NCBI RefSeq assembly: GCF_001578105.1
Contig: NZ_CP014275.1
Span: forward strand, 930,001-994,000
DNA length: 64,000 bases
Origin: Martelella sp. AD-3
Lineage (GTDB): Bacteria > Pseudomonadota > Alphaproteobacteria > Rhizobiales > Rhizobiaceae
Reading direction: 5' to 3'
Positions 1 to 64,000 of this stretch are shown here, piece after piece (position 1 is the stretch's first letter; each line of letters opens with the position of its first letter). The notes under the pieces are model-generated. The model did no database searches. It had not been told where the DNA came from and was given only the letters and a program-made list of their open reading frames with translations. The translations under genes and the position numbers were made by a program.

Positions 1-1455
<1,455 letters not shown>

Positions 1456-1485
1456 CCAGGTAATCTTAGCGGGGATTTATAACCC

Positions 1486-2364
1486 ATGGCTTCATTGAAG
1501 GATCTGAAGCTTCGCATTGCCTCGGTGAAGGCGACGCAGAAGATCACCAAGGCGATGCAGATGGTCGCCGCGGCGAAGCTGCGTCGCGCGCAGGAGGCCG
1601 CCGAGAATGCGCGGCCCTACTCCGAACGCATGGCAACCGTCATGGCCGACCTGACGGCGGCCGTCGGCGAGGGCGAGGAAGTGCCGAAGCTGATGAGCGG
1701 CACCGGCAAGGATGATGTTCATCTTCTGGTGGTCTGCACGGCCGAGCGCGGCCTTTGCGGCGGCTTCAACGCGCAGATCGCGCGCCATGCGCGCCTTGCT
1801 GCGCGTGACCTGATTTCCAAGGGCAAGACCGTCAAGATCTTCTGCGTCGGCCGCAAGGGCTATGATGCGCTGCGCCGCGAATTCGCCGACCTGATCGTTG
1901 AGCGGAAAGAGTTGCGCGATGTCCGCAAGATCGGCTTCGACAATGCCGAGGACGTTGCCAACCGCGTTATGGAGATGTTCGACGAGGGCGCTTTCGACGT
2001 TTGCACCCTGTTTTATTCCGAATTCAAATCGGTGATCTCGCAGGTGCCGACCGGCCTTCAGCTTATTCCGGCTTCGGCGCCGGAAGGCGCGGAAGAACGC
2101 TCTGAGTCCGCGCTTTACGATTACGAGCCGAATGCGGAAACCATCCTGTCCGAGATCGTGCCGCTCAACATCCGCGTCCAGGTTTTCCGCGCCCTGCTGG
2201 AAAATGCCGCCGGCGAGATGGGCGCGAAGATGACCGCGATGGACAATGCGACGCGCAATGCCGGTGAGATGATCGACAAGCTGACGCTTTCCTACAACCG
2301 TCAGCGTCAGGAAAAGATCACCACGGAACTGATTGAAATTATTTCCGGCGCGGAAGCGCTGTAA
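1486..2364 (+). CDS. atpG: F1 ATP synthase subunit gamma
   Basis: Central stalk subunit that rotates inside the alpha3beta3 ring. The protein is 292 aa, normal for the family. The N-terminal helix ([20 protein letters not shown], then [15 protein letters not shown]) and the C-terminal helix containing [18 protein letters not shown] and [16 protein letters not shown] are both diagnostic. It lies 30 bp after atpA and 23 bp before atpD, so it is certainly co-transcribed with them. Confidence 0.97.
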
Positions 2365-2372
2365 GAGCTTGA

Positions 2373-3824
<1,452 letters not shown>

Positions 3825-3834
3825 TCTTTCAGGC

Positions 3835-3854
3835 GGGCGGCGTAAGCGCCGCCC
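3835..3854 (+). other. Intercistronic hairpin between atpD and atpC
   Basis: Perfect 8-bp arms GGGCGGCG and CGCCGCCC around a TAAG tetraloop lie 11 bp after the atpD stop. No T-run follows, so it is not a classic terminator. It could stabilise the upstream mRNA 3' end or lower atpC expression; that role is inference. Confidence 0.55.
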
Positions 3855-3896
3855 ATCGGTTATCGGTGATTTTGCAAGACAAGAGATTGGAACGTC

Positions 3897-4301
3897 ATGG
3901 CTGACACGATGATTTTCGAGCTGGTGACCCCTGAAAAGCTGCTGGCCTCCGCCGAAACGGATGCCGTCGTCATTCCCGCCGCGGAAGGCGAGATGACGGT
4001 GATGCCGGATCACGCGCCGACCATGACGACGGTTCGTCCCGGCATGGTGAAGTTCAAGAATCACGACGGCAAGGAATTCCAGTTCCTGGTCTTCCACGGC
4101 TTCGCCGATATCCAGGGCAATGCCTGCACGCTTCTGGCCGAAACAGCCGTGCCGATCGGCGAGGCGTCGGATGCCATCGAGCATCGCATCAAGGCGCTCC
4201 GCAAGGAACTCGACGATGCAAGCCATCGCGAGCACAAGAGCGCCATCGAGCAGATGATGAACGAGTTGACGCATCTGAACGAGACGGTCTTCCCGGGCTG
4301 A
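3897..4301 (+). CDS. atpC: F1 ATP synthase subunit epsilon
   Basis: Epsilon subunit of the F1 central stalk, 134 aa, which couples rotation and inhibits ATP hydrolysis. The N-terminal beta-sandwich is recognisable from FELVTPEKLL and GEMTVMPDHAP; the C-terminal part forms the helical hairpin. It closes the operon: a strong hairpin with T-run follows 32 bp after its stop. The 72-bp atpD-atpC gap is larger than the other gaps in the operon. Confidence 0.96.
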   Translation: MADTMIFELVTPEKLLASAETDAVVIPAAEGEMTVMPDHAPTMTTVRPGMVKFKNHDGKEFQFLVFHGFADIQGNACTLLAETAVPIGEASDAIEHRIKALRKELDDASHREHKSAIEQMMNELTHLNETVFPG

Positions 4302-4333
4302 TCCCGCCCTGAATTGTTCATGAGTTCGCGCGA

Positions 4334-4359
4334 GCCGCAGCATTTTCGCTGCGGCTTTT
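4334..4359 (+). terminator. Rho-independent terminator of the atp operon
   Basis: Perfect 8-bp arms GCCGCAGC (4334-4341) and GCTGCGGC (4348-4355) with a 6-nt loop are followed directly by TTTT. The position just after atpC fits transcription termination of the F1 operon. Confidence 0.85.
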
Positions 4360-4675
4360 CGCGTTTTCTGGCTATCCTTTCGGACTTGCCCACGCGCCGA
4401 GGAGCTGTTTGGCAGGGCAGCGGCGGCACAGAGCGGAAATGAACAGCGCGTAACGCGGTGTCAGGGTGCCGGACTGAGGATGACAAAGTTAAGGGAAAAG
4501 CTGCGCAGCAATATCGTTGTTATTCATGGGATCGGGGCGCCCGTGCTGGCCGGTTCCGGACTGCCAGGCGTGCTGAAGGCCCATCCGGACGGCCGGCCGC
4601 GGCCTCAGGGTGTCCGCCGGACGTGAATGGCCTCGTCCTCCGCAGCGATCATTAAACGTCCGCATGGACGCGCGG
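4360..4675. other. Non-coding gap between atp terminator and WD40 gene
   Basis: About 316 bp with no convincing coding frame on either strand: the short open frames here lack ribosome-binding sites and recognisable protein sequence. The WD40 gene converges into it from the right. I see no tRNA, no clear terminator for the leftward operon and no repeat. Confidence 0.5.
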
Positions 4676-5662
4676 CTATGCCGAAATCGTGACGATACCG
4701 CAATCCCCGGCTTCTGAGGCAAAGGCCAGGCGCTCGCCCGCTTCGTCCCAGGAGAGCGCCGTGATCGCCCCCTTGCCCTGGCGGCGCAGGAGCGCTTCCT
4801 TCTGGTCGGAAAGGCGCACGGCCATGATCATGCCGTCGATGAAGCCGATGGCGAGCATTTCTTCCGAAGGATGAAAGGCAACCTGGGTGACCAGGATATT
4901 GGCGCGGGTGCCAAGTTCGAGCGGCGCCTTGCCCATCGGCCCGTCCTTTCCGGAAAACGGCCAGACAATGGCGGCCGGCGCGCCGGAGGTTGCCAGCCAC
5001 TTGCCTTTCGGCGACCAGGACCAGGATTTCACCTTGGCCGGATAGCCGCTCATGCGCATGTGGCGCGCTTCCGCCGACAGCTTCCCGTCCAGCTTCCATC
5101 CATGCAGCGCATTTTCCTGCATGGCGGTGACCAGAAAGCGCCCGTCGGGCGAGAAGGTGATGCCGACATGGGCGCCCTTCCATTCCAGATCGACCGGCGG
5201 GGCGGAGCCTGCAACCCAGTGCAGCGAGGCGCCGTTATAACGTGCGGCCGCGATCCTGAGGCCCTTGGGAGCGAACGTGACCGCCTCGACGCTGCGCTCC
5301 TCGGGAAAGAGATGCGACGCGCCGCTGGCAATCACCCGCGTCTCCTTGCCCACGGCATAGGCGACGGCCCCGTGCGGGCCGCCGGCGACGACGGAAATCC
5401 ACTTGCGCGGCACGCTTGCCAGTTCCTCGAAGGAGCCGTCTTTTGCAAGGCGGAGCACGCGGCCATCCTCGCCGCCGGTGATCAGCGTCTGGCTGAAGGG
5501 ATCGCGCACGCAGGTGAGGAGGCCGTCATGGGCCTCCGTCACCTTCTCGCCGTCGTCGAGCCGGTGGATCCGGCCTCCGGCCGTGGCAAAGAACGGAATT
5601 CCGCCGAGAAAGGCGGCGGCGATGACGTGGTCGTCGATGTCGACGGGCGCAACGCTCGGCAT
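4676..5662 (-). CDS. WD40 repeat protein paired with a COG0523 GTPase
   Basis: About 328 aa beta-propeller protein. Repeated blade-like segments are visible, for example FSQTLITGGEDGRVLRL, VGITFSPDGRFLVTAMQ, WSWSPKGKWLATSGAPAAIV, FHPSEEMLAIGFIDG and ALSWDEAGERLAFASEAGDC. There is no signal peptide, so it is probably cytoplasmic. I chose the ATG at 5662 because it overlaps the stop of the upstream GTPase gene by one base (TGATG), implying translational coupling; an in-frame ATG at 5680 would add six residues. Tight coupling suggests it acts with the metallochaperone GTPase, perhaps as a scaffold or target; its exact function is unknown. Confidence 0.8.
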   Translation of the reverse strand: MPSVAPVDIDDHVIAAAFLGGIPFFATAGGRIHRLDDGEKVTEAHDGLLTCVRDPFSQTLITGGEDGRVLRLAKDGSFEELASVPRKWISVVAGGPHGAVAYAVGKETRVIASGASHLFPEERSVEAVTFAPKGLRIAAARYNGASLHWVAGSAPPVDLEWKGAHVGITFSPDGRFLVTAMQENALHGWKLDGKLSAEARHMRMSGYPAKVKSWSWSPKGKWLATSGAPAAIVWPFSGKDGPMGKAPLELGTRANILVTQVAFHPSEEMLAIGFIDGMIMAVRLSDQKEALLRRQGKGAITALSWDEAGERLAFASEAGDCGIVTISA

Positions 5663-6726
5663 CAGCTGCGGACCTCGCATGCCCGGAAGCTCTTCTCGAG
5701 CTTTTCGCGGTCAAGGTCGCGTCCGATGAAGACGAGCCGGCTTTCGCGCGCTTCGCCATCCTTCCAGGGGCGCTGGTGATCGCCTTCGATGATCATGTGC
5801 ACGCCCTGGACCACATAGCGATCGTCGTCCTTGTTGAAGGCTAGGATGCCCTTCAGGCGGAGGATGTTCGGCCCCTGGTTCTGGGTGACGGACTGGATCC
5901 ATGGGAAGAACCGGTTCGGGTCGAGTTCGCCACCGCGCAATGACACCGACTGCACCGTCACGTCGTGATGGTCGGACAGCCCGTGGTGGTGGTGCTCGTG
6001 ATCATGATCATGATCGTGGTGATGATGGTCGTGGTCGCAATCGGGACCGCAGACATGGTCGTCATGATCGTGGTCGAGGAAGTGCGGGTCGTCCTCCAGA
6101 ACATGTTTCAGATCGAACGCGTTCTGGTTGAGGATGCGTTCGAGTTCGATCCCCGATCGCTCCGTCCTGAAGATCCTGGCGGCCGGATTGATGGCGCGCA
6201 CCAGGCCTTCGACATCGGCCAGTTCCTCCGCGCTGACCAGGTCGGTCTTGTTCAGGAGCACGATATCGGCGAATGCGATCTGGTCCTCGGCCTCGCGGCT
6301 GTCCTTCAGGCGCAGCGGCAGGTGCTTGGCGTCGACCAGGGTGATGACGGCATCGAGCGCCGTCTTGGCCCGGACGTCGTCGTCCATGAAGAAGGTCTGG
6401 GCGACGGGAACCGGATCGGCAAGGCCTGTGGTCTCGACGATGATGCCGTCGAAACGCGGGCGCCGCATCAGGCCCTCGACGACCCGGATCAGGTCGCCGC
6501 GCACCGTGCAGCACACGCAGCCATTGTTCATTTCATAGATCTCCTCGTCGGATTCCACGATCAGGTCATTGTCAATGCCGATCTCGCCGAATTCGTTGAC
6601 GATGACCGCGTATTGCTTGCCATGATTTTCCGAGAGAATCCGGTTGAGCAGGGTGGTCTTGCCCGAGCCCAGGTAGCCCGTCAGCACGGTCACCGGAATG
6701 GGCGGAGCTGCTTGCGTGTCAGTCAT
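5662..6726 (-). CDS. COG0523/CobW-family metallochaperone GTPase, His-rich
   Basis: G3E-family P-loop GTPase, 354 aa. Visible motifs are Walker A GYLGSGKT (residues about 17-24), the hallmark metal-binding CVCC (70-73), ETTGLADP, and the guanine-specificity motif NKTD (159-162). A long His/Asp tract at about residues 214-254 lies before the C-terminal CobW domain (about 255-354); such tracts are associated with zinc binding. The start ATG at 6726 follows AAAGGAACGATC; a longer frame upstream has no homologous look. Members of this family deliver or allocate metal (zinc, cobalt, nitrile hydratase iron/cobalt). I see no convincing Zur box upstream, so zinc control is only a possibility. Confidence 0.9.
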   Translation of the reverse strand: MTDTQAAPPIPVTVLTGYLGSGKTTLLNRILSENHGKQYAVIVNEFGEIGIDNDLIVESDEEIYEMNNGCVCCTVRGDLIRVVEGLMRRPRFDGIIVETTGLADPVPVAQTFFMDDDVRAKTALDAVITLVDAKHLPLRLKDSREAEDQIAFADIVLLNKTDLVSAEELADVEGLVRAINPAARIFRTERSGIELERILNQNAFDLKHVLEDDPHFLDHDHDDHVCGPDCDHDHHHHDHDHDHEHHHHGLSDHHDVTVQSVSLRGGELDPNRFFPWIQSVTQNQGPNILRLKGILAFNKDDDRYVVQGVHMIIEGDHQRPWKDGEARESRLVFIGRDLDREKLEKSFRACEVRS

Positions 6727-6946
6727 GATCGTTCCTTTGAAGGATTTTCCGACTATATAAGGGTGATGGCGCCTGGCAGCAAGGCGGAGCAATGCCTGGC
6801 TTGCTTGTGAAAAGTCAGGTTCCACGGTGGTTTCCCGGGAAAATTAAACCGATTTTTGCTTTTATGTTGAATTCTTCGCGGTTTTTGAATTAAATTTTTA
6901 AATCAAGACACGCAGCGCGAGGCCTTCATTCACCGGGAGAAAAGCC

Positions 6947-7987
6947 GTGGCCCAGAAAGTCAAACTTTCCACAATCGCCGAATCTCTGGGGATATCGACG
7001 GCCACCGTATCGCTGGCGCTCCGCGACAGCCCGCTTGTCGCCACCGCCACGCGCGAGCGGATCAAGGAACAGGCGCGTGCACTCGGCTATATCTACAATC
7101 GCCGGGCCGCCAGCCTCAGGACATCGCGCTCCGGCATTATCGGCGTCGTCGTTCATGACATCATGAACCCGTTCTACGGCGAAATCCTCAAGGCCATCGA
7201 GAGCGAGCTGGACCGCAACCAGCACACCTTCATTCTCTCCAACCATTACGACTCGGTCGAAAAGCAGCGCAATTTCATCGAGACGCTGCTGCAGCTCGGC
7301 GGCGACGGCGTGATCATGTCGCCGGCCATCGGCACGCCGCCGGCCGATGTGCAACTGGCCGAGGACAACGGCATGCCGGCCATTTTCGTCGCTCGCACCA
7401 TGGAGGAGCTGGACCTGCCGACCTATCGCGGCGATGACAGCTACGGCATCGCGCTTGCCACCAATCACCTGATCGGGCTCGGCCACCGCTGCATCGCCAT
7501 GATCGGCGGCACGGACCAGACCTCGACCGGGCGCGACCGCTATGCAGGCTATGTCAATGCGCTGAAGAAAGCCAATATCCCGGTCGATCCGGGCCTGCGC
7601 ATTCCGGGCCCGCGCACCAAGCAGGGCGGTTTCGAGGCCGCGGTGCATTTTCTGTCGTTGCCGCAAAAGCCGACGGCGGCGGTCTGCTGGAACGATCTGG
7701 TGGCGATCGGCCTGATGAACGGCATTTCGCGCGCGGGGCTGACGCCGGGCGCCGATATTTCCGTCACCGGCTATGACGATCTCGAAGAGGCCTCGATCTC
7801 GACGCCGTCGCTTACCACCGTCTGGAACGGCCAGGCCGAGGTAGGCAGGCTGGCGGCGCGGGCGCTGCTCGACAGGCTTGCCGGCTCGAACGCGCCGAAC
7901 GGCATGCATCTCATCAAGCCGGAAATGCGCATCCGCCAGTCGACGGGCCCCTACCGCGAAACCGCCGAGAGCTATCTTGCGCTTTGA
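6947..7987 (+). CDS. LacI-family transcriptional regulator
   Basis: 346 aa repressor-type regulator. The N-terminal helix-turn-helix reads KLSTIAESLGISTATVSLAL, followed by the hinge region and a periplasmic-binding-protein-like sugar-binding domain (SGIIGVVVHDIMNPFYGEI; CWNDLVAIGLMNGISRAGL; SVTGYDDLEEASISTPSLTT). The GTG start at 6947 has GGGAGA seven bases upstream. The 220-bp divergent gap to the COG0523 gene is AT-rich at 6841-6905, with a 7-bp direct repeat TTGAATT (6867 and 6885), likely the promoter zone. The next gene, a 2-hydroxyacid dehydrogenase 57 bp downstream, is probably co-transcribed and controlled by it. Confidence 0.92.
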   Translation: MAQKVKLSTIAESLGISTATVSLALRDSPLVATATRERIKEQARALGYIYNRRAASLRTSRSGIIGVVVHDIMNPFYGEILKAIESELDRNQHTFILSNHYDSVEKQRNFIETLLQLGGDGVIMSPAIGTPPADVQLAEDNGMPAIFVARTMEELDLPTYRGDDSYGIALATNHLIGLGHRCIAMIGGTDQTSTGRDRYAGYVNALKKANIPVDPGLRIPGPRTKQGGFEAAVHFLSLPQKPTAAVCWNDLVAIGLMNGISRAGLTPGADISVTGYDDLEEASISTPSLTTVWNGQAEVGRLAARALLDRLAGSNAPNGMHLIKPEMRIRQSTGPYRETAESYLAL

Positions 7988-8044
7988 GGCCCTGCTACAT
8001 CTTCTGATAACCCTTTCATAACCAGAACGTTCCCGGGAGGATCC

Positions 8045-9004
8045 ATGCCCAAACCAACCGTCATGCTTTCACAAAGCCTCAACCCCTTTGTCCAGAGCGT
8101 TTTGAAGGACGATTATGAACTGGTGAGCATGCCCGAGGCCGGTCCCGGCGCGCTTGGCGCGAAGGTTGACGACATCAGGGCCGTGGTGGCCTTTGGCGGC
8201 TTTTCCGCCGAGCAGATGGATGCGCTGCCCAATCTCGAGATCATCGCCTGCCCGGGCGTGGGCTATGACGGCATCGACACGACCCATGCCGCAGAACGCG
8301 GAATCGTCGTCACCCATACGCCGAATGTCCTGAATGACGAGGTTGCCGACACCGCTGTGGCGCTTCTTCTGAATGCCGTCCGGCGTCTCTATGCGGCAGA
8401 ACGGTTCTTGCGCGAGGGCCGCTGGGAGAGCGAGGGCAATTTCCCGCTCTCGCCCTTTTCGGTGAAGGGGCGCAAGGTCGGGCTCTATGGTCTCGGCCGG
8501 ATCGGGCTCGAGATCGCAAGCCGGCTGGAGCCGTTCAAGGTCGAGATTTCCTATCACACCCGCAGCCCGAAAAAGGGCGTCGACTATGCCTATCATCCGA
8601 CGCTGGCCTCGCTTGCGGAAGCCGTCGATACGCTGATCTGCATCGTTCCGAAGACGCCGGAGACGCACAAAGCGGTCAATGCCGAAATCCTGTCGGCGCT
8701 CGGCCCCGATGGCATTCTGGTCAATGTCGGGCGCGGCTGGAGCGTCGACGAGGACGCGCTGATCGCCGCCCTTGAGGCCGGCACGCTCGGCGGCGCGGGC
8801 CTCGATGTCTTTTATGATGAGCCGCATGTGCCCGAGGCGCTTCGGGGGTTCGACAATGTCAGCCTGCTGCCGCATGTGGCTTCCGCTTCTGTGCCGACCA
8901 GAAAGGGAATGGGCCAACTTGTCGCCGACAATCTGAAGGGCTGGTTTGCCGAAGGGCGGCCGGTCACGCCCGTGCCCGAGACGCCGGTTCCGCCGAAAGC
9001 CTGA
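8045..9004 (+). CDS. D-2-hydroxyacid dehydrogenase (glyoxylate/hydroxypyruvate reductase-like)
   Basis: 319 aa NAD(P)-dependent dehydrogenase of the D-isomer-specific family; expected reaction is reduction of a 2-oxoacid such as glyoxylate or hydroxypyruvate. Key signs are the Rossmann motif GLYGLGRIGLEIA, the substrate-binding NVGRGWSVDED with catalytic Arg, the catalytic His in LLPHVASAS, and CPGVGYDGID. The SD GGGAGG precedes the ATG. It sits behind a LacI regulator and ends only 2 bp from the convergent marR stop. The precise substrate cannot be read from sequence. Confidence 0.88.
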   Translation: MPKPTVMLSQSLNPFVQSVLKDDYELVSMPEAGPGALGAKVDDIRAVVAFGGFSAEQMDALPNLEIIACPGVGYDGIDTTHAAERGIVVTHTPNVLNDEVADTAVALLLNAVRRLYAAERFLREGRWESEGNFPLSPFSVKGRKVGLYGLGRIGLEIASRLEPFKVEISYHTRSPKKGVDYAYHPTLASLAEAVDTLICIVPKTPETHKAVNAEILSALGPDGILVNVGRGWSVDEDALIAALEAGTLGGAGLDVFYDEPHVPEALRGFDNVSLLPHVASASVPTRKGMGQLVADNLKGWFAEGRPVTPVPETPVPPKA

Positions 9005-9006
9005 CG

Positions 9007-9441
9007 TCAGGACCGCTGCCTTCTGGTTTCGATGACCTTCCGCATAAGGCCGACAAATTGCGCGCCCTCTTCCGCCGAAAGGCCGGAGAGGGCGTCTTCG
9101 TTCTCGGCCGTGGCTGCGGCGACGGCTGGCGCGCGCAGGGCGCGGGCGCGTTCCGTCAGCCTTATGCGCTGAACGCGGCCGTCCTCAAGGTCCCTTTCCC
9201 GCCTGATCAATCCGTCACGCTCCATGCGCGAAAGCGTGTTGGCCATCGTCGCCTGTTCGATATCCAGCCGCTCCACCAGTTCTTTCTGCGTCAGCCCGTC
9301 ATGGTCCCAAAGTTCCAGAAGAGCGGGAAAGGTGCCCGTGGTCAGTCCGAGCGGCCGGATGCGGGCCGCAAGCCCGCGCTCGAAAAGGCGCGCCATATGG
9401 TTGGCGAGATAGCCGGCGGAATCGTCTTTTGAAAAGGTCAT
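9007..9441 (-). CDS. MarR-family transcriptional regulator
   Basis: About 144 aa winged-helix regulator. The MarR core is seen in LTQKELVERLDIEQATMANT and LSRMERDGLIRRERDLEDGR. The start is uncertain: the ATG at 9441 is preferred because an alternative ATG at 9462 would lie inside a palindromic operator; neither has a good Shine-Dalgarno site. It is divergent from a small membrane-protein gene, and two near-identical palindromes occupy the shared gap, so it very probably represses itself and the neighbour. Confidence 0.88.
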   Translation of the reverse strand: MTFSKDDSAGYLANHMARLFERGLAARIRPLGLTTGTFPALLELWDHDGLTQKELVERLDIEQATMANTLSRMERDGLIRRERDLEDGRVQRIRLTERARALRAPAVAAATAENEDALSGLSAEEGAQFVGLMRKVIETRRQRS

Positions 9442-9456
9442 GATGTTCGATAACAC

Positions 9457-9476
9457 TTGCATAGCAAGCTATGCAA
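9457..9476. promoter_or_regulatory. MarR operator 1 (palindrome)
   Basis: Arms TTGCATAGC and GCTATGCAA (9 bp each, perfect) flank a central AA. It lies at the marR-proximal side of the divergent gap. Confidence 0.8.
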
Positions 9477-9479
9477 TTA

Positions 9480-9497
9480 TATATAGCAAGCTATATA
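9480..9497. promoter_or_regulatory. MarR operator 2 (palindrome)
   Basis: Arms TATATAGC and GCTATATA (8 bp each, perfect) flank the same central AA as operator 1; the inner core TAGCAAGCTA is identical. The two centres are exactly 22 bp apart, about two helical turns, so dimers would bind the same face of the DNA. Confidence 0.8.
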
Positions 9498-9517
9498 ATA
9501 ATGAATGGAGCACTGAC

Positions 9518-9952
9518 ATGCTGAAGACCCTGCATCCCGTCGCCGGAGGCCTGGCCCTGGCTCTCATCATCGCATTCTGGCTTTCGACCGTTCTTGCGGA
9601 AACGCTTGCCGGGCCGGCGCTCGTCACGCTGGTCAAGACATCGATCCCCTGGGGCTTCTTGTTGCTTGTGCCGCTCCTGGCGCTCGCGGGGTTTTCCGGC
9701 TTCCGCCTGGCGCGGCCAATGCGCGGGCCGCTTGTGGCGGCAAAGCGCCGGCGCATGCCGATCATCGCCATCAACGGCATTGTGGTGCTGATCCCGTGCG
9801 CCCTGTTCCTCGCCTCAAAGGCGCAGGCAGGCGCGTTTGACGCGTCCTTCTACGTCGTGCAGGCGCTCGAGCTCGTCTTCGGCGCTATCAACATCTCGCT
9901 GATGGGCATGAACATGCGCGACGGGCGGCGGATGACGGCAAAGCGCCGCTGA
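9518..9952 (+). CDS. Small four-helix membrane protein, probable MarR target
   Basis: 144 aa, function not recognised. The sequence has about four hydrophobic segments (GGLALALIIAFWLSTVLA; WGFLLLVPLLALAGFSGF; PIIAINGIVVLIPCALFLAS; SFYVVQALELVFGAINISL) and basic loops, consistent with an inner-membrane protein. The ATG at 9518 is chosen because GGAG lies at 9507-9510; longer frames run through the operators. Its divergent position behind two MarR palindromes suggests that it is induced when the MarR protein releases DNA. Confidence 0.75.
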   Translation: MLKTLHPVAGGLALALIIAFWLSTVLAETLAGPALVTLVKTSIPWGFLLLVPLLALAGFSGFRLARPMRGPLVAAKRRRMPIIAINGIVVLIPCALFLASKAQAGAFDASFYVVQALELVFGAINISLMGMNMRDGRRMTAKRR

Positions 9953-9993
9953 CCGCGCTCCGCATCATCGATCGCCGCCGTCCGGGCCGGGCG

Positions 9994-10752
9994 TCAGGTC
10001 CGGCCGGCGGCGGTGGCATAGGCCCGAACGGCATCGCCGAAAGCCGCAAACAGCCTGCGCGACGTTTCGTCTGTCTTCGCCCAGTATTCCGGATGCCACT
10101 GGACGCCGACGGCGAAATTCCTCGCGCCGATGACCGAGACGGCCTCCACCGTGCCGTCGGGCGCAATGGCCTCGACCGCAAGCCCGGGCGCGACGTCGCC
10201 GATTGCCTGCCGGTGCAGAGAATTGACCTTGATCTCGCCGGGGCCGAGAATATCGGCAAGGCAGGTGCCTTCCTTCACATGCACCGGCTGGCGGATGATG
10301 AAGAGGGCGTCGCGGTCGCCTTCGGGCGGCTGACGGTGGTCGATGCGCCCTTCAAGCTCGTGCACCTCGCTCACCAGCGTGCCGCCAAGGGCGACATTGA
10401 GCTCCTGGATGCCGCGGCAGATGCACAGAAGCGGCATGCCGCGTTCGATCGCGCGTCGGATCATCGGGAGCGTCGTGGCATCCCGGCCGGGGTCGAAGGG
10501 GCCGTCGCGCTCCTCCTCGGTCCTGCCATAGAGCGCCGGCGCGACATTGGAGCGCGAACCGGTGATCATCACCCCGTCGACCCGGTCGAGCATGGCGTCG
10601 ATCTCCTGCGCTTCGCCAAGCGCGGGAATGATGAAGCTCATCGCGCCGGCGACGTCCAGCGCCGCGCCGACATATTGCTGCTGCGCTGCATGCCAGGTGG
10701 TCTCCCGGAAAAAACAGGTATCGGCAGGAACGGCGACGATCGGTTTCGGCAT
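9994..10752 (-). CDS. Peptidase C26 / gamma-glutamyl-GABA hydrolase-like (PuuD family)
   Basis: 252 aa class-I glutamine amidotransferase-like hydrolase. The nucleophile Cys lies in LLCICRGIQELNVALGG and the catalytic His/Glu in VQWHPEYW. PuuD-type enzymes cleave gamma-glutamyl-GABA in putrescine degradation; other members hydrolyse related gamma-glutamyl amides. The ATG at 10752 begins MPKPIVAVPAD, the normal family N-terminus; an open extension upstream is not conserved-looking. It is monocistronic here and divergent from the TRAP binding-protein gene. Confidence 0.85.
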   Translation of the reverse strand: MPKPIVAVPADTCFFRETTWHAAQQQYVGAALDVAGAMSFIIPALGEAQEIDAMLDRVDGVMITGSRSNVAPALYGRTEEERDGPFDPGRDATTLPMIRRAIERGMPLLCICRGIQELNVALGGTLVSEVHELEGRIDHRQPPEGDRDALFIIRQPVHVKEGTCLADILGPGEIKVNSLHRQAIGDVAPGLAVEAIAPDGTVEAVSVIGARNFAVGVQWHPEYWAKTDETSRRLFAAFGDAVRAYATAAGRT

Positions 10753-10943
10753 GGTGGCTCCGCTGGCGGTTTTTTCGAAGTGATGTCGCCTTGTCGGAGG
10801 TCTGTCAAACGAATCCGCGCCGCACGTCCATGGCAAATTCTGATCGGACGATAATAGCCCGTGATCGCGGACCATTAGACATTGGTCGTATCGGGCCGGA
10901 ATTCGGGGCAGAAAAGTCTCCTTCGCCTGCAGGCGAGAGTTGA

Positions 10944-12146
<1,203 letters not shown>

Positions 12147-12174
12147 TCCGGGCAGGTTCTGGCGCATAAAGGAC

Positions 12175-12204
12175 AACCCGGAAGCGACCGCTTCCGGGTT
12201 TTTT
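12175..12204 (+). terminator. Rho-independent terminator of the TRAP binding-protein gene
   Basis: Perfect 10-bp arms AACCCGGAAG (12175-12184) and CTTCCGGGTT (12191-12200) with a 6-nt loop run into TTTT. Confidence 0.9.
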
Positions 12205-12320
12205 GCTGACAAAGCCAAAGGGACGCAGGTTGTTGCCTCCATCGGCCTTCCCCGCAGGCGTCATGCTCGTGTCGAGCACGATGATGACGCGCAGAGAAGA
12301 CATTCTTTGCCAGGAAGAAA

Positions 12321-12350
12321 AACCCCGAAAGCGGCTGCTTCCGGGGTTTT
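12321..12350. terminator. Bidirectional hairpin terminator at the TRAP permease 3' end
   Basis: 12-bp arms with one mismatch (12321-12332 and 12337-12348, core AACCCCG/CGGGGTT). A T-run lies on the plus side and an A-rich tract on the minus side, so it can terminate the leftward permease operon and back up the rightward terminator. Confidence 0.75.
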
Positions 12351-12374
12351 CGCTGCTTTGCCTGCGCCGATACC

Positions 12375-14153
12375 TCAGTTGAAGTTCAGGCTCGGCGGGT
12401 CGTCGAGATTGAGGCTATCTCCGCCCGAGCCGCCGTTATCCGGGTTGTCGCCGAAGTCGGGAAGCGCGAAGGGATCGCTTGCGCCGCCGTCACCGCCGCC
12501 GAAGTCGAGGTTGAACGGATCGTCGACGCTGCCGCCGAAGGAGGGCATCTCGATCGTCACCGAATCGGGATCGACGGTCACAACCTCGTCCTTGTAGTGG
12601 GTGACGAGCTTCGGGAAGAAGATCACCGCCAGGATGGCGAGGAACTGGATGACGATATAGGGGATGATGCCCTTGTAGATCTGCAGCGTGCGCACGCCCT
12701 GCATGATCCTGCCCGTGCCCTTGTCGGTCCATTCCCCGGCCGGCGTCACCGAGCGCAGGTAGAACAGCGAAAAGCCGAAGGGCGGGGTCAGGAACGAGGT
12801 CTGCAGGTTGAGACCCAGAATGATGCCGAACCAGATCAGGTCGATGCCCAGCGCCTCGGCCGGCGCCACCAGGAGCGGCACCATGATGAAGGCGATTTCG
12901 AAGAAATCGAGGAAGCAGCCGAGAATAAAGACGATGATGGTGACGACGATCAGGAAGCCGTATTCGCCGCCGGGAAGCCCGGTCAGCAGTTCCTCGATCC
13001 AGACATTGCCGTTGATGCCGTAGAAGGTGAGGCTGAAGACGCGCGCGCCCATCAGGATCATCATCACGAAGGCGGAGAGCTTGGTGGTGCTGTCGAGCGC
13101 CTTCTTGAGCGAATTCAGATCAAGCCGCCCCTTGGCGAGCGCCAGGATGAGCGCGCCGGTGGCGCCCATGGCGCCCCCTTCCGTCGGCGTTGCGATGCCG
13201 AGGAAGATCGTGCCGAGCACGAGAAAGATCAGCGCCAGCGGCGGTACCAGCACGATGATCACCTGCTGGCTGAGCCGCGACAGGAGGTTGAGCTTCATCC
13301 GGTCGTTTGCAAGCGCCACCAGATAGACGACGACGACGCCGAAGACCATGGCCGCCACCAGCCGCCAGGCATCGCCGAGGCCCGTGAACAGGATGTGGTA
13401 GCCAAGGAAATAGAGCGCGACGGCGACGGCGATCATGACGAACAGGGAAATCACACCGCTGCCCAGCGTGCGGGCTGCGGCCGGCATCGCCGGGGCCGCC
13501 TTGGGGCGGATCATCGTTACCACGAACACGTAGAGACAGTAGGCGGCGATCACCAGCAGCGACGGATAGAGCGCGCCGACATACATGTCGCCGACCGAGC
13601 GGCCAAGCTGATCGGCCATGACGATGAGGACGAGCGAGGGAGGCACGATCTGCGCCAGCGTGCCCGACGCGGCGATCGTGCCGGTGGCGAACGAGCGGTC
13701 ATAGCTGTAGCGCAGCATGACAGGCAGCGAGATCAGGCCCATGGCCATGACCGATGCGGCGACAACGCCCGTGGTGGCCCCGAGCAGCGCGCCGACGAGC
13801 ACGACGGCATAGGCAACGCCGCCGCGCACGGGACCGAACAATTGGCCGATCGTGTCCAGCAGGTCCTCGGCCATGCGCGAACGTTCGAGGATGATGCCCA
13901 TGAAGGTGAAGAAGGGCACTGCCAGCAGCGTCTCGTTCGACATGATGCCGCCGAAGAAACGGTCCGGATGGGATTGCAGCAGCGGCCAGAACAGGGTGAT
14001 TTCGGGCGAGATCGACGAGAATTCGACCCCGAGCACGAAAAAGGCTAGGCCGCCCGCGGCAAGCGTGAAGGCGACGGGATAGCCCAGAAGCAGCATCGCC
14101 ATCACGGAGATGAACATGATGGGCGCGAGGTTGTGCGCGATCAGGTCAGTCAT
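12375..14153 (-). CDS. TRAP transporter large permease (DctM type) with acidic C-terminal tail
   Basis: 592 aa, multi-spanning inner-membrane subunit that carries out solute uptake. Family features include GYPVAFTLAAGG near the N-terminus, the LLAVPFFTFMGIIL segment, GATTGVVAASVMAMGLISLP and FLTPPFGFSLFYLR. Typical DctM proteins are about 430 aa, though the FcbT3-like group is longer; here there is an extra central membrane stretch (about residues 205-270). The last 60 residues or so form a Gly/Asp/Asn-rich low-complexity tail with repeated DPF and LDF/PDF units and no basic residue, beginning near SFGGSVDDPFNLDF. The start overlaps the small permease stop by 8 bp. Confidence 0.9.
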   Translation of the reverse strand: MTDLIAHNLAPIMFISVMAMLLLGYPVAFTLAAGGLAFFVLGVEFSSISPEITLFWPLLQSHPDRFFGGIMSNETLLAVPFFTFMGIILERSRMAEDLLDTIGQLFGPVRGGVAYAVVLVGALLGATTGVVAASVMAMGLISLPVMLRYSYDRSFATGTIAASGTLAQIVPPSLVLIVMADQLGRSVGDMYVGALYPSLLVIAAYCLYVFVVTMIRPKAAPAMPAAARTLGSGVISLFVMIAVAVALYFLGYHILFTGLGDAWRLVAAMVFGVVVVYLVALANDRMKLNLLSRLSQQVIIVLVPPLALIFLVLGTIFLGIATPTEGGAMGATGALILALAKGRLDLNSLKKALDSTTKLSAFVMMILMGARVFSLTFYGINGNVWIEELLTGLPGGEYGFLIVVTIIVFILGCFLDFFEIAFIMVPLLVAPAEALGIDLIWFGIILGLNLQTSFLTPPFGFSLFYLRSVTPAGEWTDKGTGRIMQGVRTLQIYKGIIPYIVIQFLAILAVIFFPKLVTHYKDEVVTVDPDSVTIEMPSFGGSVDDPFNLDFGGGDGGASDPFALPDFGDNPDNGGSGGDSLNLDDPPSLNFN

Positions 14154-14724
14154 TCGGCCTGTCCTCTGTCATCATATGGGCGGCGTTGCCGGCGTCCGAA
14201 TAGAGATGATCGTTCTCCTTCAGATGTCCGGAAATGACCGCGGCGCGCTTGATGATCTCCGAAAAGGTCTGCAGCAGGAGCAGGATGAAGCCGATCAGGA
14301 TAAAGGACTTCGCGGGCCAGAGGATCAGCCCGCCGGCATTGGTCGAATGCTCGCCGCTCTCGAAGGAGCGCCAGAACCACGGCCAGGCGAGATAGATCAT
14401 CATCCCGGCAAAGGGCACGAGGAAGATTGTGTGCAGGATGAGGTCGATCCAGTCGCGGGTGCGCTTGCTCCAGGAAGACGACAGGATGTCGATCCGGATG
14501 TGCTCGTTCTTCAACAGCGCATAGGCGGCCGCCAGCATGAAGACGGCGCCGTAAAGATACCATTGCAGTTCCAGCATGGCGTTGGACGAAAGCGAGAAGA
14601 GCTTTCGGCTCACCGCATTGCCGGCGCTGACGAGGACTGCCACGAGGAGCAGCCAGGACACCGAATGTCCGATGAATTCATTCAGCCTGTCGATGGTTCG
14701 GCTTATTGTTATCAGTGGTTTCAT
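14146..14724 (-). CDS. TRAP transporter small permease (DctQ type)
   Basis: About 192 aa with four membrane spans (SVSWLLLVAVLVSAGNAVSR; WYLYGAVFMLAAAYAL; LILHTIFLVPFAGMMIYLAW; SFILIGFILLLLQTFSEIIK) and the conserved EHIRIDIL motif. The ATG at 14724 is chosen because GGAGG lies six bases upstream; an earlier ATG four codons before overlaps that site. It is the first gene of the leftward operon with the large permease. A 287-bp gap to the next gene to the right holds its promoter, which I cannot pinpoint. Confidence 0.88.
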   Translation of the reverse strand: MKPLITISRTIDRLNEFIGHSVSWLLLVAVLVSAGNAVSRKLFSLSSNAMLELQWYLYGAVFMLAAAYALLKNEHIRIDILSSSWSKRTRDWIDLILHTIFLVPFAGMMIYLAWPWFWRSFESGEHSTNAGGLILWPAKSFILIGFILLLLQTFSEIIKRAAVISGHLKENDHLYSDAGNAAHMMTEDRPND

Positions 14725-15011
14725 TGGGGCCTCCAAACCGTCCGACTTCCTTAATGGAAGTTGTCAAGGCCACGCAACATGCCTTTGGTACAATATGGGA
14801 TGAAAAACGCCGCCATTTTGTATTTTTTGTCCGTCCCGGCCGGAGATGCGGACATGATATTTGCCTGGCGGTTCCCCGTGCCGTCGCTGGCGTCGCGCGA
14901 TTGTTGCCCCGGGCGCGTCGGATGTGGTAATCGGGAAGCGGATTATGGGACATTGTCCGGAACAGGACTGTCGCCGAAAGGCCGGCAGCGCCGGGCTGAC
15001 AGGAGGGATTG

Positions 15012-15236
15012 ATGCAGAATGTTGAAACGGGCGCGACGCAACCCGCTGACGAAGTGGATTATGCGGAGCATGCCAACACCTACAAGCTGTTCCTCAACGG
15101 AACCAAATACGGCACGGTTCACCTCGTGGCGCTTCTGGTGGCGATGGCGGCCGGCCTGCTTGGCCCGTTCGGTTTCATCGGCAGCTTGATCATTTTCATT
15201 CTCATCAGCGCCATCGGCATCTATATTCTCCGCTGA
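15012..15236 (+). CDS. aa3-type cytochrome c oxidase subunit IV
   Basis: 74 aa. The N-terminal half carries HANTYKLFLNGTKYGTVHLV, followed by a hydrophobic hairpin (ALLVAMAAGLLGPFGFIGSL and IIFILISAIGIYIL). This matches the small bacterial aa3 oxidase subunit IV family that in many alphaproteobacteria lies directly before the transhydrogenase genes. The ATG is preceded by AGGAGG at 15001-15006. Its role in the oxidase is accessory. Confidence 0.88.
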   Translation: MQNVETGATQPADEVDYAEHANTYKLFLNGTKYGTVHLVALLVAMAAGLLGPFGFIGSLIIFILISAIGIYILR

Positions 15237-15334
15237 GCGTCCGTCCGGGCGTATCCGTTCCTAGAAACGCGGCATGACAGACGCAGTGCTGCGCTCCCTT
15301 GTTGCGCGTTTCGATCTGTCTTTGGGAGACAAGT

Positions 15335-16486
15335 TTGAGCAAGACACTATTTGTGCCGAAAGAGACGGCCTTCGCGGAGACGCGTGTGGCGGCCTCGCCC
15401 GACACGGTCAAGAAGCTGAAGGCGCTCGGCCTCGATATCGTCATAGAATCCGGCGCTGGGTTTGCTTCCGGCATCGACGACGATGCCTTCCGGGAAGCCG
15501 GCGCCGAAATCGCCGGTTCCGATGCAGCTGCCAGCGCCGATGTGATCTTCAGGGTCCGCCGGCCGGAGCCTCACGAATACGAAGCCTATAAAAGCGGCGC
15601 GATCGTCGTCGCCATGATGGATCCTTACGGCAATGAAGAGGCGCTTGCCGCCATGGCCGGAAAGGGGATTTCCGCCATCGCCATGGAGCTGATGCCGCGC
15701 ATCACCCGCGCGCAGTCGATGGACGTGCTGTCCTCGCAGGCAAACCTTGCCGGATACCAGGCCGTCATCGAGGCGGCGGCCGTGTTCGACCGCGCCATGC
15801 CGATGATGATGACCGCGGCGGGGACGGTGCCGGCCGCCCGCGTCTTCGTCATGGGCGCAGGCGTCGCCGGTCTTCAGGCCATCGCGACCGCGCGCAGGCT
15901 CGGGGCTGTGGTGTCGGCGACCGATGTCCGTCCCGCAGCGAAGGAACAGGTCGCCTCGCTCGGCGCGAAATTCATCGCCGTCGAGGATGACGAGTTCAAG
16001 GCGGCGGAGACCGCCGGCGGCTATGCCAAGGAAATGTCGGACGCATACAAGGCCAAGCAGGCCGAACTCGTTGCCGCCCATATCGCCAAGCAGGACGTGG
16101 TCATCACCACCGCGCTGATTCCCGGCCGTCCCGCGCCGCGGCTCGTCACCCGTAAGATGCTGTCGGCGATGAAGCTCGGTTCGGTCGCCGTCGACCTCGC
16201 CGTCGAGCGCGGCGGCAATATCGAGGGCGCGGAAGCCGGCAAGGTCGCCACGGTCGAAGGCGTTTCCGTCATCGGCCTCCTCAATCTGCCCGGCCGGATC
16301 GCGGCATCCGCTTCGCTGCTTTACGCCAAGAACCTGCTCACCTTCTTCCAGACCCTGGTCGACAAGGAGAGCGGCGCAATCAACATCAACCGGGAGGACG
16401 AGCTCGTCGCCGCGACGCTTCTGACGCATGAAGGCGCGGTCGTTCATCCGAAATTCGGCGGCACGGTCGCCGGGGGAGAGGCCTGA
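15335..16486 (+). CDS. pntAA: NAD(P) transhydrogenase subunit alpha, part 1 (NAD-binding domain I)
   Basis: 383 aa soluble NAD(H)-binding subunit of the proton-translocating transhydrogenase, which makes NADPH from NADH using the proton gradient. Signs: FVPKETAFAETRVAASPDTV, RITRAQSMDVLSSQANLAGY, the Rossmann motif VMGAGVAGLQAIATARRLGA and the mobile-loop region. The TTG start at 15335 (Leu in SKTLFVPKE context) follows GGGAG at 15324-15328; an upstream TTG would add twelve unsupported residues. The stop overlaps pntAB by one base. Confidence 0.95.
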   Translation: MSKTLFVPKETAFAETRVAASPDTVKKLKALGLDIVIESGAGFASGIDDDAFREAGAEIAGSDAAASADVIFRVRRPEPHEYEAYKSGAIVVAMMDPYGNEEALAAMAGKGISAIAMELMPRITRAQSMDVLSSQANLAGYQAVIEAAAVFDRAMPMMMTAAGTVPAARVFVMGAGVAGLQAIATARRLGAVVSATDVRPAAKEQVASLGAKFIAVEDDEFKAAETAGGYAKEMSDAYKAKQAELVAAHIAKQDVVITTALIPGRPAPRLVTRKMLSAMKLGSVAVDLAVERGGNIEGAEAGKVATVEGVSVIGLLNLPGRIAASASLLYAKNLLTFFQTLVDKESGAININREDELVAATLLTHEGAVVHPKFGGTVAGGEA

Positions 16487-16899
16487 TGGCTTTTGAAGAT
16501 GTCACCACCTCCATCAACGAGGCGATCACCTCGCTGGAGCAGGCCAAGACCGCGCTCGGCAATTTCGAGGACGGCTCGCTGGCAGCCCTTGCCCATGGCG
16601 CGACGGGCGGGGCGATCGATCCCTTCGTGTTCCAGCTGGCGATCTTCGTGCTCGCCGTCTTTGTCGGCTATTATGTCGTGTGGTCGGTCACGCCGGCGCT
16701 GCACACGCCGTTGATGGCCGTCACCAACGCCATTTCCTCGGTCATCGTCGTCGGCGCGCTTCTGGCGGTCGGCCTTTCGGCGAGCGGCCTTGCGACCGGC
16801 TTCGGCTTCGTGGCGCTCATTCTCGTCGCCATCAATATTTTCGGCGGATTTCTTGTCACCCAGCGCATGCTGGCGATGTACAAGAAAAAGGACAAGTAA
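16486..16899 (+). CDS. pntAB: NAD(P) transhydrogenase subunit alpha, part 2 (membrane)
   Basis: 137 aa membrane subunit, part of proton-conducting domain II. After an amphipathic N-terminus it has membrane helices FVFQLAIFVLAVFVGYYVVW, NAISSVIVVGALLAVGL and GFGFVALILVAINIFGGFLV, then the characteristic VTQRMLAMYKKK end. Splitting alpha into two genes is the usual alphaproteobacterial form. The ATG overlaps the pntAA stop (TGATG). Confidence 0.95.
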   Translation: MAFEDVTTSINEAITSLEQAKTALGNFEDGSLAALAHGATGGAIDPFVFQLAIFVLAVFVGYYVVWSVTPALHTPLMAVTNAISSVIVVGALLAVGLSASGLATGFGFVALILVAINIFGGFLVTQRMLAMYKKKDK

Positions 16900-16911
16900 G
16901 GCGGTCGGAAC

Positions 16912-18309
16912 ATGTCAGTCAATTTTGCAGCCTTGCTGTTCCTCGTATCAGCGGTTCTCTTCATTCTAGCGCTTCGAGGGCTTTCGCATCCCTCGACCAG
17001 CCGCAAGGGCAATATCTACGGCATGGTCGGTATGGCGATCGCCATCGGCACGACCCTGCTTCTGGCCAAGCCCGGCTTTTCGGCGCTGGTCTTCATCGTG
17101 CTGGCGCTGGCAATCGGCGGCGGCATCGGCGCCTATATCGCCCGCACCATTCCGATGACGGCAATGCCGCAGCTCGTGGCCGGGTTCCACTCGCTCGTCG
17201 GCCTTGCCGCCGTTCTGGTGGCCGCCGCCGCGCTCTATTCGCCGGAAAGCTTCAATATCGGCGTTCCCGATGATATCCACCTTCGGGCCCTGATCGAGTT
17301 GGCGATCGGCGCCGCGATCGGCGCGATCACCTTTACCGGGTCGATCATCGCCTTCCTCAAGCTCGACGGCCGCATGTCCGGCAAGCCGATCATGCTGCCC
17401 GGCCGTCATGCGATCAACATCGCGCTTCTGGTGGCGCTCGTCGTCTTCGTCGTCTCGCTTTCGGCAACGGCGAGCCCGATCCATTTCTGGCTGATCGTCA
17501 TCATTGCCCTGGTGCTTGGCGTTCTCATCATCGTCCCCATCGGCGGCGCCGACATGCCGGTCGTGGTCTCGATGCTGAACTCCTATTCGGGCTGGGCGGC
17601 TGCCGGCATCGGCTTCACGCTCGGCAACATGGCGCTGATCGTCACCGGCGCGCTTGTGGGGTCCTCGGGTGCGATCCTCTCCTACATCATGTGCAAGGGC
17701 ATGAACCGCTCGTTCATCTCGGTCATTCTCGGCGGCTTCGGCGGCGAGACGGCGTCCTCGGGCGGCGGCGACCAGGTTGAGCGCAACGTGAAGACCGGTT
17801 CGGCGGACGATGCCGCCTTCCTGATGGAGAACGCCTCCAAGGTGATCATCGTGCCCGGATACGGCATGGCGGTCGCCCAGGCCCAGCACGCGCTCAGGGA
17901 ACTGGCCGATCTGTTGAAGGAGAAGGGCGTCGAGGTCAAATACGCCATTCATCCGGTTGCCGGCCGCATGCCGGGCCATATGAACGTGCTGCTCGCCGAA
18001 GCCAATGTGCCCTATGACGAGGTGTTCGAGCTGGAGGACATCAACTCGGAATTCGCCCAGGCCGACGTGGCCTATGTGATCGGCGCCAACGACGTCACCA
18101 ATCCGGCAGCCCGCGACGACAAGACCTCGCCGATCTACGGCATGCCGATCCTCGACGTCGACAAGGCCAAGACCTGCCTCTTCGTCAAGCGCTCGCTCGG
18201 CTCCGGCTATGCCGGCATCGACAATGAGCTGTTCTACAAGGACGGAACGATGATGCTGCTCGGCGACGCCAAGAAGATGACCGAGGACATCGTCAAGGCG
18301 ATGGACTGA
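16912..18309 (+). CDS. pntB: NAD(P) transhydrogenase subunit beta
   Basis: 465 aa. The N-terminal half has eight to nine membrane helices (domain II) and the C-terminal half, from about residue 290, is the NADP(H)-binding domain III, with GYGMAVAQAQHALRELADLL, HPVAGRMPGHMNVLLAEA, NDVTNPAARDDKTSPIYGMP and KRSLGSGYAGIDNELF. It ends the pnt operon and is followed by a hairpin terminator. Confidence 0.96.
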   Translation: MSVNFAALLFLVSAVLFILALRGLSHPSTSRKGNIYGMVGMAIAIGTTLLLAKPGFSALVFIVLALAIGGGIGAYIARTIPMTAMPQLVAGFHSLVGLAAVLVAAAALYSPESFNIGVPDDIHLRALIELAIGAAIGAITFTGSIIAFLKLDGRMSGKPIMLPGRHAINIALLVALVVFVVSLSATASPIHFWLIVIIALVLGVLIIVPIGGADMPVVVSMLNSYSGWAAAGIGFTLGNMALIVTGALVGSSGAILSYIMCKGMNRSFISVILGGFGGETASSGGGDQVERNVKTGSADDAAFLMENASKVIIVPGYGMAVAQAQHALRELADLLKEKGVEVKYAIHPVAGRMPGHMNVLLAEANVPYDEVFELEDINSEFAQADVAYVIGANDVTNPAARDDKTSPIYGMPILDVDKAKTCLFVKRSLGSGYAGIDNELFYKDGTMMLLGDAKKMTEDIVKAMD

Positions 18310-18332
18310 TCGCTCCCGCGCATCCATCCTGA

Positions 18333-18368
18333 CGCCCCGATCTTGCAGAAGACCGGGGCGTTTCGTTT
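18333..18368 (+). terminator. Terminator of the pnt operon
   Basis: Arms CGCCCCG (18333-18339) and CGGGGCG (18354-18360), extended inward with one mismatch, are followed by TTTCGTTTT. It lies 24 bp after the pntB stop. Confidence 0.75.
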
Positions 18369-18446
18369 TCGTGGGCGGCTTTGTTGGCGGAACCTCCGCA
18401 TGCTGTCCGGCGTTCAACCCTAACGATTGATCATGAGGAAACTGCC

Positions 18447-19244
18447 GTGAAGCTTGTCCGCCCGCTCTTTGTGTTTCCGCTCATTGTTGCCGCCGGCCTT
18501 TCGACGATGAGCATGGACATGCCTGAAAACCCGCCGGTGCCGGAGCAGCGTCCGGACGATCTCGAACCGGCCGCGGGGCAGGAGGAGAGCGCGCAACCCG
18601 CGAAACCGGCATCGGAAAATACCGGAGAGGACGCCGAGGTCTCGGAAACGGTCGCGCCCGAAGACCCTGCGCCCCCGATGGAAGATGATGGCGAATTTGC
18701 CCGCTGCACCGCGGCGCTGACGGCGCTGGGCGTCGAATACGAGGTTCTGGAGACGATTGATGATCCCGGTCAGTGCGGGATAGGGCGACCGCTCAGCGTT
18801 ACCATGGCGGCCGACGGCGTGCCGCTGCAGCCGGCCGGCACAATGCGCTGCAAGACCGCGCTGGCGCTGGCAAACTGGCTTACCGCCTATGTCGCGCCCT
18901 CGGCCGAGATCGCCTTCGGCGCGGGCACGAAACTGACGGAAGTCCGCCAGGCTTCAACCTATGTCTGCCGCAACCGCAACAGCCGGTCGGACGGCAAGAT
19001 TTCCGAACACGCCAGGGGCAATGCCGTCGATATCCGCTCGCTCTCCTTTTCGAACGGCAGGACCATCGACATGGTGCCGCGCAGGAAGGATGGCAGCCTC
19101 ACCGGCGCGTTCCAGCGCACCGCAAGCGCCTCGGCCTGCCTGTTCTTTTCGACCGTCCTGTCTCCCGGCAGCGACGCGACTCATCAGGATCACATGCATC
19201 TCGACGTGATCGAGCGCAGCCGGGGATATCGCTATTGCCGCTGA
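18447..19244 (+). CDS. Extensin-like C-terminal domain protein, exported
   Basis: 265 aa. A hydrophobic N-terminus (LVRPLFVFPLIVAAGLSTMS) suggests export, followed by a Pro/Glu-rich disordered linker (about residues 25-80). The extensin-like domain follows, with paired cysteines and the conserved segment SEHARGNAVDIRSLSFSNG and HQDHMHLDVI near the end. The H-x-G-x-A-x-D and H-x-H-x-D patterns resemble the metal sites of M15-type peptidoglycan peptidases, so a cell-wall role is plausible but unproven. The GTG at 18447 has GAGG at 18435-18438. It stops 3 bp from a convergent gene. Confidence 0.82.
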   Translation: MKLVRPLFVFPLIVAAGLSTMSMDMPENPPVPEQRPDDLEPAAGQEESAQPAKPASENTGEDAEVSETVAPEDPAPPMEDDGEFARCTAALTALGVEYEVLETIDDPGQCGIGRPLSVTMAADGVPLQPAGTMRCKTALALANWLTAYVAPSAEIAFGAGTKLTEVRQASTYVCRNRNSRSDGKISEHARGNAVDIRSLSFSNGRTIDMVPRRKDGSLTGAFQRTASASACLFFSTVLSPGSDATHQDHMHLDVIERSRGYRYCR

Positions 19245-19247
19245 CGC

Positions 19248-19610
19248 TTACTGTTCCAGCCAGGTGACGGCGGCGTCTTGCTGTTCGGGCTCGAATACCT
19301 TCACGTCCGCGTGGAAAAGCATGCCGAACATCTGCACGGCCTGCGTGAAGCCGCGATTGCTGCTGACGATGGCGATGCTCTTGAAGGCCAGCGGTTCCGA
19401 ACGGCGGAAGGGCTGGCCGCCCATCGCCGACCCGATATCGGAGCCCGCGAAATCGCTGGCGGTGACCAGAAGCAGCCGCAGCCCGTCATGGCTGGAACTG
19501 TGTTCTTCAAGCGCCGGCAGCAGCACATTTTGATAATCGCTCGCGCTCAGCGCATTGTGTATCGTGAAGCCGATGATGTTTTCCGGCAGGTCTTCGATCT
19601 TCTCGAGCAT
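19248..19610 (-). CDS. STAS/SpoIIAA-like domain protein
   Basis: 120 aa soluble protein, resembling the SpoIIAA-like/SEC14-like STAS family: an N-terminal strand (NIIGFTIHNALSASDYQNVL), a central hydrophobic strand (LRLLLVTASDFAGSD) and IAIVSSNRGFTQAVQMFGMLF. Members are thought to bind small hydrophobic ligands or take part in regulatory contacts; the role here is unknown. The ATG has a GGAGG six bases upstream. Confidence 0.7.
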   Translation of the reverse strand: MLEKIEDLPENIIGFTIHNALSASDYQNVLLPALEEHSSSHDGLRLLLVTASDFAGSDIGSAMGGQPFRRSEPLAFKSIAIVSSNRGFTQAVQMFGMLFHADVKVFEPEQQDAAVTWLEQ

Positions 19611-19707
19611 ATAAGGCCTCCATTTTGCGCCTTTTTAGCGCGGTCGGCGCGGCAAGGCCAGTGAAAGAAGCTGTGACCGCCGGCGAAGAACCGTTCGGCC
19701 ATTGCGA

Positions 19708-19765
19708 TATAAAACATGAGTGGATTAGTCATATTTATACTTTACCTTTTTAATCATGTTTTATA
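19708..19765. promoter_or_regulatory. Spaced 12-bp inverted repeat upstream of the DUF2325 gene
   Basis: TATAAAACATGA (19708-19719) and its exact reverse complement TCATGTTTTATA (19754-19765) are separated by 34 bp of AT-rich sequence, in the divergent gap between the STAS-like gene and the DUF2325 gene. It could be two half-sites for a regulator, or a cruciform. Confidence 0.5.
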
Positions 19766-19810
19766 GGGTTTCCCCGTCATCAACGGAACGGCAAGGCCGG
19801 GAGGGCGAAA

Positions 19811-20212
19811 TTGGCGAAGAAGCACAAGCGTAAACAGGCGAAGAACCCGCCGAACAGCGGTGTCCAGGACGTGACCCGCGTCGCCGAGGCGCCTGAGGGG
19901 CTCAATGGCCGCAGTTTTCTCTATGTCGGCGGGCGCGACTGTCAGGTCGCCCATTTGCGCGCAGTGGCTGATGATTTCGGCGCCGAACTGATCCATCACG
20001 ACGGCGGCCTGCGCGAGGCGGTCTCGCGTATCGACAGGGTGCTGCCCTCGGTCGACTGCGTTTTCTGTCCGATCGACTGTATCAGCCATGATGCCTGCGT
20101 GCGCGTCAAGAGCGGCTGCAAGAAATTCAAGAAGGCCTTCATTCCGCTGCGCAACGGCTCCAAGTCCTCGCTGGAACGCGCGCTGCAGACCATGAGCGAG
20201 CGCAATTCGTGA
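19811..20212 (+). CDS. DUF2325 domain protein
   Basis: 133 aa. A Lys/Arg-rich N-terminus (MAKKHKRKQAKNPP) precedes the DUF2325 core (SFLYVGGRDCQVAHLRAVAD; IDRVLPSVDCVFCPIDCISH; KFKKAFIPLRNGSKSSLERA). Four cysteines (two in DCVFCPIDC, plus DACVRVK and SGCKKF) could bind metal or a redox group. Function is not established. The TTG at 19811 is chosen because GGGAGG lies at 19799-19804. Confidence 0.8.
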   Translation: MAKKHKRKQAKNPPNSGVQDVTRVAEAPEGLNGRSFLYVGGRDCQVAHLRAVADDFGAELIHHDGGLREAVSRIDRVLPSVDCVFCPIDCISHDACVRVKSGCKKFKKAFIPLRNGSKSSLERALQTMSERNS

Positions 20213-20453
20213 TAGGCGGGATGTATGAGGGCAGGGCGGTCGGCCTGATCGGGCTGCATGCGTGGCCTGGCTGCAGGTGTGCGACGATCGGCGGCGTAGG
20301 CCTTGCGGCGCCTGGCGAAGCCGCCATTCTCCCATTCACCCCTCGAGACTCCACAAGACCGCCTTCCGGCGGGAATAGCCGGGCCGAGGTGATTGACCTC
20401 GCCTGCCGGCGCAACCATTTCTTATCAGTATGACAAACCGCGTGAGGTGTTCC

Positions 20454-20768
20454 ATGTATGTCGCGATGAACCGGTTCAGGATTGCCATTGGCTCCGAGGA
20501 GGAATTCGAAGCTGTATGGAAAGGGCGCGATTCGCGGCTTTCCGAGTTGCACGGCTTCATCTCCTTTCATCTTCTCAGGGGCAAGACCTTCGAGGACGAG
20601 GGCTACACGCTCTATGCATCGCATACGCTGTGGGAGAACGAGGATGCGTTTTCCGCCTGGACCCGTTCCGAGCAGTTCCGCGACGCCCACAGGAATGCCG
20701 GCGAGCGCAAGGTGAACTATCTCGGCCACCCGGAATTCGAGGGTTTCAACAGCGTGGAGGGCGCATGA
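20454..20768 (+). CDS. ABM-fold monooxygenase, IsdG/HmuQ-like (possible haem-degrading)
   Basis: 104 aa ferredoxin-like alpha/beta monooxygenase. Residues N6, W69 and H79 sit where the IsdG catalytic Asn, Trp and His (7, 67, 77) are expected, with the same Trp-to-His spacing of ten; the surrounding pattern SHTLW..AFSAW..FRDAH and the GHPEFEGF tail resemble rhizobial HmuQ/HmuD haem oxygenases. That makes haem breakdown for iron release the leading hypothesis. The ATG at 20454 follows GAGG at 20444. No clear iron-regulator box was recognised in the 241-bp gap upstream. The VOC gene follows immediately. Confidence 0.78.
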   Translation: MYVAMNRFRIAIGSEEEFEAVWKGRDSRLSELHGFISFHLLRGKTFEDEGYTLYASHTLWENEDAFSAWTRSEQFRDAHRNAGERKVNYLGHPEFEGFNSVEGA

Positions 20769-21140
20769 ATGGCTGATCCGGTCGACATTGCCGTCCTGCC
20801 CGTCCTGCCGTCACTTGATCTTGCCGAGACCAAGGCGTTCTACACGGAAAAGCTCGGCCTCTCTGAAGTCGTGCACGAGGATGGGACCTACCTCATCCTG
20901 AGGCGTCCGGGGATGGAGTTGCATTTCTGGCTGACGGACGACCGCGGACTTTGTGAAAACACCTCGATCTATATCCGCGGCGGCGGCATTGATGCGCTTC
21001 ACGCCGAGTTCTCGATGCGCGGCATCGTGGATGAGCGCGGCTTCAAGCTGCGCGAATGGAACATGAAGGAATTCTACGTCTACGATCCGCACGGCAATCT
21101 GCTGCGCTTCGGGCGCATTCCAGGCGAAGAAGCGGAATAG
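20769..21140 (+). CDS. VOC-family (glyoxalase/bleomycin-resistance-like) protein
   Basis: 123 aa with the paired beta-alpha-beta-beta-beta pattern of the vicinal oxygen chelate fold: VLPSLDLAETKAFYTEKLGL in the first half and EFYVYDPHGNLLRFGR at the end. The start codon is the base after the monooxygenase stop, so the two are co-translated. The substrate is unknown; candidates range from drug sequestration to small-molecule lyase or dioxygenase. Confidence 0.8.
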   Translation: MADPVDIAVLPVLPSLDLAETKAFYTEKLGLSEVVHEDGTYLILRRPGMELHFWLTDDRGLCENTSIYIRGGGIDALHAEFSMRGIVDERGFKLREWNMKEFYVYDPHGNLLRFGRIPGEEAE

Positions 21141-21143
21141 CCT

Positions 21144-21512
21144 TCAGCCCTTGCGCGCGGGCATCAGGGCGGCAAGGGCGACCAGCAGCCAGCTTGCAAT
21201 CACCGATGTGCCGCCGATGGGGGCGGCCATGGGGAAGAAGCCGAAGCCCAGATAGGCGCGCGCCACAAGGTCTCCGGCAAACATCACCGTCCCGAAAACC
21301 ATCAGAATGCCAGCGGCAAGAGCGGCTGCCGTGCGCACGGAAAGCAGGGCAAGGCCGATCAGCGCCGGGCCGTTGGCGAGGCAGACGAGGGCTGCGGAAA
21401 GCAGCACCGCGCTGTCGCCGTGATAGGAGGCTGCCGCCAGCATGATGCCGGCAGCGCCCGTGAGGCCGGCGAAGAACAGCAATATCCGGGCGGGGAGCGT
21501 CAGGGCGGTCAT
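21144..21512 (-). CDS. DUF423 small membrane protein
   Basis: 122 aa with four hydrophobic segments (ARILLFFAGLTGAAGIML; VLLSAALVCLANGPALIGLALL; AAALAAGILMVFGTVMFAGDL; SVIASWLLVALAALM) and the FGFFPMAAPIGGTS loop typical of DUF423 proteins. Inner-membrane location expected; function unknown. It begins 4 bp after the truncated-haemoglobin stop and is likely its operon partner. Confidence 0.8.
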   Translation of the reverse strand: MTALTLPARILLFFAGLTGAAGIMLAAASYHGDSAVLLSAALVCLANGPALIGLALLSVRTAAALAAGILMVFGTVMFAGDLVARAYLGFGFFPMAAPIGGTSVIASWLLVALAALMPARKG

Positions 21513-21516
21513 TGGG

Positions 21517-21909
21517 TCAGGCCTTGTTCTGCATGTGGTAGGCGAGCTTTTCCACCGGCGGCAGGATGATCGCCCTCAGCTTCATGTCGGGCACGGTCTC
21601 TTCCAGCGCACGGCGGAAGCACAAGAGCCACTCGTCACGCTCTTCCGGCCCGATCGGCGCCGGCATGTGGCGCATCCTCAGCCGGGGGTGGCCGTGTTTT
21701 TCCACATAGACCGGCGGTCCGCCGAGATAGCCCGTCAGATAGTCGCGGAACTTCGCCTCCGACCCCTTAAGATCGTCCGGGTGGATCGCCCGGCAATGGG
21801 CCGCTTCCGGCAGGCTGTCCATCAGTTCATAGAAACGGCGCGTCAGGCGTTCGACCGTATCGGCCCCGCCAATGGCCTCGTAGAGGCTGATCGTTTCCTT
21901 TGCGTCCAT
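21517..21909 (-). CDS. Group II truncated haemoglobin
   Basis: 130 aa. Visible trHbII features are SLYEAIGGADTVERLTRRFY (the Phe-Tyr pair at B9-B10), the distal region GGPPVYVEKHGHPRLRMRHM with the proximal His, PIGPEERDEWLLCFRRAL with the conserved Trp at G8. Such proteins bind oxygen or nitric oxide and support microaerobic or nitrosative-stress metabolism. Operon with the DUF423 gene; 45 bp downstream of the DeoR gene on the same strand. Confidence 0.9.
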   Translation of the reverse strand: MDAKETISLYEAIGGADTVERLTRRFYELMDSLPEAAHCRAIHPDDLKGSEAKFRDYLTGYLGGPPVYVEKHGHPRLRMRHMPAPIGPEERDEWLLCFRRALEETVPDMKLRAIILPPVEKLAYHMQNKA

Positions 21910-21954
21910 CGCTTCATGCCCGGATCGTTGCTTCGTCTCTCCGATGTAACCATT

Positions 21955-22719
21955 TCAGGCAGGGATGCAATGCAGCGAAACGCCTTTTTCCGTCAGCACC
22001 GCGCGCTGCGCCTCGTCCAGTTCGTCGCCCGTCAGCACGGCGGAGAAAGTCTCGAGACCGGTCAGGAAATGCAGGCCCGGGCGGCCGAATTTGGTATGGT
22101 CGGCCAGAAGCACGCGCCGTTCCGCGCCCTTGACGATCAGCCGTTTGGTCTGGACCACTTCCGGATCCTGGTGAAAGGCCTCGCCCTCATAGATGGCCGA
22201 GGCCGAGATGAAGCCGATATCGGCGCGAAGCCCGCGCAGCGCGTCCTCGGTCAGGAGGCCGAAAAAGCCGTTGAACTTGCGGCTGTACTGGCCGCCGAGC
22301 GCCATCAGCTCGATGCCCGCGACGCCGGCCAGTTCGGATATCACACTCAGATTGTTAGATATCACAGTCAACGGCAGGCGCTGGGACAGGTGGGCTGCGA
22401 GATTGGCCGCGGTCGATGAATCGTCGATCATCAGCGTCATGCCGGGCTCGATGAATGCGGCGGCGGCCGCCGCGATCCGGGCTTTCTCGCCCGCGGCGAT
22501 TTTCTGGCGATAGCGGAAATCGGCCTGGAACATGGCCGAGGATTGGACGGAAGCGCCGCCGCGCATCTTGCGTAGCTGACCGGACGCTTCCAGCTCATCG
22601 AGGTCGCGATGCACCGTCATCTTGGAAACCCGGAAACGCTGGCTCAATTCCTCCACGCTGGCCGTACCGCGCTCCATCAGCAGCGCCATCATCGCCGCGC
22701 GTCTTTCATCCGCCTTCAA
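21955..22719 (-). CDS. DeoR/GlpR-family transcriptional regulator
   Basis: 254 aa. The N-terminal winged helix (MMALLMERGTASVEELSQRF, RVSKMTVHRDLDELEASGQL, RKMRGGAS) is followed by the DeoR-type sugar-phosphate effector domain (GMTLMIDDSSTAANLAAHL, FHQDPEVVQTKRLIVKGAER). The TTG at 22719 is preferred because AAGGAG lies directly upstream. It is divergent from the class II aldolase gene, a natural target for a regulator that senses phosphorylated sugars. Confidence 0.88.
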   Translation of the reverse strand: MKADERRAAMMALLMERGTASVEELSQRFRVSKMTVHRDLDELEASGQLRKMRGGASVQSSAMFQADFRYRQKIAAGEKARIAAAAAAFIEPGMTLMIDDSSTAANLAAHLSQRLPLTVISNNLSVISELAGVAGIELMALGGQYSRKFNGFFGLLTEDALRGLRADIGFISASAIYEGEAFHQDPEVVQTKRLIVKGAERRVLLADHTKFGRPGLHFLTGLETFSAVLTGDELDEAQRAVLTEKGVSLHCIPA

Positions 22720-22763
22720 GGCATTCTCCTTCGCCGTATGTGTCCGAATAATTGATATAACAT

Positions 22764-22837
22764 CAAGATTAGCGGTATATATCACATATAGAAACGATTA
22801 AAATAACAAATATAATGATATTTATAAAATAATCTTG
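22764..22837. promoter_or_regulatory. AT-rich divergent promoter region with 8-bp inverted arms
   Basis: CAAGATTA (22764-22771) and TAATCTTG (22830-22837) are perfect inverted arms 58 bp apart; ATCAC and GTGAT copies lie inside or beside them. The region between the deoR-type gene and the aldolase gene is markedly AT-rich compared with the surroundings. A DeoR binding region is plausible, not shown. Confidence 0.4.
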
Positions 22838-22966
22838 TGATTTCGCATTCCCGCATTATCATTGACTCACAATAAGGCCATGCGCCGATGGCGCGGCTTG
22901 ACGCTTGGCAATCACATTCAAGCCTGCGTCGGCTATGGCGTTGGTCAGGCAACAGGAGAATTTGTT

Positions 22967-24031
22967 ATGGCCCGGGTTACCTTGAGACAATTGCTCGATC
23001 ACGCCGCCGAACACGGCTATGGCGTGCCCGCCTACAATATCAACAATATGGAGCAGGGGCTGGCGATCATGGCGGCCGCCCAGAAGACGTCCTCGCCGGT
23101 GATCATCCAGGCAAGCCGCGGCGCGCGCGCCTACGCCAACGACCTGATCCTGGCGAAGCTGATCGACGGGCTGGCCGAGCTCTATCCCGACATTCCGCTC
23201 GTCATGCATCTCGACCACGGCAATTCCGAGCCAACCTGCATGACGGCGATCCAGTACGGTTTCACCTCGGTGATGATGGATGGTTCGCTGAAGGCCGACG
23301 GCAAGACGCCGGCCGACTATGAGTACAATGCCGGCGTGACGAAACGCGTCTGTGACTTCTCGCACTGGGCCGGCGTGTCGGTGGAAGGCGAGATCGGCGT
23401 TCTCGGTTCGCTGGAAACGGGCGAGGGCGAGAAGGAAGACGGCCACGGCTTCGAGGGCAAGCTCGACCACGACCAGCTTCTGACTGATCCTGACCAGGCC
23501 GTCCAGTTCGTCAAGGATACGCAGGTCGATGCGCTTGCCGTTGCCATGGGCACCAGCCACGGCGCCTACAAGTTCACCCGCAAGCCCGATGGCGAAGTGC
23601 TGGCGATGAACGTGATCGAGGAGATCCACCGCCGCCTGCCGGATACGCACCTCGTCATGCATGGCTCGTCCTCCGTGCCGGAAGAGCTGCAGGAAATCAT
23701 CAACAAATATGGCGGCGAGATGAAGCCGACCTGGGGCGTGCCGGTTGAGGAAATCCAGCGCGGCATCAAGCACGGCGTGCGCAAGGTCAATATCGACACC
23801 GACAACCGCATGGCCATGACCGGCGCGATCCGCAAGGTGTTTGCCGAAAACCCGTCGGAGTTCGACCCGCGCAAATATCTCAAGCCCGCCATGGAGGCGA
23901 TGACCAAGCTCTGCATCGAGCGCTTCGAGGCTTTCGGCACGGCCGGCCACGCCGAAAAGATCAAGCCGATCCCGCTGTCGGACATGGCCAGGCGCTACGC
24001 CGACGGCTCGCTTTCGCCGAAGATCGGTTGA
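22967..24031 (+). CDS. fba: Class II fructose-bisphosphate aldolase (Calvin-cycle type)
   Basis: 354 aa zinc-dependent aldolase cleaving fructose-1,6-bisphosphate to dihydroxyacetone phosphate and glyceraldehyde-3-phosphate. Signs: [19 protein letters not shown], zinc ligands in [50 protein letters not shown] and [14 protein letters not shown]. Length and these motifs fit the CbbA-type subgroup. The ATG at 22967 has AGGAG at 22954-22958. It is monocistronic and probably under the divergent DeoR regulator. Confidence 0.95.
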
Positions 24032-24054
24032 GCGGGTGCAGGCGCTGCCAAAAG

Positions 24055-24078
24055 GCCGCTTCTTTCGCAGCGGCTTCA
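24055..24078 (+). terminator. Possible terminator after the aldolase gene
   Basis: Arms GCCGCT (24055-24060) and AGCGGC (24069-24074) are followed by TTCAGTTTG, a weak T-run. A second hairpin, with perfect 8-bp arms GCCGCCGC/GCGGCGGC at 24298-24317 and TTT after it, lies near the end of the same gap. Confidence 0.4.
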
Positions 24079-24110
24079 GTTTGTTAACGAACCTCGCCAC
24101 CCATATGCAC

Positions 24111-24261
24111 GTCATCCTCGGGCTTGTCCCGAGGATCTAGCCACCCCTCCTTGCGAGCGGAGCGGGTGGTTGGTGATATTCTGTTTTCAAAATGGATTTT
24201 GGTCGCATGCGCCTGTCGCGCTGAAACTTGCTCTGATGCTCGGGACAAGCCCGAGCATGAC
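24111..24261. repeat. Pair of inverted REP-like palindromes
   Basis: Two units, 24111-24137 and 24236-24261, are near-exact reverse complements of each other. Each is itself a palindrome: arms ATCCTCGGG/CCCGAGGAT with CTTGT between, and ATGCTCGGG/CCCGAGCAT with ACAAG between. This form is widespread as an intergenic repeat in Rhizobiales. The rest of the 324-bp gap between the aldolase and the ABC permease has no gene that I can support. Confidence 0.7.
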
Positions 24262-24355
24262 GGCAATGCGTGGAGTTTGCTTTGTCGCCAGTCTGACGCC
24301 GCCGCCTTCGCGGCGGCTTTGCCGCTTCCAGGTCTCGCCATCGGCAGACCCGCCC

Positions 24356-25174
24356 TCAGTGGATCCCCTTGGTCAGCCCCTGCACAAAATAGCGGTTCAG
24401 AAACAGAATCACGACCACGATCGGGATGGTGGAGAAGTGCGCCAGCGCGCCGAGCGTGCCCCAGGTGATGTCCTTGGTGCCGTAGGCGGACAGAAGTGCG
24501 ACCGAGAGCGGTTTTGATTCAAGCCGCGTCAGGAACATCGGGTAGAGGAAGTCGTTCCAGGAAAACATCAGGCAGAAGAGCACGCAGGCGATGATGCCCG
24601 CTCTTACGGCCGGCAGCGCCACCTTGAAGAAGGCGCCGAACTGGCTGCAGCCATCCGTCAGCGCGGCTTCCTCCAGCTCCGGCGGCAGGCCTCGAAAATA
24701 GGAAAACATCAGCCAGGTGACGAAGGCGGAGTTGAGCATGGAGTTGATCAGCACCACCGACATCCAGCTTCCGAGCAGGCCGATATCGCGCATCATCAGG
24801 TAAAACGGAATGAGGGCCGCGACCGAGGGGATCATCCGGATCGCCATCAGGAAATAGGCAATGCCCATGGCATAGCGGCTTTTCGAGCGCGCCAGCGCAT
24901 AGCCCGCCGGCACGCCGAGCGCCAGCGACAGGATCACCGAACCGGCGGCGATCAGGACGCTGGAGCGCAAGAGGCTCCAGACATCGAACAGCCGGAAGAT
25001 TGTCCGGAACTGATCGAGCGTGGGCGAAAAACCAAAGGTCGGCGGGATCGAAAAGATCGCGCCGGAAGGCTTGTAAGCCGTGGTTGCAAGCCACAGGAAG
25101 GGCGCCAGAAAGAAAACCAGCATGACGACGAGAAAGGCGCGGCGGCCCGCCTGAAACCAGTATTTTGCCGTCAT
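24356..25174 (-). CDS. ABC sugar transporter permease (MalG/CUT1 type)
   Basis: 272 aa inner-membrane permease with six helices; the N-terminus (AFLVVMLVFFLAPFLWLATT) and the EAA loop (EEAALTDGCSQFGAFFKVALP) are typical of the second CUT1 permease. It imports a carbohydrate together with the adjacent permease and binding protein. Its ATG overlaps the stop of the upstream permease gene (ATGA). No ATP-binding gene follows; the operon ends here. Confidence 0.9.
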   Translation of the reverse strand: MTAKYWFQAGRRAFLVVMLVFFLAPFLWLATTAYKPSGAIFSIPPTFGFSPTLDQFRTIFRLFDVWSLLRSSVLIAAGSVILSLALGVPAGYALARSKSRYAMGIAYFLMAIRMIPSVAALIPFYLMMRDIGLLGSWMSVVLINSMLNSAFVTWLMFSYFRGLPPELEEAALTDGCSQFGAFFKVALPAVRAGIIACVLFCLMFSWNDFLYPMFLTRLESKPLSVALLSAYGTKDITWGTLGALAHFSTIPIVVVILFLNRYFVQGLTKGIH

Positions 25175-26142
25175 TTTCCGTTCGCCTTCTTGTCTGCGTG
25201 GCGGATCATCATCACGAAAGCAGCTGCGATGACCGCGATGATCAAGAGGGTGAGGTTGGCGATCGCCGAGGCGCGGCCGATATTGAAGAACTCGAGTCCC
25301 TGCTTGACCGCATGCAGCATCAGCGTGTTGGTGGCATTGCCCGGCCCGCCGCCGGTTGCCACATAGACCGTGTCGAACACCCGGAAGGCATCGACGGTGC
25401 GCAGGATGAGCGCCAGCAGCACGGCCGGAAGCATCAGCGGGATGACGATGATCCTGAGCTTCTGCGGGCCCGTCGCGCCGTCAACCGAGGCGGCCTCGAG
25501 AATGTCGGAGGGCAGGGCCTTGAGGCCCGCGAGCAGGATCAGCGCCACAAGCGGCGTCCATTCCCACACATCGATGAAGATCAGGGTGGCGAGCGCTGCG
25601 TGCTGGTCGGCGAGGAGGCCGCGCGGGTCCGTCAGGCCCCATTCGGCGAGAAAATAGCCGATCATGCCGTAATCGGCGGCGAGCAGCCCCTTGAAGATGA
25701 GGCCGACAACCAGCGGCGTGATGGTGACGGGGATCAGGATCAGCGCCAGCGCGAGCCGGTTGAACCGGTCGTCGCGCCAGAGCGCCAGCGCCAGCATGAA
25801 GCCGAGCAGCAGTTCGAAGAACACCGCGCCGAGGGTGAAGATCGCGGTGTTGATCAGCGCCTGCCGGCTTACCGGATCGGTGATGATCTCGACATAATTG
25901 TCGAGACCGGCGAATTTCGTCCGCTGCGGGCGGATCAGATTGTAGTCGTAAAGGCTGTACCAGATGCCTTGCGCCAGCGGCCAGATGCCGACCACCAGCA
26001 CATAGGCGACCACGGGAACGGCCATGATGACGAGAAACAGCTTTCGCCGCGCGGCAAAGGGCATGCCCTTGGGTTCGACCAGTTCGATGCCCGGATGATC
26101 TGCGATCGCACTCACGCGCGTAACCTCGGTTTTACTATCCAT
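25171..26142 (-). CDS. ABC sugar transporter permease (MalF/CUT1 type)
   Basis: 323 aa permease. An N-terminal cytoplasmic stretch is followed by LFLVIMAVPVVAYVLVVGIW, further helices, and the EAA loop LEAASVDGATGPQKLRIIVI. ATGA overlap with the following permease. The 56-bp gap to the binding-protein gene supports one operon. Confidence 0.9.
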   Translation of the reverse strand: MDSKTEVTRVSAIADHPGIELVEPKGMPFAARRKLFLVIMAVPVVAYVLVVGIWPLAQGIWYSLYDYNLIRPQRTKFAGLDNYVEIITDPVSRQALINTAIFTLGAVFFELLLGFMLALALWRDDRFNRLALALILIPVTITPLVVGLIFKGLLAADYGMIGYFLAEWGLTDPRGLLADQHAALATLIFIDVWEWTPLVALILLAGLKALPSDILEAASVDGATGPQKLRIIVIPLMLPAVLLALILRTVDAFRVFDTVYVATGGGPGNATNTLMLHAVKQGLEFFNIGRASAIANLTLLIIAVIAAAFVMMIRHADKKANGK

Positions 26143-26198
26143 GCGAGAGCCGGACCGCCCGGACGCTGACGGGCGGTCCGCTGATGCAAACGCTGTTC

Positions 26199-27479
26199 TC
26201 AGAACAGCTCTTCGGCCTGCGCCTGCGCGGCGTCGAGCGCTTCCTTCGGATCGGCATCGCCGACCAGCACGGAATTGACCGCGGTGCCGAGGAAATCCTG
26301 GATTTGCGGATATTCCGGGATGCGCGGACGGTAGTCATAATTGCCGTTCTCGAAAGTTTCGGCAAGCACCGGCAGGAACGGGAATTTTTCCAGCAGGTCG
26401 GGATCGGTCATCTCGCTCTTGCGCAGGAAGCTGCCGGCGCCCATGAGATTGAATTCCTTGTGGATCTCCGGGCTGGTCAGCCATTTGATGAAGGCCCAGG
26501 CGGCCTCCTGTTCTTCCGGGGAAACGTCGGCGTTGATGGCCATGCCCCAGCCGCCGATGCCGTAGCTCGGGGCCGCGCTGCCCGAATGCGGGGCGGTGGT
26601 GATGGCGACGTCATCGACGACCTTGGAAATCTCCGGATTGTAATAGCCGGGCGCGCCGACAGACCATGTTTGCATCAGCGCCGCAACGCCCTGGCGGAAG
26701 CTTTCCTCGCGCCCGCCCCAGTCATAGCCGGCAGCGCCGGGCGGCGCCGCCTTGCGGAACAGGTCGCGATAGACCTTCAGGCTTTCCACATTGGCATCGG
26801 AATTGAGCGTCGGCATGCCGTCCTCGCCCATGATCGCGCCGCCCATCTCGCTGTTGTACTGCATCCAGTCCTGGGCGCTGGCCGGGCCCTTCTGGCCGTT
26901 GGCGACAAAGCCGTAGAGGCCGGCGTCCGGATCGGTCAGCTTTTCGGCGGCGGCGACGAATTCTTCCATGGTCGTCGGCGCTTCAAGGCCGGCTGCATCC
27001 AGCCGGGTCTTGTTATAGGCCAGCACATTGGCATAGCCGGCAAAGGGGAAAGCAACCTGCCGGCCCTCGAAATTGCCGAGGCCCATCATCAGCTTGGGGT
27101 AGATGTCGTCGACGTCGATCTCGTCGGCATCGCGCTCGATCAGCTCTGAAAGCTCGACCGAATAGCCGTTTTCGGCGTATTCTCCCGCCCAGACGATATC
27201 CATGGTGACAAGGTCGTAGCCTTCGGTGTCGCCGATATAGTCGGCGGTGGTCTTGGTCAGGAGCGAGCCGTAGTCGAGAATGTCGACCTTCACGGTCGCG
27301 CCTGTCTCTTCCTCGAATTTCGGCGCCAGTTCGGCGATCACCGGCGCGAACTGGTCGTTCTGAGAGGCGATAGTGAGCGTGATGCCCGAAAAGGGCTTGT
27401 CCTGCGCAAGGGCGGTGGAGCCCATCAGGCAGGCGAGAAGCCCCGCTGTCGCAAGCTTTGCGGCGTCTGCGTTTTTCAT
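26199..27479 (-). CDS. ABC sugar transporter substrate-binding protein
   Basis: 426 aa extracellular solute-binding protein, family 1. It has a Sec signal peptide (KLATAGLLACLMGSTALAQ) and the mature start SGITLTIASQNDQFAPVIAE. Segments such as LVTMDIVWAGEYAENGYSV and EEQEAAWAFIKWLTSPEIHK are typical. The ATG at 27479 is chosen for the AAGGGGAA site before it; an ATG eight codons upstream lacks one. First gene of the leftward CUT1 operon. Confidence 0.9.
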   Translation of the reverse strand: MKNADAAKLATAGLLACLMGSTALAQDKPFSGITLTIASQNDQFAPVIAELAPKFEEETGATVKVDILDYGSLLTKTTADYIGDTEGYDLVTMDIVWAGEYAENGYSVELSELIERDADEIDVDDIYPKLMMGLGNFEGRQVAFPFAGYANVLAYNKTRLDAAGLEAPTTMEEFVAAAEKLTDPDAGLYGFVANGQKGPASAQDWMQYNSEMGGAIMGEDGMPTLNSDANVESLKVYRDLFRKAAPPGAAGYDWGGREESFRQGVAALMQTWSVGAPGYYNPEISKVVDDVAITTAPHSGSAAPSYGIGGWGMAINADVSPEEQEAAWAFIKWLTSPEIHKEFNLMGAGSFLRKSEMTDPDLLEKFPFLPVLAETFENGNYDYRPRIPEYPQIQDFLGTAVNSVLVGDADPKEALDAAQAQAEELF

Positions 27480-27560
27480 ACTGTTCCCCTTTGTGTCATG
27501 CATCTGTTGTTGGAATGAATGTCATGATCGATAAACACTATACATCAAACAAAAACGCAC

Positions 27561-27590
27561 TCAAGCGCACTTGACAAAAAAAGAATTCAA
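27561..27590. promoter_or_regulatory. Cluster of TCAAG/CTTGA half-sites in divergent promoter region
   Basis: TCAAG (27561), CTTGA (27570) and TCAAG (27586) occur within 30 bp in a strongly A-rich stretch between the CUT1 binding-protein gene and the flavin oxidoreductase gene. The first pair forms a small dyad, TCAAG-CGCA-CTTGA. Candidate operator only. Confidence 0.35.
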
Positions 27591-27686
27591 GTAAAAAATC
27601 ACAAAAAAGAACATTATCGCCCAAAAATCAGACAAATCCGGCCTGTTTTGCCTGAAAATTGAGCAAACGCCTGATCGGGAACCAGA

Positions 27687-29141
27687 ATGCAGTGCCTGAC
27701 CGACTTTTCGACGCCCTTGTCCGGCGACCTTGAGCAACGCCTTGAACGGCTCGCCGCACGCGCGGCCTGGGAGATGGACTGTATCGAGGCAGCGGCGCCG
27801 ATTTGGCTGAAGAAGCCGGAGAAAGAGGCGCGTTACAATGTCGTGATTGTCGGGGCCGGGCTGAACGGGCTCTCGGCCGCCTTCGCGCTGAGGCGTCGCG
27901 GCATCGAGGGCGTTCTCGTGATCGATCAGGCCGAGGCCGGGCGCGAGGGGCCGTGGGTCACGTCCGCGCGCATGAAGACGCTGCGCTCCCCGAAGACGCT
28001 GGCCGGACCCGATTTCGGCATTCCGAGCCTGAGCCCGCGCGCATGGTATGAAGCGGTTTACGGCGCCGAAACCTTTGCCGGTCTCGAGAAGATCGGCCGC
28101 GAGGACTGGATGCGCTACATGCTCTGGTTCCGCAGGGCGAGCGGCGTGACGGTCTGCAATGAAACCCGGCTTGAGGCGGTGGCCGAGGCCGACGACGGCG
28201 TGCGCCTGACGATCTCCGGCAATGGCTCTCTGCCCGGCGAGATCACCTGCCGGAGGCTGGTCATGGCAAACGGCATGGATGGCTGCGGCGGGCCTTATGT
28301 GCCTGAAAATGTCGCCGCGCTTCCCAAAGCGTTCTGGACACACAGCGCCGAGCAGGGTGAAGACGGCCATCTGAAGGGCAAGGACGTTATCGTTCTGGGT
28401 TCCGCGACCTCCAGTTTCGACTGGGCGGTGACCGCGCTGGAGAACGGCGCGCGGCGTGTCACCATGGTGGCGCGCGCTAAGGAGCTTGCCTGCACCGAGG
28501 TGCTGGCGTGGACCAATTTTCCGGGCTATCTCGGCGCCTTTGCCGAACTGCCGGATGTGGAGAAATGGCGCTTCTCGCGGCATTATTATGATCTGAAGGT
28601 GCCGCCGACGCAGGACCAGTATGACCGCGCCACCGCCTGTCCGAATTTCATTATGGAACTCGGTAGCGGCATCACATCGCTTGCCATCGAGAATGGCCGC
28701 ATCCGCGCCGAGACAAGGAACGGCACACTGATGGCCGATCACATTCTGCTGGGCACCGGCTACAGCATCGATTTTTCCATGCGGCCGGAGCTTGTCCCCC
28801 TCAACGGGCGCTTTGCCTATTGGCGCGACCGTTTCACGCCGCCGAACGGCGAAGATTGCCCGCCGGTCTTGCACGCGCCGTATCTCGGGCGCACATTCGA
28901 GCTGACGCCGATGGATGCGGTGAGCGATCGCTGGGTCTCGCGCATCCATATGTTCAATGGCGGCGCGGTGCCAAGCCTTGGACCGGTGTCCAATGGTATC
29001 ACCGGGATCAAATACGGCATTGCCCGCATCGCCGACGGCATGACGCGGGCCTTCTTTCTGGAAGACGCCGCGCGCTTCCGGGGAGAGCTTGCCGGCTACC
29101 GCGAACAGCATTTCAATCCGCGCGGAAAGGTTTCGGCCTGA
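27687..29141 (+). CDS. FAD/NAD(P)-binding oxidoreductase (flavin monooxygenase-like)
   Basis: 484 aa. An FAD-binding Rossmann motif VVIVGAGLNGLSAAFALRRR starts near residue 49; a second nucleotide-binding segment DVIVLGSATSSFDWAVTALE lies near residue 234, the two-dinucleotide-domain plan of flavin-containing and Baeyer-Villiger type monooxygenases. WVTSARMKTLRSPKTLAGPD and LLGTGYSIDFSM fit this group. No signal peptide. It starts an apparent operon with the questin-oxidase-like gene and two amidohydrolases. Substrate unknown; oxidation of an N-heterocycle or amine is suggested only by context. Confidence 0.82.
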   Translation: MQCLTDFSTPLSGDLEQRLERLAARAAWEMDCIEAAAPIWLKKPEKEARYNVVIVGAGLNGLSAAFALRRRGIEGVLVIDQAEAGREGPWVTSARMKTLRSPKTLAGPDFGIPSLSPRAWYEAVYGAETFAGLEKIGREDWMRYMLWFRRASGVTVCNETRLEAVAEADDGVRLTISGNGSLPGEITCRRLVMANGMDGCGGPYVPENVAALPKAFWTHSAEQGEDGHLKGKDVIVLGSATSSFDWAVTALENGARRVTMVARAKELACTEVLAWTNFPGYLGAFAELPDVEKWRFSRHYYDLKVPPTQDQYDRATACPNFIMELGSGITSLAIENGRIRAETRNGTLMADHILLGTGYSIDFSMRPELVPLNGRFAYWRDRFTPPNGEDCPPVLHAPYLGRTFELTPMDAVSDRWVSRIHMFNGGAVPSLGPVSNGITGIKYGIARIADGMTRAFFLEDAARFRGELAGYREQHFNPRGKVSA

Positions 29142-29158
29142 CAGCCGGGGAGGACAAT

Positions 29159-30190
29159 ATGACAACACCGCTGACACTCGATGCCGTTCTGGCGAAGGCC
29201 CAGACACGCAGCGTCGAATTTCCCTATTTGCTCGCCAATCACGTGCCGATGGTGTTGATTGCGCTCGACCGGCTCGGAGCATCGCCCGAGCGGCTCGATG
29301 AATGGTACGAGGCCTATCGCGATGCCCATGCCCTGCCGCCTGTCGCGGAACCAGTGGCGCCGGTCAATCCCGCCGACTGGCAGGAAGCGCTGGGCGAGCG
29401 TGCGCGCGAGGCGGATTATCGCGGCTTTTTTGTCGGCGAGGCGCAGCGGCTCGGCATTGACCGGGCGATCCGCACCTATCTGCCGGCGATGACGCAGGGC
29501 ATCGCGGGAAGCGCAACCCATCCGCTGATGCGGCTTGCCTATGGCGTGTTGAAGAACGACGCCCGCGAGGTCGGTCACGCGCTTGGCTACTGGGCGGCGA
29601 CCTATCTGCCGCTTCCGGGGCCTGGTCGTTTCGACGCCGATACGGATGATCCGGCGGAGGTGCTGGCCGGCATCGCCGAGATCGAGGGCATCCGCGATTA
29701 CGAGACCGAAACCGACCTGCTCTGGCACAATATCCGTGCCGTCGGCGCGCTTCCGGGCTTTGCGCCGGTGATCGACCGGCTGCGCTTTCACGACAACACG
29801 GTGCGGCGGATGACCGAGGTCTCGCTCGTCGCCTTTGCCTTCACGCTCGATTTTTCCGCGCTTCACGCCGTCACCGGCATGCACTGGATGCGCCTCGTCA
29901 CCCCGCATGTGGACGAGGATAAGGTGGAGCCGCTCTACCGTGCTTTCTGGCAGGTGATCGCGGCGCTTGTGCCGAAGATCGGCTTTCCGGTCTTCCCCAC
30001 GGCCGATGAGGTGCAGGACATGCGCGAACGTGCCGCTCCCGACTGGCCGGAGATCAAGGCCGCGGCCATTGCCTCCTATGACGAACATGACGTCAGCCTG
30101 ATCTTTTCCGCCTCCGAGGAGCAGAAAGCCTGGGGCGGCGACCGGCTCTACCGCGTCGCCGCCGCCCGCCGCCTTCGCCTGATCGACTGA
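29159..30190 (+). CDS. Questin oxidase-family protein
   Basis: 343 aa, mostly helical. The stretch FPYLLANHVPMVLIALDRLG near the N-terminus, GFAPVIDRLRFHDNT and LHAVTGMHWMRLVTPHVD resemble the questin oxidase-like (DUF4243) family, whose fungal members carry out Baeyer-Villiger-type ring opening of anthraquinones without a classical cofactor motif. Bacterial members are essentially uncharacterised. It starts 17 bp after the flavin oxidoreductase, with GGGGAGGA before the ATG, so the two probably act on the same molecule. Confidence 0.75.
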   Translation: MTTPLTLDAVLAKAQTRSVEFPYLLANHVPMVLIALDRLGASPERLDEWYEAYRDAHALPPVAEPVAPVNPADWQEALGERAREADYRGFFVGEAQRLGIDRAIRTYLPAMTQGIAGSATHPLMRLAYGVLKNDAREVGHALGYWAATYLPLPGPGRFDADTDDPAEVLAGIAEIEGIRDYETETDLLWHNIRAVGALPGFAPVIDRLRFHDNTVRRMTEVSLVAFAFTLDFSALHAVTGMHWMRLVTPHVDEDKVEPLYRAFWQVIAALVPKIGFPVFPTADEVQDMRERAAPDWPEIKAAAIASYDEHDVSLIFSASEEQKAWGGDRLYRVAAARRLRLID

Positions 30191-30199
30191 GGAAAGCCA

Positions 30200-31390
30200 T
30201 TGCCCACATCTATTGCCGTTGAAAACATCCGCAATCATCGGGGCGAGCGCGTTACGCTTCTGGTCGAAGGAGGGTGCGTCGCCGGTTTCGGGCCGGAAGG
30301 AGCGGCAGAGGTGCCGGACGCGGCAGAGCGGATCGACGGAGCCGACCGGATGATCCTGCCTGGGCTGGTCGACGGGCATATCCATCTCGACAAGACGCTG
30401 ATCGGCCTTCCCTTCATTCCGCATATTCGGGGTGATACCGTCGCCAAACGGATCGCCGCCGAGCGCGAGCTGCGCCGCACGGTGGCGCTTCCCGTGACGG
30501 CGCGCGGCGGCGCGCTGATCGAGAAGATCGCAGCGCTCGGCACGGTCGCCGTCAGAAGCCATGTGGATATTGACGCCGAGATCGGCCTCAAGGGCCTCGA
30601 GCAGGTGCTGTCGCTGAGACAAAGCCACGGTCATCTGGTCGACATTGAGATTGTCGCCTTTCCGCAGTCCGGCATTATCCGTGATCCTGGCACGGCCGAC
30701 CTCCTGCACGAGGCGGTCGCGGCGGGCGCGGATCTCGTCGGCGGGCTGGATCCGGCCGGCATTGATGATGATATCGAGGGTCATCTCGATGCGGTCTTTG
30801 CCGTTGCCGAGAGGCACAATGTCGGCGTCGACCTGCATCTGCATGATGGCGGCGCGCTGGGCGCTTTCGAACTGCGCCAGATCGCCGAGCGTACGATCGC
30901 GCTGTCGCTTCAGGGCAGGGTGGCGGTCAGCCATGCCTTCTGCCTTGGCGAGCTGGACGACGCGGAATTCAGCCGGACGGCGTCGCTTCTGGCGCGTGCC
31001 GAAGTCTCGATCATGACCAACGGCCCCGGTCCGGTGCCGATGCCGCCGGTCAGGCGACTGGCTGAAGCAGGCGTCCGGGTCTTCGCCGGCTCCGACAATA
31101 TCCGCGATGCCTGGTCGCCTTTCGGCAATGGCGATCTGATCGAACGCGCCGGCATCATCTGCGACCGGCAGGATTTCCGCGCTGACGATGACCTGGAGCG
31201 GGCCTTTGCGCTTGTGACCCAAGCCTCCGGCGCGGTGCTCGGTCGAGCGGAGCCGCTTGCCAAAGGCGCGCCCGCCGATTTCATGCTGGTCGATTGCGGC
31301 AGCATTGCCGAAACGCTGGCCGAGCGCCCCGTGAGCCGCGCCGTGTTCAAGGCCGGGTGCAAGGTTGCCGAAGCCGGGCGGCTGGTGTGA
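30200..31390 (+). CDS. Amidohydrolase, cytosine deaminase-like (1)
   Basis: 396 aa TIM-barrel metal hydrolase. Metal ligands appear as H60 and H62 (GLVDGHIHLDK), H213 (VDLHLHDGG), H245 (AVSHAFCLG) and D299 (FAGSDNIRD), close to the CodA positions 61, 63, 214, 246 and 313. Where CodA has the proton-shuttling Glu217 the sequence here appears to have Asp, so the reaction may not be cytosine deamination. The TTG start at 30200 follows TGAGGAAAG nine bases after the previous stop. It is directly followed by a second, related amidohydrolase. Confidence 0.85.
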   Translation: MPTSIAVENIRNHRGERVTLLVEGGCVAGFGPEGAAEVPDAAERIDGADRMILPGLVDGHIHLDKTLIGLPFIPHIRGDTVAKRIAAERELRRTVALPVTARGGALIEKIAALGTVAVRSHVDIDAEIGLKGLEQVLSLRQSHGHLVDIEIVAFPQSGIIRDPGTADLLHEAVAAGADLVGGLDPAGIDDDIEGHLDAVFAVAERHNVGVDLHLHDGGALGAFELRQIAERTIALSLQGRVAVSHAFCLGELDDAEFSRTASLLARAEVSIMTNGPGPVPMPPVRRLAEAGVRVFAGSDNIRDAWSPFGNGDLIERAGIICDRQDFRADDDLERAFALVTQASGAVLGRAEPLAKGAPADFMLVDCGSIAETLAERPVSRAVFKAGCKVAEAGRLV

Positions 31391-31394
31391 TCTG

Positions 31395-32633
31395 ATGGCT
31401 GAGATCGACTTTCTTATCCGCAACGCCCAACTTTCTGGGCAGGACATGCCGGTCGATATCGCCTTTGCCGGTGATCGCATCGCCTCTGTTGCAAGCGGCA
31501 TCATCTGCGATGCGCCGTCTTTTGATGCCGGTGGCAGGCTGGCCACGCCGGGGCTGACCGAAACCCATATCCACCTCGACAAGGCCGGGATCATCGCTCG
31601 TTGCGCGCTGTGCGAGGGTACGCTTGCCGAGGCCGTGCGGGAAACCGCGAAGGCCAAGGCCGCCTTCACCGAGGCGGATGTCTATGCCCGCGCGGCAAAA
31701 GTGGTCGAGCAGGCGATATCGCAAGGCACGATGCTGATGCGCACCTTCGTCGAGGTCGATCCGCGCGCCGGCTTCCGTTCCTTCGAGGCGATCAGGGCGA
31801 TCCGCCGCGACTATGCCGATGCGATCGAAATCATCATCTCAGCCTTCGCGCAGGAGGGGCTGACGAACGATCCGGGCACGGAGGAGATGCTGGCCGAGGC
31901 GCTGGCAAATGGCGCCGATCAGGTCGGCGGCTGTCCCTATACCGATGCCGATCCGGCCACCCATGTGACAAAGATTTTCGATCTTGCCGAGCGTTTTGGC
32001 GTCAATGTCGATTTCCACGTCGATTTTGACCTGAAGCCGGAGGGCTCCGATCTTGGCGCGATCATCGCCGAGACGAAGAGGCGCGGCTATCAGGGGCGCG
32101 TCTCCATCGGCCATGCCACCAAGCTTTCCGCGCTCGGCCCTCAGGCATTCGCGGCGGCCCTTGCGGAACTTGCAGAAGCGGGTATCGCGCTGACGGTTCT
32201 GCCGGCAACCGATCTCTATCTCAACGGCCGCGAATTCACCCATCTGGTGCCGCGCGGGATGACGCCCGGACACCGGCTGATCGCGGCCGGCGGCATCGCC
32301 GCGCTTTCCACCAACAACGTGCTGAACCCGTTCACGCCCTTCGGCGATGCCTCGCTGATGCGCATGGCCAATCTCTATGCGAATATCGCCCAGCTCGGCA
32401 CGCCGGACGACCTTCAGACCGTGTTTGACATGGTTTGCGCCCAGGCCGAGCGCTTGCTTGGACGTCAACCCGCGACCATTGCAGCAGGCGCGCCTGCCAA
32501 TGTGGTGTTGTTCGATGCCGAGACCCCGGCGGAAGCCGTGGCGACGGCGGCGCCGGCGCTGGCAGGCTGGCGAAATGGGACGATGACCTTCGAGCGTCCG
32601 CGGCCCCGGCTTTTCGGCTCTCCCCGGACGTGA
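31395..32633 (+). CDS. Amidohydrolase, cytosine deaminase-like (2)
   Basis: 412 aa metal-dependent hydrolase of the same group as the preceding gene. Ligand motifs are H58/H60 (GLTETHIHLDKAG), NVDFHVDFDL, VSIGHATKLSAL and ALSTNNVLNPFTPFGDASLM. The Asn-Asn in the last motif, where deaminases normally keep an Asp, is noteworthy. The ATG at 31395 lies 4 bp after the previous stop. Tandem paralogues suggest two successive ring or amide hydrolyses. Confidence 0.83.
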   Translation: MAEIDFLIRNAQLSGQDMPVDIAFAGDRIASVASGIICDAPSFDAGGRLATPGLTETHIHLDKAGIIARCALCEGTLAEAVRETAKAKAAFTEADVYARAAKVVEQAISQGTMLMRTFVEVDPRAGFRSFEAIRAIRRDYADAIEIIISAFAQEGLTNDPGTEEMLAEALANGADQVGGCPYTDADPATHVTKIFDLAERFGVNVDFHVDFDLKPEGSDLGAIIAETKRRGYQGRVSIGHATKLSALGPQAFAAALAELAEAGIALTVLPATDLYLNGREFTHLVPRGMTPGHRLIAAGGIAALSTNNVLNPFTPFGDASLMRMANLYANIAQLGTPDDLQTVFDMVCAQAERLLGRQPATIAAGAPANVVLFDAETPAEAVATAAPALAGWRNGTMTFERPRPRLFGSPRT

Positions 32634-32661
32634 ATGGCCGGAAAGCCGGTGGTGCGGCACG

Positions 32662-32682
32662 GAAATTGCTTATCATTATTTC
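32662..32682. promoter_or_regulatory. 21-bp dyad upstream of LysR gene A (shared with LysR gene B)
   Basis: GAAAT-N11-ATTTC, with the inner sequence TGCTTATCATT. The flanking block GCGGCA..(G/A)AAATTGCTTA..TTATTT is repeated almost unchanged upstream of the LysR gene at 48675 (dyad at 48573-48593). It is 36 bp before this LysR start, a sensible place for an autoregulatory LysR site. Confidence 0.6.
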
Positions 32683-32717
32683 GGGAGACCGTTTTGTGCA
32701 TGTGAAAGGCGATTTGC

Positions 32718-33716
32718 ATGATCATGGATCAGAACGGCACGATTGATGTCCGGTTTTTGCGCACGACCTTCCTTCTGTTGAGCGAACAGAATGTTTCGCG
32801 CGTTGCCGCCAGGCTCGGCCAAAGCCAGCCTTCCGTCAGCGCCGTGCTGAAGCGCGCGCGGCAGGTTTTCGACGATCCGCTTCTGGTCAGGAGCGGGCAG
32901 GGCATGGCCGTGACGGAGCGGGGAGAGACGGTGTGCGCCTCGCTTGGCCGCATCCTGGCGGAACTCAGCGAGACCATCAGCCCGGAAGAGGCCTTCGATC
33001 CGGCCACCACCGCCTTCGCCATGCGGATTTCGGCGATGAGCTGTTTCAACGGCTTTCTCATTCCGCCGATTGCCGCGAGGCTCCGCAACGAAGCGCCGGT
33101 AGCCTCGATCGGTTTCTTCGCTCCTGCCGAAAGCGACGACCTGACCGAGCAACTGAGTTCCGGCGCTTCCGATCTTCTCGTCGCCAACTGGCCGGCGCCG
33201 CATGAAAGCCTGCGCTCCAGCACGATCTTCGATTGCGAGACCGCCTGCATCCTGCGGGCCGACCATCCCGCTGCCAGGGCGGGCGCGATGTCGATGGATG
33301 ATTATCTCGACTTACCGCATCTCTCGCTCGGCTCGGTCGTCCGGCCCGCCTTCAGCCCCATCGGGGGACGGCTGAAACAGCTTGGCGTCAATCGTCGGGT
33401 GGCGCTTTCCGTGCCGGAATATGCGTTGGTGCCGCCGGTGATCGCGCGCACCGACCTGATCTTCACCACGGCGCGGCCCTATGCCGAGTTCGTTGTGGAC
33501 CGATACCCGGATTATGGCCTCTGCGTCGTTCCCGCGCCGCGCGATTTCGGCAATATGCGGCTTTATCTCCTCTGGCATGAGCGCGCGCATAAAAGTCCGG
33601 CCAATCGCTGGGTGCGCAATCTTATCCGTGATGTTTCAAGGCGTTACGGGGCCGATCTGGAGGCGCGGCCGACGCCGGCCTCCATGGCCGGGCTTGCCGC
33701 GCTCGCAGCGGTATAA
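32718..33716 (+). CDS. LysR-family regulator A
   Basis: 332 aa. The N-terminal helix-turn-helix reads NVSRVAARLGQSQPSVSAVL, followed by DDPLLVRSGQGMAVTERG and the effector domain. It is clearly a paralogue of the regulator at 48675 (GQSQPSVS..LKR, DPLLVRSG, and the C-terminal LWHER.H.SP.N.W motif in both), and the two share an upstream dyad. It sits 84 bp behind the amidohydrolase pair and 178 bp before the creatininase-CocE-ABC operon, either of which it may control. A second ATG two codons later is equally possible. Confidence 0.9.
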   Translation: MIMDQNGTIDVRFLRTTFLLLSEQNVSRVAARLGQSQPSVSAVLKRARQVFDDPLLVRSGQGMAVTERGETVCASLGRILAELSETISPEEAFDPATTAFAMRISAMSCFNGFLIPPIAARLRNEAPVASIGFFAPAESDDLTEQLSSGASDLLVANWPAPHESLRSSTIFDCETACILRADHPAARAGAMSMDDYLDLPHLSLGSVVRPAFSPIGGRLKQLGVNRRVALSVPEYALVPPVIARTDLIFTTARPYAEFVVDRYPDYGLCVVPAPRDFGNMRLYLLWHERAHKSPANRWVRNLIRDVSRRYGADLEARPTPASMAGLAALAAV

Positions 33717-33894
33717 GCCGCAGCCTATACCGCATATAAGCCCAGGCGGAATTGCCGAACGTCAAATGGCATGATCATAATGTAGGCACAAATCTAAACT
33801 GCATAAAACTTAGTCCGGTTGGTTGCCGTGCCGAGCCGTGTCGCTCGCGCCGCCGGCGAAGCCTTGTCCGGACGCTGGATGGAAGGAAGACCAA

Positions 33895-34710
33895 ATGCCG
33901 CTCAAATCGCACTGGTGGTGGGATCACACGACCAAGGACTTTACCGACATGGACATGTCGGAATTCGTCGCGATCCTGCCGGTGGCCGCCGTCGAGCAGC
34001 ACGGTCCGCATCTTCCCGTTCGCGTCGACAGCGCCATCAATGCCGGCATCATCAGCCGCGCCGTGGAAATCATGCCGGACGACATGAAGGTGCTGGTCCT
34101 GCCGATGCAGGCGGTCGGCAAATCGGTCGAGCATCTCGAATATCCCGGCACGCTGACGCTGTCCTATGAAACGCTGGCCCGCCTCTGGTTCGAGATCGGC
34201 GAGAGCGTGGCGCGGGCCGGCTGCAGGAAGATCATCTTCGCCAATTCCCATGGCGGCCAGCCGCAGGTGATGGAGATCGTGTGCCGCGAGCTGAGGATCA
34301 AATGCGGCATGTTCGCCGTCTCCTCCTGGGTCTCCGCCGGCGCCAGCCAGGCCGATCTCTACAGCGAGCACGAGCTGAAACACGGCATTCACGGCGGTGA
34401 ATCCGAAACCTCGACCATGCTGCATCTGCATCCAGACCTGGTCGACATGCAATATGCCGAGGATTTCCAGCCAATGTCCGTCGAGATGGAGCGCGGCAAT
34501 CAGGTGCTGACGGCGGAAGGGCGGATCGGCTTCGGCTGGCAGACCCAGGACTTGCACCCCTCCGGCGCCTGCGGCAATGCGGCTGCCGCCGACGCCGAGC
34601 GTGGCAAGATCCATGTCGAGCGCTCTGCTCAGAGCCTCGTAGCGCTTGCAGAAGAGGTTCTCGCCTTCCCGATGGAACGGCTCACCCAGAAGACCATGTT
34701 CAAGGACTGA
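33895..34710 (+). CDS. Creatininase-family amidohydrolase A
   Basis: 271 aa. Metal-site residues E34, H36 and D45 (VEQHGPHLPVRVDS) are at the same positions as in Pseudomonas creatininase; H119 in NSHGGQ and the HGGESETS motif complete the family pattern. Members hydrolyse cyclic or linear amides (creatinine, formamidopyrimidines, and others). The ATG at 33895 follows GGAAGGAAGACC. It begins an apparent operon with a CocE-type hydrolase and a polyamine-type ABC transporter. The exact substrate is unknown. Confidence 0.88.
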   Translation: MPLKSHWWWDHTTKDFTDMDMSEFVAILPVAAVEQHGPHLPVRVDSAINAGIISRAVEIMPDDMKVLVLPMQAVGKSVEHLEYPGTLTLSYETLARLWFEIGESVARAGCRKIIFANSHGGQPQVMEIVCRELRIKCGMFAVSSWVSAGASQADLYSEHELKHGIHGGESETSTMLHLHPDLVDMQYAEDFQPMSVEMERGNQVLTAEGRIGFGWQTQDLHPSGACGNAAAADAERGKIHVERSAQSLVALAEEVLAFPMERLTQKTMFKD

Positions 34711-34714
34711 TCGC

Positions 34715-36325
34715 TTGCTGGCACGAAACCCGACATCTGCCGTTTCAAAGCGCGTCGAACACCTCACCCTGAAAGACGGTGTGGCGCTGGCGGCGGATGT
34801 CTATCGCCCGCCGGGCGAGGGGGACTGGCCGGTTCTTCTGATGCGCCAGCCCTATGGCAAGGCAATCGCCTCCACCGTCGTCCTCGCCCACCCCTCCTGG
34901 TATGCCCGCCACGGCTATCTCGTGGTGGTGCAGGACGTGCGCGGCATGGGCGCCTCGGAAGGCGATTTCGATTGCCTGCGCCAGGAATTGAGCGATGGCG
35001 CGGAAACGGTCGACTGGGCGCGGGGGCTTGAGGGGGCCAACGGCAAGATCGGGCTCTACGGCTTTTCCTATCAGGCGATCACGCAATATCTGGCGCTTGC
35101 CGGCGGCGGACGAGTGGATGCCATGGCACCGGCCATGGGGTCCTTCGCACCGGAGAAGGACTGGGCCTATGAGGGCGGGGCGCCGCGTTATGCCGGCATG
35201 GTCGGCTGGGCGCTGCAGATGGCTTTGCTGAAGGCTGCCCATGATGGCGATCGCGAGACCCATGCCGAACTTTCCGCCCTCAAGGGCCTTCCGGAGACAG
35301 CCCGCTACCTCGCCGAACGCCCGGCGCTTTCGCACCTGAAGCGCTGGATCGACAATGCCGAAAGCGACTGGGATCAGGTCTCGCCTAAGCGCTTGCTCAA
35401 GGATCACGCGCTGGATATCCCGGTGCTGCACACCGGCGGCTGGTACGACTTCATGCTGGAAGGCACGCTTGCCGCCGATCGGGCGTTTCGCAACGCCTCG
35501 CCGGAGACCGCGCATCTTGCCATCGGCCCGTGGGCGCATATGCCGTGGAACGGCGCAAGCGGCCAATCGCGCATGCCGGAAGCGGAGACCTATTCCGTCG
35601 ACCGCGCCAATATCGCCTTCTTCGATTTCTATCTGAAGAACCGGGGCAATCCGCCGCCGGCTCTCACGCTGTTCGATATGGGGGAGCGTCGCTGGAGGGC
35701 GTTCGACCACTGGCCGGAGCCCCTGAAGAAACCGCTGGCGCTCGCTTCCGGCGGGCTTGCCGCGACGCTTGCCAATGACGGCAGGCTTGCGGATGTGGCC
35801 GGCGATGGTGAGGATGTGCTCGTCAGCGATCCCTTCCGTCCGGCGCCGCTTGTCGGCGGACATGTCGGCGAACCGGCGGGCTTCGTCGATCGGGCGGCGA
35901 GCGACGACCGTTCAGACGTCGCCGTCTATACCACAGCGCCCTTTGCGCAGGACTTCATCCTTTGCGGGCCCGTCAGGGCTGACATCACCATATCGACGGA
36001 AGCACAGGTTTTCGATCTCGTTGCCACGCTCTCTCTGGTCACCCCCACAGGAAGCGCAAACGTGATCCAGACCGGAATAACCCGGACAAAAGTGACGGGT
36101 GCGCCGGTGAGCGTCGGTCTCAGAGCGGCCTTTGTCACGGTGCCGGCGGGTTTCAGCCTCCGCCTGTCGCTGCAGGCCGCCGCCTGGCCCGCCTTTTCTC
36201 TCCATGCACAAGACCCGGCATCTGCCGATGGGATGAACGCTCAGCCGCTGACGCTGGCGATCTGCCACGCGGCCAGCCGTCTCGTGCTTTCCGTTCTGAA
36301 TGAGGACACCGCAAATGGCGCCTAA
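34715..36325 (+). CDS. CocE/NonD-family hydrolase (S15-type)
   Basis: About 536 aa. It has an alpha/beta-hydrolase domain with nucleophile S118 in IGLYGFSYQAITQYL, a helical insertion, and a C-terminal jelly-roll typical of cocaine-esterase and X-Pro dipeptidyl-peptidase relatives. No signal peptide, so it acts in the cytoplasm on an ester or amide. I chose the TTG at 34715, 4 bp after the creatininase stop with AAGGA eight bases upstream. Its end overlaps the ABC ATPase gene by 11 bp, so it is firmly embedded in the transport operon, an uncommon partner for a Pot-type transporter. Confidence 0.85.
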   Translation: MLARNPTSAVSKRVEHLTLKDGVALAADVYRPPGEGDWPVLLMRQPYGKAIASTVVLAHPSWYARHGYLVVVQDVRGMGASEGDFDCLRQELSDGAETVDWARGLEGANGKIGLYGFSYQAITQYLALAGGGRVDAMAPAMGSFAPEKDWAYEGGAPRYAGMVGWALQMALLKAAHDGDRETHAELSALKGLPETARYLAERPALSHLKRWIDNAESDWDQVSPKRLLKDHALDIPVLHTGGWYDFMLEGTLAADRAFRNASPETAHLAIGPWAHMPWNGASGQSRMPEAETYSVDRANIAFFDFYLKNRGNPPPALTLFDMGERRWRAFDHWPEPLKKPLALASGGLAATLANDGRLADVAGDGEDVLVSDPFRPAPLVGGHVGEPAGFVDRAASDDRSDVAVYTTAPFAQDFILCGPVRADITISTEAQVFDLVATLSLVTPTGSANVIQTGITRTKVTGAPVSVGLRAAFVTVPAGFSLRLSLQAAAWPAFSLHAQDPASADGMNAQPLTLAICHAASRLVLSVLNEDTANGA

Positions 36326-37340
36326 GCCCTATCTCACCCTCGACAATGTTTCGGCGACCTATGGCGATACCACAGCCGTCTCGGGCCTGACGATCGAAGT
36401 GCCCAAGGGCGAGCTTCTGTCGCTGCTCGGCCCGTCTGGCTGCGGCAAGACGACGACGCTCAGGATGATCGCCGGTTTCGTCGAGCCGTCGGGCGGTCGC
36501 ATCATCCTCAACGACAAGGACATCAGCCGCAAGCCGGTGCACAAGCGCAATATCGGCGTGGTGTTCCAGTCCTACGCGCTGTTTCCGCATCTGACCGTGA
36601 TCGACAATGTCGGCTTCGGTCTTCGCATGCGCAACGCCTCGCGGGCCGAGTGGCGGGAGCGGGCGGGAAAGACGCTGGAAACTGTCGGCCTTAGCCCCTA
36701 TGCCGACCGCTATCCCGGCCAGCTCTCCGGCGGCCAGCAGCAGCGCGTCGCCCTTGCCCGCGCGCTGGTGATCGAGCCGGATGTTCTGCTTCTGGATGAG
36801 CCGCTGTCGAACCTCGACGCCAATCTCAGGGCCGACATGCGCAACGAGATCCGCTCGCTGCAGCAGCGCCTCGGCATCACCACCATCTTCGTCACCCACG
36901 ACCAATCCGAAGCGCTTTCGATGTCGGACCGGGTGGCGGTGATGAGCAAGGGCGTGATGAGCGAGATCGGCACGCCGCTTGCCCTTTGCGATCACCCCAA
37001 GAGCCCGTTTACCGCGACCTTCCTCGGCCACCGCACGGTGATCGACGGCAAGGTGGAGAACGGCGTGTTTTCCGCCCCCGGCATCACCTGCGCCGGTGCG
37101 CCGGCAAAGGCCACCAAACTGGTGCTGCGCGCCTCGCGCCTGCGCTTCGGCGAAGAGAACTCCCCGCTTTCGGTCTCAGGAACGCTCGTCAACGCAGCCT
37201 ATCTCGGCGAGACCTATGAGGCCGATATCCAGGCCGCCTGCGGCATGATCCGGCTTGTCGTTCCCTCCGATACGCCGCCGCCGCCGGTCGGCACCGCATG
37301 CCGGGTCACCGCCGAACCGGGCGGGACCACCTTTATCTGA
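36315..37340 (+). CDS. ABC transporter ATP-binding protein (PotA type)
   Basis: 341 aa. Walker A GPSGCGKTT, Q-loop VVFQSYALFPHLT, signature LSGGQQQRVALARAL, Walker B VLLLDEPLSNLD and the H-loop VTHD are intact, with a C-terminal TOBE domain (LVLRASRLRFGEE onward). The ATG at 36315 lies within the end of the CocE gene. It energises the import of the ligand bound by the next gene's product, probably a polyamine-like cation or related nitrogen compound. Confidence 0.92.
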   Translation: MAPKPYLTLDNVSATYGDTTAVSGLTIEVPKGELLSLLGPSGCGKTTTLRMIAGFVEPSGGRIILNDKDISRKPVHKRNIGVVFQSYALFPHLTVIDNVGFGLRMRNASRAEWRERAGKTLETVGLSPYADRYPGQLSGGQQQRVALARALVIEPDVLLLDEPLSNLDANLRADMRNEIRSLQQRLGITTIFVTHDQSEALSMSDRVAVMSKGVMSEIGTPLALCDHPKSPFTATFLGHRTVIDGKVENGVFSAPGITCAGAPAKATKLVLRASRLRFGEENSPLSVSGTLVNAAYLGETYEADIQAACGMIRLVVPSDTPPPPVGTACRVTAEPGGTTFI

Positions 37341-37370
37341 CAAAAACATAAAACCAGGAGAACAGCTGTC

Positions 37371-38423
37371 ATGAACATCAAGAGACGTTCCTTCAACAAA
37401 CTTATTCTGGGCGGGGCCGCCACGCTTGCCGCTCCCTATTCCTTCGTCCGGGCCCAGACGCCGGACCCGAAGCCCGGCGACGAGCTTGTCGTCGGCATCT
37501 GGGGCGGCACCCAGGAAAAGATCGTCAAACAGTATATCGAGCCGGTTCTGGTCGACAAATACGGCTGCAAGATCTCCTATGTTCTGGGCGGTACCGTCGA
37601 GCGCCGCGCCCGCGCCTATGCCGAGCGCGGCCGCCCGAGCTTCGACGTGCTCTACCTCAACATCTTCGAAAGCCGTCAGGCCGTGAAGGATGGCGTCACC
37701 CAGCCGGCGACCGATGCCGTCGAAAACGCGCAATATCTCTACCCGATCGCCAGGAAGGGCGGTTACGGCGTTGCCATCAACCCCTGCACCATCGTCTACA
37801 ACAAGACCAAGGCGTCCGCGCCGATCACGTCCTGGAAGGACATGTGGAAGCCGGAATGGCAGGGCCGCATCGCATGGCCGAACGGCCTCGGCGCCGAGGG
37901 CATTTCCGCGCTGATGATGTCGACGCTTTCCTGGTTCGGCGACCAGACCAAAATGGCGCCGGAAGGCTTCGACAAGGTCAAGGAACTGAAGCCCTTTGCC
38001 GCTATCCAGGGCAGCCAGGCGCAGCTCTTCGACATGTTCGATCAGGATATCGCCGATCTGTCGGTCGAGTTCGGCAGCTTCTGCGAAAAATACATCGAGG
38101 AGCGGAACCCCGATTTCGCACTCGCCGATCCGGAAGAAGGCAAGGCGCTCGCCATGAACGTCGCCTGCATCACCGAGGGCACGCGGAACCAGAAGCTGGC
38201 GGAAGAGTGGGTCAACCTGCACCTGTCGCCGGAGGTCATGCTTGCCTATGCCAAGGAGATCTACTACTCGCCGACCGTCGACAATGTCGATATCCCGGCT
38301 GACCTGCAGAGCAAGCTGATCATGCCCGACCAGATCGACACCCTTGTCGACTTCGACTGGGATTACATCAATGCCAACCGCAATAAATGGCAGTCCATCT
38401 ACGACCGGGAGATTGCCGGATGA
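37371..38423 (+). CDS. ABC transporter substrate-binding protein (PotD-like), Tat signal
   Basis: 350 aa periplasmic binding protein. The N-terminus NIKRRSFNKLILGGAATLAA is a twin-arginine-type signal, which is unusual for this family and may imply folding before export. The mature part contains ELVVGIWGGTQEKIVKQYIE and VLYLNIFESRQAVKDG, related to the binding protein at 49825 (LVVGVWGG; VAFLNMYEAPQALSDG). SD AGGAG precedes the ATG. Ligand unknown. Confidence 0.9.
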   Translation: MNIKRRSFNKLILGGAATLAAPYSFVRAQTPDPKPGDELVVGIWGGTQEKIVKQYIEPVLVDKYGCKISYVLGGTVERRARAYAERGRPSFDVLYLNIFESRQAVKDGVTQPATDAVENAQYLYPIARKGGYGVAINPCTIVYNKTKASAPITSWKDMWKPEWQGRIAWPNGLGAEGISALMMSTLSWFGDQTKMAPEGFDKVKELKPFAAIQGSQAQLFDMFDQDIADLSVEFGSFCEKYIEERNPDFALADPEEGKALAMNVACITEGTRNQKLAEEWVNLHLSPEVMLAYAKEIYYSPTVDNVDIPADLQSKLIMPDQIDTLVDFDWDYINANRNKWQSIYDREIAG

Positions 38424-40108
38424 GGAAATGGCTTGGGCCGGCGCTTTCAGCGCCGGTCACCATCTGGCTCCTGATCGCTTTTGCCGCGCCGCTTGTCGCG
38501 GTGGTATTCCTGTCCCTGCATGAATATTCCGACCCGTTCGGACCGCTGATCCAGTCGCCCTCGCTGCAGCAGTTCATCGATATCGCCTCCGACAGTTTCT
38601 ACTATCGGGTGGTGTTCGAGACGATCTGGCTGTCGGTCGCGGTCACCATCGCCTCGGCGCTGCTCGGCTATCCGGTGGCCTACTGGCTGGCGCGCATGCC
38701 GGGCAAATACCGCGCCTTTGCCTTTGCCATCGTTCTCATTCCGCTTTTGACCAATGTGGTCGTGCGCTCGCTCGGCATTATCCTGTTGCTGTCGCCGGAA
38801 GGGCTGATCAATATCGTCACCGGCTGGTTCGGCATTCCGCCCGTCAAGACCATGCTGTTCAACCACGGCGCGGTGATCGTGGCGCTGACCCAGGTGTTCA
38901 TGCCCTTCATGGTGCTGGCGCTCTACGACAATCTTCAGAACACCTCGCCGCGCGTGCACGAGGCGGCCCGAAGCCTCGGCGCCTCGCCCGCGATCCGCTT
39001 TCTGACGGTTGATCTGCCGCTGTCCCTGCCGGGGCTCAAGTCCGGCATGATCGTTGTCTTCCTGATGTCGTCGACCTCTTACGTCTCCGCCACCATGCTC
39101 GGCGGCAAGAAGGTCTGGACCACCGGCATGCTGGTGCTGCAGGAGGCCATGCACAATCTCAACACCTCGCTTGCCGCAGCGCTGGCGCTGGTGATGACGG
39201 TCACGGGCCTGCTTTTCGCCGTGCTGGCGACGCTTGCGCTCAACCGGCTGATGACCTGGCGCTATGGCGGCAGAAGCCGGCCGTTCGCGCTGCCGCGCTT
39301 TGTCGAGCCGGTCGTCAATGTCGCCGGTCCGATCATCTCCTGGCTGCTGTTTGCCGCCTCCGTCGTGCTGCTGCTGCTGCCGCTCGGCCTCGTCTTCGTC
39401 CAAAGCTTCAACGATGTGGAACTGGCGACAGCCGCCGGCTTCCGCGGCTTCACGCTGCGCTGGTATCACGAGGTCTTCGTTTCCGGCTACTACACGGATT
39501 CCTTCATCGTTTCCGTCAAGGTGGCGCTTGCGGCGCTTGCCGTGTCGCTGATCATTGCGGTGCCGGCCGCCTTCGCGCTGGCCCGCTTTCCCTTCCGCGG
39601 CCGCTCGGCGCTGCTTGCCTTCTGGCTGCTGCCGCTGACGCTTCCGCATGTGGCCCTCGGCGTCGGCATGCTGAAACTCCTGCAGATCTACGTGGCCGTG
39701 CCCGCCTTCATTGGTCTTGTGGCGATCCATGTCGTGGTCATCCTGCCCTTTGCCATCACGCTTCTGACGGCATCGGTGATCGGCCTCGACGAGGCGCAGG
39801 AAGAGGCGGCGGCAAGTCTCGGGGCGAACGCCTGGAAGCGCTTGCTGCTGGTGATCGTGCCGGGGCTGATGCCCGGCCTCTTCGCCACCTCGATCGTCGG
39901 CTTCCTCCTAAGCTTCGACGAGGTGACGGTCACGAGCTTCCTCACCACAGCCCGGCTGACGACGCTGCCGGTGCGCCTCTACGCCGAGGCCTCGTTCGAA
40001 CTGAGGCCGACCGCGCATGCGCTCTCCTCCGTGCTGATCCTGCTGACCATCGTGCTGCTCGCCATCGTCGGCCGTTTTGTCCGGCTGGACCGGCTTTATG
40101 CAAGGTAG
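38420..40108 (+). CDS. ABC transporter permease, PotB-PotC fusion
   Basis: 562 aa carrying two complete permease halves in one chain: residues about 1-280 (PotB-like) and about 295-562 (PotC-like). Each half has its own EAA loop, EAARSLGASPAIRFLTVDLP and EAAASLGANAWKRLLLVIVP. The ATG overlaps the binding-protein stop (ATGA). The related transporter further right has two separate permease genes, so the fusion state differs between paralogous systems. No frameshift or stop separates the halves; the linker LMTWRYGGRSRPFALPRF is intact. Confidence 0.9.
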   Translation: MRKWLGPALSAPVTIWLLIAFAAPLVAVVFLSLHEYSDPFGPLIQSPSLQQFIDIASDSFYYRVVFETIWLSVAVTIASALLGYPVAYWLARMPGKYRAFAFAIVLIPLLTNVVVRSLGIILLLSPEGLINIVTGWFGIPPVKTMLFNHGAVIVALTQVFMPFMVLALYDNLQNTSPRVHEAARSLGASPAIRFLTVDLPLSLPGLKSGMIVVFLMSSTSYVSATMLGGKKVWTTGMLVLQEAMHNLNTSLAAALALVMTVTGLLFAVLATLALNRLMTWRYGGRSRPFALPRFVEPVVNVAGPIISWLLFAASVVLLLLPLGLVFVQSFNDVELATAAGFRGFTLRWYHEVFVSGYYTDSFIVSVKVALAALAVSLIIAVPAAFALARFPFRGRSALLAFWLLPLTLPHVALGVGMLKLLQIYVAVPAFIGLVAIHVVVILPFAITLLTASVIGLDEAQEEAAASLGANAWKRLLLVIVPGLMPGLFATSIVGFLLSFDEVTVTSFLTTARLTTLPVRLYAEASFELRPTAHALSSVLILLTIVLLAIVGRFVRLDRLYAR

Positions 40109-40125
40109 CGGGGCGGGCCAGGAAT

Positions 40126-40370
40126 GATCCCCTTTCAAGGGCGGGGGGATCGCATATGACTTCGTCGCATAGCCCCCCGATCTTCTCTCCCCGGAGGGGA
40201 GAGATGTCGCGACAGCGACAGTGAGGGGGGAGTGTGTCACCGCGAACGCCCTCACGATCTGAAATGCCGCGCCACCCTCACTGCCCCTTTCGGGGCATCT
40301 CTCCCGCCAGCGGGAGAGAGTATTGGGGGCAAGCTGCTACGCCGTATGCGATAGCCCTTCCTCACGGGTA
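40126..40370. repeat. Rhizobial-type intergenic palindromic element
   Basis: A nested set of inverted repeats fills the gap between two converging genes. Palindromes include GATCCCC..GGGGGATC (40126-40151), CTCTCCCC/GGGGAGAG (about 40185-40203) and CTCTCCCGC/GCGGGAGAG (about 40299-40318). GTGAGGGGGGAG near 40221 pairs imperfectly with the CCACCCTCACTGCCCC block near 40272. The outer ends ATCGCATA and TATGCGAT are inverted. The layout is that of a non-coding, fold-back (MITE-like) dispersed element; copy number cannot be judged here. Confidence 0.6.
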
Positions 40371-40401
40371 GGCTACGAGCCATGAACAGTCTGCCCGCAC
40401 C

Positions 40402-41304
40402 TCAATCCGCCATTTCCCGCATCACGGTCCGGATATTCTCCACGAACACGCTGGCGATGGCGGAGATGTTGCGCCGCCCGCCGATCAGCATCAATTGCTG
40501 CGTATCGGACTGGAATTCCCGGACCGGCACATAGACGAGCCGGCCCATGCGGCTTTCGAAGGCGATATCGAAAGGGGTCAGGAAGGTGAGGTAGCCCTCG
40601 CTCATGGCAAGGTGCCGCATCATTTCGATCGAATTGGCTTCCACAGCGAACGACATCTGCAGGTTGGCGCGGGAAAAGACCTGTTCGATATGCGGGCGGA
40701 TCGCCGTGGACGGGTCGGCGCCGGCGACCGGATAGCCGACGCATTCGGAAAGCCGCACACTGGTGGAGCGCGCCAGCGGATGATCCGGCGCGACCGCAAT
40801 GCCAAGGCGGCCGATTGCGATCTCGAGCACGCTGATATCGGCGTCGCCCGGAAAATCGAAGCCAAGGCCCATATCGGCATCGCCGGCGCGCACCGCATTG
40901 CGGATGTCGTCGCCGGTGGTCATCAGCATCATCCGCACGCTGACGCCCGGATTGGCGCGCTGAAAGCGGCCGACCGCGCGCGGCAGAAGATTGGCGGCAA
41001 GCCCGCTCATCAGCGCGATCGCCACGACACCGCGTCTCAGCCCCTTCAGGTCCTCCATCATCGCCTCGGCGCGGTTCATGCCCTTCAGCGTTTCGCGCAC
41101 ATGGCCGATGAGGATTTCACCCGCCGCCGTAAGCGTCAGGCGTCGCCTGCTGCGGTCGAACAATTGCGTATCAAGCGCTTCCTCCAGCGCCGCGATCTGG
41201 CGGGAGATTGCGGAGGCCGAGACATTCAACCGTTCGGCCGTCTTGCGCACCGAGCCGGTGCGCGCGACCTCGTCGAGATAATTGAGCAGGCGTCCATGGA
41301 GCAT
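40402..41304 (-). CDS. LysR-family regulator C
   Basis: 300 aa. Helix-turn-helix: GSVRKTAERLNVSASAISRQ, IAALEEALDTQLFDRSRRRL; effector domain follows. It is not a close relative of the other two LysR proteins in the window. The ATG at 41304 has AAGGAA six bases upstream. It is divergent from the cupin/cysteine hydrolase/AtzH/amidase/GGT gene row and probably controls it; a palindrome containing a T-N11-A box lies just upstream of its start. Confidence 0.9.
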   Translation of the reverse strand: MLHGRLLNYLDEVARTGSVRKTAERLNVSASAISRQIAALEEALDTQLFDRSRRRLTLTAAGEILIGHVRETLKGMNRAEAMMEDLKGLRRGVVAIALMSGLAANLLPRAVGRFQRANPGVSVRMMLMTTGDDIRNAVRAGDADMGLGFDFPGDADISVLEIAIGRLGIAVAPDHPLARSTSVRLSECVGYPVAGADPSTAIRPHIEQVFSRANLQMSFAVEANSIEMMRHLAMSEGYLTFLTPFDIAFESRMGRLVYVPVREFQSDTQQLMLIGGRRNISAIASVFVENIRTVMREMAD

Positions 41305-41316
41305 GGCATTTCCTTT

Positions 41317-41333
41317 GTTGCCTTTCAGGCAAC
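41317..41333. promoter_or_regulatory. LysR-type box (palindrome) upstream of LysR gene C
   Basis: Perfect 7-bp arms GTTGCCT and AGGCAAC flank TTC. The inner TGCCTTTCAGGCA matches the T-N11-A LysR consensus with dyad symmetry. It is 13 bp before the regulator's start codon, in the 254-bp divergent gap to the cupin gene. Confidence 0.6.
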
Positions 41334-41558
41334 ATTCTATGCGAAAATAAATGCTTTTAAAGCGACAAAAACTGCATCACGATGCTTGCAGTGCTGAAGG
41401 CGTTCACGGCCACCGCAAAGCGTTTTTCCCCAGCTGTCGCGGCGGTTTCGGCCTTCGGTTCCGGCATGAGCGGTTCTCCAGAGGTCTCCCACCACCTTGA
41501 AATGCTCCGCGCCGCTCATGTCGGCTCTTATTGTCAGACAGGATTTCCAGAGGGTCCC

Positions 41559-41987
41559 ATGCTCACCTATGCATTCGAACAGGTCGAAAAGGCCGAGGTC
41601 TTCAAGATTGCTCCGACCGATACCAATTATTTCGCGATCCTGTTTGATCCGAAGAAGGACGAGATCGACAATATATTCGTCATCGAGATCTTTACTGTCG
41701 GCGGCGCCACGCCGCCGAACGAGCACAGCCACGCGCATGAATTTTTCTACGTCCTCGAGGGTGAGGGCATCGCTTCCAGCGACGGCGAGGAAATGCCGAT
41801 CAAAAAGGGCGACGCGCTGATGCTGCGTCCGGGCTCGGAACATGTGGTCAAGAATACTGGCTCCTCCAAGCTCTACACGCTGACGGTGATGACGCCGAAC
41901 CAGGATTTCGCCGAGCTCATCCGTTCCGGCGAGCGCGTTTCGCTGGATGCGGAAGACCTGAAGGTGCTGACCGGGAAGGCGGCCTGA
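41559..41987 (+). CDS. Cupin-domain protein
   Basis: 142 aa single-domain cupin. Motif 1 is HSHAHEFFYVLEGEG with metal-ligand His and Glu, motif 2 is PGSEHVVKNTG. Cytoplasmic. The ATG at 41559 follows CAGAGGG; an open extension upstream runs through the promoter area and is not protein-like. It is the first gene of a tight row; the next ATG overlaps its stop. It may be a small ring-opening or isomerising enzyme or a sensor; no closer assignment is possible. Confidence 0.8.
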   Translation: MLTYAFEQVEKAEVFKIAPTDTNYFAILFDPKKDEIDNIFVIEIFTVGGATPPNEHSHAHEFFYVLEGEGIASSDGEEMPIKKGDALMLRPGSEHVVKNTGSSKLYTLTVMTPNQDFAELIRSGERVSLDAEDLKVLTGKAA

Positions 41988-42772
41988 TGCGGAAAGACGC
42001 CGATGCCCTGCCGCTCGGCCCTTCGCGGCTGAACCGGTGGCAGGTTTCAAAAGGGCGGGTCGATATGGTCCGGGCGCAGCCCGCGCCGCGCCCGCTTGCC
42101 GTGAAGGACCGGGGCCGGGAGATCGTCTTCGACCTGAACCGCACCGCCATCATCGTCGTCGACATGCAGAATGATTTCTGCCATCCCGATGGCTGGCTTG
42201 CCGGAATCGGCGTCGATGTTTCTCCGGCCCGCGCGCCGATCAATCCGTTGCAGCGACTGCTTCCGGGCCTGCGGTCTGCCCAAGTGCCGGTCATCTGGCT
42301 CAACTGGGGCAACCGCGCGGACAAGGCCAACCTGCCGCCCTCCACGCTCCACGTTTACAAGCCCACGGGGCGGGAAACCGGCATCGGCGATCCGCTGCCC
42401 AACGGCGCGAATGTTCTGGAAAAGGGCAGTTGGGCGGCGGCCGTGGTGGACGAACTCGAGATCGCGGAGACTGACATTTCTGTCGACAAGTTCCGCATGT
42501 CGGGCTTTCAGGACACCGAACTCGACAGCGTGTTGCGCAATCTCGGCATCGCCACCCTGCTCTTTGCCGGCGTCAACGTCGACCAGTGCGTGCTCTGCAC
42601 CCTGCAGGACGCCGGTTTCCTTGGCTATGACTGCATTCTGGTCGAGGACTGTTCGGCAACCACCTCGCCGCAATTCTGCATGGACGCCACCCTCTACAAC
42701 ATCCGCCAGTGCTTCGGCTTCGTCTGTTCATCGGATGATATCGTCGCCGGCCTTTCGCGAGCAGACGCATGA
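41987..42772 (+). CDS. Isochorismatase-family cysteine hydrolase (biuret/ureide amidohydrolase-like)
   Basis: 261 aa. The catalytic triad is visible: D59 in IVVDMQNDF, K168 in VDKFRMSGF, C201 in VNVDQCVLCTL; the following cis-peptide region is present. Within this family, biuret hydrolase (BiuH), ureidoacrylate hydrolase (RutB) and N-carbamoylsarcosine amidase share this triad. The neighbours (AtzH/HpxZ-like, amidase) favour a ureide- or biuret-type substrate. TGATG overlap with the cupin; ATGA overlap with the next gene. Confidence 0.85.
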   Translation: MRKDADALPLGPSRLNRWQVSKGRVDMVRAQPAPRPLAVKDRGREIVFDLNRTAIIVVDMQNDFCHPDGWLAGIGVDVSPARAPINPLQRLLPGLRSAQVPVIWLNWGNRADKANLPPSTLHVYKPTGRETGIGDPLPNGANVLEKGSWAAAVVDELEIAETDISVDKFRMSGFQDTELDSVLRNLGIATLLFAGVNVDQCVLCTLQDAGFLGYDCILVEDCSATTSPQFCMDATLYNIRQCFGFVCSSDDIVAGLSRADA

Positions 42773-43179
42773 CGCAGGAAAAAGACGCCGCCGTTCAACC
42801 CGTCAATCTTCCGGACGTTCTGGAAGAGGTCACCAAACTCTGTGACCTCTATGAAGAGGCGCTGATGGAGAATGATCTCGATACGCTGGATGCGCTGTTC
42901 TGGAACAGCGAGAACACGCTGCGCTACGGCGTCGGCGAGAACCTTTACGGCATTTCCGAAATCCGCGATTTCCGCAAGGGCCGTTCCGGCGGCTCGCCGC
43001 AGCGCAACGTCATCCGCCGCCAGATCACCACTTTCGGCAGGGATTGCGCGGTCTGCGACCTCGAGTTCCAGCGGCCGGGTGCGGCCGTTCGCGGACGCCA
43101 GAGCCAGACATGGATCCGCACCGCCAACGGCTGGAAGGTCGCCGCCGCCCATGTGTCGCTCATGGGCAATTCACATTAA
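42769..43179 (+). CDS. AtzH/HpxZ-like protein (DUF3225)
   Basis: 136 aa SnoaL-like fold. The segments NDLDTLDALFWNSENTLRYG, GENLYGISEIRDFRKGRSG and SQTWIRTANGWKVAAAHVSL match the DUF3225 family, which includes AtzH (amidohydrolase acting before AtzE in cyanuric acid breakdown) and HpxZ of oxalurate catabolism. It overlaps the cysteine hydrolase gene and precedes an amidase, the same partner type that AtzH has in Pseudomonas. Confidence 0.83.
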   Translation: MTQEKDAAVQPVNLPDVLEEVTKLCDLYEEALMENDLDTLDALFWNSENTLRYGVGENLYGISEIRDFRKGRSGGSPQRNVIRRQITTFGRDCAVCDLEFQRPGAAVRGRQSQTWIRTANGWKVAAAHVSLMGNSH

Positions 43180-43291
43180 AATCGATTAGCCGGCCTGCTT
43201 CGCGCCCTGTCGTCGTTCAGCTTCGCGTTGCGTTTTCAACGACCTGCGTGCATGCTCCGGCAATCGACCCTCAAGTTTTCAGGCCTGATCC

Positions 43292-44449
43292 ATGACGCAA
43301 TCCATCGGTCCCTTCGTCGAACGTTTCGAACCTCCGATCACCTCGGAGGCGCCGGCCTCGGACCTGCTGTCAGGCCATACCGTTGCGGTGAAGGACAATT
43401 TCGACATCGAAGGCGCCGTCACCGGCGGCGGCAACCCCGAATGGGCCGAGGATCAGGCCCCGGCTTCCCGCAATGCGGCGGCCGTCCAGACCCTGCTCGA
43501 CAACGCCGCCGCCCTTGCCGGCAAGGTGCATATGGATGAGCTTGCCTACAGCCTGATGGGGATGAACGCCCGTTTCGGCACACCGGAAAATCCGGCGGCG
43601 CCGTCGCGGGTTCCGGGCGGTTCCTCGTCCGGCTCGGCTTCTGCCGTGGCCTCGGGTCTTGCCGATATCGGGCTCGGCTCGGATACGGGCGGATCGGTCA
43701 GGCTGCCGGCCGCCTTCTGCGGGCTTTTCGGCTGGCGTCCGACCCATGGCCTCGTTCCGAGCGACGGCCTGTTGCCGCTGGCCGCAAGCTACGACGTGCC
43801 GGGCTTCCTGACCCGCGATCTGGAGACGCTCGAAACGCTTGGCGAGATCTTTGCCGGAGAGCAGGAGACCGACGCCGATGTCCGGCTGGTGTATCCCGCC
43901 GATGTCTGGCGCCTGTGCGAGGACGAGGCGGCGGCGGCGCTGAAGGCGGCGCTGCCGAGGGGTGACCGCAACGACAGCTCGCTTCTGCCGGGCGGGGACC
44001 TGAAGGCCCTGCTGCCGGTGTTCCGCACCCACCAGGGTTTTGAGATCTGGCAGCATTTCGGGGGCTGGATCGAAAAACGGGAGCCGGACTTCGGTCCCGG
44101 CATCCGCGAGCGTTTCGCCATGGCGGCGAAGATCACGCCAGAGGAATTTGCCGACGCCAAGGCAAAACGCGAGGCCTTCCGGGCGCATCTGGCGCGCGTG
44201 CTGCGGCCGGGAACCGTTCTGGTCTATCCGACCTCGCCGGGGCCTGCGCCGCTTCTGACCGCCGGCAATGACATTGTCGAAACCTTCCGCAACCGGGCGC
44301 TTTCCATGCTGGCGATCGCCGGTCACGGCGGCCTGCCGCAATTGTCGATCCCGATCGCCGCAAGCCAGGGCTCGCCGCTCGGGCTGTCGCTGGTCGCAGC
44401 ACCGGGCGGCGACCGGTTGCTGATCGAAACGGCAAAACGCTTTATCTGA
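43292..44449 (+). CDS. Amidase-signature hydrolase (AtzE/AMI1-like)
   Basis: 385 aa, short for the family (usually 450-500). The Lys-cisSer-Ser triad is visible: K34 in VAVKDNFDIEG, the cis Ser in PGGSSSGSASA (about 112), nucleophile S135 in LGSDTGGSVRLPAAFCG. It lies 112 bp behind the AtzH-like gene and 7 bp before the GGT-like gene. Likely hydrolyses an amide or carboxylated urea derivative. The short length resembles plant AMI1-type amidases. Confidence 0.87.
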   Translation: MTQSIGPFVERFEPPITSEAPASDLLSGHTVAVKDNFDIEGAVTGGGNPEWAEDQAPASRNAAAVQTLLDNAAALAGKVHMDELAYSLMGMNARFGTPENPAAPSRVPGGSSSGSASAVASGLADIGLGSDTGGSVRLPAAFCGLFGWRPTHGLVPSDGLLPLAASYDVPGFLTRDLETLETLGEIFAGEQETDADVRLVYPADVWRLCEDEAAAALKAALPRGDRNDSSLLPGGDLKALLPVFRTHQGFEIWQHFGGWIEKREPDFGPGIRERFAMAAKITPEEFADAKAKREAFRAHLARVLRPGTVLVYPTSPGPAPLLTAGNDIVETFRNRALSMLAIAGHGGLPQLSIPIAASQGSPLGLSLVAAPGGDRLLIETAKRFI

Positions 44450-44456
44450 GGGCACC

Positions 44457-46043
44457 ATGCTTCACCCCGCGACAGGCTTTGACGGAGCCTTTACCGCGCC
44501 GCACCGCGCTGCAGCGCTTGCCGGCCGCGACATCCTGCGTGCCGGCGGAACGGCAATGGAGGCGATGGTTGCCGCCGCCGCGACAATCGCCGTCACCTAT
44601 CCGCATATGAACGGCATTGGCGGTGACGGTTTCTGGCTGGTCCATCGGCCCGGCCAGAAGGTGACCGGGATTTCAGCCTGCGGGCAGGCGGCAGGCCTTG
44701 CGACGCCTGAATGGTATGCGCGCCACGGCTTCGAGAAGGCGATGCCGACGCGCGGAGCCCTTGCAGCGCTCACCGTGCCCGGCACGATCGGCGGTTGGGA
44801 AAAGGCGCTGTCGCTGGTGGCGGACGGCAAGCGGCTGACGCTTGACGATCTGCTTTCTTCCGCGATCCATTACGCCGAAAACGGCATCGCGGTCACCGGA
44901 AATCAGTCGCAGTGCACGGCCGACAAGCTTGACGGCCTGAAAGACGTTCCCGGCTTTGCCGGTACTTTCCTGCTGGACGGTGCGGCCCCTGCCGCCGGTG
45001 CAAGGCTTTGCCAGAAGAAGCTGGCCGAGACCCTCAAGACACTCGCGGTGGAAGGACTATCGTCCTATTATACCGGCGACATTGCCCGCACCCATGCGGC
45101 CTTCCTTGAGGAGACCGGCTCGCCGTTGCGCTTTGAGGATTTCGCCGCCTATCAGGCCCGCATCGTCCATCCGCTTCAGATCGAAATATCACACGGAAGG
45201 CTGATGAACATGATCCCGCCGACGCAGGGCATCGCCTCTTTGATGATCCTCGCGCTGTTCGACCGGCTGGGCGTCTCCGAAGGCGAGGGGGTCGACCATC
45301 TCCACGGCCTGGTCGAAGCGACAAAACAGGCCTTCATCCAGCGCAATGCCGGGCTGGGCGATCCGGATTTCATGGCGGAACCCGCCGAGGCATGGCTTGC
45401 CGGTGACCGGCTTGATGCGCTAGCCGCCAGGATCGACATGGAGCAGGCGCTGCCCTGGCCCCATGAGCCGGCTGAGGGCGACACGATCTGGATGGGCGCG
45501 GCGGACCGCTACGGCAATGTCGTCTCCTTCATCCAGAGCGTTTACTGGGAATTCGGCTCGGGTCTGACCTGCCCTGAGACCGGCGTTTTCTTCCAGAACC
45601 GCGGCGCCGGCTTCTCGCTTGCGCCGGGTCCCAACCAGCTTGCGCCGGGAAAGCGCCCGTTCCACACGCTGAACCCCGCACTTGCGCATCTGAAGGACGG
45701 GCGCGTGATGGCTTATGGCACGATGGGCGGCGAGGGGCAGCCGCAGACGCAGGCCGCCGTGTTCTCGCGTCACGTGCAGTTCGGCCAGGATCTGCAGGCC
45801 GCCGTCACCGCGCCGCGCTGGCTGCTTGGTCGCACCTGGGGTGAGGAGACCACGACGCTGAAGCTCGAGGACCGGTTTGACCCCGCCCTCGTTGCTGCCC
45901 TGAAAACGGCCGGACACGATGTCGAGATGCTGCCGGCCTTTTCCGATGCCGTCGGGCACGCCGGCGCTGTGGTGCTGCACGAAAACGGGTTGATGGAAGC
46001 GGCGACCGATCCGCGCGCGGACGGTCTGGCGCTTGTGGACTGA
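44457..46043 (+). CDS. Gamma-glutamyltransferase-family Ntn hydrolase (HpxW-like candidate)
   Basis: 528 aa. The autoprocessing nucleophile Thr is at about residue 343 (GDTIWMGAADRYGNVVSFIQ), giving a large N-terminal and small C-terminal chain. GGNPxx-type family segments GIGGDGFWLVH, TLNPALAHLKDGRVMAYGTM and GGEGQPQTQ are present. No signal peptide is seen, so it should stay in the cytoplasm, unlike classical periplasmic GGT. Klebsiella HpxW, a cytoplasmic family member acting on oxamate, is encoded with HpxZ; the AtzH/HpxZ-like neighbour supports a similar role by analogy. Confidence 0.85.
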   Translation: MLHPATGFDGAFTAPHRAAALAGRDILRAGGTAMEAMVAAAATIAVTYPHMNGIGGDGFWLVHRPGQKVTGISACGQAAGLATPEWYARHGFEKAMPTRGALAALTVPGTIGGWEKALSLVADGKRLTLDDLLSSAIHYAENGIAVTGNQSQCTADKLDGLKDVPGFAGTFLLDGAAPAAGARLCQKKLAETLKTLAVEGLSSYYTGDIARTHAAFLEETGSPLRFEDFAAYQARIVHPLQIEISHGRLMNMIPPTQGIASLMILALFDRLGVSEGEGVDHLHGLVEATKQAFIQRNAGLGDPDFMAEPAEAWLAGDRLDALAARIDMEQALPWPHEPAEGDTIWMGAADRYGNVVSFIQSVYWEFGSGLTCPETGVFFQNRGAGFSLAPGPNQLAPGKRPFHTLNPALAHLKDGRVMAYGTMGGEGQPQTQAAVFSRHVQFGQDLQAAVTAPRWLLGRTWGEETTTLKLEDRFDPALVAALKTAGHDVEMLPAFSDAVGHAGAVVLHENGLMEAATDPRADGLALVD

Positions 46044-46049
46044 TGTGGC

Positions 46050-47012
46050 TCAGGCCGGAAAGCGCTTTCTGAGAAAACCGTCGATAAGATCCATCGCCTT
46101 TTCCTCCAGCAGCGGAAAGCCGAGCTTTCGGGCGGTTTCGGCGGCAAAACAGGCCGGGAAATCCTGCGGCCCGTAGTTCGGCGTGTCGGTGCGGTCGATC
46201 AGCGACAGCATCTCTTCGCCTGCCCGTTCGGCAAGGGCTGCAAGCAGCATCTCGACCGTCAGCGAGATGCCGGGCATGACGAGCGCCCGCGCATCTGCCG
46301 GGATCGACCCTTCAAGGTTTGCCGCGTGGATGAGCTGCGCCACCGCCGTTTCCGGCGAGGCCAGCCAGTGGCGCACATCGTCTGAGGCGGGCAGAAGCGC
46401 GCGCCGGCCTTCCAGCGGTTCGCGGATGATGTTGGAAAAGAAGCCGGAATTGCCGTGGGTGGCCTTGCCGGGCCGGACCGCGATTGTGGCCAGGCGCAGG
46501 CAGATGCCGTCGACAAAGCCCATGCGCGTATAATCGGCGATGATCGCCTCGCTCATCAGCTTCTGCGTGCCGTAGGAACTGTCCGGACGGGGCGTTGTCG
46601 CATCGTCGATCAGGGCGGGAAAGGGCGCGCCATAGACGCCGATCGACGAGGCATGGACAAGGCGCGGACAATAATCATCGCCCGCAAGACGGATCGCCTC
46701 GAGGGTTGCCCGCACCGTATCGAAATTGATGTGGTAGCCGATGGCGAAATTGCTGTCGGCCTGGCCCATGGCGGTGGCGGCCACGTGAAAGATCACGTCC
46801 GGACGCGCGGCTATCACCTCTCCGATCGTCTCGAACTCCGCCGCATCCCCCGTCACCCATTGCGTGGCATCCCCTTCGATCTCGCTCTTGCGGATATCGG
46901 AGAGAATGAGCGCGTCAAGGCTTTCAGTGCCGAGCGCGCGGCGTGCAATCAGCGTTTCGGCGAGCGCGCGGCCGATCATGCCGGAAGCGCCGATAATGGC
47001 AACGGAGGCCAT
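46050..47012 (-). CDS. NAD-dependent epimerase/dehydratase (DenD-like)
   Basis: 320 aa extended SDR. N-terminal nucleotide motif IIGASGMIGRALAE; catalytic Tyr-Lys in SSYGTQKLMSEAII with upstream Ser in VHASSIGVYG. The overall pattern resembles D-erythronate dehydrogenase (DenD), which oxidises 4-carbon sugar acids. It follows the amidohydrolase gene by 14 bp on the same strand and ends 6 bp from the convergent GGT-like gene. Confidence 0.82.
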   Translation of the reverse strand: MASVAIIGASGMIGRALAETLIARRALGTESLDALILSDIRKSEIEGDATQWVTGDAAEFETIGEVIAARPDVIFHVAATAMGQADSNFAIGYHINFDTVRATLEAIRLAGDDYCPRLVHASSIGVYGAPFPALIDDATTPRPDSSYGTQKLMSEAIIADYTRMGFVDGICLRLATIAVRPGKATHGNSGFFSNIIREPLEGRRALLPASDDVRHWLASPETAVAQLIHAANLEGSIPADARALVMPGISLTVEMLLAALAERAGEEMLSLIDRTDTPNYGPQDFPACFAAETARKLGFPLLEEKAMDLIDGFLRKRFPA

Positions 47013-47026
47013 GGACTATTCCCTTC

Positions 47027-48532
47027 CTACACCGTCACGCGCGGATAAAGGCCGATCTCGCGCGTGGTCGCCTTGTCATACATCCGGTCGAGATAGGGGC
47101 GCACTTCTGCCGCGCCCTTGCTCATTTCCGGGCAGTGGTCACGCTCGAATTTTGCAGCCGCCTCGGCGATTTCGCCGCGCAGTTCGTTCTCGTTGACGGT
47201 TGCGAGCCTGCGATCCTCCATCACCAGCTTGCCGCCGACGATCGAATGGGTGACGACATCGGAATTGACCGAGAAGGCGATCTTCTTGATCGGATCATGC
47301 AGCGGCATGAAGCCCCAGTCGGTCCTGTCCATCAGGATCACGTCGGCGAGCATGCCTTCTGCCAGCGTGCCGACTTCCTTCTCCATCAGGCTGGAGCGCG
47401 CGGCAGACGTGGTTGCCATGTCATAGACCTCATGCGCCGAAATCCAGTCATTATAGTCGAACGTGCCGATCTTGTGCAGGCCCGCGGCCGCCTTGAAGGC
47501 GACGAAGATATCGGCGGTATCGGCAGAGGCCACGCCGTCGCAGCCGAGCGCGACATTGACGCCAGCATTCATCATCCGCCGCACCGGCGAGACGCCGGAG
47601 CCGAGCTTGAGGTTTGCCAGCGGATTATGCGTCGTCGAGCAGCGGGCCTCGCCCATCATCGCGATGTCGTCGTCTGTCAGCCAGATGGCGTGGTTCATGG
47701 TCAGGCGATGGGTCATCAGGCCCATGTCCTTCAGGAACTGAACCAGCGTGCGGCCGTATTTCTCCTCGCCGGTCACGGCCTGGGTCTTGGTTTCCAGCAC
47801 ATGGCAGTGAACCGGCAGGTCGCGCGCTTCGGAAAGGCTCGCCACTTCCTGCAACAGCTTCTCCGAGCAGCGCTGCGGGCCGCAGGGGCCGAGAATGATG
47901 CGCATATTGTCCTTGCCGTGCCATTTCCCGGACAATTCCTCGAACAGCTCGATCTGTGCTTTCCAGTCGGGCGCGGGCATGGCATCGAGACGCGCCTTCA
48001 TTTCGGCGGGCACGAGATCGCCGACAAAGGGCAGGCTGTTGCAATAGCTCTCGTCCCACATGGAGGCGGTGATCCAGCCGCGCAGGCCTGCGTCGCGGAA
48101 GGCTGAGGCTGTGGCGTCGACGGCTTCCGGCGTGCCGGTGATGTTGATCACATCGTCCTGCAGCGTGGTGACGCCGGAGCGCAGCGAGATGATCGCGACC
48201 AGCATGGCGCGCAGATAATGCTCGCGCCAGGTCATCGCCGGCGAGCCGAAGGGCGGGTAGACTTCCGACAGCCAGATTTCCAGCGGCAGGTTGTCATACC
48301 GGCCCATCTCGAAGCCTTCATTGGAATGCATATGGGCATCGATGAAGCCGGGCATGACCAGCTTGTCAGAGGCATCGATCACCTTAAGGTCCTGAAAGGC
48401 GGCGGCGCGTGCCGAAAGATCACCGCCTTTGCCTATTATCCGGTCACCGTTGATCAGCACATCGCCGCTCGCAAAGCTGTGCGCGCCGGTTTTCTGGTTG
48501 ATGACGAGGCCGTTCTTGATCAGGATTGCCAT
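47027..48532 (-). CDS. Amidohydrolase/deaminase (ATZ/TRZ, SAH-deaminase-like)
   Basis: 501 aa zinc hydrolase. Metal ligands: H67/H69 (GFIDAHMHSNEGFEMG), His in PVHCHVLETKT, His in MNHAIWLTDDDI, Asp in VALGCDGVASADTADIFVA. This is the pattern of the atrazine-hydrolase/guanine and S-adenosylhomocysteine deaminase group that removes amino or halide groups from N-heterocycles. The ATG follows CGGAGTAAAGC. It is divergent from LysR gene B, with a 21-bp dyad 41 bp before its start. Confidence 0.87.
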   Translation of the reverse strand: MAILIKNGLVINQKTGAHSFASGDVLINGDRIIGKGGDLSARAAAFQDLKVIDASDKLVMPGFIDAHMHSNEGFEMGRYDNLPLEIWLSEVYPPFGSPAMTWREHYLRAMLVAIISLRSGVTTLQDDVINITGTPEAVDATASAFRDAGLRGWITASMWDESYCNSLPFVGDLVPAEMKARLDAMPAPDWKAQIELFEELSGKWHGKDNMRIILGPCGPQRCSEKLLQEVASLSEARDLPVHCHVLETKTQAVTGEEKYGRTLVQFLKDMGLMTHRLTMNHAIWLTDDDIAMMGEARCSTTHNPLANLKLGSGVSPVRRMMNAGVNVALGCDGVASADTADIFVAFKAAAGLHKIGTFDYNDWISAHEVYDMATTSAARSSLMEKEVGTLAEGMLADVILMDRTDWGFMPLHDPIKKIAFSVNSDVVTHSIVGGKLVMEDRRLATVNENELRGEIAEAAAKFERDHCPEMSKGAAEVRPYLDRMYDKATTREIGLYPRVTV

Positions 48533-48572
48533 GCTTTACTCCGTTTGGCTGCCGCTTTTGGTCAGGCGGCAT

Positions 48573-48593
48573 GAAAATTGCTTAGTTATTTTC
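48573..48593. promoter_or_regulatory. 21-bp dyad between amidohydrolase and LysR gene B
   Basis: GAAAAT-N9-ATTTTC, with inner TGCTTAGTT. The block GCGGCATGAAAATTGCTTA at 48566-48584 differs at only two positions from the block at 32654-32672 upstream of LysR gene A. It lies between divergent genes, 41 bp from the amidohydrolase start and 82 bp from the LysR start. Confidence 0.65.
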
Positions 48594-48674
48594 CGGGGAT
48601 GACGTAACGCCGGCCGGGCCGCTTGTGGTGGGAGCGATCCGGCCCGACAGAAACCTTGTGAAAGGAACAGCGTT

Positions 48675-49661
48675 TTGGCCACACCAGCCGGAGACCACGG
48701 ACTTGACCTGCGCCTGATGCGCATCCTCGACGTGCTGCTCGACGAGTGCAGCGTCTCGAAAACCGCCACCATTCTTGGCCAGAGCCAGCCATCCGTTTCG
48801 CTGGCTCTCAAGCGGCTTCGCGAAATTCTCGGCGATCCGCTGCTGGTGCGCTCCGGCGTGAAGCTGATCCCGACGGAAAAGGGCATCGCGCTGCGCGCCC
48901 AGGTGTCGAACATCCTGCGCGAGATCGACGCGCTCGCCGTCTCCGAGGATACGTTCGATCCCGCAAGCTACAACCGCCGCTTCCGCGTCTACGCCGCCAA
49001 TTGTCTCGGCACCTTCTTCATGCCGCGCATCGGCGAGCTGGTGCGCCGCGAAGCGCCGAACATGCCGCTCGATTTCTGCACAATCCCCGAGGAATCCCGG
49101 ATATTTACCGAGCTTGAGCAAGGAAAGCTCGATCTGGTGATCGGCAACTGGCCTATGCCGCGCGATTACCTGCGTTTTGCGCCGCTGCTCGAGACCGACA
49201 TCGTTCTCGTCATGCGCAACGAACACCCGCTCGCAGGCCGTTCCCGCATCGACCTTCAGGACTATCTGAACCTCGATCATCTTTCGCCGACGCCTCATAC
49301 GAGCCCAGCCATCAGCCCCATCGATGGCCAGCTCGCCCAGCTTGATGCCAAACGCGAGATCGCCATGTCGGTGGCCGAGTTCACGCTGGTCCCGCACATG
49401 CTGGCGCGCACCGATCTGGTGTTCACCAGCAGCCGCCCCTTTGCCGAGCAGATGGCGCAGTCGGGCGCCTTTTCGATTGTCGGCGCGCCGGAGGAACTGG
49501 CCCGGATGAGCTTCTACACGCTGTGGCATGAACGGTCGCATCTCTCCCCCGGCAATCAGTGGTTCAGGAAATTGTTGCGCCGGGTTGCCAGAGAGATAAG
49601 CGAATTCACACCCCGTCCATCAAGTGAAACTTCGCCCGAAGCCATTCGCGGGAACCAATAG
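48675..49661 (+). CDS. LysR-family regulator B
   Basis: 328 aa. Helix-turn-helix: CSVSKTATILGQSQPSVSLA, LKRLREILGDPLLVRSGVKL; effector domain to the C-terminus, where FYTLWHERSHLSPGNQWFRK is shared with LysR A. The TTG start at 48675 has AAAGGAAC upstream. It is divergent from the ATZ/TRZ-type amidohydrolase and upstream of the Pot-type ABC/nucleoside operon; both are likely targets. Confidence 0.9.
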   Translation: MATPAGDHGLDLRLMRILDVLLDECSVSKTATILGQSQPSVSLALKRLREILGDPLLVRSGVKLIPTEKGIALRAQVSNILREIDALAVSEDTFDPASYNRRFRVYAANCLGTFFMPRIGELVRREAPNMPLDFCTIPEESRIFTELEQGKLDLVIGNWPMPRDYLRFAPLLETDIVLVMRNEHPLAGRSRIDLQDYLNLDHLSPTPHTSPAISPIDGQLAQLDAKREIAMSVAEFTLVPHMLARTDLVFTSSRPFAEQMAQSGAFSIVGAPEELARMSFYTLWHERSHLSPGNQWFRKLLRRVAREISEFTPRPSSETSPEAIRGNQ

Positions 49662-49672
49662 AGTCTATTGGG
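49656..49672. promoter_or_regulatory. 17-bp perfect palindrome upstream of the ABC/nucleoside operon
   Basis: CCAATAGA-G-TCTATTGG, overlapping the last codons of LysR gene B and about 155 bp before the binding-protein gene. No T-run follows, so an operator is likelier than a terminator. Eight-bp arms can arise by chance in a window this size. Confidence 0.35.
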
Positions 49673-49824
49673 GCAAGGGGTCTTATGAAACGTCAATTCC
49701 TGCCGTTTAATTGGTTTCGAGAGAGCCGGTCTTCCGCGGACCTCTTCTTGATACACGGCAAGCGGCGCTCATGACCGCGACCCGCGTTTCGACCAATCAG
49801 ACAAACAAGGGGAATTGCAACATC

Positions 49825-50856
49825 ATGCTGAAGAAACTGACCACAGCCCTTCTCGCCGGCGCCATCGGCGTGCCCGCCGCCGGCGCCTTTGCTGCCGACG
49901 ATTATGCCGGCCACACGCTCGTCGTCGGCGTCTGGGGCGGCGATATCGAACGCCTGTTGCGCGAAAACGTTGCCGGTCCGATCGAAGAGGAAACCGGCGC
50001 GTCCGTCGAATTCGTTCTCGGCGGCACGGGCGACCGCATGGCCCGCATCTATGCGGAAAAGGACAATCCGACCATGGATGTCGCCTTCCTCAACATGTAC
50101 GAGGCTCCGCAGGCGCTTTCCGATGGCATCGTTCTGCCGCCCGATCCGGAAACCGACATGTACAAGGCCATCTGGGATGGCATGAACAATGGCTGCTACG
50201 CCATGTCTCTGGTCGGTCTCGGCATCGCCTACAACAAGAACATCGTTTCCGAAGCGCCGGAATGGGAAGACATGTGGGACCCGGAATATAGCGGCATGAT
50301 CGCCGTTGCCCAGTATCCGGGTTCGGAAGGCGACGGCCTGATCGGCGTTGCCGCACGCCTTGCCGGCGCTGACGAGCATGATCCCGATGCCGCCTTCGAA
50401 AAGCTGCAGGGCCTGAAGCCGATCGCCATGACCTACACCAATCTCGACGAGATCTTCGCCATGATGGATGCCGGCGAAGTGGCCATGGCGCCGATGATCT
50501 CCGGTTACGTTCTGTCGGCGCTGAAGGAACATCCCGATATCGGCTTCTCCTTCCCGACCGATCCCGGCCCGGTTTTGGTGCGCGACATGCTCTGCCTGGT
50601 GAAGGACAGCCCCGAGCCGGAACTTGCCAAGATGTTTGCCGAAAAGGCCCTCGGCGTCGCAAACCAGACCGATTACGCCGAGCAGATCTTCTTCGGCCCG
50701 ACCAACTCCATGGTCGAGCTATCGGAAGAAGCCTCCGCCGACGTGATCGACACGCCGGAAGAGGTCGAAAGCCTGGTACAGCTGGACTGGCCCTACGTCA
50801 TCGAGCAGCGCAGCGACTGGACCCAGCGCTGGAACAAGGAACTGCTCGAACAGTAA
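49825..50856 (+). CDS. ABC transporter substrate-binding protein (PotD-like)
   Basis: 343 aa. Sec signal peptide MLKKLTTALLAGAIGVPAAG with cleavage near AFA-ADD. Mature start HTLVVGVWGGDIERLLRENV; related to the binding protein at 37371. The ATG at 49825 is chosen for the AAGGGGAA at 49807-49814. It leads a long operon of transport and nucleoside-type enzymes, so the ligand may be a nucleoside or N-glycoside rather than a polyamine; this is inference from context. Confidence 0.9.
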   Translation: MLKKLTTALLAGAIGVPAAGAFAADDYAGHTLVVGVWGGDIERLLRENVAGPIEEETGASVEFVLGGTGDRMARIYAEKDNPTMDVAFLNMYEAPQALSDGIVLPPDPETDMYKAIWDGMNNGCYAMSLVGLGIAYNKNIVSEAPEWEDMWDPEYSGMIAVAQYPGSEGDGLIGVAARLAGADEHDPDAAFEKLQGLKPIAMTYTNLDEIFAMMDAGEVAMAPMISGYVLSALKEHPDIGFSFPTDPGPVLVRDMLCLVKDSPEPELAKMFAEKALGVANQTDYAEQIFFGPTNSMVELSEEASADVIDTPEEVESLVQLDWPYVIEQRSDWTQRWNKELLEQ

Positions 50857-50869
50857 GTCCACGACCCTT

Positions 50870-50897
50870 GCCGCCGCGCCGCAACCGGCGCGGCGGC
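50870..50897 (+). other. Intercistronic hairpin after the binding-protein gene
   Basis: Perfect 11-bp GC-only arms (GCCGCCGCGCC and GGCGCGGCGGC) around a 6-nt loop, followed by only TTT. Hairpins at this position in ABC operons commonly protect the binding-protein mRNA and reduce read-through, giving more binding protein than permease. Confidence 0.65.
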
Positions 50898-50940
50898 TTT
50901 CACCATTCTGGTGATGCTGCAATCGGGTAGAAGTGATCTC

Positions 50941-51789
50941 ATGAACAAACGCGCGCTGATGCTGCTGATGCCGGCACTCATCCTGTCGGGCATCGTCTTT
51001 CTGCTTCCCTTTCTGTGGCTGTTTGTCACCAGTTTCAGGGTGCAGGGGGAAGGCTCGCTTTTGATGGCGGAAGGCTTTTCGGCGGCCAATTACGCCAGGC
51101 TGGTATCCGACACCTATTTTGCCGAGGTCTTCTTCCGCACCATCTGGATGAGCGCAGCGGCAACCGTGATTGCCCTTGTCATCGCGCTGCCGATGGCGCG
51201 CCAGATCGCCGTCAGCGCCGGCCGGGCCAAGGGCCTGCTGCTGGCTCTTATTCTGGTGCCGCTCGTTTCCGGCGCGCTGCTTCCCACGCTCGGCATGCTG
51301 CATCTTCTGGGGCCGCTCGGGGTGATCAACTCCATCCTGAAGGACCTCGGGCTGATTACCCGCAGCGTCAAGTTTCTCGGCACGGTGCCGGGGGTCGTTA
51401 TCGGCCTTGTGCAGGCCTTCCTGCCGCTGATGCTGCTGCCGCTGGTCAACGCGCTTTCGCGTCTGCCGAAGGACGTGGAAGCGGCGGCCGAAACACTGGG
51501 CGCACCGACATTCATCGTCTGGCGGCGGGTCATCCTGCCGCTGATCGCGCCGGGCATCATTGCCGGCTCGGTGCTGGTGTTCTGCGCCTCGCTGACCTCC
51601 TTCGTCACGCCGCAGATCCTCGGCCAGGGCAAGATCGCGACCTTCGGCACCATGGCCTATCAGCAGGCCTCGCTGGTGCTGGACTGGCCGTTTGCCTCGG
51701 CCATCGCCGTGGTCATGCTGGCGATCCTGGCGCTCGGTCTTGCCATCGGCTCGTTTGCCTCGAAACTGCTCGCACGGAGGCCCGCATGA
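50941..51789 (+). CDS. ABC transporter permease (PotB type)
   Basis: 282 aa with six membrane helices (ALMLLMPALILSGIVFLLPF at the N-terminus) and the EAA loop EAAAETLGAPTFIVWRRVIL. The ATG at 50941 is preferred over one ten codons earlier because it fits the family start. Overlaps the next permease by ATGA. Confidence 0.9.
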   Translation: MNKRALMLLMPALILSGIVFLLPFLWLFVTSFRVQGEGSLLMAEGFSAANYARLVSDTYFAEVFFRTIWMSAAATVIALVIALPMARQIAVSAGRAKGLLLALILVPLVSGALLPTLGMLHLLGPLGVINSILKDLGLITRSVKFLGTVPGVVIGLVQAFLPLMLLPLVNALSRLPKDVEAAAETLGAPTFIVWRRVILPLIAPGIIAGSVLVFCASLTSFVTPQILGQGKIATFGTMAYQQASLVLDWPFASAIAVVMLAILALGLAIGSFASKLLARRPA

Positions 51790-52580
51790 AAACCTATGGG
51801 TTCGCCGTTTCCGCCCGCTTTGTCTGGACCGTGCTCGCCTTCATCTTCCTGCTGGCGCCGATCGCGGTTCTGATCTTCGCCTCTTTCGACGATGCGAGCT
51901 TCTTCCGCTTTCCGCCAAAGGCCTATTCTTTGCGCTGGTATGACGCCGCCCTTGAAAGCCGGGAATATAAAAGCGCACTGTCGGTCTCGCTTCTGGTTGC
52001 GCTGCTTGCGGGCTTCATCGCCGTTCTCTTCGGCGCCATGGCGGCCTTCGCGCTGGTACGCTACAGGCCGGCCGGCGGCCGGACCGTCGAGGCGATCCTG
52101 ATGACGCCGCTGGTGCTGCCGCTGATCGTCTGGGCGATTGCGCTGCTGCAGATCTATTCGCGCCTCGGCATGTCCGGCACGCTGCCGGCGCTGGTGCTTG
52201 CCCATGCGGTGATCACCATGCCCTTTTCCGTGCGCATCATGGTCTCGACCTTTGCCGATCTCGATCCGCTGCTGGAACAGGCTGCCGCCACGCTCGGCGC
52301 CTCTCCCGGCCGTGTGGTCCGGCGCATCACGCTTCCGCTTGCCATGCCGGGGCTCGTGTCATCCGCCGCCTTCTCGGTGCTGATTTCCTTCAATGACGTG
52401 ATCGTCTCCTCGCTGATTGCGGGCGCGCGCTGGATCACCTTTCCGGTCAGGCTTTATGCGCAGCTTCGAAGCCAGGGCATTGATCCGATCACGCTCGCCA
52501 TCGGTTCGGCGATTGTCGCCTTCATCCTTGTCGCCGCGCTGATCGGCGAATTCATGTTCAAATGGTCACGCCGTCTTTGA
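51786..52580 (+). CDS. ABC transporter permease (PotC type)
   Basis: 264 aa permease. FVWTVLAFIFLLAPIAVLIF forms the first helix, and the EAA-type loop reads EQAAATLGASPGRVVRRITL. ATGA overlap with the PotB-type gene. The nucleoside phosphorylase gene starts 13 bp downstream, placing an enzyme inside the transporter operon, before the ATPase gene. Confidence 0.9.
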   Translation: MKTYGFAVSARFVWTVLAFIFLLAPIAVLIFASFDDASFFRFPPKAYSLRWYDAALESREYKSALSVSLLVALLAGFIAVLFGAMAAFALVRYRPAGGRTVEAILMTPLVLPLIVWAIALLQIYSRLGMSGTLPALVLAHAVITMPFSVRIMVSTFADLDPLLEQAAATLGASPGRVVRRITLPLAMPGLVSSAAFSVLISFNDVIVSSLIAGARWITFPVRLYAQLRSQGIDPITLAIGSAIVAFILVAALIGEFMFKWSRRL

Positions 52581-52593
52581 GAAAGATTGAATA

Positions 52594-53421
52594 ATGTCCG
52601 AAGAATACCGCTATCTCAAAACCATGCCGCATTTCGTGCGCGACGGCGTGCCGCTGCTCACCGGCTTTACGCGCGACCGCATCGCTCCTTACGTGGTGCT
52701 TGCCGTCAAGGATCCGCTGGTCGTCGGTGACGGCGCGGAGGAGGATTCCCTTGCCGCAGCCCTCGACAATGCCGAAATCTCCGCAAAGACCGGCCTCTTC
52801 ACCACGGTGACCGGCACCTATGAGGGCGCGCCGGTCTCGATCGTCTCCGGCGGCTCCGGCTCGCCCGAGGCGGAACTGGCGCTGATGGACCTTTTCAACT
52901 TCACCGATTGCACCACCGTCATCCGCATTGGCGGCTGCGGCGCGTGGAGCCCGAAGGTCGGCGTCGGCGATATCGTCATCTCCTCCGGCGCGGTGCGCGA
53001 CGAGGGCATGACCAAGGCGCATGTTCGCGCCGAATATCCGGCCGTTGCCGACTGGCAGGTGGTCGGCGCGATGAAGGCGGCGGCCGATCAGGTCGGCCAT
53101 CCCTATCACATCGGCATCACCCGTTCCGGCGACAGCGAATATTGCGGCTGGGGCAAGCCGGGTCCGGGCGGCTATCTTCAGGAAGACCACAAGCAGGTCA
53201 TCGATTACTGGAGCCGCGCCGGCGTGCTCAACACGGACCGGGAAAGCGCCGCGATCCTGACGCTTTGCAGCCTTTACAGCCGTCGCGGCGGGGCCGTCTG
53301 CTCGGTCGGCGACAATGTGGTGACCGGCGAATTGCACAAATCCGGCTCAGGCCAGACGGCGGCGATCACGGTCGGCCTTTCCGCGCTTGCAAGCCTTTTC
53401 CGGGAGGATGCCAATGGCTGA
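52594..53421 (+). CDS. Nucleoside phosphorylase (uridine phosphorylase-like)
   Basis: 275 aa. NP-1-family signs: VSIVSGGSGSPEAELALMDL, VIRIGGCGAWSPKVGVGDIV (phosphate-binding region), RSGDSEYCGWGKPGPGGY and RESAAILTLCSLYSRRGGAV with the ribose-binding Glu. The expected reaction is phosphorolysis of an N-ribosyl bond giving ribose-1-phosphate and a base. It lies between the permeases and the ATPase of one operon, linking import to cleavage. Base specificity cannot be told. Confidence 0.87.
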   Translation: MSEEYRYLKTMPHFVRDGVPLLTGFTRDRIAPYVVLAVKDPLVVGDGAEEDSLAAALDNAEISAKTGLFTTVTGTYEGAPVSIVSGGSGSPEAELALMDLFNFTDCTTVIRIGGCGAWSPKVGVGDIVISSGAVRDEGMTKAHVRAEYPAVADWQVVGAMKAAADQVGHPYHIGITRSGDSEYCGWGKPGPGGYLQEDHKQVIDYWSRAGVLNTDRESAAILTLCSLYSRRGGAVCSVGDNVVTGELHKSGSGQTAAITVGLSALASLFREDANG

Positions 53422-54517
53422 CAAGCACGCGCCCGACCATCTGGTGATCCAGAAGGTGATGAAGCATTACGGCGGCGGCGGCGAGCCGGCGCTGAAAAGC
53501 GTGTCCCTTAATGTGCGCAAGGGCGAGTTCCTGGCGCTGCTCGGCCCTTCAGGTTGCGGCAAGACCACGCTTTTGAAGATCATCGCCGGCCTTGAGAAGG
53601 CAACCGAAGGCCAGATGGCGCTGGCGGGCGAGGGGCTGGATGCCATCCCGACCTACCGGCGCGATATCGGCATCGTCTTCCAGTCCTATGCGCTGTTTCC
53701 GCATATGACGGTCGATGCCAATATCCGCTTTGGCCTCGACATGCGCGGCATCAAGGGGAAAGAGGCTGACCGGCGGGTGGCGGAAGCGCTCGACCTGGTC
53801 AAGCTCGAAGGGCTTTCCGCGCGCATGCCCAACGCGCTTTCCGGCGGCCAGCAGCAGCGCGTGGCGCTTGCCCGTGCGCTCGTCATCCGCCCCAAGCTTC
53901 TGCTTCTCGATGAGCCGCTCTCCAATCTCGATGCAGTGCTCAGAAAAAGCGTGCGCGTCGATATCCGCGAACTGCACGAGCGCATCGGTCTGACGACGGT
54001 GATGGTGACCCATGACCAGGAGGAGGCAATGAGCATGGCCGATCGCGTGGCGGTGATGGCCAATGGCTATGTGTTGCAGCATGATACGCCGGAGACGATC
54101 TACGAGCATCCGGCCTCCGCCTTCGTGGCGACCTTCGTCGGCAGCCCGCCGGCGATCCTGCTGCCGGTGGAAAAGACGGACGACGGCTACGGCATCGGCG
54201 GCACGGCTTTTACCCCCACCACGACGCTCGCTGCGGCCATCGACCGGCAGAACGGAAAGCCGGTTCTGCTGGGCCTCCGCTCCGACCGGCTGTCCTTCTC
54301 CGATGAACCCGGTTCGCTGACAATCACCGGCGAGGTGCATTCCTGCGAATATATCGGCGGCTCCTGGCTGGTGCATGTGGCGCTCGGCGAGCACCGCATT
54401 GCCGTGCCGACGCGCGAACGCCCGCCGCAATTCGGCGAAGTCGCCCATATCCGCATCGACGAGGCCGAGCCGCTGCTGTTCGATCCCGAAACCGGCGCCA
54501 AGGTCGCGCTCTCATGA
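53414..54517 (+). CDS. ABC transporter ATP-binding protein (PotA type)
   Basis: 367 aa. Walker A GPSGCGKTTLLK, Q-loop IVFQSYALFPHMT, signature LSGGQQQRVALARAL, Walker B LLLLDEPLSNLD, H-loop VTHDQEEA; C-terminal TOBE domain (LLGLRSDRLSFSDEPGSL). The ATG at 53414 has GGGAGG six bases upstream and overlaps the phosphorylase gene by 8 bp. Overlaps the kinase gene by ATGA. Confidence 0.92.
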   Translation: MADKHAPDHLVIQKVMKHYGGGGEPALKSVSLNVRKGEFLALLGPSGCGKTTLLKIIAGLEKATEGQMALAGEGLDAIPTYRRDIGIVFQSYALFPHMTVDANIRFGLDMRGIKGKEADRRVAEALDLVKLEGLSARMPNALSGGQQQRVALARALVIRPKLLLLDEPLSNLDAVLRKSVRVDIRELHERIGLTTVMVTHDQEEAMSMADRVAVMANGYVLQHDTPETIYEHPASAFVATFVGSPPAILLPVEKTDDGYGIGGTAFTPTTTLAAAIDRQNGKPVLLGLRSDRLSFSDEPGSLTITGEVHSCEYIGGSWLVHVALGEHRIAVPTRERPPQFGEVAHIRIDEAEPLLFDPETGAKVALS

Positions 54518-55449
54518 GCGGCGCGATCTATTGCCTCGGGCCGCTGGTGCTTGACCGGATATTGACCGTTGATGACCTGCCCGGCCACGACGAGAAGGCC
54601 TTCATCAAGGAAAAGGAAGAGCGCGCCGGCGGTCCGCCGCTCAACTGCGCCTGGGCGCTGAGCCGGCTTGGTGAGGATGCCCGGCTGGTCTCCACAATCG
54701 GCGATGACGGCGAGGGCGCGATCCTGATGCAGTGGTTGGCCGAGCGCGACATGAGCACCGAAGCCGTCGACGTGAAGGCCGACAGCATCACCGCGTCCGC
54801 CACCATCATCGTCGACCGCACCGGGGAAAAGGCGATCCTGATCGATCCCGTTCCCGTCGAGACGCTGGCGGTGATTGGCGACAGCGTTTCGCTTCAGGCA
54901 GACGATACGGTCGTCTCCAATTTCTTCCATCCCGAAGCCGTGGCGCGCATGTTCGATCGCGCAGCGAAAACCGGCATCGACCGGATGATCGATCTGGAAC
55001 TGCCGGAGATCGAGCGATGGGGCTGGCAGGCGATGGAAAACATCCTGCCCTTCGCTTCGCTGGTGGTCACCAACCGGCAGGTACTCGAGGCATGGATGGC
55101 GCGCATCGGCAACGAACGGCCGATTGCCGAAGCCGCCGAGGGACTGGTGCGTTTTCTCTCGGGTGCCGGCAGCCGTAGCGCCGTCGTCACGCTCGGCTCC
55201 GAGGGGCTGGTCGCAATTGACGGCGATGCGGTGTTCCGCCTTGATGCCTTCAAGGTCACGCCGCGCAACACCACGGGAGCGGGCGATGTATTTCTGGCAG
55301 GCCTTGCCGCAGCCATGCGGCGCGGCCGGAAATTCAAAAAGGCGCTCGCCTTCGGCACGGCCGCCGCCGCGCATTTCCTGCAAACGGGGCGGTGCGACGG
55401 CGCCGCCGCCGAAGCGCTGATGAAAGACAAGATGAAGGAAAGACTGTAG
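54514..55449 (+). CDS. PfkB-family carbohydrate kinase
   Basis: 311 aa ribokinase-like kinase. The N-terminal substrate motif RAGGPPLNCAWALSRLG and the C-terminal signature NTTGAGDVFLAG with catalytic D258 are clear. It would phosphorylate a sugar or nucleoside released from the imported compound. Overlaps the ATPase gene and is 3 bp from the ADP-ribosylglycohydrolase gene. The pairing with that gene resembles E. coli yegV-yegU. Confidence 0.87.
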   Translation: MSGAIYCLGPLVLDRILTVDDLPGHDEKAFIKEKEERAGGPPLNCAWALSRLGEDARLVSTIGDDGEGAILMQWLAERDMSTEAVDVKADSITASATIIVDRTGEKAILIDPVPVETLAVIGDSVSLQADDTVVSNFFHPEAVARMFDRAAKTGIDRMIDLELPEIERWGWQAMENILPFASLVVTNRQVLEAWMARIGNERPIAEAAEGLVRFLSGAGSRSAVVTLGSEGLVAIDGDAVFRLDAFKVTPRNTTGAGDVFLAGLAAAMRRGRKFKKALAFGTAAAAHFLQTGRCDGAAAEALMKDKMKERL

Positions 55450-55452
55450 ACA

Positions 55453-56505
55453 ATGGCCACCAGATCGAAAGCAATCGAGGCCGTTCTTGCGGCCGCCTGC
55501 GTCGCCGACGCGCTGGGCGCTGCCACCGAATGCATGCACCCGGACGAGATTTTCCGTATTTTCGGCGGACCGGTGAAGACCTTTCGCACGCCGCCGGAAA
55601 AAGCGCCCTTCGCCAAGGGCCTCGCGCCGGGCCGGCTGACCGATGACGCGACGCAGATGCTGGCGATGGCGAAGCGGATTATCGGGCTTGATCGCCCGCC
55701 GGTCTCCGCCGACGCGATTGCCGGCTTCATCGACTGGTCGCACGACGAGGAAATGTTCCAGCGCTTTGCCGGACCGACGACGCGGATTGCCGTGGAGGCG
55801 ATGCGCGCCGGCGCGCCCGCGGAAGCCGTTGCCACGCCCGAGACCTATTCCTGCATGTTTGGCACCTCGAACGGCGGGGCGATGCGCGCGCCGACGGCCG
55901 GCTGTGCCGCGGCCGGTAATCTCCCCGAGGCTGTCAGGCTCGCCTGCCTGATGTCGGCCCCGACGCACAACACCCAGATCGCCTATGCCGGCGCTTCCGC
56001 CGTTGCCGGCGCAATTGCTGCCGGCCTGTCCGCTGAACGGTCGATGACCGTTTCGGAGGCGGCTCTTGAAGGCGCGCGGCTGGGCGAGGCCGAAGCATAT
56101 CGCAGCGGCCGTATCGTCGGCGGTGCGGGTGTTGCGCGCCGCATCGAGATCGCCGTCGAAATCGGCATCCGCTACAAGGCGGATATCGCGGCGGCGCGGG
56201 CCGAACTGATCGAGGTGATCGGCAATGGCGTTGCCATGTCGGAAGCCGTGCCGCATGCTTTCGGCCTTGTTGCCGCCGCAGACGGCGACCCGTGGGCGGC
56301 GATCGTCGCTGCCGTCAATGGCGGCAATGACAGCGACACGATCGCGATGATCGCGGGCGCGGTTGCCGCCGCCTGGAATGGTGCGGCGGGCATTCCGGCT
56401 CAACTGATCGAGGAGGTCTCGCGCGTGAATGGGCTGGATCTTGGGGGCGTTGCCGAGGGGCTTGCCACGTTCAACGAACAGGTTATTGCGGGAGAGCGCG
56501 CATGA
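55453..56505 (+). CDS. ADP-ribosylglycohydrolase-family protein
   Basis: 350 aa all-helical hydrolase. Dinuclear metal (usually Mg) motifs are present: LTDDATQML (residues 62-70) and GGNDSDTIAMIAGAV (from residue 290). VADALGAATECMHPDEIF is the usual N-terminus. Family members cleave N- or O-glycosidic ADP-ribose links, but many operon-encoded ones may act on simpler N-glycosides. Between a sugar kinase and a creatininase-like amidohydrolase, it could release ribose from an unusual nucleoside. ATGA overlap with the next gene. Confidence 0.87.
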   Translation: MATRSKAIEAVLAAACVADALGAATECMHPDEIFRIFGGPVKTFRTPPEKAPFAKGLAPGRLTDDATQMLAMAKRIIGLDRPPVSADAIAGFIDWSHDEEMFQRFAGPTTRIAVEAMRAGAPAEAVATPETYSCMFGTSNGGAMRAPTAGCAAAGNLPEAVRLACLMSAPTHNTQIAYAGASAVAGAIAAGLSAERSMTVSEAALEGARLGEAEAYRSGRIVGGAGVARRIEIAVEIGIRYKADIAAARAELIEVIGNGVAMSEAVPHAFGLVAAADGDPWAAIVAAVNGGNDSDTIAMIAGAVAAAWNGAAGIPAQLIEEVSRVNGLDLGGVAEGLATFNEQVIAGERA

Positions 56506-57323
56506 AGCGCTACTGGATGGAAATGACATCGCCGGACCATGCGGCGCTGCCGGAGAACACCGTCGCGGTTCTGCCCGTCGGGGCGACCGAGCAGCATGGG
56601 CCGCATCTGCCGGTCGGAACCGACTGCCTGATCAACAACGGCATCGTGGCCGAGGCGCTGAAGGTCCTTGGAGACGATGTTCCTGCCGTCATCCTGCCGC
56701 TACAGCCGGTCGGCGCCTCGCAGGAACATCTCGATTATGCCGGATCGCTCGCCCATCCCGCGCCCGATCTTATGCAATCCTGGACGCGGGTGCTCGACTG
56801 CGCGGTACGCTCCACCGGTCTGAAGCGCATTCTGATCTTTAACAGCCATGGCGGCCAGGCGGGGCTGCTTGCCACTGTGGCGCTCGACCAGCGCGTGCGT
56901 CACAACATTCTCGGCGCCTATGCCACCTGGTTCGATGCGGGATATCCCGAAGGGCTTTTCACCGATGAGGAGATCCGCACCGGCTTTCACGGCGGCGATA
57001 TCGAAACCTCGCTGATGCTGGCGCTGCACCCGGACCTGGTCGTCATGGAAAACCTCGGCGATTTTCCGTCGTCGGTTGACGAAATAGAGGCAGCTACCTC
57101 TCAGCTTTCCGCCAATCCCGGCGGCGGTCGCCTAGGTGGCCTCGGCTGGAAGGCGCAGGACCTCAATGCAGACGGGGTGACCGGCGATGCGCGCCGTGCA
57201 ACGGCGAAAAAGGGTAGGGCGTTGCTGGAGCACACGGCGGCGAGCCTCGCGAGGCTGATTGCCGATCTGGCGAACGCGCCGATGCCGTCGGACAACTGGC
57301 CGCCGGAGAAGTATCGGGCTTGA
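56502..57323 (+). CDS. Creatininase-family amidohydrolase B
   Basis: 273 aa. E30, H32 and D41 (TEQHGPHLPVGTD), NSHGGQAG and HGGDIETS mark the metal site. Paralogue of the protein at 33895 but in a different gene setting. The last gene of the nucleoside-type operon, overlapping the ADP-ribosylglycohydrolase gene, so it probably opens or deamidates the base moiety; formamidopyrimidine-type amide hydrolysis is a known reaction in this family. Confidence 0.88.
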   Translation: MKRYWMEMTSPDHAALPENTVAVLPVGATEQHGPHLPVGTDCLINNGIVAEALKVLGDDVPAVILPLQPVGASQEHLDYAGSLAHPAPDLMQSWTRVLDCAVRSTGLKRILIFNSHGGQAGLLATVALDQRVRHNILGAYATWFDAGYPEGLFTDEEIRTGFHGGDIETSLMLALHPDLVVMENLGDFPSSVDEIEAATSQLSANPGGGRLGGLGWKAQDLNADGVTGDARRATAKKGRALLEHTAASLARLIADLANAPMPSDNWPPEKYRA

Positions 57324-57366
57324 GGTGAGGGCCTCGAGGGCATCGAACGCATGCTTGCGGAACCCG

Positions 57367-57389
57367 ATCTCCCCCTCAAGGGGGGAGAT
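57367..57389. repeat. Short rhizobial palindromic repeat
   Basis: Perfect 9-bp arms ATCTCCCCC and GGGGGAGAT around TCAAG, in the gap between two convergent genes. The form is a common dispersed intergenic palindrome in Rhizobiales; it may also serve as a terminator for the convergent transcripts. Confidence 0.6.
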
Positions 57390-57407
57390 TGATGTTGTTG
57401 GCTATCC

Positions 57408-60400
57408 TCACCCCGCCAAGAGGCTGGCATTGCCGCCGGAGGCGGTGGTGTCGACGCAGAGATGGCGCTCATGCACCACGTGGGCCTTGTCCGGCATCGC
57501 GGTGATCAGCGGCAGGACGGGGCCTGAACGTTTGGCGAGCGCCGCGGCAAAGGCCCGTGCAACGTCTTCATCTCCCCACCACAGAGCGCCGGAAAAGCCT
57601 TCGGGCGTGGTCAGCGTTTCCGGTTCGACATGGCCATCGACAGCAACGGCGCGGCCGCCCAGCGCCTCGACGGCGGCCTTCTGGGCTGCGGCGATCTCCT
57701 TGCCGGGACCGAGGCAGAGAAGCGGCGGGCGGGTGTAGAAGGCGAGCCGGTTGAGTTCGCCGGTGACGCCGGGCATCAGTTCCTCGTCCAGTTTGACTTC
57801 GGCAAGCGCCGACAGCATGGCCGCGACCGATTTCATGTCGGCATTGGCCGCCCAGTCTTCGCCGCCCGTCTGACCGGAAGCAGGCGCGAGGAATCGCGGC
57901 AGGTAATGCGGGCCGCCGGCCTTCGGCCCCGTGCCCGAGAGCCCTTCGCCGCCAAACGGCTGCGAGCCCACGACCGCGCCGATCTGGTTGCGGTTCACAT
58001 AGATATTGCCGACGTGAATGCTTTCCGAGACCGCCTGCACCCGGTCGTCGATGCGGGTGTGGAGGCCGAAGGTCAGGCCGTAGCCGCGCGCATTCACCTT
58101 TTCGACGACCTTCTCGAGATCGCGCGCCTTGTAGGTCGCGACATGCAGCACCGGGCCGAAGATCTCGCGCTCCAGATCCTCGATGCCCTTGACCCTGAGC
58201 ATGGTTGGCGGAATGAACGTGCCGGTTTCGGGCGCCTTCACCTGATGGATGATACTGCCGGATTTTTCCTTGAGATAGGCTGCGATGCCATCGCGCGCCT
58301 CGGCGTCGATCACGGGACCGACATCGGTTGAAAACAGCCAGGGGTCGCCAATGGCAAGCTGGTCCATCGCGCCCTTGATCATCTCGATCAGATGCTCGGC
58401 CGTGTCTTCCTGAATGTAGAGGCAGCGCAGCGCCGAGCAGCGCTGGCCGGCAGACTGGAAGGCAGAGGCGACGATATCGCGCACGGCCTGTTCGGGAAGG
58501 GCCGTGCTGTCGACGATCATGGCGTTGAGCCCGCCGGTTTCGGCGATCAGGGGTGTGCCGGGCTTCAGGTTCTCCGCAATCGATTTCTCGATCAGCTTGG
58601 CCGTGTCGATCGAGCCGGTGAAGACGGCGCCGGCAACGCGGCTGTCGGCCGTCAGCGCTGCGCCCACCGTTGGGCCGTCGCCCGTCAGAAGCTGGAGGGC
58701 CGATTTCGGCACGCCCGCCTCGTGCAGGAGTTCGACCGCCTTGTGGGCGATCATCTGCGTCTGTTCGGCCGGTTTGCAGAGCACGCCATTGCCGGCCATC
58801 AGGGCGGCGGAAATCTGGCCGGTGAAGATCGCCAGCGGGAAATTCCACGGGCTGATGGCGGCGATGATGCCGCGCGGCGCCCGCACCGTGTTCTCGCCCT
58901 CGCGGGCATAATAGCGCAGGAAGTCGACCGCCTCGCGCACCTCGCCGATGGCATCGGCAATGGTCTTGCCGGCTTCGCGCGCCAGAAGTGCGAACAGCAC
59001 GCCGTAATTTGCCTCATAGAGATCGGCGGCCCTGCGCAGCACGGCGGCGCGCTCGGATGCCGGCGCATCCCAGGCGGCGGCGTCATCGAAGGCGCGCGCA
59101 ACGGTTCCCTCGTCGGCCTCCAGCACCGTGCCGATTGTCTCGCCAGTTGCCGGGTTGGTGACGGTTCTGGATGTGCCGGTCGGCTCGGAAACCGTCAGCG
59201 GCTTGCCGTCGGGAAGCGGGACGTCGCGCGCTTTCTCGATTGCGGCCAGCACGTCGTCTGCCGTCGTGTCCCAGCCTTTCGCCGCCACCCGGCCCTCGCC
59301 GAAGATATCGGCGGGCTTCTTCAGCGCCGCCGGCGGCTTCGCGGTCTCGACGGCCTCGAACGGATCGCTGGCAACGGTCTCTGGTGAAATATTGGTGTCG
59401 ACGATCTGGTGCACGAAAGAGGAATTCGCGCCGTTTTCCAGCAGGCGGCGCACCAGATAGGCGAGCAGATCGCGATGGGCGCCGACCGGGGCGTAGATGC
59501 GGCAGTGACCGCCTGTCTCCTTCTTCACGATGTCATGCAGCCGCTCGCCCATGCCGTGAAGCCGCTGCAGCTCGAAGGGCCGGCCATCGGCGAGTTCCAG
59601 CACGGCGGCGATCGTGTGGGCATTGTGCGAGGCAAACTGCGGGAAAATGCGGTCGCCGAGTGAAAAAAGCTTCCTGACCAGGCAGAGATAGGCAACATCG
59701 GTCGCCGCCTTGGTGGCATAGAGCGGAAAGTCCGGCATGCCGTTGACCTGGGCAAGCTTCATCTCCGTATCCCAGTAGGCGCCCTTGACCAGCCGCACAT
59801 TGATCTTGCGGTCATAGCGCGTCGCCATGTCATAGAGCGCATCAAGGGCGGCATCGGCGCGCTTGCCGTAAGCCTGGACGACGACGCCGAAGCCCTCCCA
59901 TCCGTCCATTGCGGCATCCGCCATCACCGCTTCGATCACCTTGAAGGACAGCGCGAGGCGGGCCTGTTCCTCCGCGTCGATATGCAGCGCGATGCCGGCG
60001 TGTTTGGCCTGAAAGGCAAGGCGCTTGACGACCGGCACCAGCTCGTCCATCACGCGCTCTTCCTTGGCGACCTCGTAGCGCGGGTGGAGGGCGGAGAGCT
60101 TGATCGAGATGCCGGGATTATCGACGATCCTGTGGTGAACGGCCGCCTTGCCGATCGCCGTGATGGCGTCGGCGTAGTGCCGGTCATAGCGCGCGGCGTC
60201 ATCGGCCGTCATCGCCGCCTCGCCGAGCATGTCGAAGGAATAGGTGAAGCCCTGCTGCATCCGGCTGCCGCCGCGCTTCAGCGCCTCTTCGATGGTTTCG
60301 CCCAGAACGAACTGCCGGCCCATTTCCTTCATCGCGCGCAGGACGGCGGTGCGGATCACGGGTTCACCCATGCGCCGCACAAGGCCGTGCAGCGTGTTGG

Positions 60401-60818
60401 CGATGCCGGGGTCGTTGCGGTCATCAAGCACCTTGCCGGTCAGCATCAGCGCCCAGGTGGACGCGTTGACGAGCGAGGAGGCGGCCGTGCCGAGGTGATT
60501 GTTCCACTCCGACGGCGCGATCTTGTCCTCGATCAGGGCGTCGATCGTAAACTTGTCGGGCACGCGCAGCATGGCTTCCGCCAGGCACATCAGCGCCACG
60601 CCTTCGCGCGTCGAAAGCCCGTATTCGGCCAGGAAATGCTCCATCAGCGTCGGCTTGCTCTCCGAACGGATGCGCCGAACCAGATCGGCGGCCCGCTTGC
60701 TGATCGCCTTGCGTTCGTCCGGCGTGATGTCCGCGCGTTCGCCCAGGGCTTTGAGAAGCGGGGTATCGGGGGCAAATTTCTGCTCAAAACCGAGCGCTGG
60801 GAAGGGATTGTCGGCCAA
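57408..60818 (-). CDS. putA: Bifunctional proline dehydrogenase / P5C dehydrogenase
   Basis: 1136 aa. The N-terminal proline dehydrogenase barrel (GAYWDTEMKLAQVNG; FASHNAHTIAAVLELA; IYAPVGAHRDLLAYLVRRLL) oxidises proline with FAD; the aldehyde dehydrogenase domain (GNGVLCKPAEQTQMIAHKAV; AETGGLNAMIVD; catalytic Cys in SAGQRCSALRCLYIQ) makes glutamate. There is no N-terminal ribbon-helix-helix domain, so unlike E. coli PutA it cannot repress itself. About 120-150 residues follow the dehydrogenase domain, typical of the longer PutA types. The TTG start at 60818 has GAGGAG six bases upstream. Divergent from the Lrp-type gene. Confidence 0.96.
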   Translation of the reverse strand: MADNPFPALGFEQKFAPDTPLLKALGERADITPDERKAISKRAADLVRRIRSESKPTLMEHFLAEYGLSTREGVALMCLAEAMLRVPDKFTIDALIEDKIAPSEWNNHLGTAASSLVNASTWALMLTGKVLDDRNDPGIANTLHGLVRRMGEPVIRTAVLRAMKEMGRQFVLGETIEEALKRGGSRMQQGFTYSFDMLGEAAMTADDAARYDRHYADAITAIGKAAVHHRIVDNPGISIKLSALHPRYEVAKEERVMDELVPVVKRLAFQAKHAGIALHIDAEEQARLALSFKVIEAVMADAAMDGWEGFGVVVQAYGKRADAALDALYDMATRYDRKINVRLVKGAYWDTEMKLAQVNGMPDFPLYATKAATDVAYLCLVRKLFSLGDRIFPQFASHNAHTIAAVLELADGRPFELQRLHGMGERLHDIVKKETGGHCRIYAPVGAHRDLLAYLVRRLLENGANSSFVHQIVDTNISPETVASDPFEAVETAKPPAALKKPADIFGEGRVAAKGWDTTADDVLAAIEKARDVPLPDGKPLTVSEPTGTSRTVTNPATGETIGTVLEADEGTVARAFDDAAAWDAPASERAAVLRRAADLYEANYGVLFALLAREAGKTIADAIGEVREAVDFLRYYAREGENTVRAPRGIIAAISPWNFPLAIFTGQISAALMAGNGVLCKPAEQTQMIAHKAVELLHEAGVPKSALQLLTGDGPTVGAALTADSRVAGAVFTGSIDTAKLIEKSIAENLKPGTPLIAETGGLNAMIVDSTALPEQAVRDIVASAFQSAGQRCSALRCLYIQEDTAEHLIEMIKGAMDQLAIGDPWLFSTDVGPVIDAEARDGIAAYLKEKSGSIIHQVKAPETGTFIPPTMLRVKGIEDLEREIFGPVLHVATYKARDLEKVVEKVNARGYGLTFGLHTRIDDRVQAVSESIHVGNIYVNRNQIGAVVGSQPFGGEGLSGTGPKAGGPHYLPRFLAPASGQTGGEDWAANADMKSVAAMLSALAEVKLDEELMPGVTGELNRLAFYTRPPLLCLGPGKEIAAAQKAAVEALGGRAVAVDGHVEPETLTTPEGFSGALWWGDEDVARAFAAALAKRSGPVLPLITAMPDKAHVVHERHLCVDTTASGGNASLLAG

Positions 60819-60931
60819 GTTCTGCTCCTCGTTTTTTACCAGACTAACGTCAATTGCGTGGACGATGCGACCAGTTTTCGATATTTATTTAGCCATTCGT
60901 AACAAAAAACAATGAAAACCAAGGTCAGCCG

Positions 60932-61390
60932 ATGGAAATCGATCCCATCAACCGGAAAATCCTCGAGGAACTGGTCGTCGACGCGCGCATCTCCATGACA
61001 GATCTGGCGCGCAAGGTCGGCCTGTCGAAGACCCCCGTAGCGCTCAGGGTCCGCCAGATGGAAGATATGGGTCTGATCAGGGGGTACCGCGCCATGCTAT
61101 CGCCGATCAAGCTCGGTCTGACCCATGTCACCTATGTCACGGTGAAGGTCAGCGACACCCGGCAGAAGGCGCTGCAGCAGTTCAACGAGGCGGTGCGGCA
61201 GATCCCGGAAATCGAGGAATGTTACCTGATCGCCGGAGGCTTCGATTACCAGATCAAGGTACGCTCGCGCGACATGGAGCATTTCCGCCGGATCATGGCG
61301 GAAGAGATTTCCGAACTGCCCTATGTCAGTTGGACGACGAGCTATGTGGCGATGGAAGCGGTTGTCGACCAGAGCTGGGTGGCGGTCTGA
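60932..61390 (+). CDS. putR: Lrp/AsnC-family regulator, probable proline regulator PutR
   Basis: 152 aa. Helix-turn-helix (DARISMTDLARKVGLSKTPV, ALRVRQMEDMGLIRGYRAML) and the RAM/AsnC ligand domain (ECYLIAGGFDYQIKVRSRDM). It is separated from putA by a 113-bp AT-rich divergent gap. In Agrobacterium and Rhodobacter an Lrp-type PutR beside putA activates it in response to proline; the same arrangement supports that role here. Confidence 0.88.
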   Translation: MEIDPINRKILEELVVDARISMTDLARKVGLSKTPVALRVRQMEDMGLIRGYRAMLSPIKLGLTHVTYVTVKVSDTRQKALQQFNEAVRQIPEIEECYLIAGGFDYQIKVRSRDMEHFRRIMAEEISELPYVSWTTSYVAMEAVVDQSWVAV

Positions 61391-61409
61391 CCCTTCTTCC
61401 TGCGGCCCG

Positions 61410-62015
61410 TCAGAGCGATGTCAGCACGCTGGTGACGGCCCAGACCACAAGACCCACCGGGGCGAGCGCCAGCAGCGCGAAAAGGCCGTCGCGGGTCAGC
61501 AGCGAAAAGGCGATCAGCGTCACCGCCACGCCGATCAGCGACGACGAGAACGGCACGAACTCCATCAGCGGCATCACCGCGCCGAACAGCGTGCAGGCAA
61601 GCGGCTGCAGCAGCAACAGCGGCGGCTTGAACAGAAAGGTCAACCGCTTGCGGCTGACGCGGTCGACGAAGCGGGTGAACGGCAGGATTTTCTCGAGTCC
61701 GGCATGGAGCCTCGGGGTCTTGACGGTGCGGCGGCGGATCCATCCGGGAAGCCAGATCTGCTTGTGGCCGACAAGTCTTTGCGCGGCGATCATCATGATG
61801 ATCAGGCCGCAGACGGTGGAAAGCCCCGGCACGCCGCTCAAGGGCGTGATCAGGATCAGCGCCGGCAGGATGAGGAGCGGAATGAAGGAGGCGTGGCCGA
61901 AGGAGCGCATCAGCTGTTCGACGGAGACGGTGCCGCCTCCGGTCTCTTCGACGGTGCGCTCGACAATTTCCGTCAGGGAATGGAATTCATGATCGGCCGT
62001 ATCGGCTTGTTCCAA
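61410..62015 (-). CDS. exoD: ExoD-family membrane protein
   Basis: 201 aa. Signs: TVSVEQLMRSFGHASFIPLL, LLILPALILITPLSGVPGLS and several more hydrophobic segments (PLLLLQPLACTLFGAVMPLM; DGLFALLALAPVGLVVWAVT). ExoD was linked in Sinorhizobium meliloti to exopolysaccharide and alkali tolerance; its molecular role is unclear. The TTG start at 62015 has AGGAG seven bases upstream. It ends 19 bp after putR, convergently. Confidence 0.83.
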   Translation of the reverse strand: MEQADTADHEFHSLTEIVERTVEETGGGTVSVEQLMRSFGHASFIPLLILPALILITPLSGVPGLSTVCGLIIMMIAAQRLVGHKQIWLPGWIRRRTVKTPRLHAGLEKILPFTRFVDRVSRKRLTFLFKPPLLLLQPLACTLFGAVMPLMEFVPFSSSLIGVAVTLIAFSLLTRDGLFALLALAPVGLVVWAVTSVLTSL

Positions 62016-62164
62016 GAAAGACTCCTGCCGTAATCGAAGATGGATTTCGGTTCAAACGCCGGGGGAGGCCATCCGGTTCCCGCTCCGCGCGTCCGCGTGG
62101 ACGCCATTGATTTATCATGCCGGCTGTGCCCTGTTGATGAAAACAACCATGTTGAGAGGATCCT

Positions 62165-62419
62165 ATGTCGGAAGAACGTCTTGAAAGGCTCGAAGCGCAG
62201 ATTGCCGCGCATCAGGAAGTGTTGATCGCGCTTGCCGCCGCCCTTCCCGAAGGCGAGAACCGGGCGGTGTTCCGCGCCGCGCTCGACGGGCTTCTGACCG
62301 TCAAGGGGCAGGAGGAGGATCCCGGCTTTGATCCCGATTCTTCCTTTGCCTTCCAGTACCGCGTGGCCGATACGATCCGCGCTATCGTCGAGGGCGCCGA
62401 GGCGCGCTCGAAGCGCTGA
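62165..62419 (+). CDS. Small hypothetical protein
   Basis: 84 aa, acidic, largely helical; no family recognised with confidence. The first 25 residues (EERLERLEAQIAAHQEVLIA) look like a short coiled-coil. AGAGGATCCT precedes the ATG. Monocistronic, between exoD and another small gene. Confidence 0.65.
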   Translation: MSEERLERLEAQIAAHQEVLIALAAALPEGENRAVFRAALDGLLTVKGQEEDPGFDPDSSFAFQYRVADTIRAIVEGAEARSKR

Positions 62420-62506
62420 GCGAGAAAGCGGGGATGCGCCTGATTTTCGGGAACCTTTCGCCGGTTTGCGGCGTTGGAAAAAAGGTTAAAACGGAGGATC
62501 AGGCCA

Positions 62507-62779
62507 ATGCCGAAAGCGACGCGAGATCAGCGCCCGTCCGTCAAGGAAGAGGAAACCTATCAGGCCCTGCGCGATGACGGAGCCTCGAAGGAAAAGGCCG
62601 CGCGCATTGCCAACGCCCAGGCCAACAGCAGCATGAAGCCGTCGAAAAAGGGCGGAGAGGCAGACCCTTACGAGGAATGGACGCGCGATGATCTTTACGA
62701 TCAGGCGCAGAAGATCGGCATTGAGGGGCGCTCGAAGATGGACAAGGGCGAACTGATCGAGGCCCTGCGCAACCACTGA
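62507..62779 (+). CDS. Small Rho-N/SAP-like domain protein
   Basis: 90 aa, rich in Lys/Glu. The N-terminal half (VKEEETYQALRDDGASKEKA, ARIANAQANSS) resembles a short stress-protein-like helix pair; the C-terminal half (DDLYDQAQKIGIEGRSKMDK, GELIEALRN) is a Rho-N/SAP-type helix-extended-loop-helix that can bind nucleic acid. The ATG at 62507 has GGAGG upstream. Such proteins are frequent, uncharacterised, in Rhizobiales. Confidence 0.72.
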   Translation: MPKATRDQRPSVKEEETYQALRDDGASKEKAARIANAQANSSMKPSKKGGEADPYEEWTRDDLYDQAQKIGIEGRSKMDKGELIEALRNH

Positions 62780-62790
62780 CGGAAACCCCG

Positions 62791-63273
62791 TCAGCGCTCC
62801 GAAAACCCGCTTTCGGGCCTGGGCGTCTCTTCCTCATCCAGGAGATCGGCGACCCGCCGGAACGAGGTGACAATGGAAAACTGCTCGTTCCGGTCAAAGG
62901 CGGAGAACTCCGCGGCGAAGCCGTCGGCAAAGAGCGAGGGCGCGCCCGCAAGTGTGGTTGACCCCGTGGCCGTCAGTACGGCCTGCACCTTGCGCCGGTC
63001 GGATGAAGACCGTTTGCGCTCGATCAGTCCCTTTGCTTCGAGCTTGTCGAGAATGGTGACAGTCGTCGCCGGGCTGAGGTCGGCCTGTCTGGAAATCGCC
63101 GCCGTCGTCAGCGCGCCCTGGTCGGCAACCGCCTGCAACACGACGATCTGCGGGATCGTGAGGCCCGTCTTGCGCCCGATGCGTTTCGAACGGATGTCGA
63201 TGGCGTGCGCGATGCGGCGTATCGCCTTCATCACGGCCTCGGCGTTTTTCGATGTCAGATCCTCGTCCTTCAT
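62791..63273 (-). CDS. MarR-family transcriptional regulator
   Basis: 160 aa. Winged-helix core: QGALTTAAISRQADLSPATT, VTILDKLEAKGLIERKRSSS, DRRKVQAVLT. The ATG at 63273 is preferred; an in-frame TTG four codons upstream abuts the large palindrome. That palindrome ends 13 bp from the start and should be its own operator. It is divergent from the asparagine-synthetase-like gene. Confidence 0.88.
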   Translation of the reverse strand: MKDEDLTSKNAEAVMKAIRRIAHAIDIRSKRIGRKTGLTIPQIVVLQAVADQGALTTAAISRQADLSPATTVTILDKLEAKGLIERKRSSSDRRKVQAVLTATGSTTLAGAPSLFADGFAAEFSAFDRNEQFSIVTSFRRVADLLDEEETPRPESGFSER

Positions 63274-63285
63274 GCGATCAGTCAA

Positions 63286-63327
63286 TTACAACAGAAATAA
63301 TTTGAACTCAAATGATTTCTGTTGTAA
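63286..63327. promoter_or_regulatory. 42-bp near-perfect palindrome, probable MarR operator
   Basis: Two 20-bp arms (63286-63305 and 63308-63327) match at 19 of 20 positions around a central AC. The outer parts are TTACAACAGAAAT and ATTTCTGTTGTAA; the inner parts TTTGA and TCAAA. It lies directly upstream of the marR start, in the 215-bp divergent gap to the amidotransferase gene. Long enough for two dimers or one regulator with extended contacts. Confidence 0.85.
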
Positions 63328-63488
63328 CCAATTGGCAACCCAGAAACGCGGGTTTCTGCCCGCAACGCAATTTCGCCGCGTTGGCTGAACGCAGACGGCG
63401 ACAAGACAATTGAATATGCGCCTTGTTCTGTGGAGACCTCCCTTGCTTCTCGGGCCCGGCGCCAAGGACAGGAGCAGTCGATCAGAAC

Positions 63489-64000
63489 ATGTGTGGTATT
63501 GCCGGAGAAATCAGATTTGACGGAACGCTTGCGGATGCCGAGGCTGTTGCCCGCATCACCGAGGCGCTTGCCCCGCGGGGGCCGGATGGCAGCGGCATTC
63601 TCGGCCGCGGCAATTATGCCTTCGGCCATCGCCGCCTGAAGATCATCGATCTCTCCGAAAAGGCCGCCCAGCCGATGACCGATCCCGAACTCGGTCTGAC
63701 GATCGTCTTCAACGGCTGCATCTACAACTATCCGGAGCTGCGCAAGACGCTGGAGGAGAAGGGATACCGCTTCTTTTCCACCGGCGATACCGAGGTCATC
63801 CTCAAGGCCTATCACGCCTGGGGCAGGGACTGTGTGAAGCATTTCCACGGCATGTTCGCCTTTGCCGTCATCGAGCGTGACAGCGGCAGGGCCATGCTCG
63901 CGCGCGACCGTTTCGGCATCAAGCCGCTCTACTACACCACGAGCGGCAAGAACATCCGCTTCGCCTCCACGCTTCCCGCACTTCTGCGCGGCGGCGGCGT
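63489..64000 (+). CDS. asnO: N-acetylglutaminylglutamine amidotransferase / asparagine synthetase-like (3' truncated)
   Basis: 170 complete codons visible. The mature N-terminal Cys nucleophile of class II glutamine amidotransferases is C2 (MCGIAGEIRF), followed by ALAPRGPDGSG, FGHRRLKIIDLSEKAAQPM, FNGCIYNYPELR and ARDRFGIKPLYY. This could be ordinary AsnB; the sequence and setting resemble the rhizobial AsnO that makes the osmolyte N-acetylglutaminylglutamine amide. The usual partner synthetase gene would lie beyond the window. AGGAG is about 14 bases before the ATG, longer than ideal. Confidence 0.8.
   Translation, partial: MCGIAGEIRFDGTLADAEAVARITEALAPRGPDGSGILGRGNYAFGHRRLKIIDLSEKAAQPMTDPELGLTIVFNGCIYNYPELRKTLEEKGYRFFSTGDTEVILKAYHAWGRDCVKHFHGMFAFAVIERDSGRAMLARDRFGIKPLYYTTSGKNIRFASTLPALLRGGG

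Follow-up and report, generated by a model that had tools for sequence, protein, structure and literature searches.

Gene organization of the locus

The window analysed here, a stretch of 64,000 nucleotides from Martelella sp. AD-3 (NZ_CP014275.1, positions 930,001 to 994,000), carries a forward-strand run of eight genes that opens with the components of an ABC importer. The gene for the substrate-binding protein (SBP; 49825..50856; SBP_bac_8, PotD/PhnS type) is followed by those for two BPD_transp_1 permeases of PotB type (50941..51789) and PotC type (51786..52580), for a homologue of the NP-I family N-ribosyl hydrolases/phosphorylases with a remodelled phosphate site (NP; 52594..53421; PNP_UDP_1) and for a PotA-type ATPase (53414..54517; ABC_tran and TOBE_2). 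The run continues with a PfkB-family kinase, for which a nucleoside or pentose is the candidate substrate (54514..55449; PF00294), an ADP-ribosylglycohydrolase (ARH)-family protein predicted to be a ribosyl hydrolase (55453..56505; PF03747) and a creatininase-family amidohydrolase (56502..57323; PF02633, 204 bits). The SBP start is that of an earlier note on this DNA; the gene caller places it further upstream, at 49771. Successive gaps from SBP to creatininase measure 84, -4, 13, -8, -4, 3 and -4 bp, and Pfam profiles back every family name given to the eight genes. The description of eight nearly touching genes in the earlier note is thus borne out, with gaps of at most 13 bp apart from the 84 bp after SBP, but its term 'fused' is not appropriate, as the window contains no gene fusion.

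All eight genes are real, but the conserved unit is wider, at about ten genes, and includes a LysR regulator (48675..49661, forward strand; PF00126 and PF03466) and a divergently transcribed TRZ/ATZ-type amidohydrolase (amh; 47027..48532, reverse strand; PF01979) that is predicted to be a deaminase. The LysR gene, amh and a neighbouring island of base-degrading hydrolases had been missed by the earlier note.

This island comprises, on the forward strand, a cupin (41559..41987) closely homologous to the cupin adjoining amh in Kaistia and in genome G119, a RutB-like isochorismatase-family amidohydrolase (42065..42772), an HpxZ/AtzH-like protein (42769..43179), an AtzE-type amidase (43292..44449) and a γ-glutamyltransferase (GGT)-family enzyme (44457..46043). 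A D-erythronate dehydrogenase-like NAD(P) enzyme (46050..47012, reverse strand; NF043036, 265.6 bits versus a cut-off of 325) appears to be an optional accessory, with related genes in Martelella and Prosthecomicrobium loci. The RutB-like protein scores 141 bits with the RutB model (cut-off 378); its best PDB relative is RutB itself (PDB code 8bkd; 123 bits), and close homologues lie beside amh in Kaistia locus L025 and in G119 (339 bits to the G119 protein). The HpxZ/AtzH-like protein matches PF11533 and exceeds the cut-off of NF033625 (171.5 versus 135 bits), and the amidase exceeds that of the amidase model NF006169 (441 versus 391 bits) and stays under that of the AtzE model (199.5 bits). 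The GGT-family enzyme reaches 305 bits with TIGR00066 (cut-off 358) and is most similar in the PDB to 5hft (E values of 3.5e-75 and 7.6e-75 for chains A and B), which we take to be HpxW, making the enzyme HpxW-like.

By analogy, the HpxZ-, RutB-, amidase- and GGT-type genes that flank the unit here may correspond to those of uric-acid/oxalurate breakdown. The hpxWXYZ genes of Klebsiella are oxalurate genes, and the window likewise has an HpxZ over cut-off with amidase and GGT-family neighbours. Such genes adjoin the unit in the window and in loci L017, L018, L019 and L066, but not in L020 or L021; among the loci of other genera, L027 alone gave a match to the GGT family, and a weak one (87 bits). 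Of 18 genomes with the unit, 11 carry HpxZ, two of them (both Martelella) on a separate contig, as do two of six Martelella genomes that lack the unit; HpxZ is thus not a constant partner.

Conservation of the unit

The order amh (reverse strand), lysR, SBP, potB, potC, NP, potA, pfkB, ARH (where present) and creatininase was found in 21 distinct genomes examined, spanning at least five bacterial families, and the outer flanks of the unit vary from genus to genus. Since the same order recurs between genus-dependent flanks, the grouping is more than chance, and this co-occurrence across related genomes upholds the view of the earlier note that enzymes and importer belong together. In 21/21 loci potC and potA enclose NP, the placement inside the transporter genes already pointed out for the window; amh is also found without NP (G119). 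The counts omit L061, L062 and L065, which are duplicates of L026, L029 and L022, and G011, represented by a short stretch only (L002).

ARH is absent from three Kaistia copies (L025, L028 and L064). Each of amh, lysR and SBP was seen in 20 of the 21 genomes; the L030 contig begins downstream of them within potC, leaving potB also out of view, and a run of N leaves its NP incomplete. The L026 contig stops within pfkB, with ARH and creatininase adjacent on another contig of the same genome. Frame-split genes in L019 (lysR, pfkB and ARH), L031 (amh) and L063 (ARH) were scored as present, with the pieces kept separate. An acyl-CoA ligase gene occurs in four of 21 loci, in L027 and L029 separating SBP from lysR, and has no obvious role in the scheme proposed below.

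The importer and the NP homologue

Judged by sequence, 'PotDBCA' is only a type label for the importer. The label given in the earlier note stands in that sense, but in NCBIfam the SBP matches just three models, all for 2-aminoethylphosphonate SBPs (E of 0.01, far under cut-off). The best PDB relative of the SBP is 4edp (100 bits); a spermidine/putrescine-type binding protein (PDB code 4eqb; 39 bits) is also among its solved relatives, and the SBP shares weak similarity with the proteins that bind mannopine (28 bits) and agropine (27 bits). The best model for the ATPase is TIGR03265 (352.6 bits versus a cut-off of 457.7).

NP has the PNP_UDP_1 domain and the fold of NP-I nucleoside phosphorylases, its nearest fold being that of a uridine phosphorylase. 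In comparison with DeoD and Udp it has the same fold, Arg87/91 and the ribose Glu181/198, together with Asp204 of DeoD, but positions 20, 43, 90, the 5'-OH His, Phe159, Met180 and Arg217 (DeoD numbering) are replaced. We take the phosphate-site set, in the same numbering, to be Gly20, Arg24, Arg43, Arg87 and Ser/Thr90. Residues were counted in 120 sequences, the best 120 of 521 matches over threshold, with P0068 (174 aa) left out. The roles of Ser90 and Arg43 in the phosphate site are described in sections of one report (PMC3434127). Both equivalents are Gly in 120/120 of these best 120 of 521 sequences; in the same set the Gly20 equivalent is Arg or Lys in 119 and Ala in one, Arg87 is present in 120/120, and the Arg24 position falls in a gapped stretch with Arg in eight. 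The complete phosphate-site set was not found in any of the best 120 of 521. Asp204 of DeoD is the catalytic Asp of hexameric purine nucleoside phosphorylase; its contacts are described in a second report (PMC11275124). Its equivalent is Asp in 119 of the best 120 of 521, an assignment that depends on alignment at about 25% identity. Going by these counts, NP is probably not an ordinary phosphorylase; the earlier note had called it a nucleoside phosphorylase.

The base pocket is also altered, with Glu or Asp at the Phe159 equivalent in 120/120 and Arg at the Met180 equivalent in 119/120 (best 120 of 521). Gln166 of uridine phosphorylase, which like Arg168 we presume to bind uracil, occurs in none of the best 120 of 521. 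At the Arg168 position 69 of these sequences carry Arg and 51 carry Lys, so the base may instead be pyrimidine-like. In public data, members of this subclass are frequently labelled 'uridine phosphorylase', and the names of matches suggest that Actinomycetota, Spirochaetota and Chloroflexota have members too.

Among six loci examined that encode more distant NP homologues (36–52% identical), three have a nucleoside hydrolase, PfkB and two long ARHs (the latter confirmed in L054 and L055), two have PfkB with no recognised ARH and one has a nucleoside hydrolase.

The kinase, the ARH-family enzyme and the amidohydrolases

The PfkB kinase (PF00294, 129.8 bits) was aligned with RbsK, PsuK and YegV; the catalytic Asp of its GAGD motif (D258) is invariant in the 10 aligned sequences. 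Its predicted model (pLDDT 92.9) has ribokinases and pseudouridine kinase (PsuK) among the top structural matches. The NCBIfam ribokinase model TIGR02152 gives 110.8 bits, under its cut-off of 299.65, and Lys43 and Glu143 of RbsK, presumably ribose contacts, are not retained in the alignment.

In the ARH-family enzyme (PF03747, 155.8 bits), T63 D64 D65 (TDD) and D293 D295 T296 (DxDT), which we take to be the metal-binding motifs of ADP_ribosyl_GH, are invariant in eight aligned sequences and line up with YegU. In a tree of 31 rows its sister clade is formed by ARHs of Kaistia ade operons (joint support 100/100), and ade-pfkB-ARH runs encode a sister-clade ARH in 6/6 Kaistia genomes. The PfkB of this operon gives 167–205 bits to that of the window, but an adenine deaminase stands in place of the importer, NP and creatininase, and genes for an isochorismatase and hydantoinase A/B run divergently from the operon. 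The one deaminase tested scores above cut-off with TIGR01178 (591 versus 472.5 bits) and below it with NF007457 (584 versus 768 bits). A Pot-type importer is present at nine of the 10 next-nearest ARH loci fetched (10 of 15 matches). GntR-ARH-PfkB-SBP-PotBCA loci from the same bacterial order (L121, L125–L129 and L131–L133) resemble the unit in combining ARH, PfkB and a Pot-type importer, but no NP, creatininase or amh was recognised alongside and their ARH is of the other group. One database protein (P0175) combines ARH and PfkB domains.

The yegTUV operon of Escherichia coli (GgaR regulon) likewise has adjacent ARH and PfkB genes with a transporter and a regulator, but these are an MFS symporter and a GntR protein instead of the ABC importer and LysR, and the operon is without NP, creatininase and amidohydrolase. 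YegU falls in the other major ARH group (split support 100/99), on a long branch whose exact placement is unsure. The likeness to yegV-yegU proposed earlier is therefore one of kind only. The pseudouridine operon psuTKG of E. coli shares with the unit a transporter, a PfkB-family kinase, a glycosidase and a kinase-then-glycosidase logic, but has no base-degrading hydrolases alongside, and its PsuG, from a different family, is a C-glycosidase.

The best PDB relative of amh, 4f0r, is named an MTA/SAH deaminase and acts on nucleosides. The Glu that follows the WP motif in 4f0r and 4dyk, presumably ribose-binding in MTA/SAH deaminase, was not found in the amh sequences, which have Phe or Leu there in 9/9 aligned. 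Loci of amh relatives contain thymidine phosphorylase and nucleoside hydrolase (L117), Pot-type ABC genes, creatininase and a cytosine-deaminase-fold enzyme (L113 and L114) or HpxZ-like, amidase and isochorismatase genes (L108). L112 and L115–L117 have ABC genes whose sizes follow the pattern seen in nucleoside-type importers; the BMP-type label of these importers is based on gene sizes and a weak match of one SBP to a BMP model (43.9 bits versus 400). In the creatininase-family protein, E30, H32, D41, H116, H163 and E168 are invariant in 10 aligned sequences; the model for creatininase proper, TIGR04448, gives 65.8 bits, under its cut-off of 235.

Proposed function

Several lines of evidence favour an N-glycoside whose aglycone resembles a purine, in agreement with the substrate class suggested in the earlier note. 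We propose, with a probability of about one half, that the unit is an operon under LysR control for the catabolism of an N-riboside with such an aglycone. The importer would bring in the riboside, PfkB would phosphorylate the sugar, most likely on the intact riboside, and the N-glycosidic bond would be cut by NP, probably with water and not phosphate, by the ARH-family enzyme, or by both; the ARH-family enzyme may be the one that handles an α-anomer or a phosphorylated form. Ribose (5-phosphate) would pass to central metabolism, amh would deaminate the aglycone and the creatininase would open cyclic or amide bonds; in Martelella, the nearby isochorismatase, amidase, HpxZ and GGT-family enzymes could lead on to oxalurate/oxamate-like products. 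We infer the substrate, the order of the steps and the target of the kinase; that the enzymes work in series, as the earlier note suggested, is conjectural.

An unlikely alternative is that NP was recruited for another N-glycosyl bond and that the substrate, be it an unrelated N-heterocycle, an opine or a sugar-amide, has an aglycone unlike a purine. The altered NP base pocket, the weak similarity of the SBP to mannopine/agropine binding proteins and the acyl-CoA ligase of some loci would fit, but ARH, amh and the distant NP relatives neighbour many nucleobase and nucleoside enzymes. We regard ordinary salvage of a common purine nucleoside as distinctly unlikely. In such a route NP would be a normal phosphorylase yielding ribose 1-phosphate, PfkB would form the bisphosphate or ribose 5-phosphate and amh would deaminate the nucleobase, but both models fall far under their cut-offs (299.65 and 330), NP has a remodelled phosphate site in 120/120 sequences (best 120 of 521), the RbsK ribose contacts are missing and creatininase and ARH would not be needed. 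The recurrence of ARH-PfkB pairs next to importers and next to adenine deaminase would suit α-ribosides from ADP-ribosylation, NAD or cobamide turnover, with ARH as the key enzyme and NP serving a second linkage; this is quite improbable, as three Kaistia copies lack ARH but keep the other genes, the α-riboside specificity of this bacterial ARH clade is putative and the amidohydrolases would be left unexplained. That a polyamine or phosphonate importer is merely co-operonic with unrelated enzymes, as the 2-aminoethylphosphonate models, TIGR03265 and 4eqb might suggest, is very improbable, since every model match is under cut-off and NP separates potC from potA in 21/21 loci.

A bolder proposal is something of a long shot: that the island is dedicated to the catabolism of purine nucleosides that have been oxidised or ring-opened, such as hydantoin- or FAPy-type products of RNA/DNA damage. 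The ring-opened nucleoside named in the earlier note is just one candidate. On this view the importer, together with an NP-I enzyme that uses water and has a charged base pocket, would release the damaged base, whose breakdown to oxalurate and oxamate would fall to the deaminase, the creatininase and the RutB-like, amidase and Hpx-type enzymes. If true, this would be, to our knowledge, the first pathway for bacteria feeding on damaged nucleosides.

No description of the unit was found in literature searches, and we regard it as an orphan pathway with testable steps. Together with the Kaistia ade-pfkB-ARH operon, it gives ARH-PfkB pairs a testable handle in the form of an adenine-like aglycone. 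If the reaction of NP does differ, many public 'uridine phosphorylase' annotations would need correction.

Results and discussion

All eight genes that the earlier note had placed at 49825..57323 were found there on one strand (+), and Pfam backs each of their family names: the binding protein (SBP), PotB and PotC of a Pot-type ABC importer, an NP-I family homologue (NP; 52594..53421), PotA, a PfkB-family kinase (54514..55449), an ADP-ribosylglycohydrolase-family protein (ARH; 55453..56505) and a creatininase-family protein (56502..57323). The fusion it had also claimed is absent, as none of the eight is fused; they are almost contiguous, the sole wider gap being 84 bp 3' of the SBP gene. Since the order is conserved across the compared genomes, a gene for a LysR regulator (48675-49661) and one, divergently oriented, for a TRZ/ATZ-group amidohydrolase (amh; 47027-48532) are counted in the unit. 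Alignment of the kinase places Pro and His at the positions of ribokinase Lys43 and Glu143, which contact ribose in that enzyme; because of these replacements it is, by sequence, no ordinary ribokinase, a matter that structure does not decide.

Searches of named genomes with NP gave 15 loci, and additional genome searches gave further loci. NP occurs at E < 1e-150 in 12 of 397 genomes of an order-level sample and in seven of 13 genomes of the genus, its own included. The neighbourhood was inspected in 21 distinct genomes: Martelella-like (seven; the window, L017-L021, L066), Pleomorphomonas-like (five; L022-L024, L031, L063), Kaistia-like (four; L025, L028, L030, L064), a Cohaesibacter-like genus (two; L059, L060) and one each of an Ancalomicrobiaceae MAG (L026), Rhizobium lusitanum (L027) and Prosthecomicrobium (L029). 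The enzymes do co-occur with the importer in related genomes, as had been proposed: the order amh (divergent)-lysR-SBP-potB-potC-NP-potA-pfkB-ARH-creatininase is kept, apart from the following. Three Kaistia-like loci (L025, L028, L064) have no ARH between the kinase and creatininase genes; the contig of L030, a MAG whose ARH is identical to a Kaistia ARH, begins within potC; that of L026 stops within pfkB, and the same genome (G306) has adjacent ARH and creatininase genes on contig C91; and L019, L031 and L063 contain genes split over frames. In the ARH tree, the R. lusitanum protein falls with that of Prosthecomicrobium (96/90) rather than with those of Martelella, a placement suggesting transfer of the unit from one lineage to another. 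Related acyl-CoA ligases (mutual identity 56-95%) lie within the unit or next to it in three lineages (L027:5664-7196; L029:5221-6741; L059:2731-4215; L060:16566-18077).

More distant NP relatives (36-52% identity to the window NP, E 1e-46 to 1e-86) stand at six loci of the order. Those of L053-L057 have PfkB, YjbQ and a protein of sugar isomerase type beside them, joined at L053-L055 by two long ARHs and a nucleoside hydrolase; at L058 the partners are a nucleoside hydrolase and an ABC gene of SsuA type. The ARH-family proteins of L053 (4387-6537 and 9952-12012) are ~700 aa long, their C-terminal halves having no Pfam match at E 1e-5. Among the best 120 of 521 public matches, NP relatives include those of Streptomyces, Microbacterium, Sphaerochaetaceae and others. 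By precomputed Pfam, one database protein (P0046, 437 aa) appears to join NP to an ABC ATPase domain and another (P0175, 564 aa) ARH to PfkB.

Relatives of the ARH at E < 1e-100 were found in 16 genomes of the order sample, ten with the unit (its own ARH included) and six of Kaistia. Each of the six Kaistia genomes has this relative in an adenine deaminase-pfkB-ARH run, from which isochorismatase and hydantoinase A/B genes diverge (L109-L111, L122-L124); the one adenine deaminase tested passed TIGR01178 (591 bits over 472.5) and did not reach the stricter NF007457 (584 versus 768). Two of the six (G317, G371) additionally carry the unit without its own ARH, which the adenine deaminase locus may supply. 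The next-nearest ARHs (~E 1e-40) gave 15 matches, from which ten loci were fetched (L121, L125-L133). A Pot-type importer lies beside the ARH in nine, and PfkB was recognised in eight, with weak scores (19-43 bits); L129 has an unlabelled 322-aa ORF where PfkB stands in sister loci, and L130 has neither importer nor PfkB. Loci of the ARH-PfkB-Pot-type importer kind recur in the order (L121, L125-L129, L131-L133); GntR-UTRA regulators were present at both tested, and among the papers listed by a literature search none dealt with such loci. Escherichia coli YegU clusters with these next-nearest ARHs rather than with the window's clade, on a long branch that leaves its exact position unsure.

At Kaistia L025 and at L107 of G119, the latter with no NP recognised nearby, the genes next to amh relatives encode a cupin and a hydrolase of the isochorismatase family; at L028 and L064 there is the cupin only. 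Close homologues of this cupin and hydrolase lie at 41559-42772 in the window, ~4-5.5 kb from amh. After them come an HpxZ-type gene and an amidase, each over cut-off, and then a gene of the GGT family, for which the best solved relative is 5hft, Klebsiella HpxW, an oxamate hydrolase that acts in uric-acid breakdown. More distant amh relatives neighbour HpxZ-like, amidase and isochorismatase genes (L108), a Pot-type importer, creatininase and cytosine-deaminase-fold enzyme (L113, L114), or a thymidine phosphorylase (500 bits over a cut-off of 269) and nucleoside hydrolase (L117). ABC gene sizes at L112 and L115-L117 fit nucleoside-type importers, with a weak BMP-model match in one SBP only. 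Taken together, these neighbourhoods suggest that amide and amino groups of a nucleobase-like ring are hydrolysed. The association of HpxZ with the unit is inconstant: 11 of 18 genomes with the unit have HpxZ, as do two of six Martelella that lack the unit.

A second importer island (30311-40108) in the window holds two cytosine-deaminase-like amidohydrolases, LysR, a creatininase paralogue, an S15-type hydrolase, an ATPase, an SBP and a double-length permease. A related creatininase occurs in Pleomorphomonas (L136-L138), accompanied by a Pot-type importer, LysR and an acyl-CoA ligase; at L136:10671-13071 a radical-SAM protein and a glycyl radical enzyme resembling YjjI adjoin the ligase-creatininase island.

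Conclusions

No description of this gene set came up in literature searches of open-licence papers. That the operon serves to break down oxidised or ring-opened purine nucleosides seems improbable; the remodelled NP pocket and the neighbouring genes of hydantoin, ureide and oxalurate type fit such a role without proving it. The unit holds up as a genuine catabolic operon, tightly conserved and probably mobile, and its substrate is most likely an N-riboside with a purine-like aglycone.
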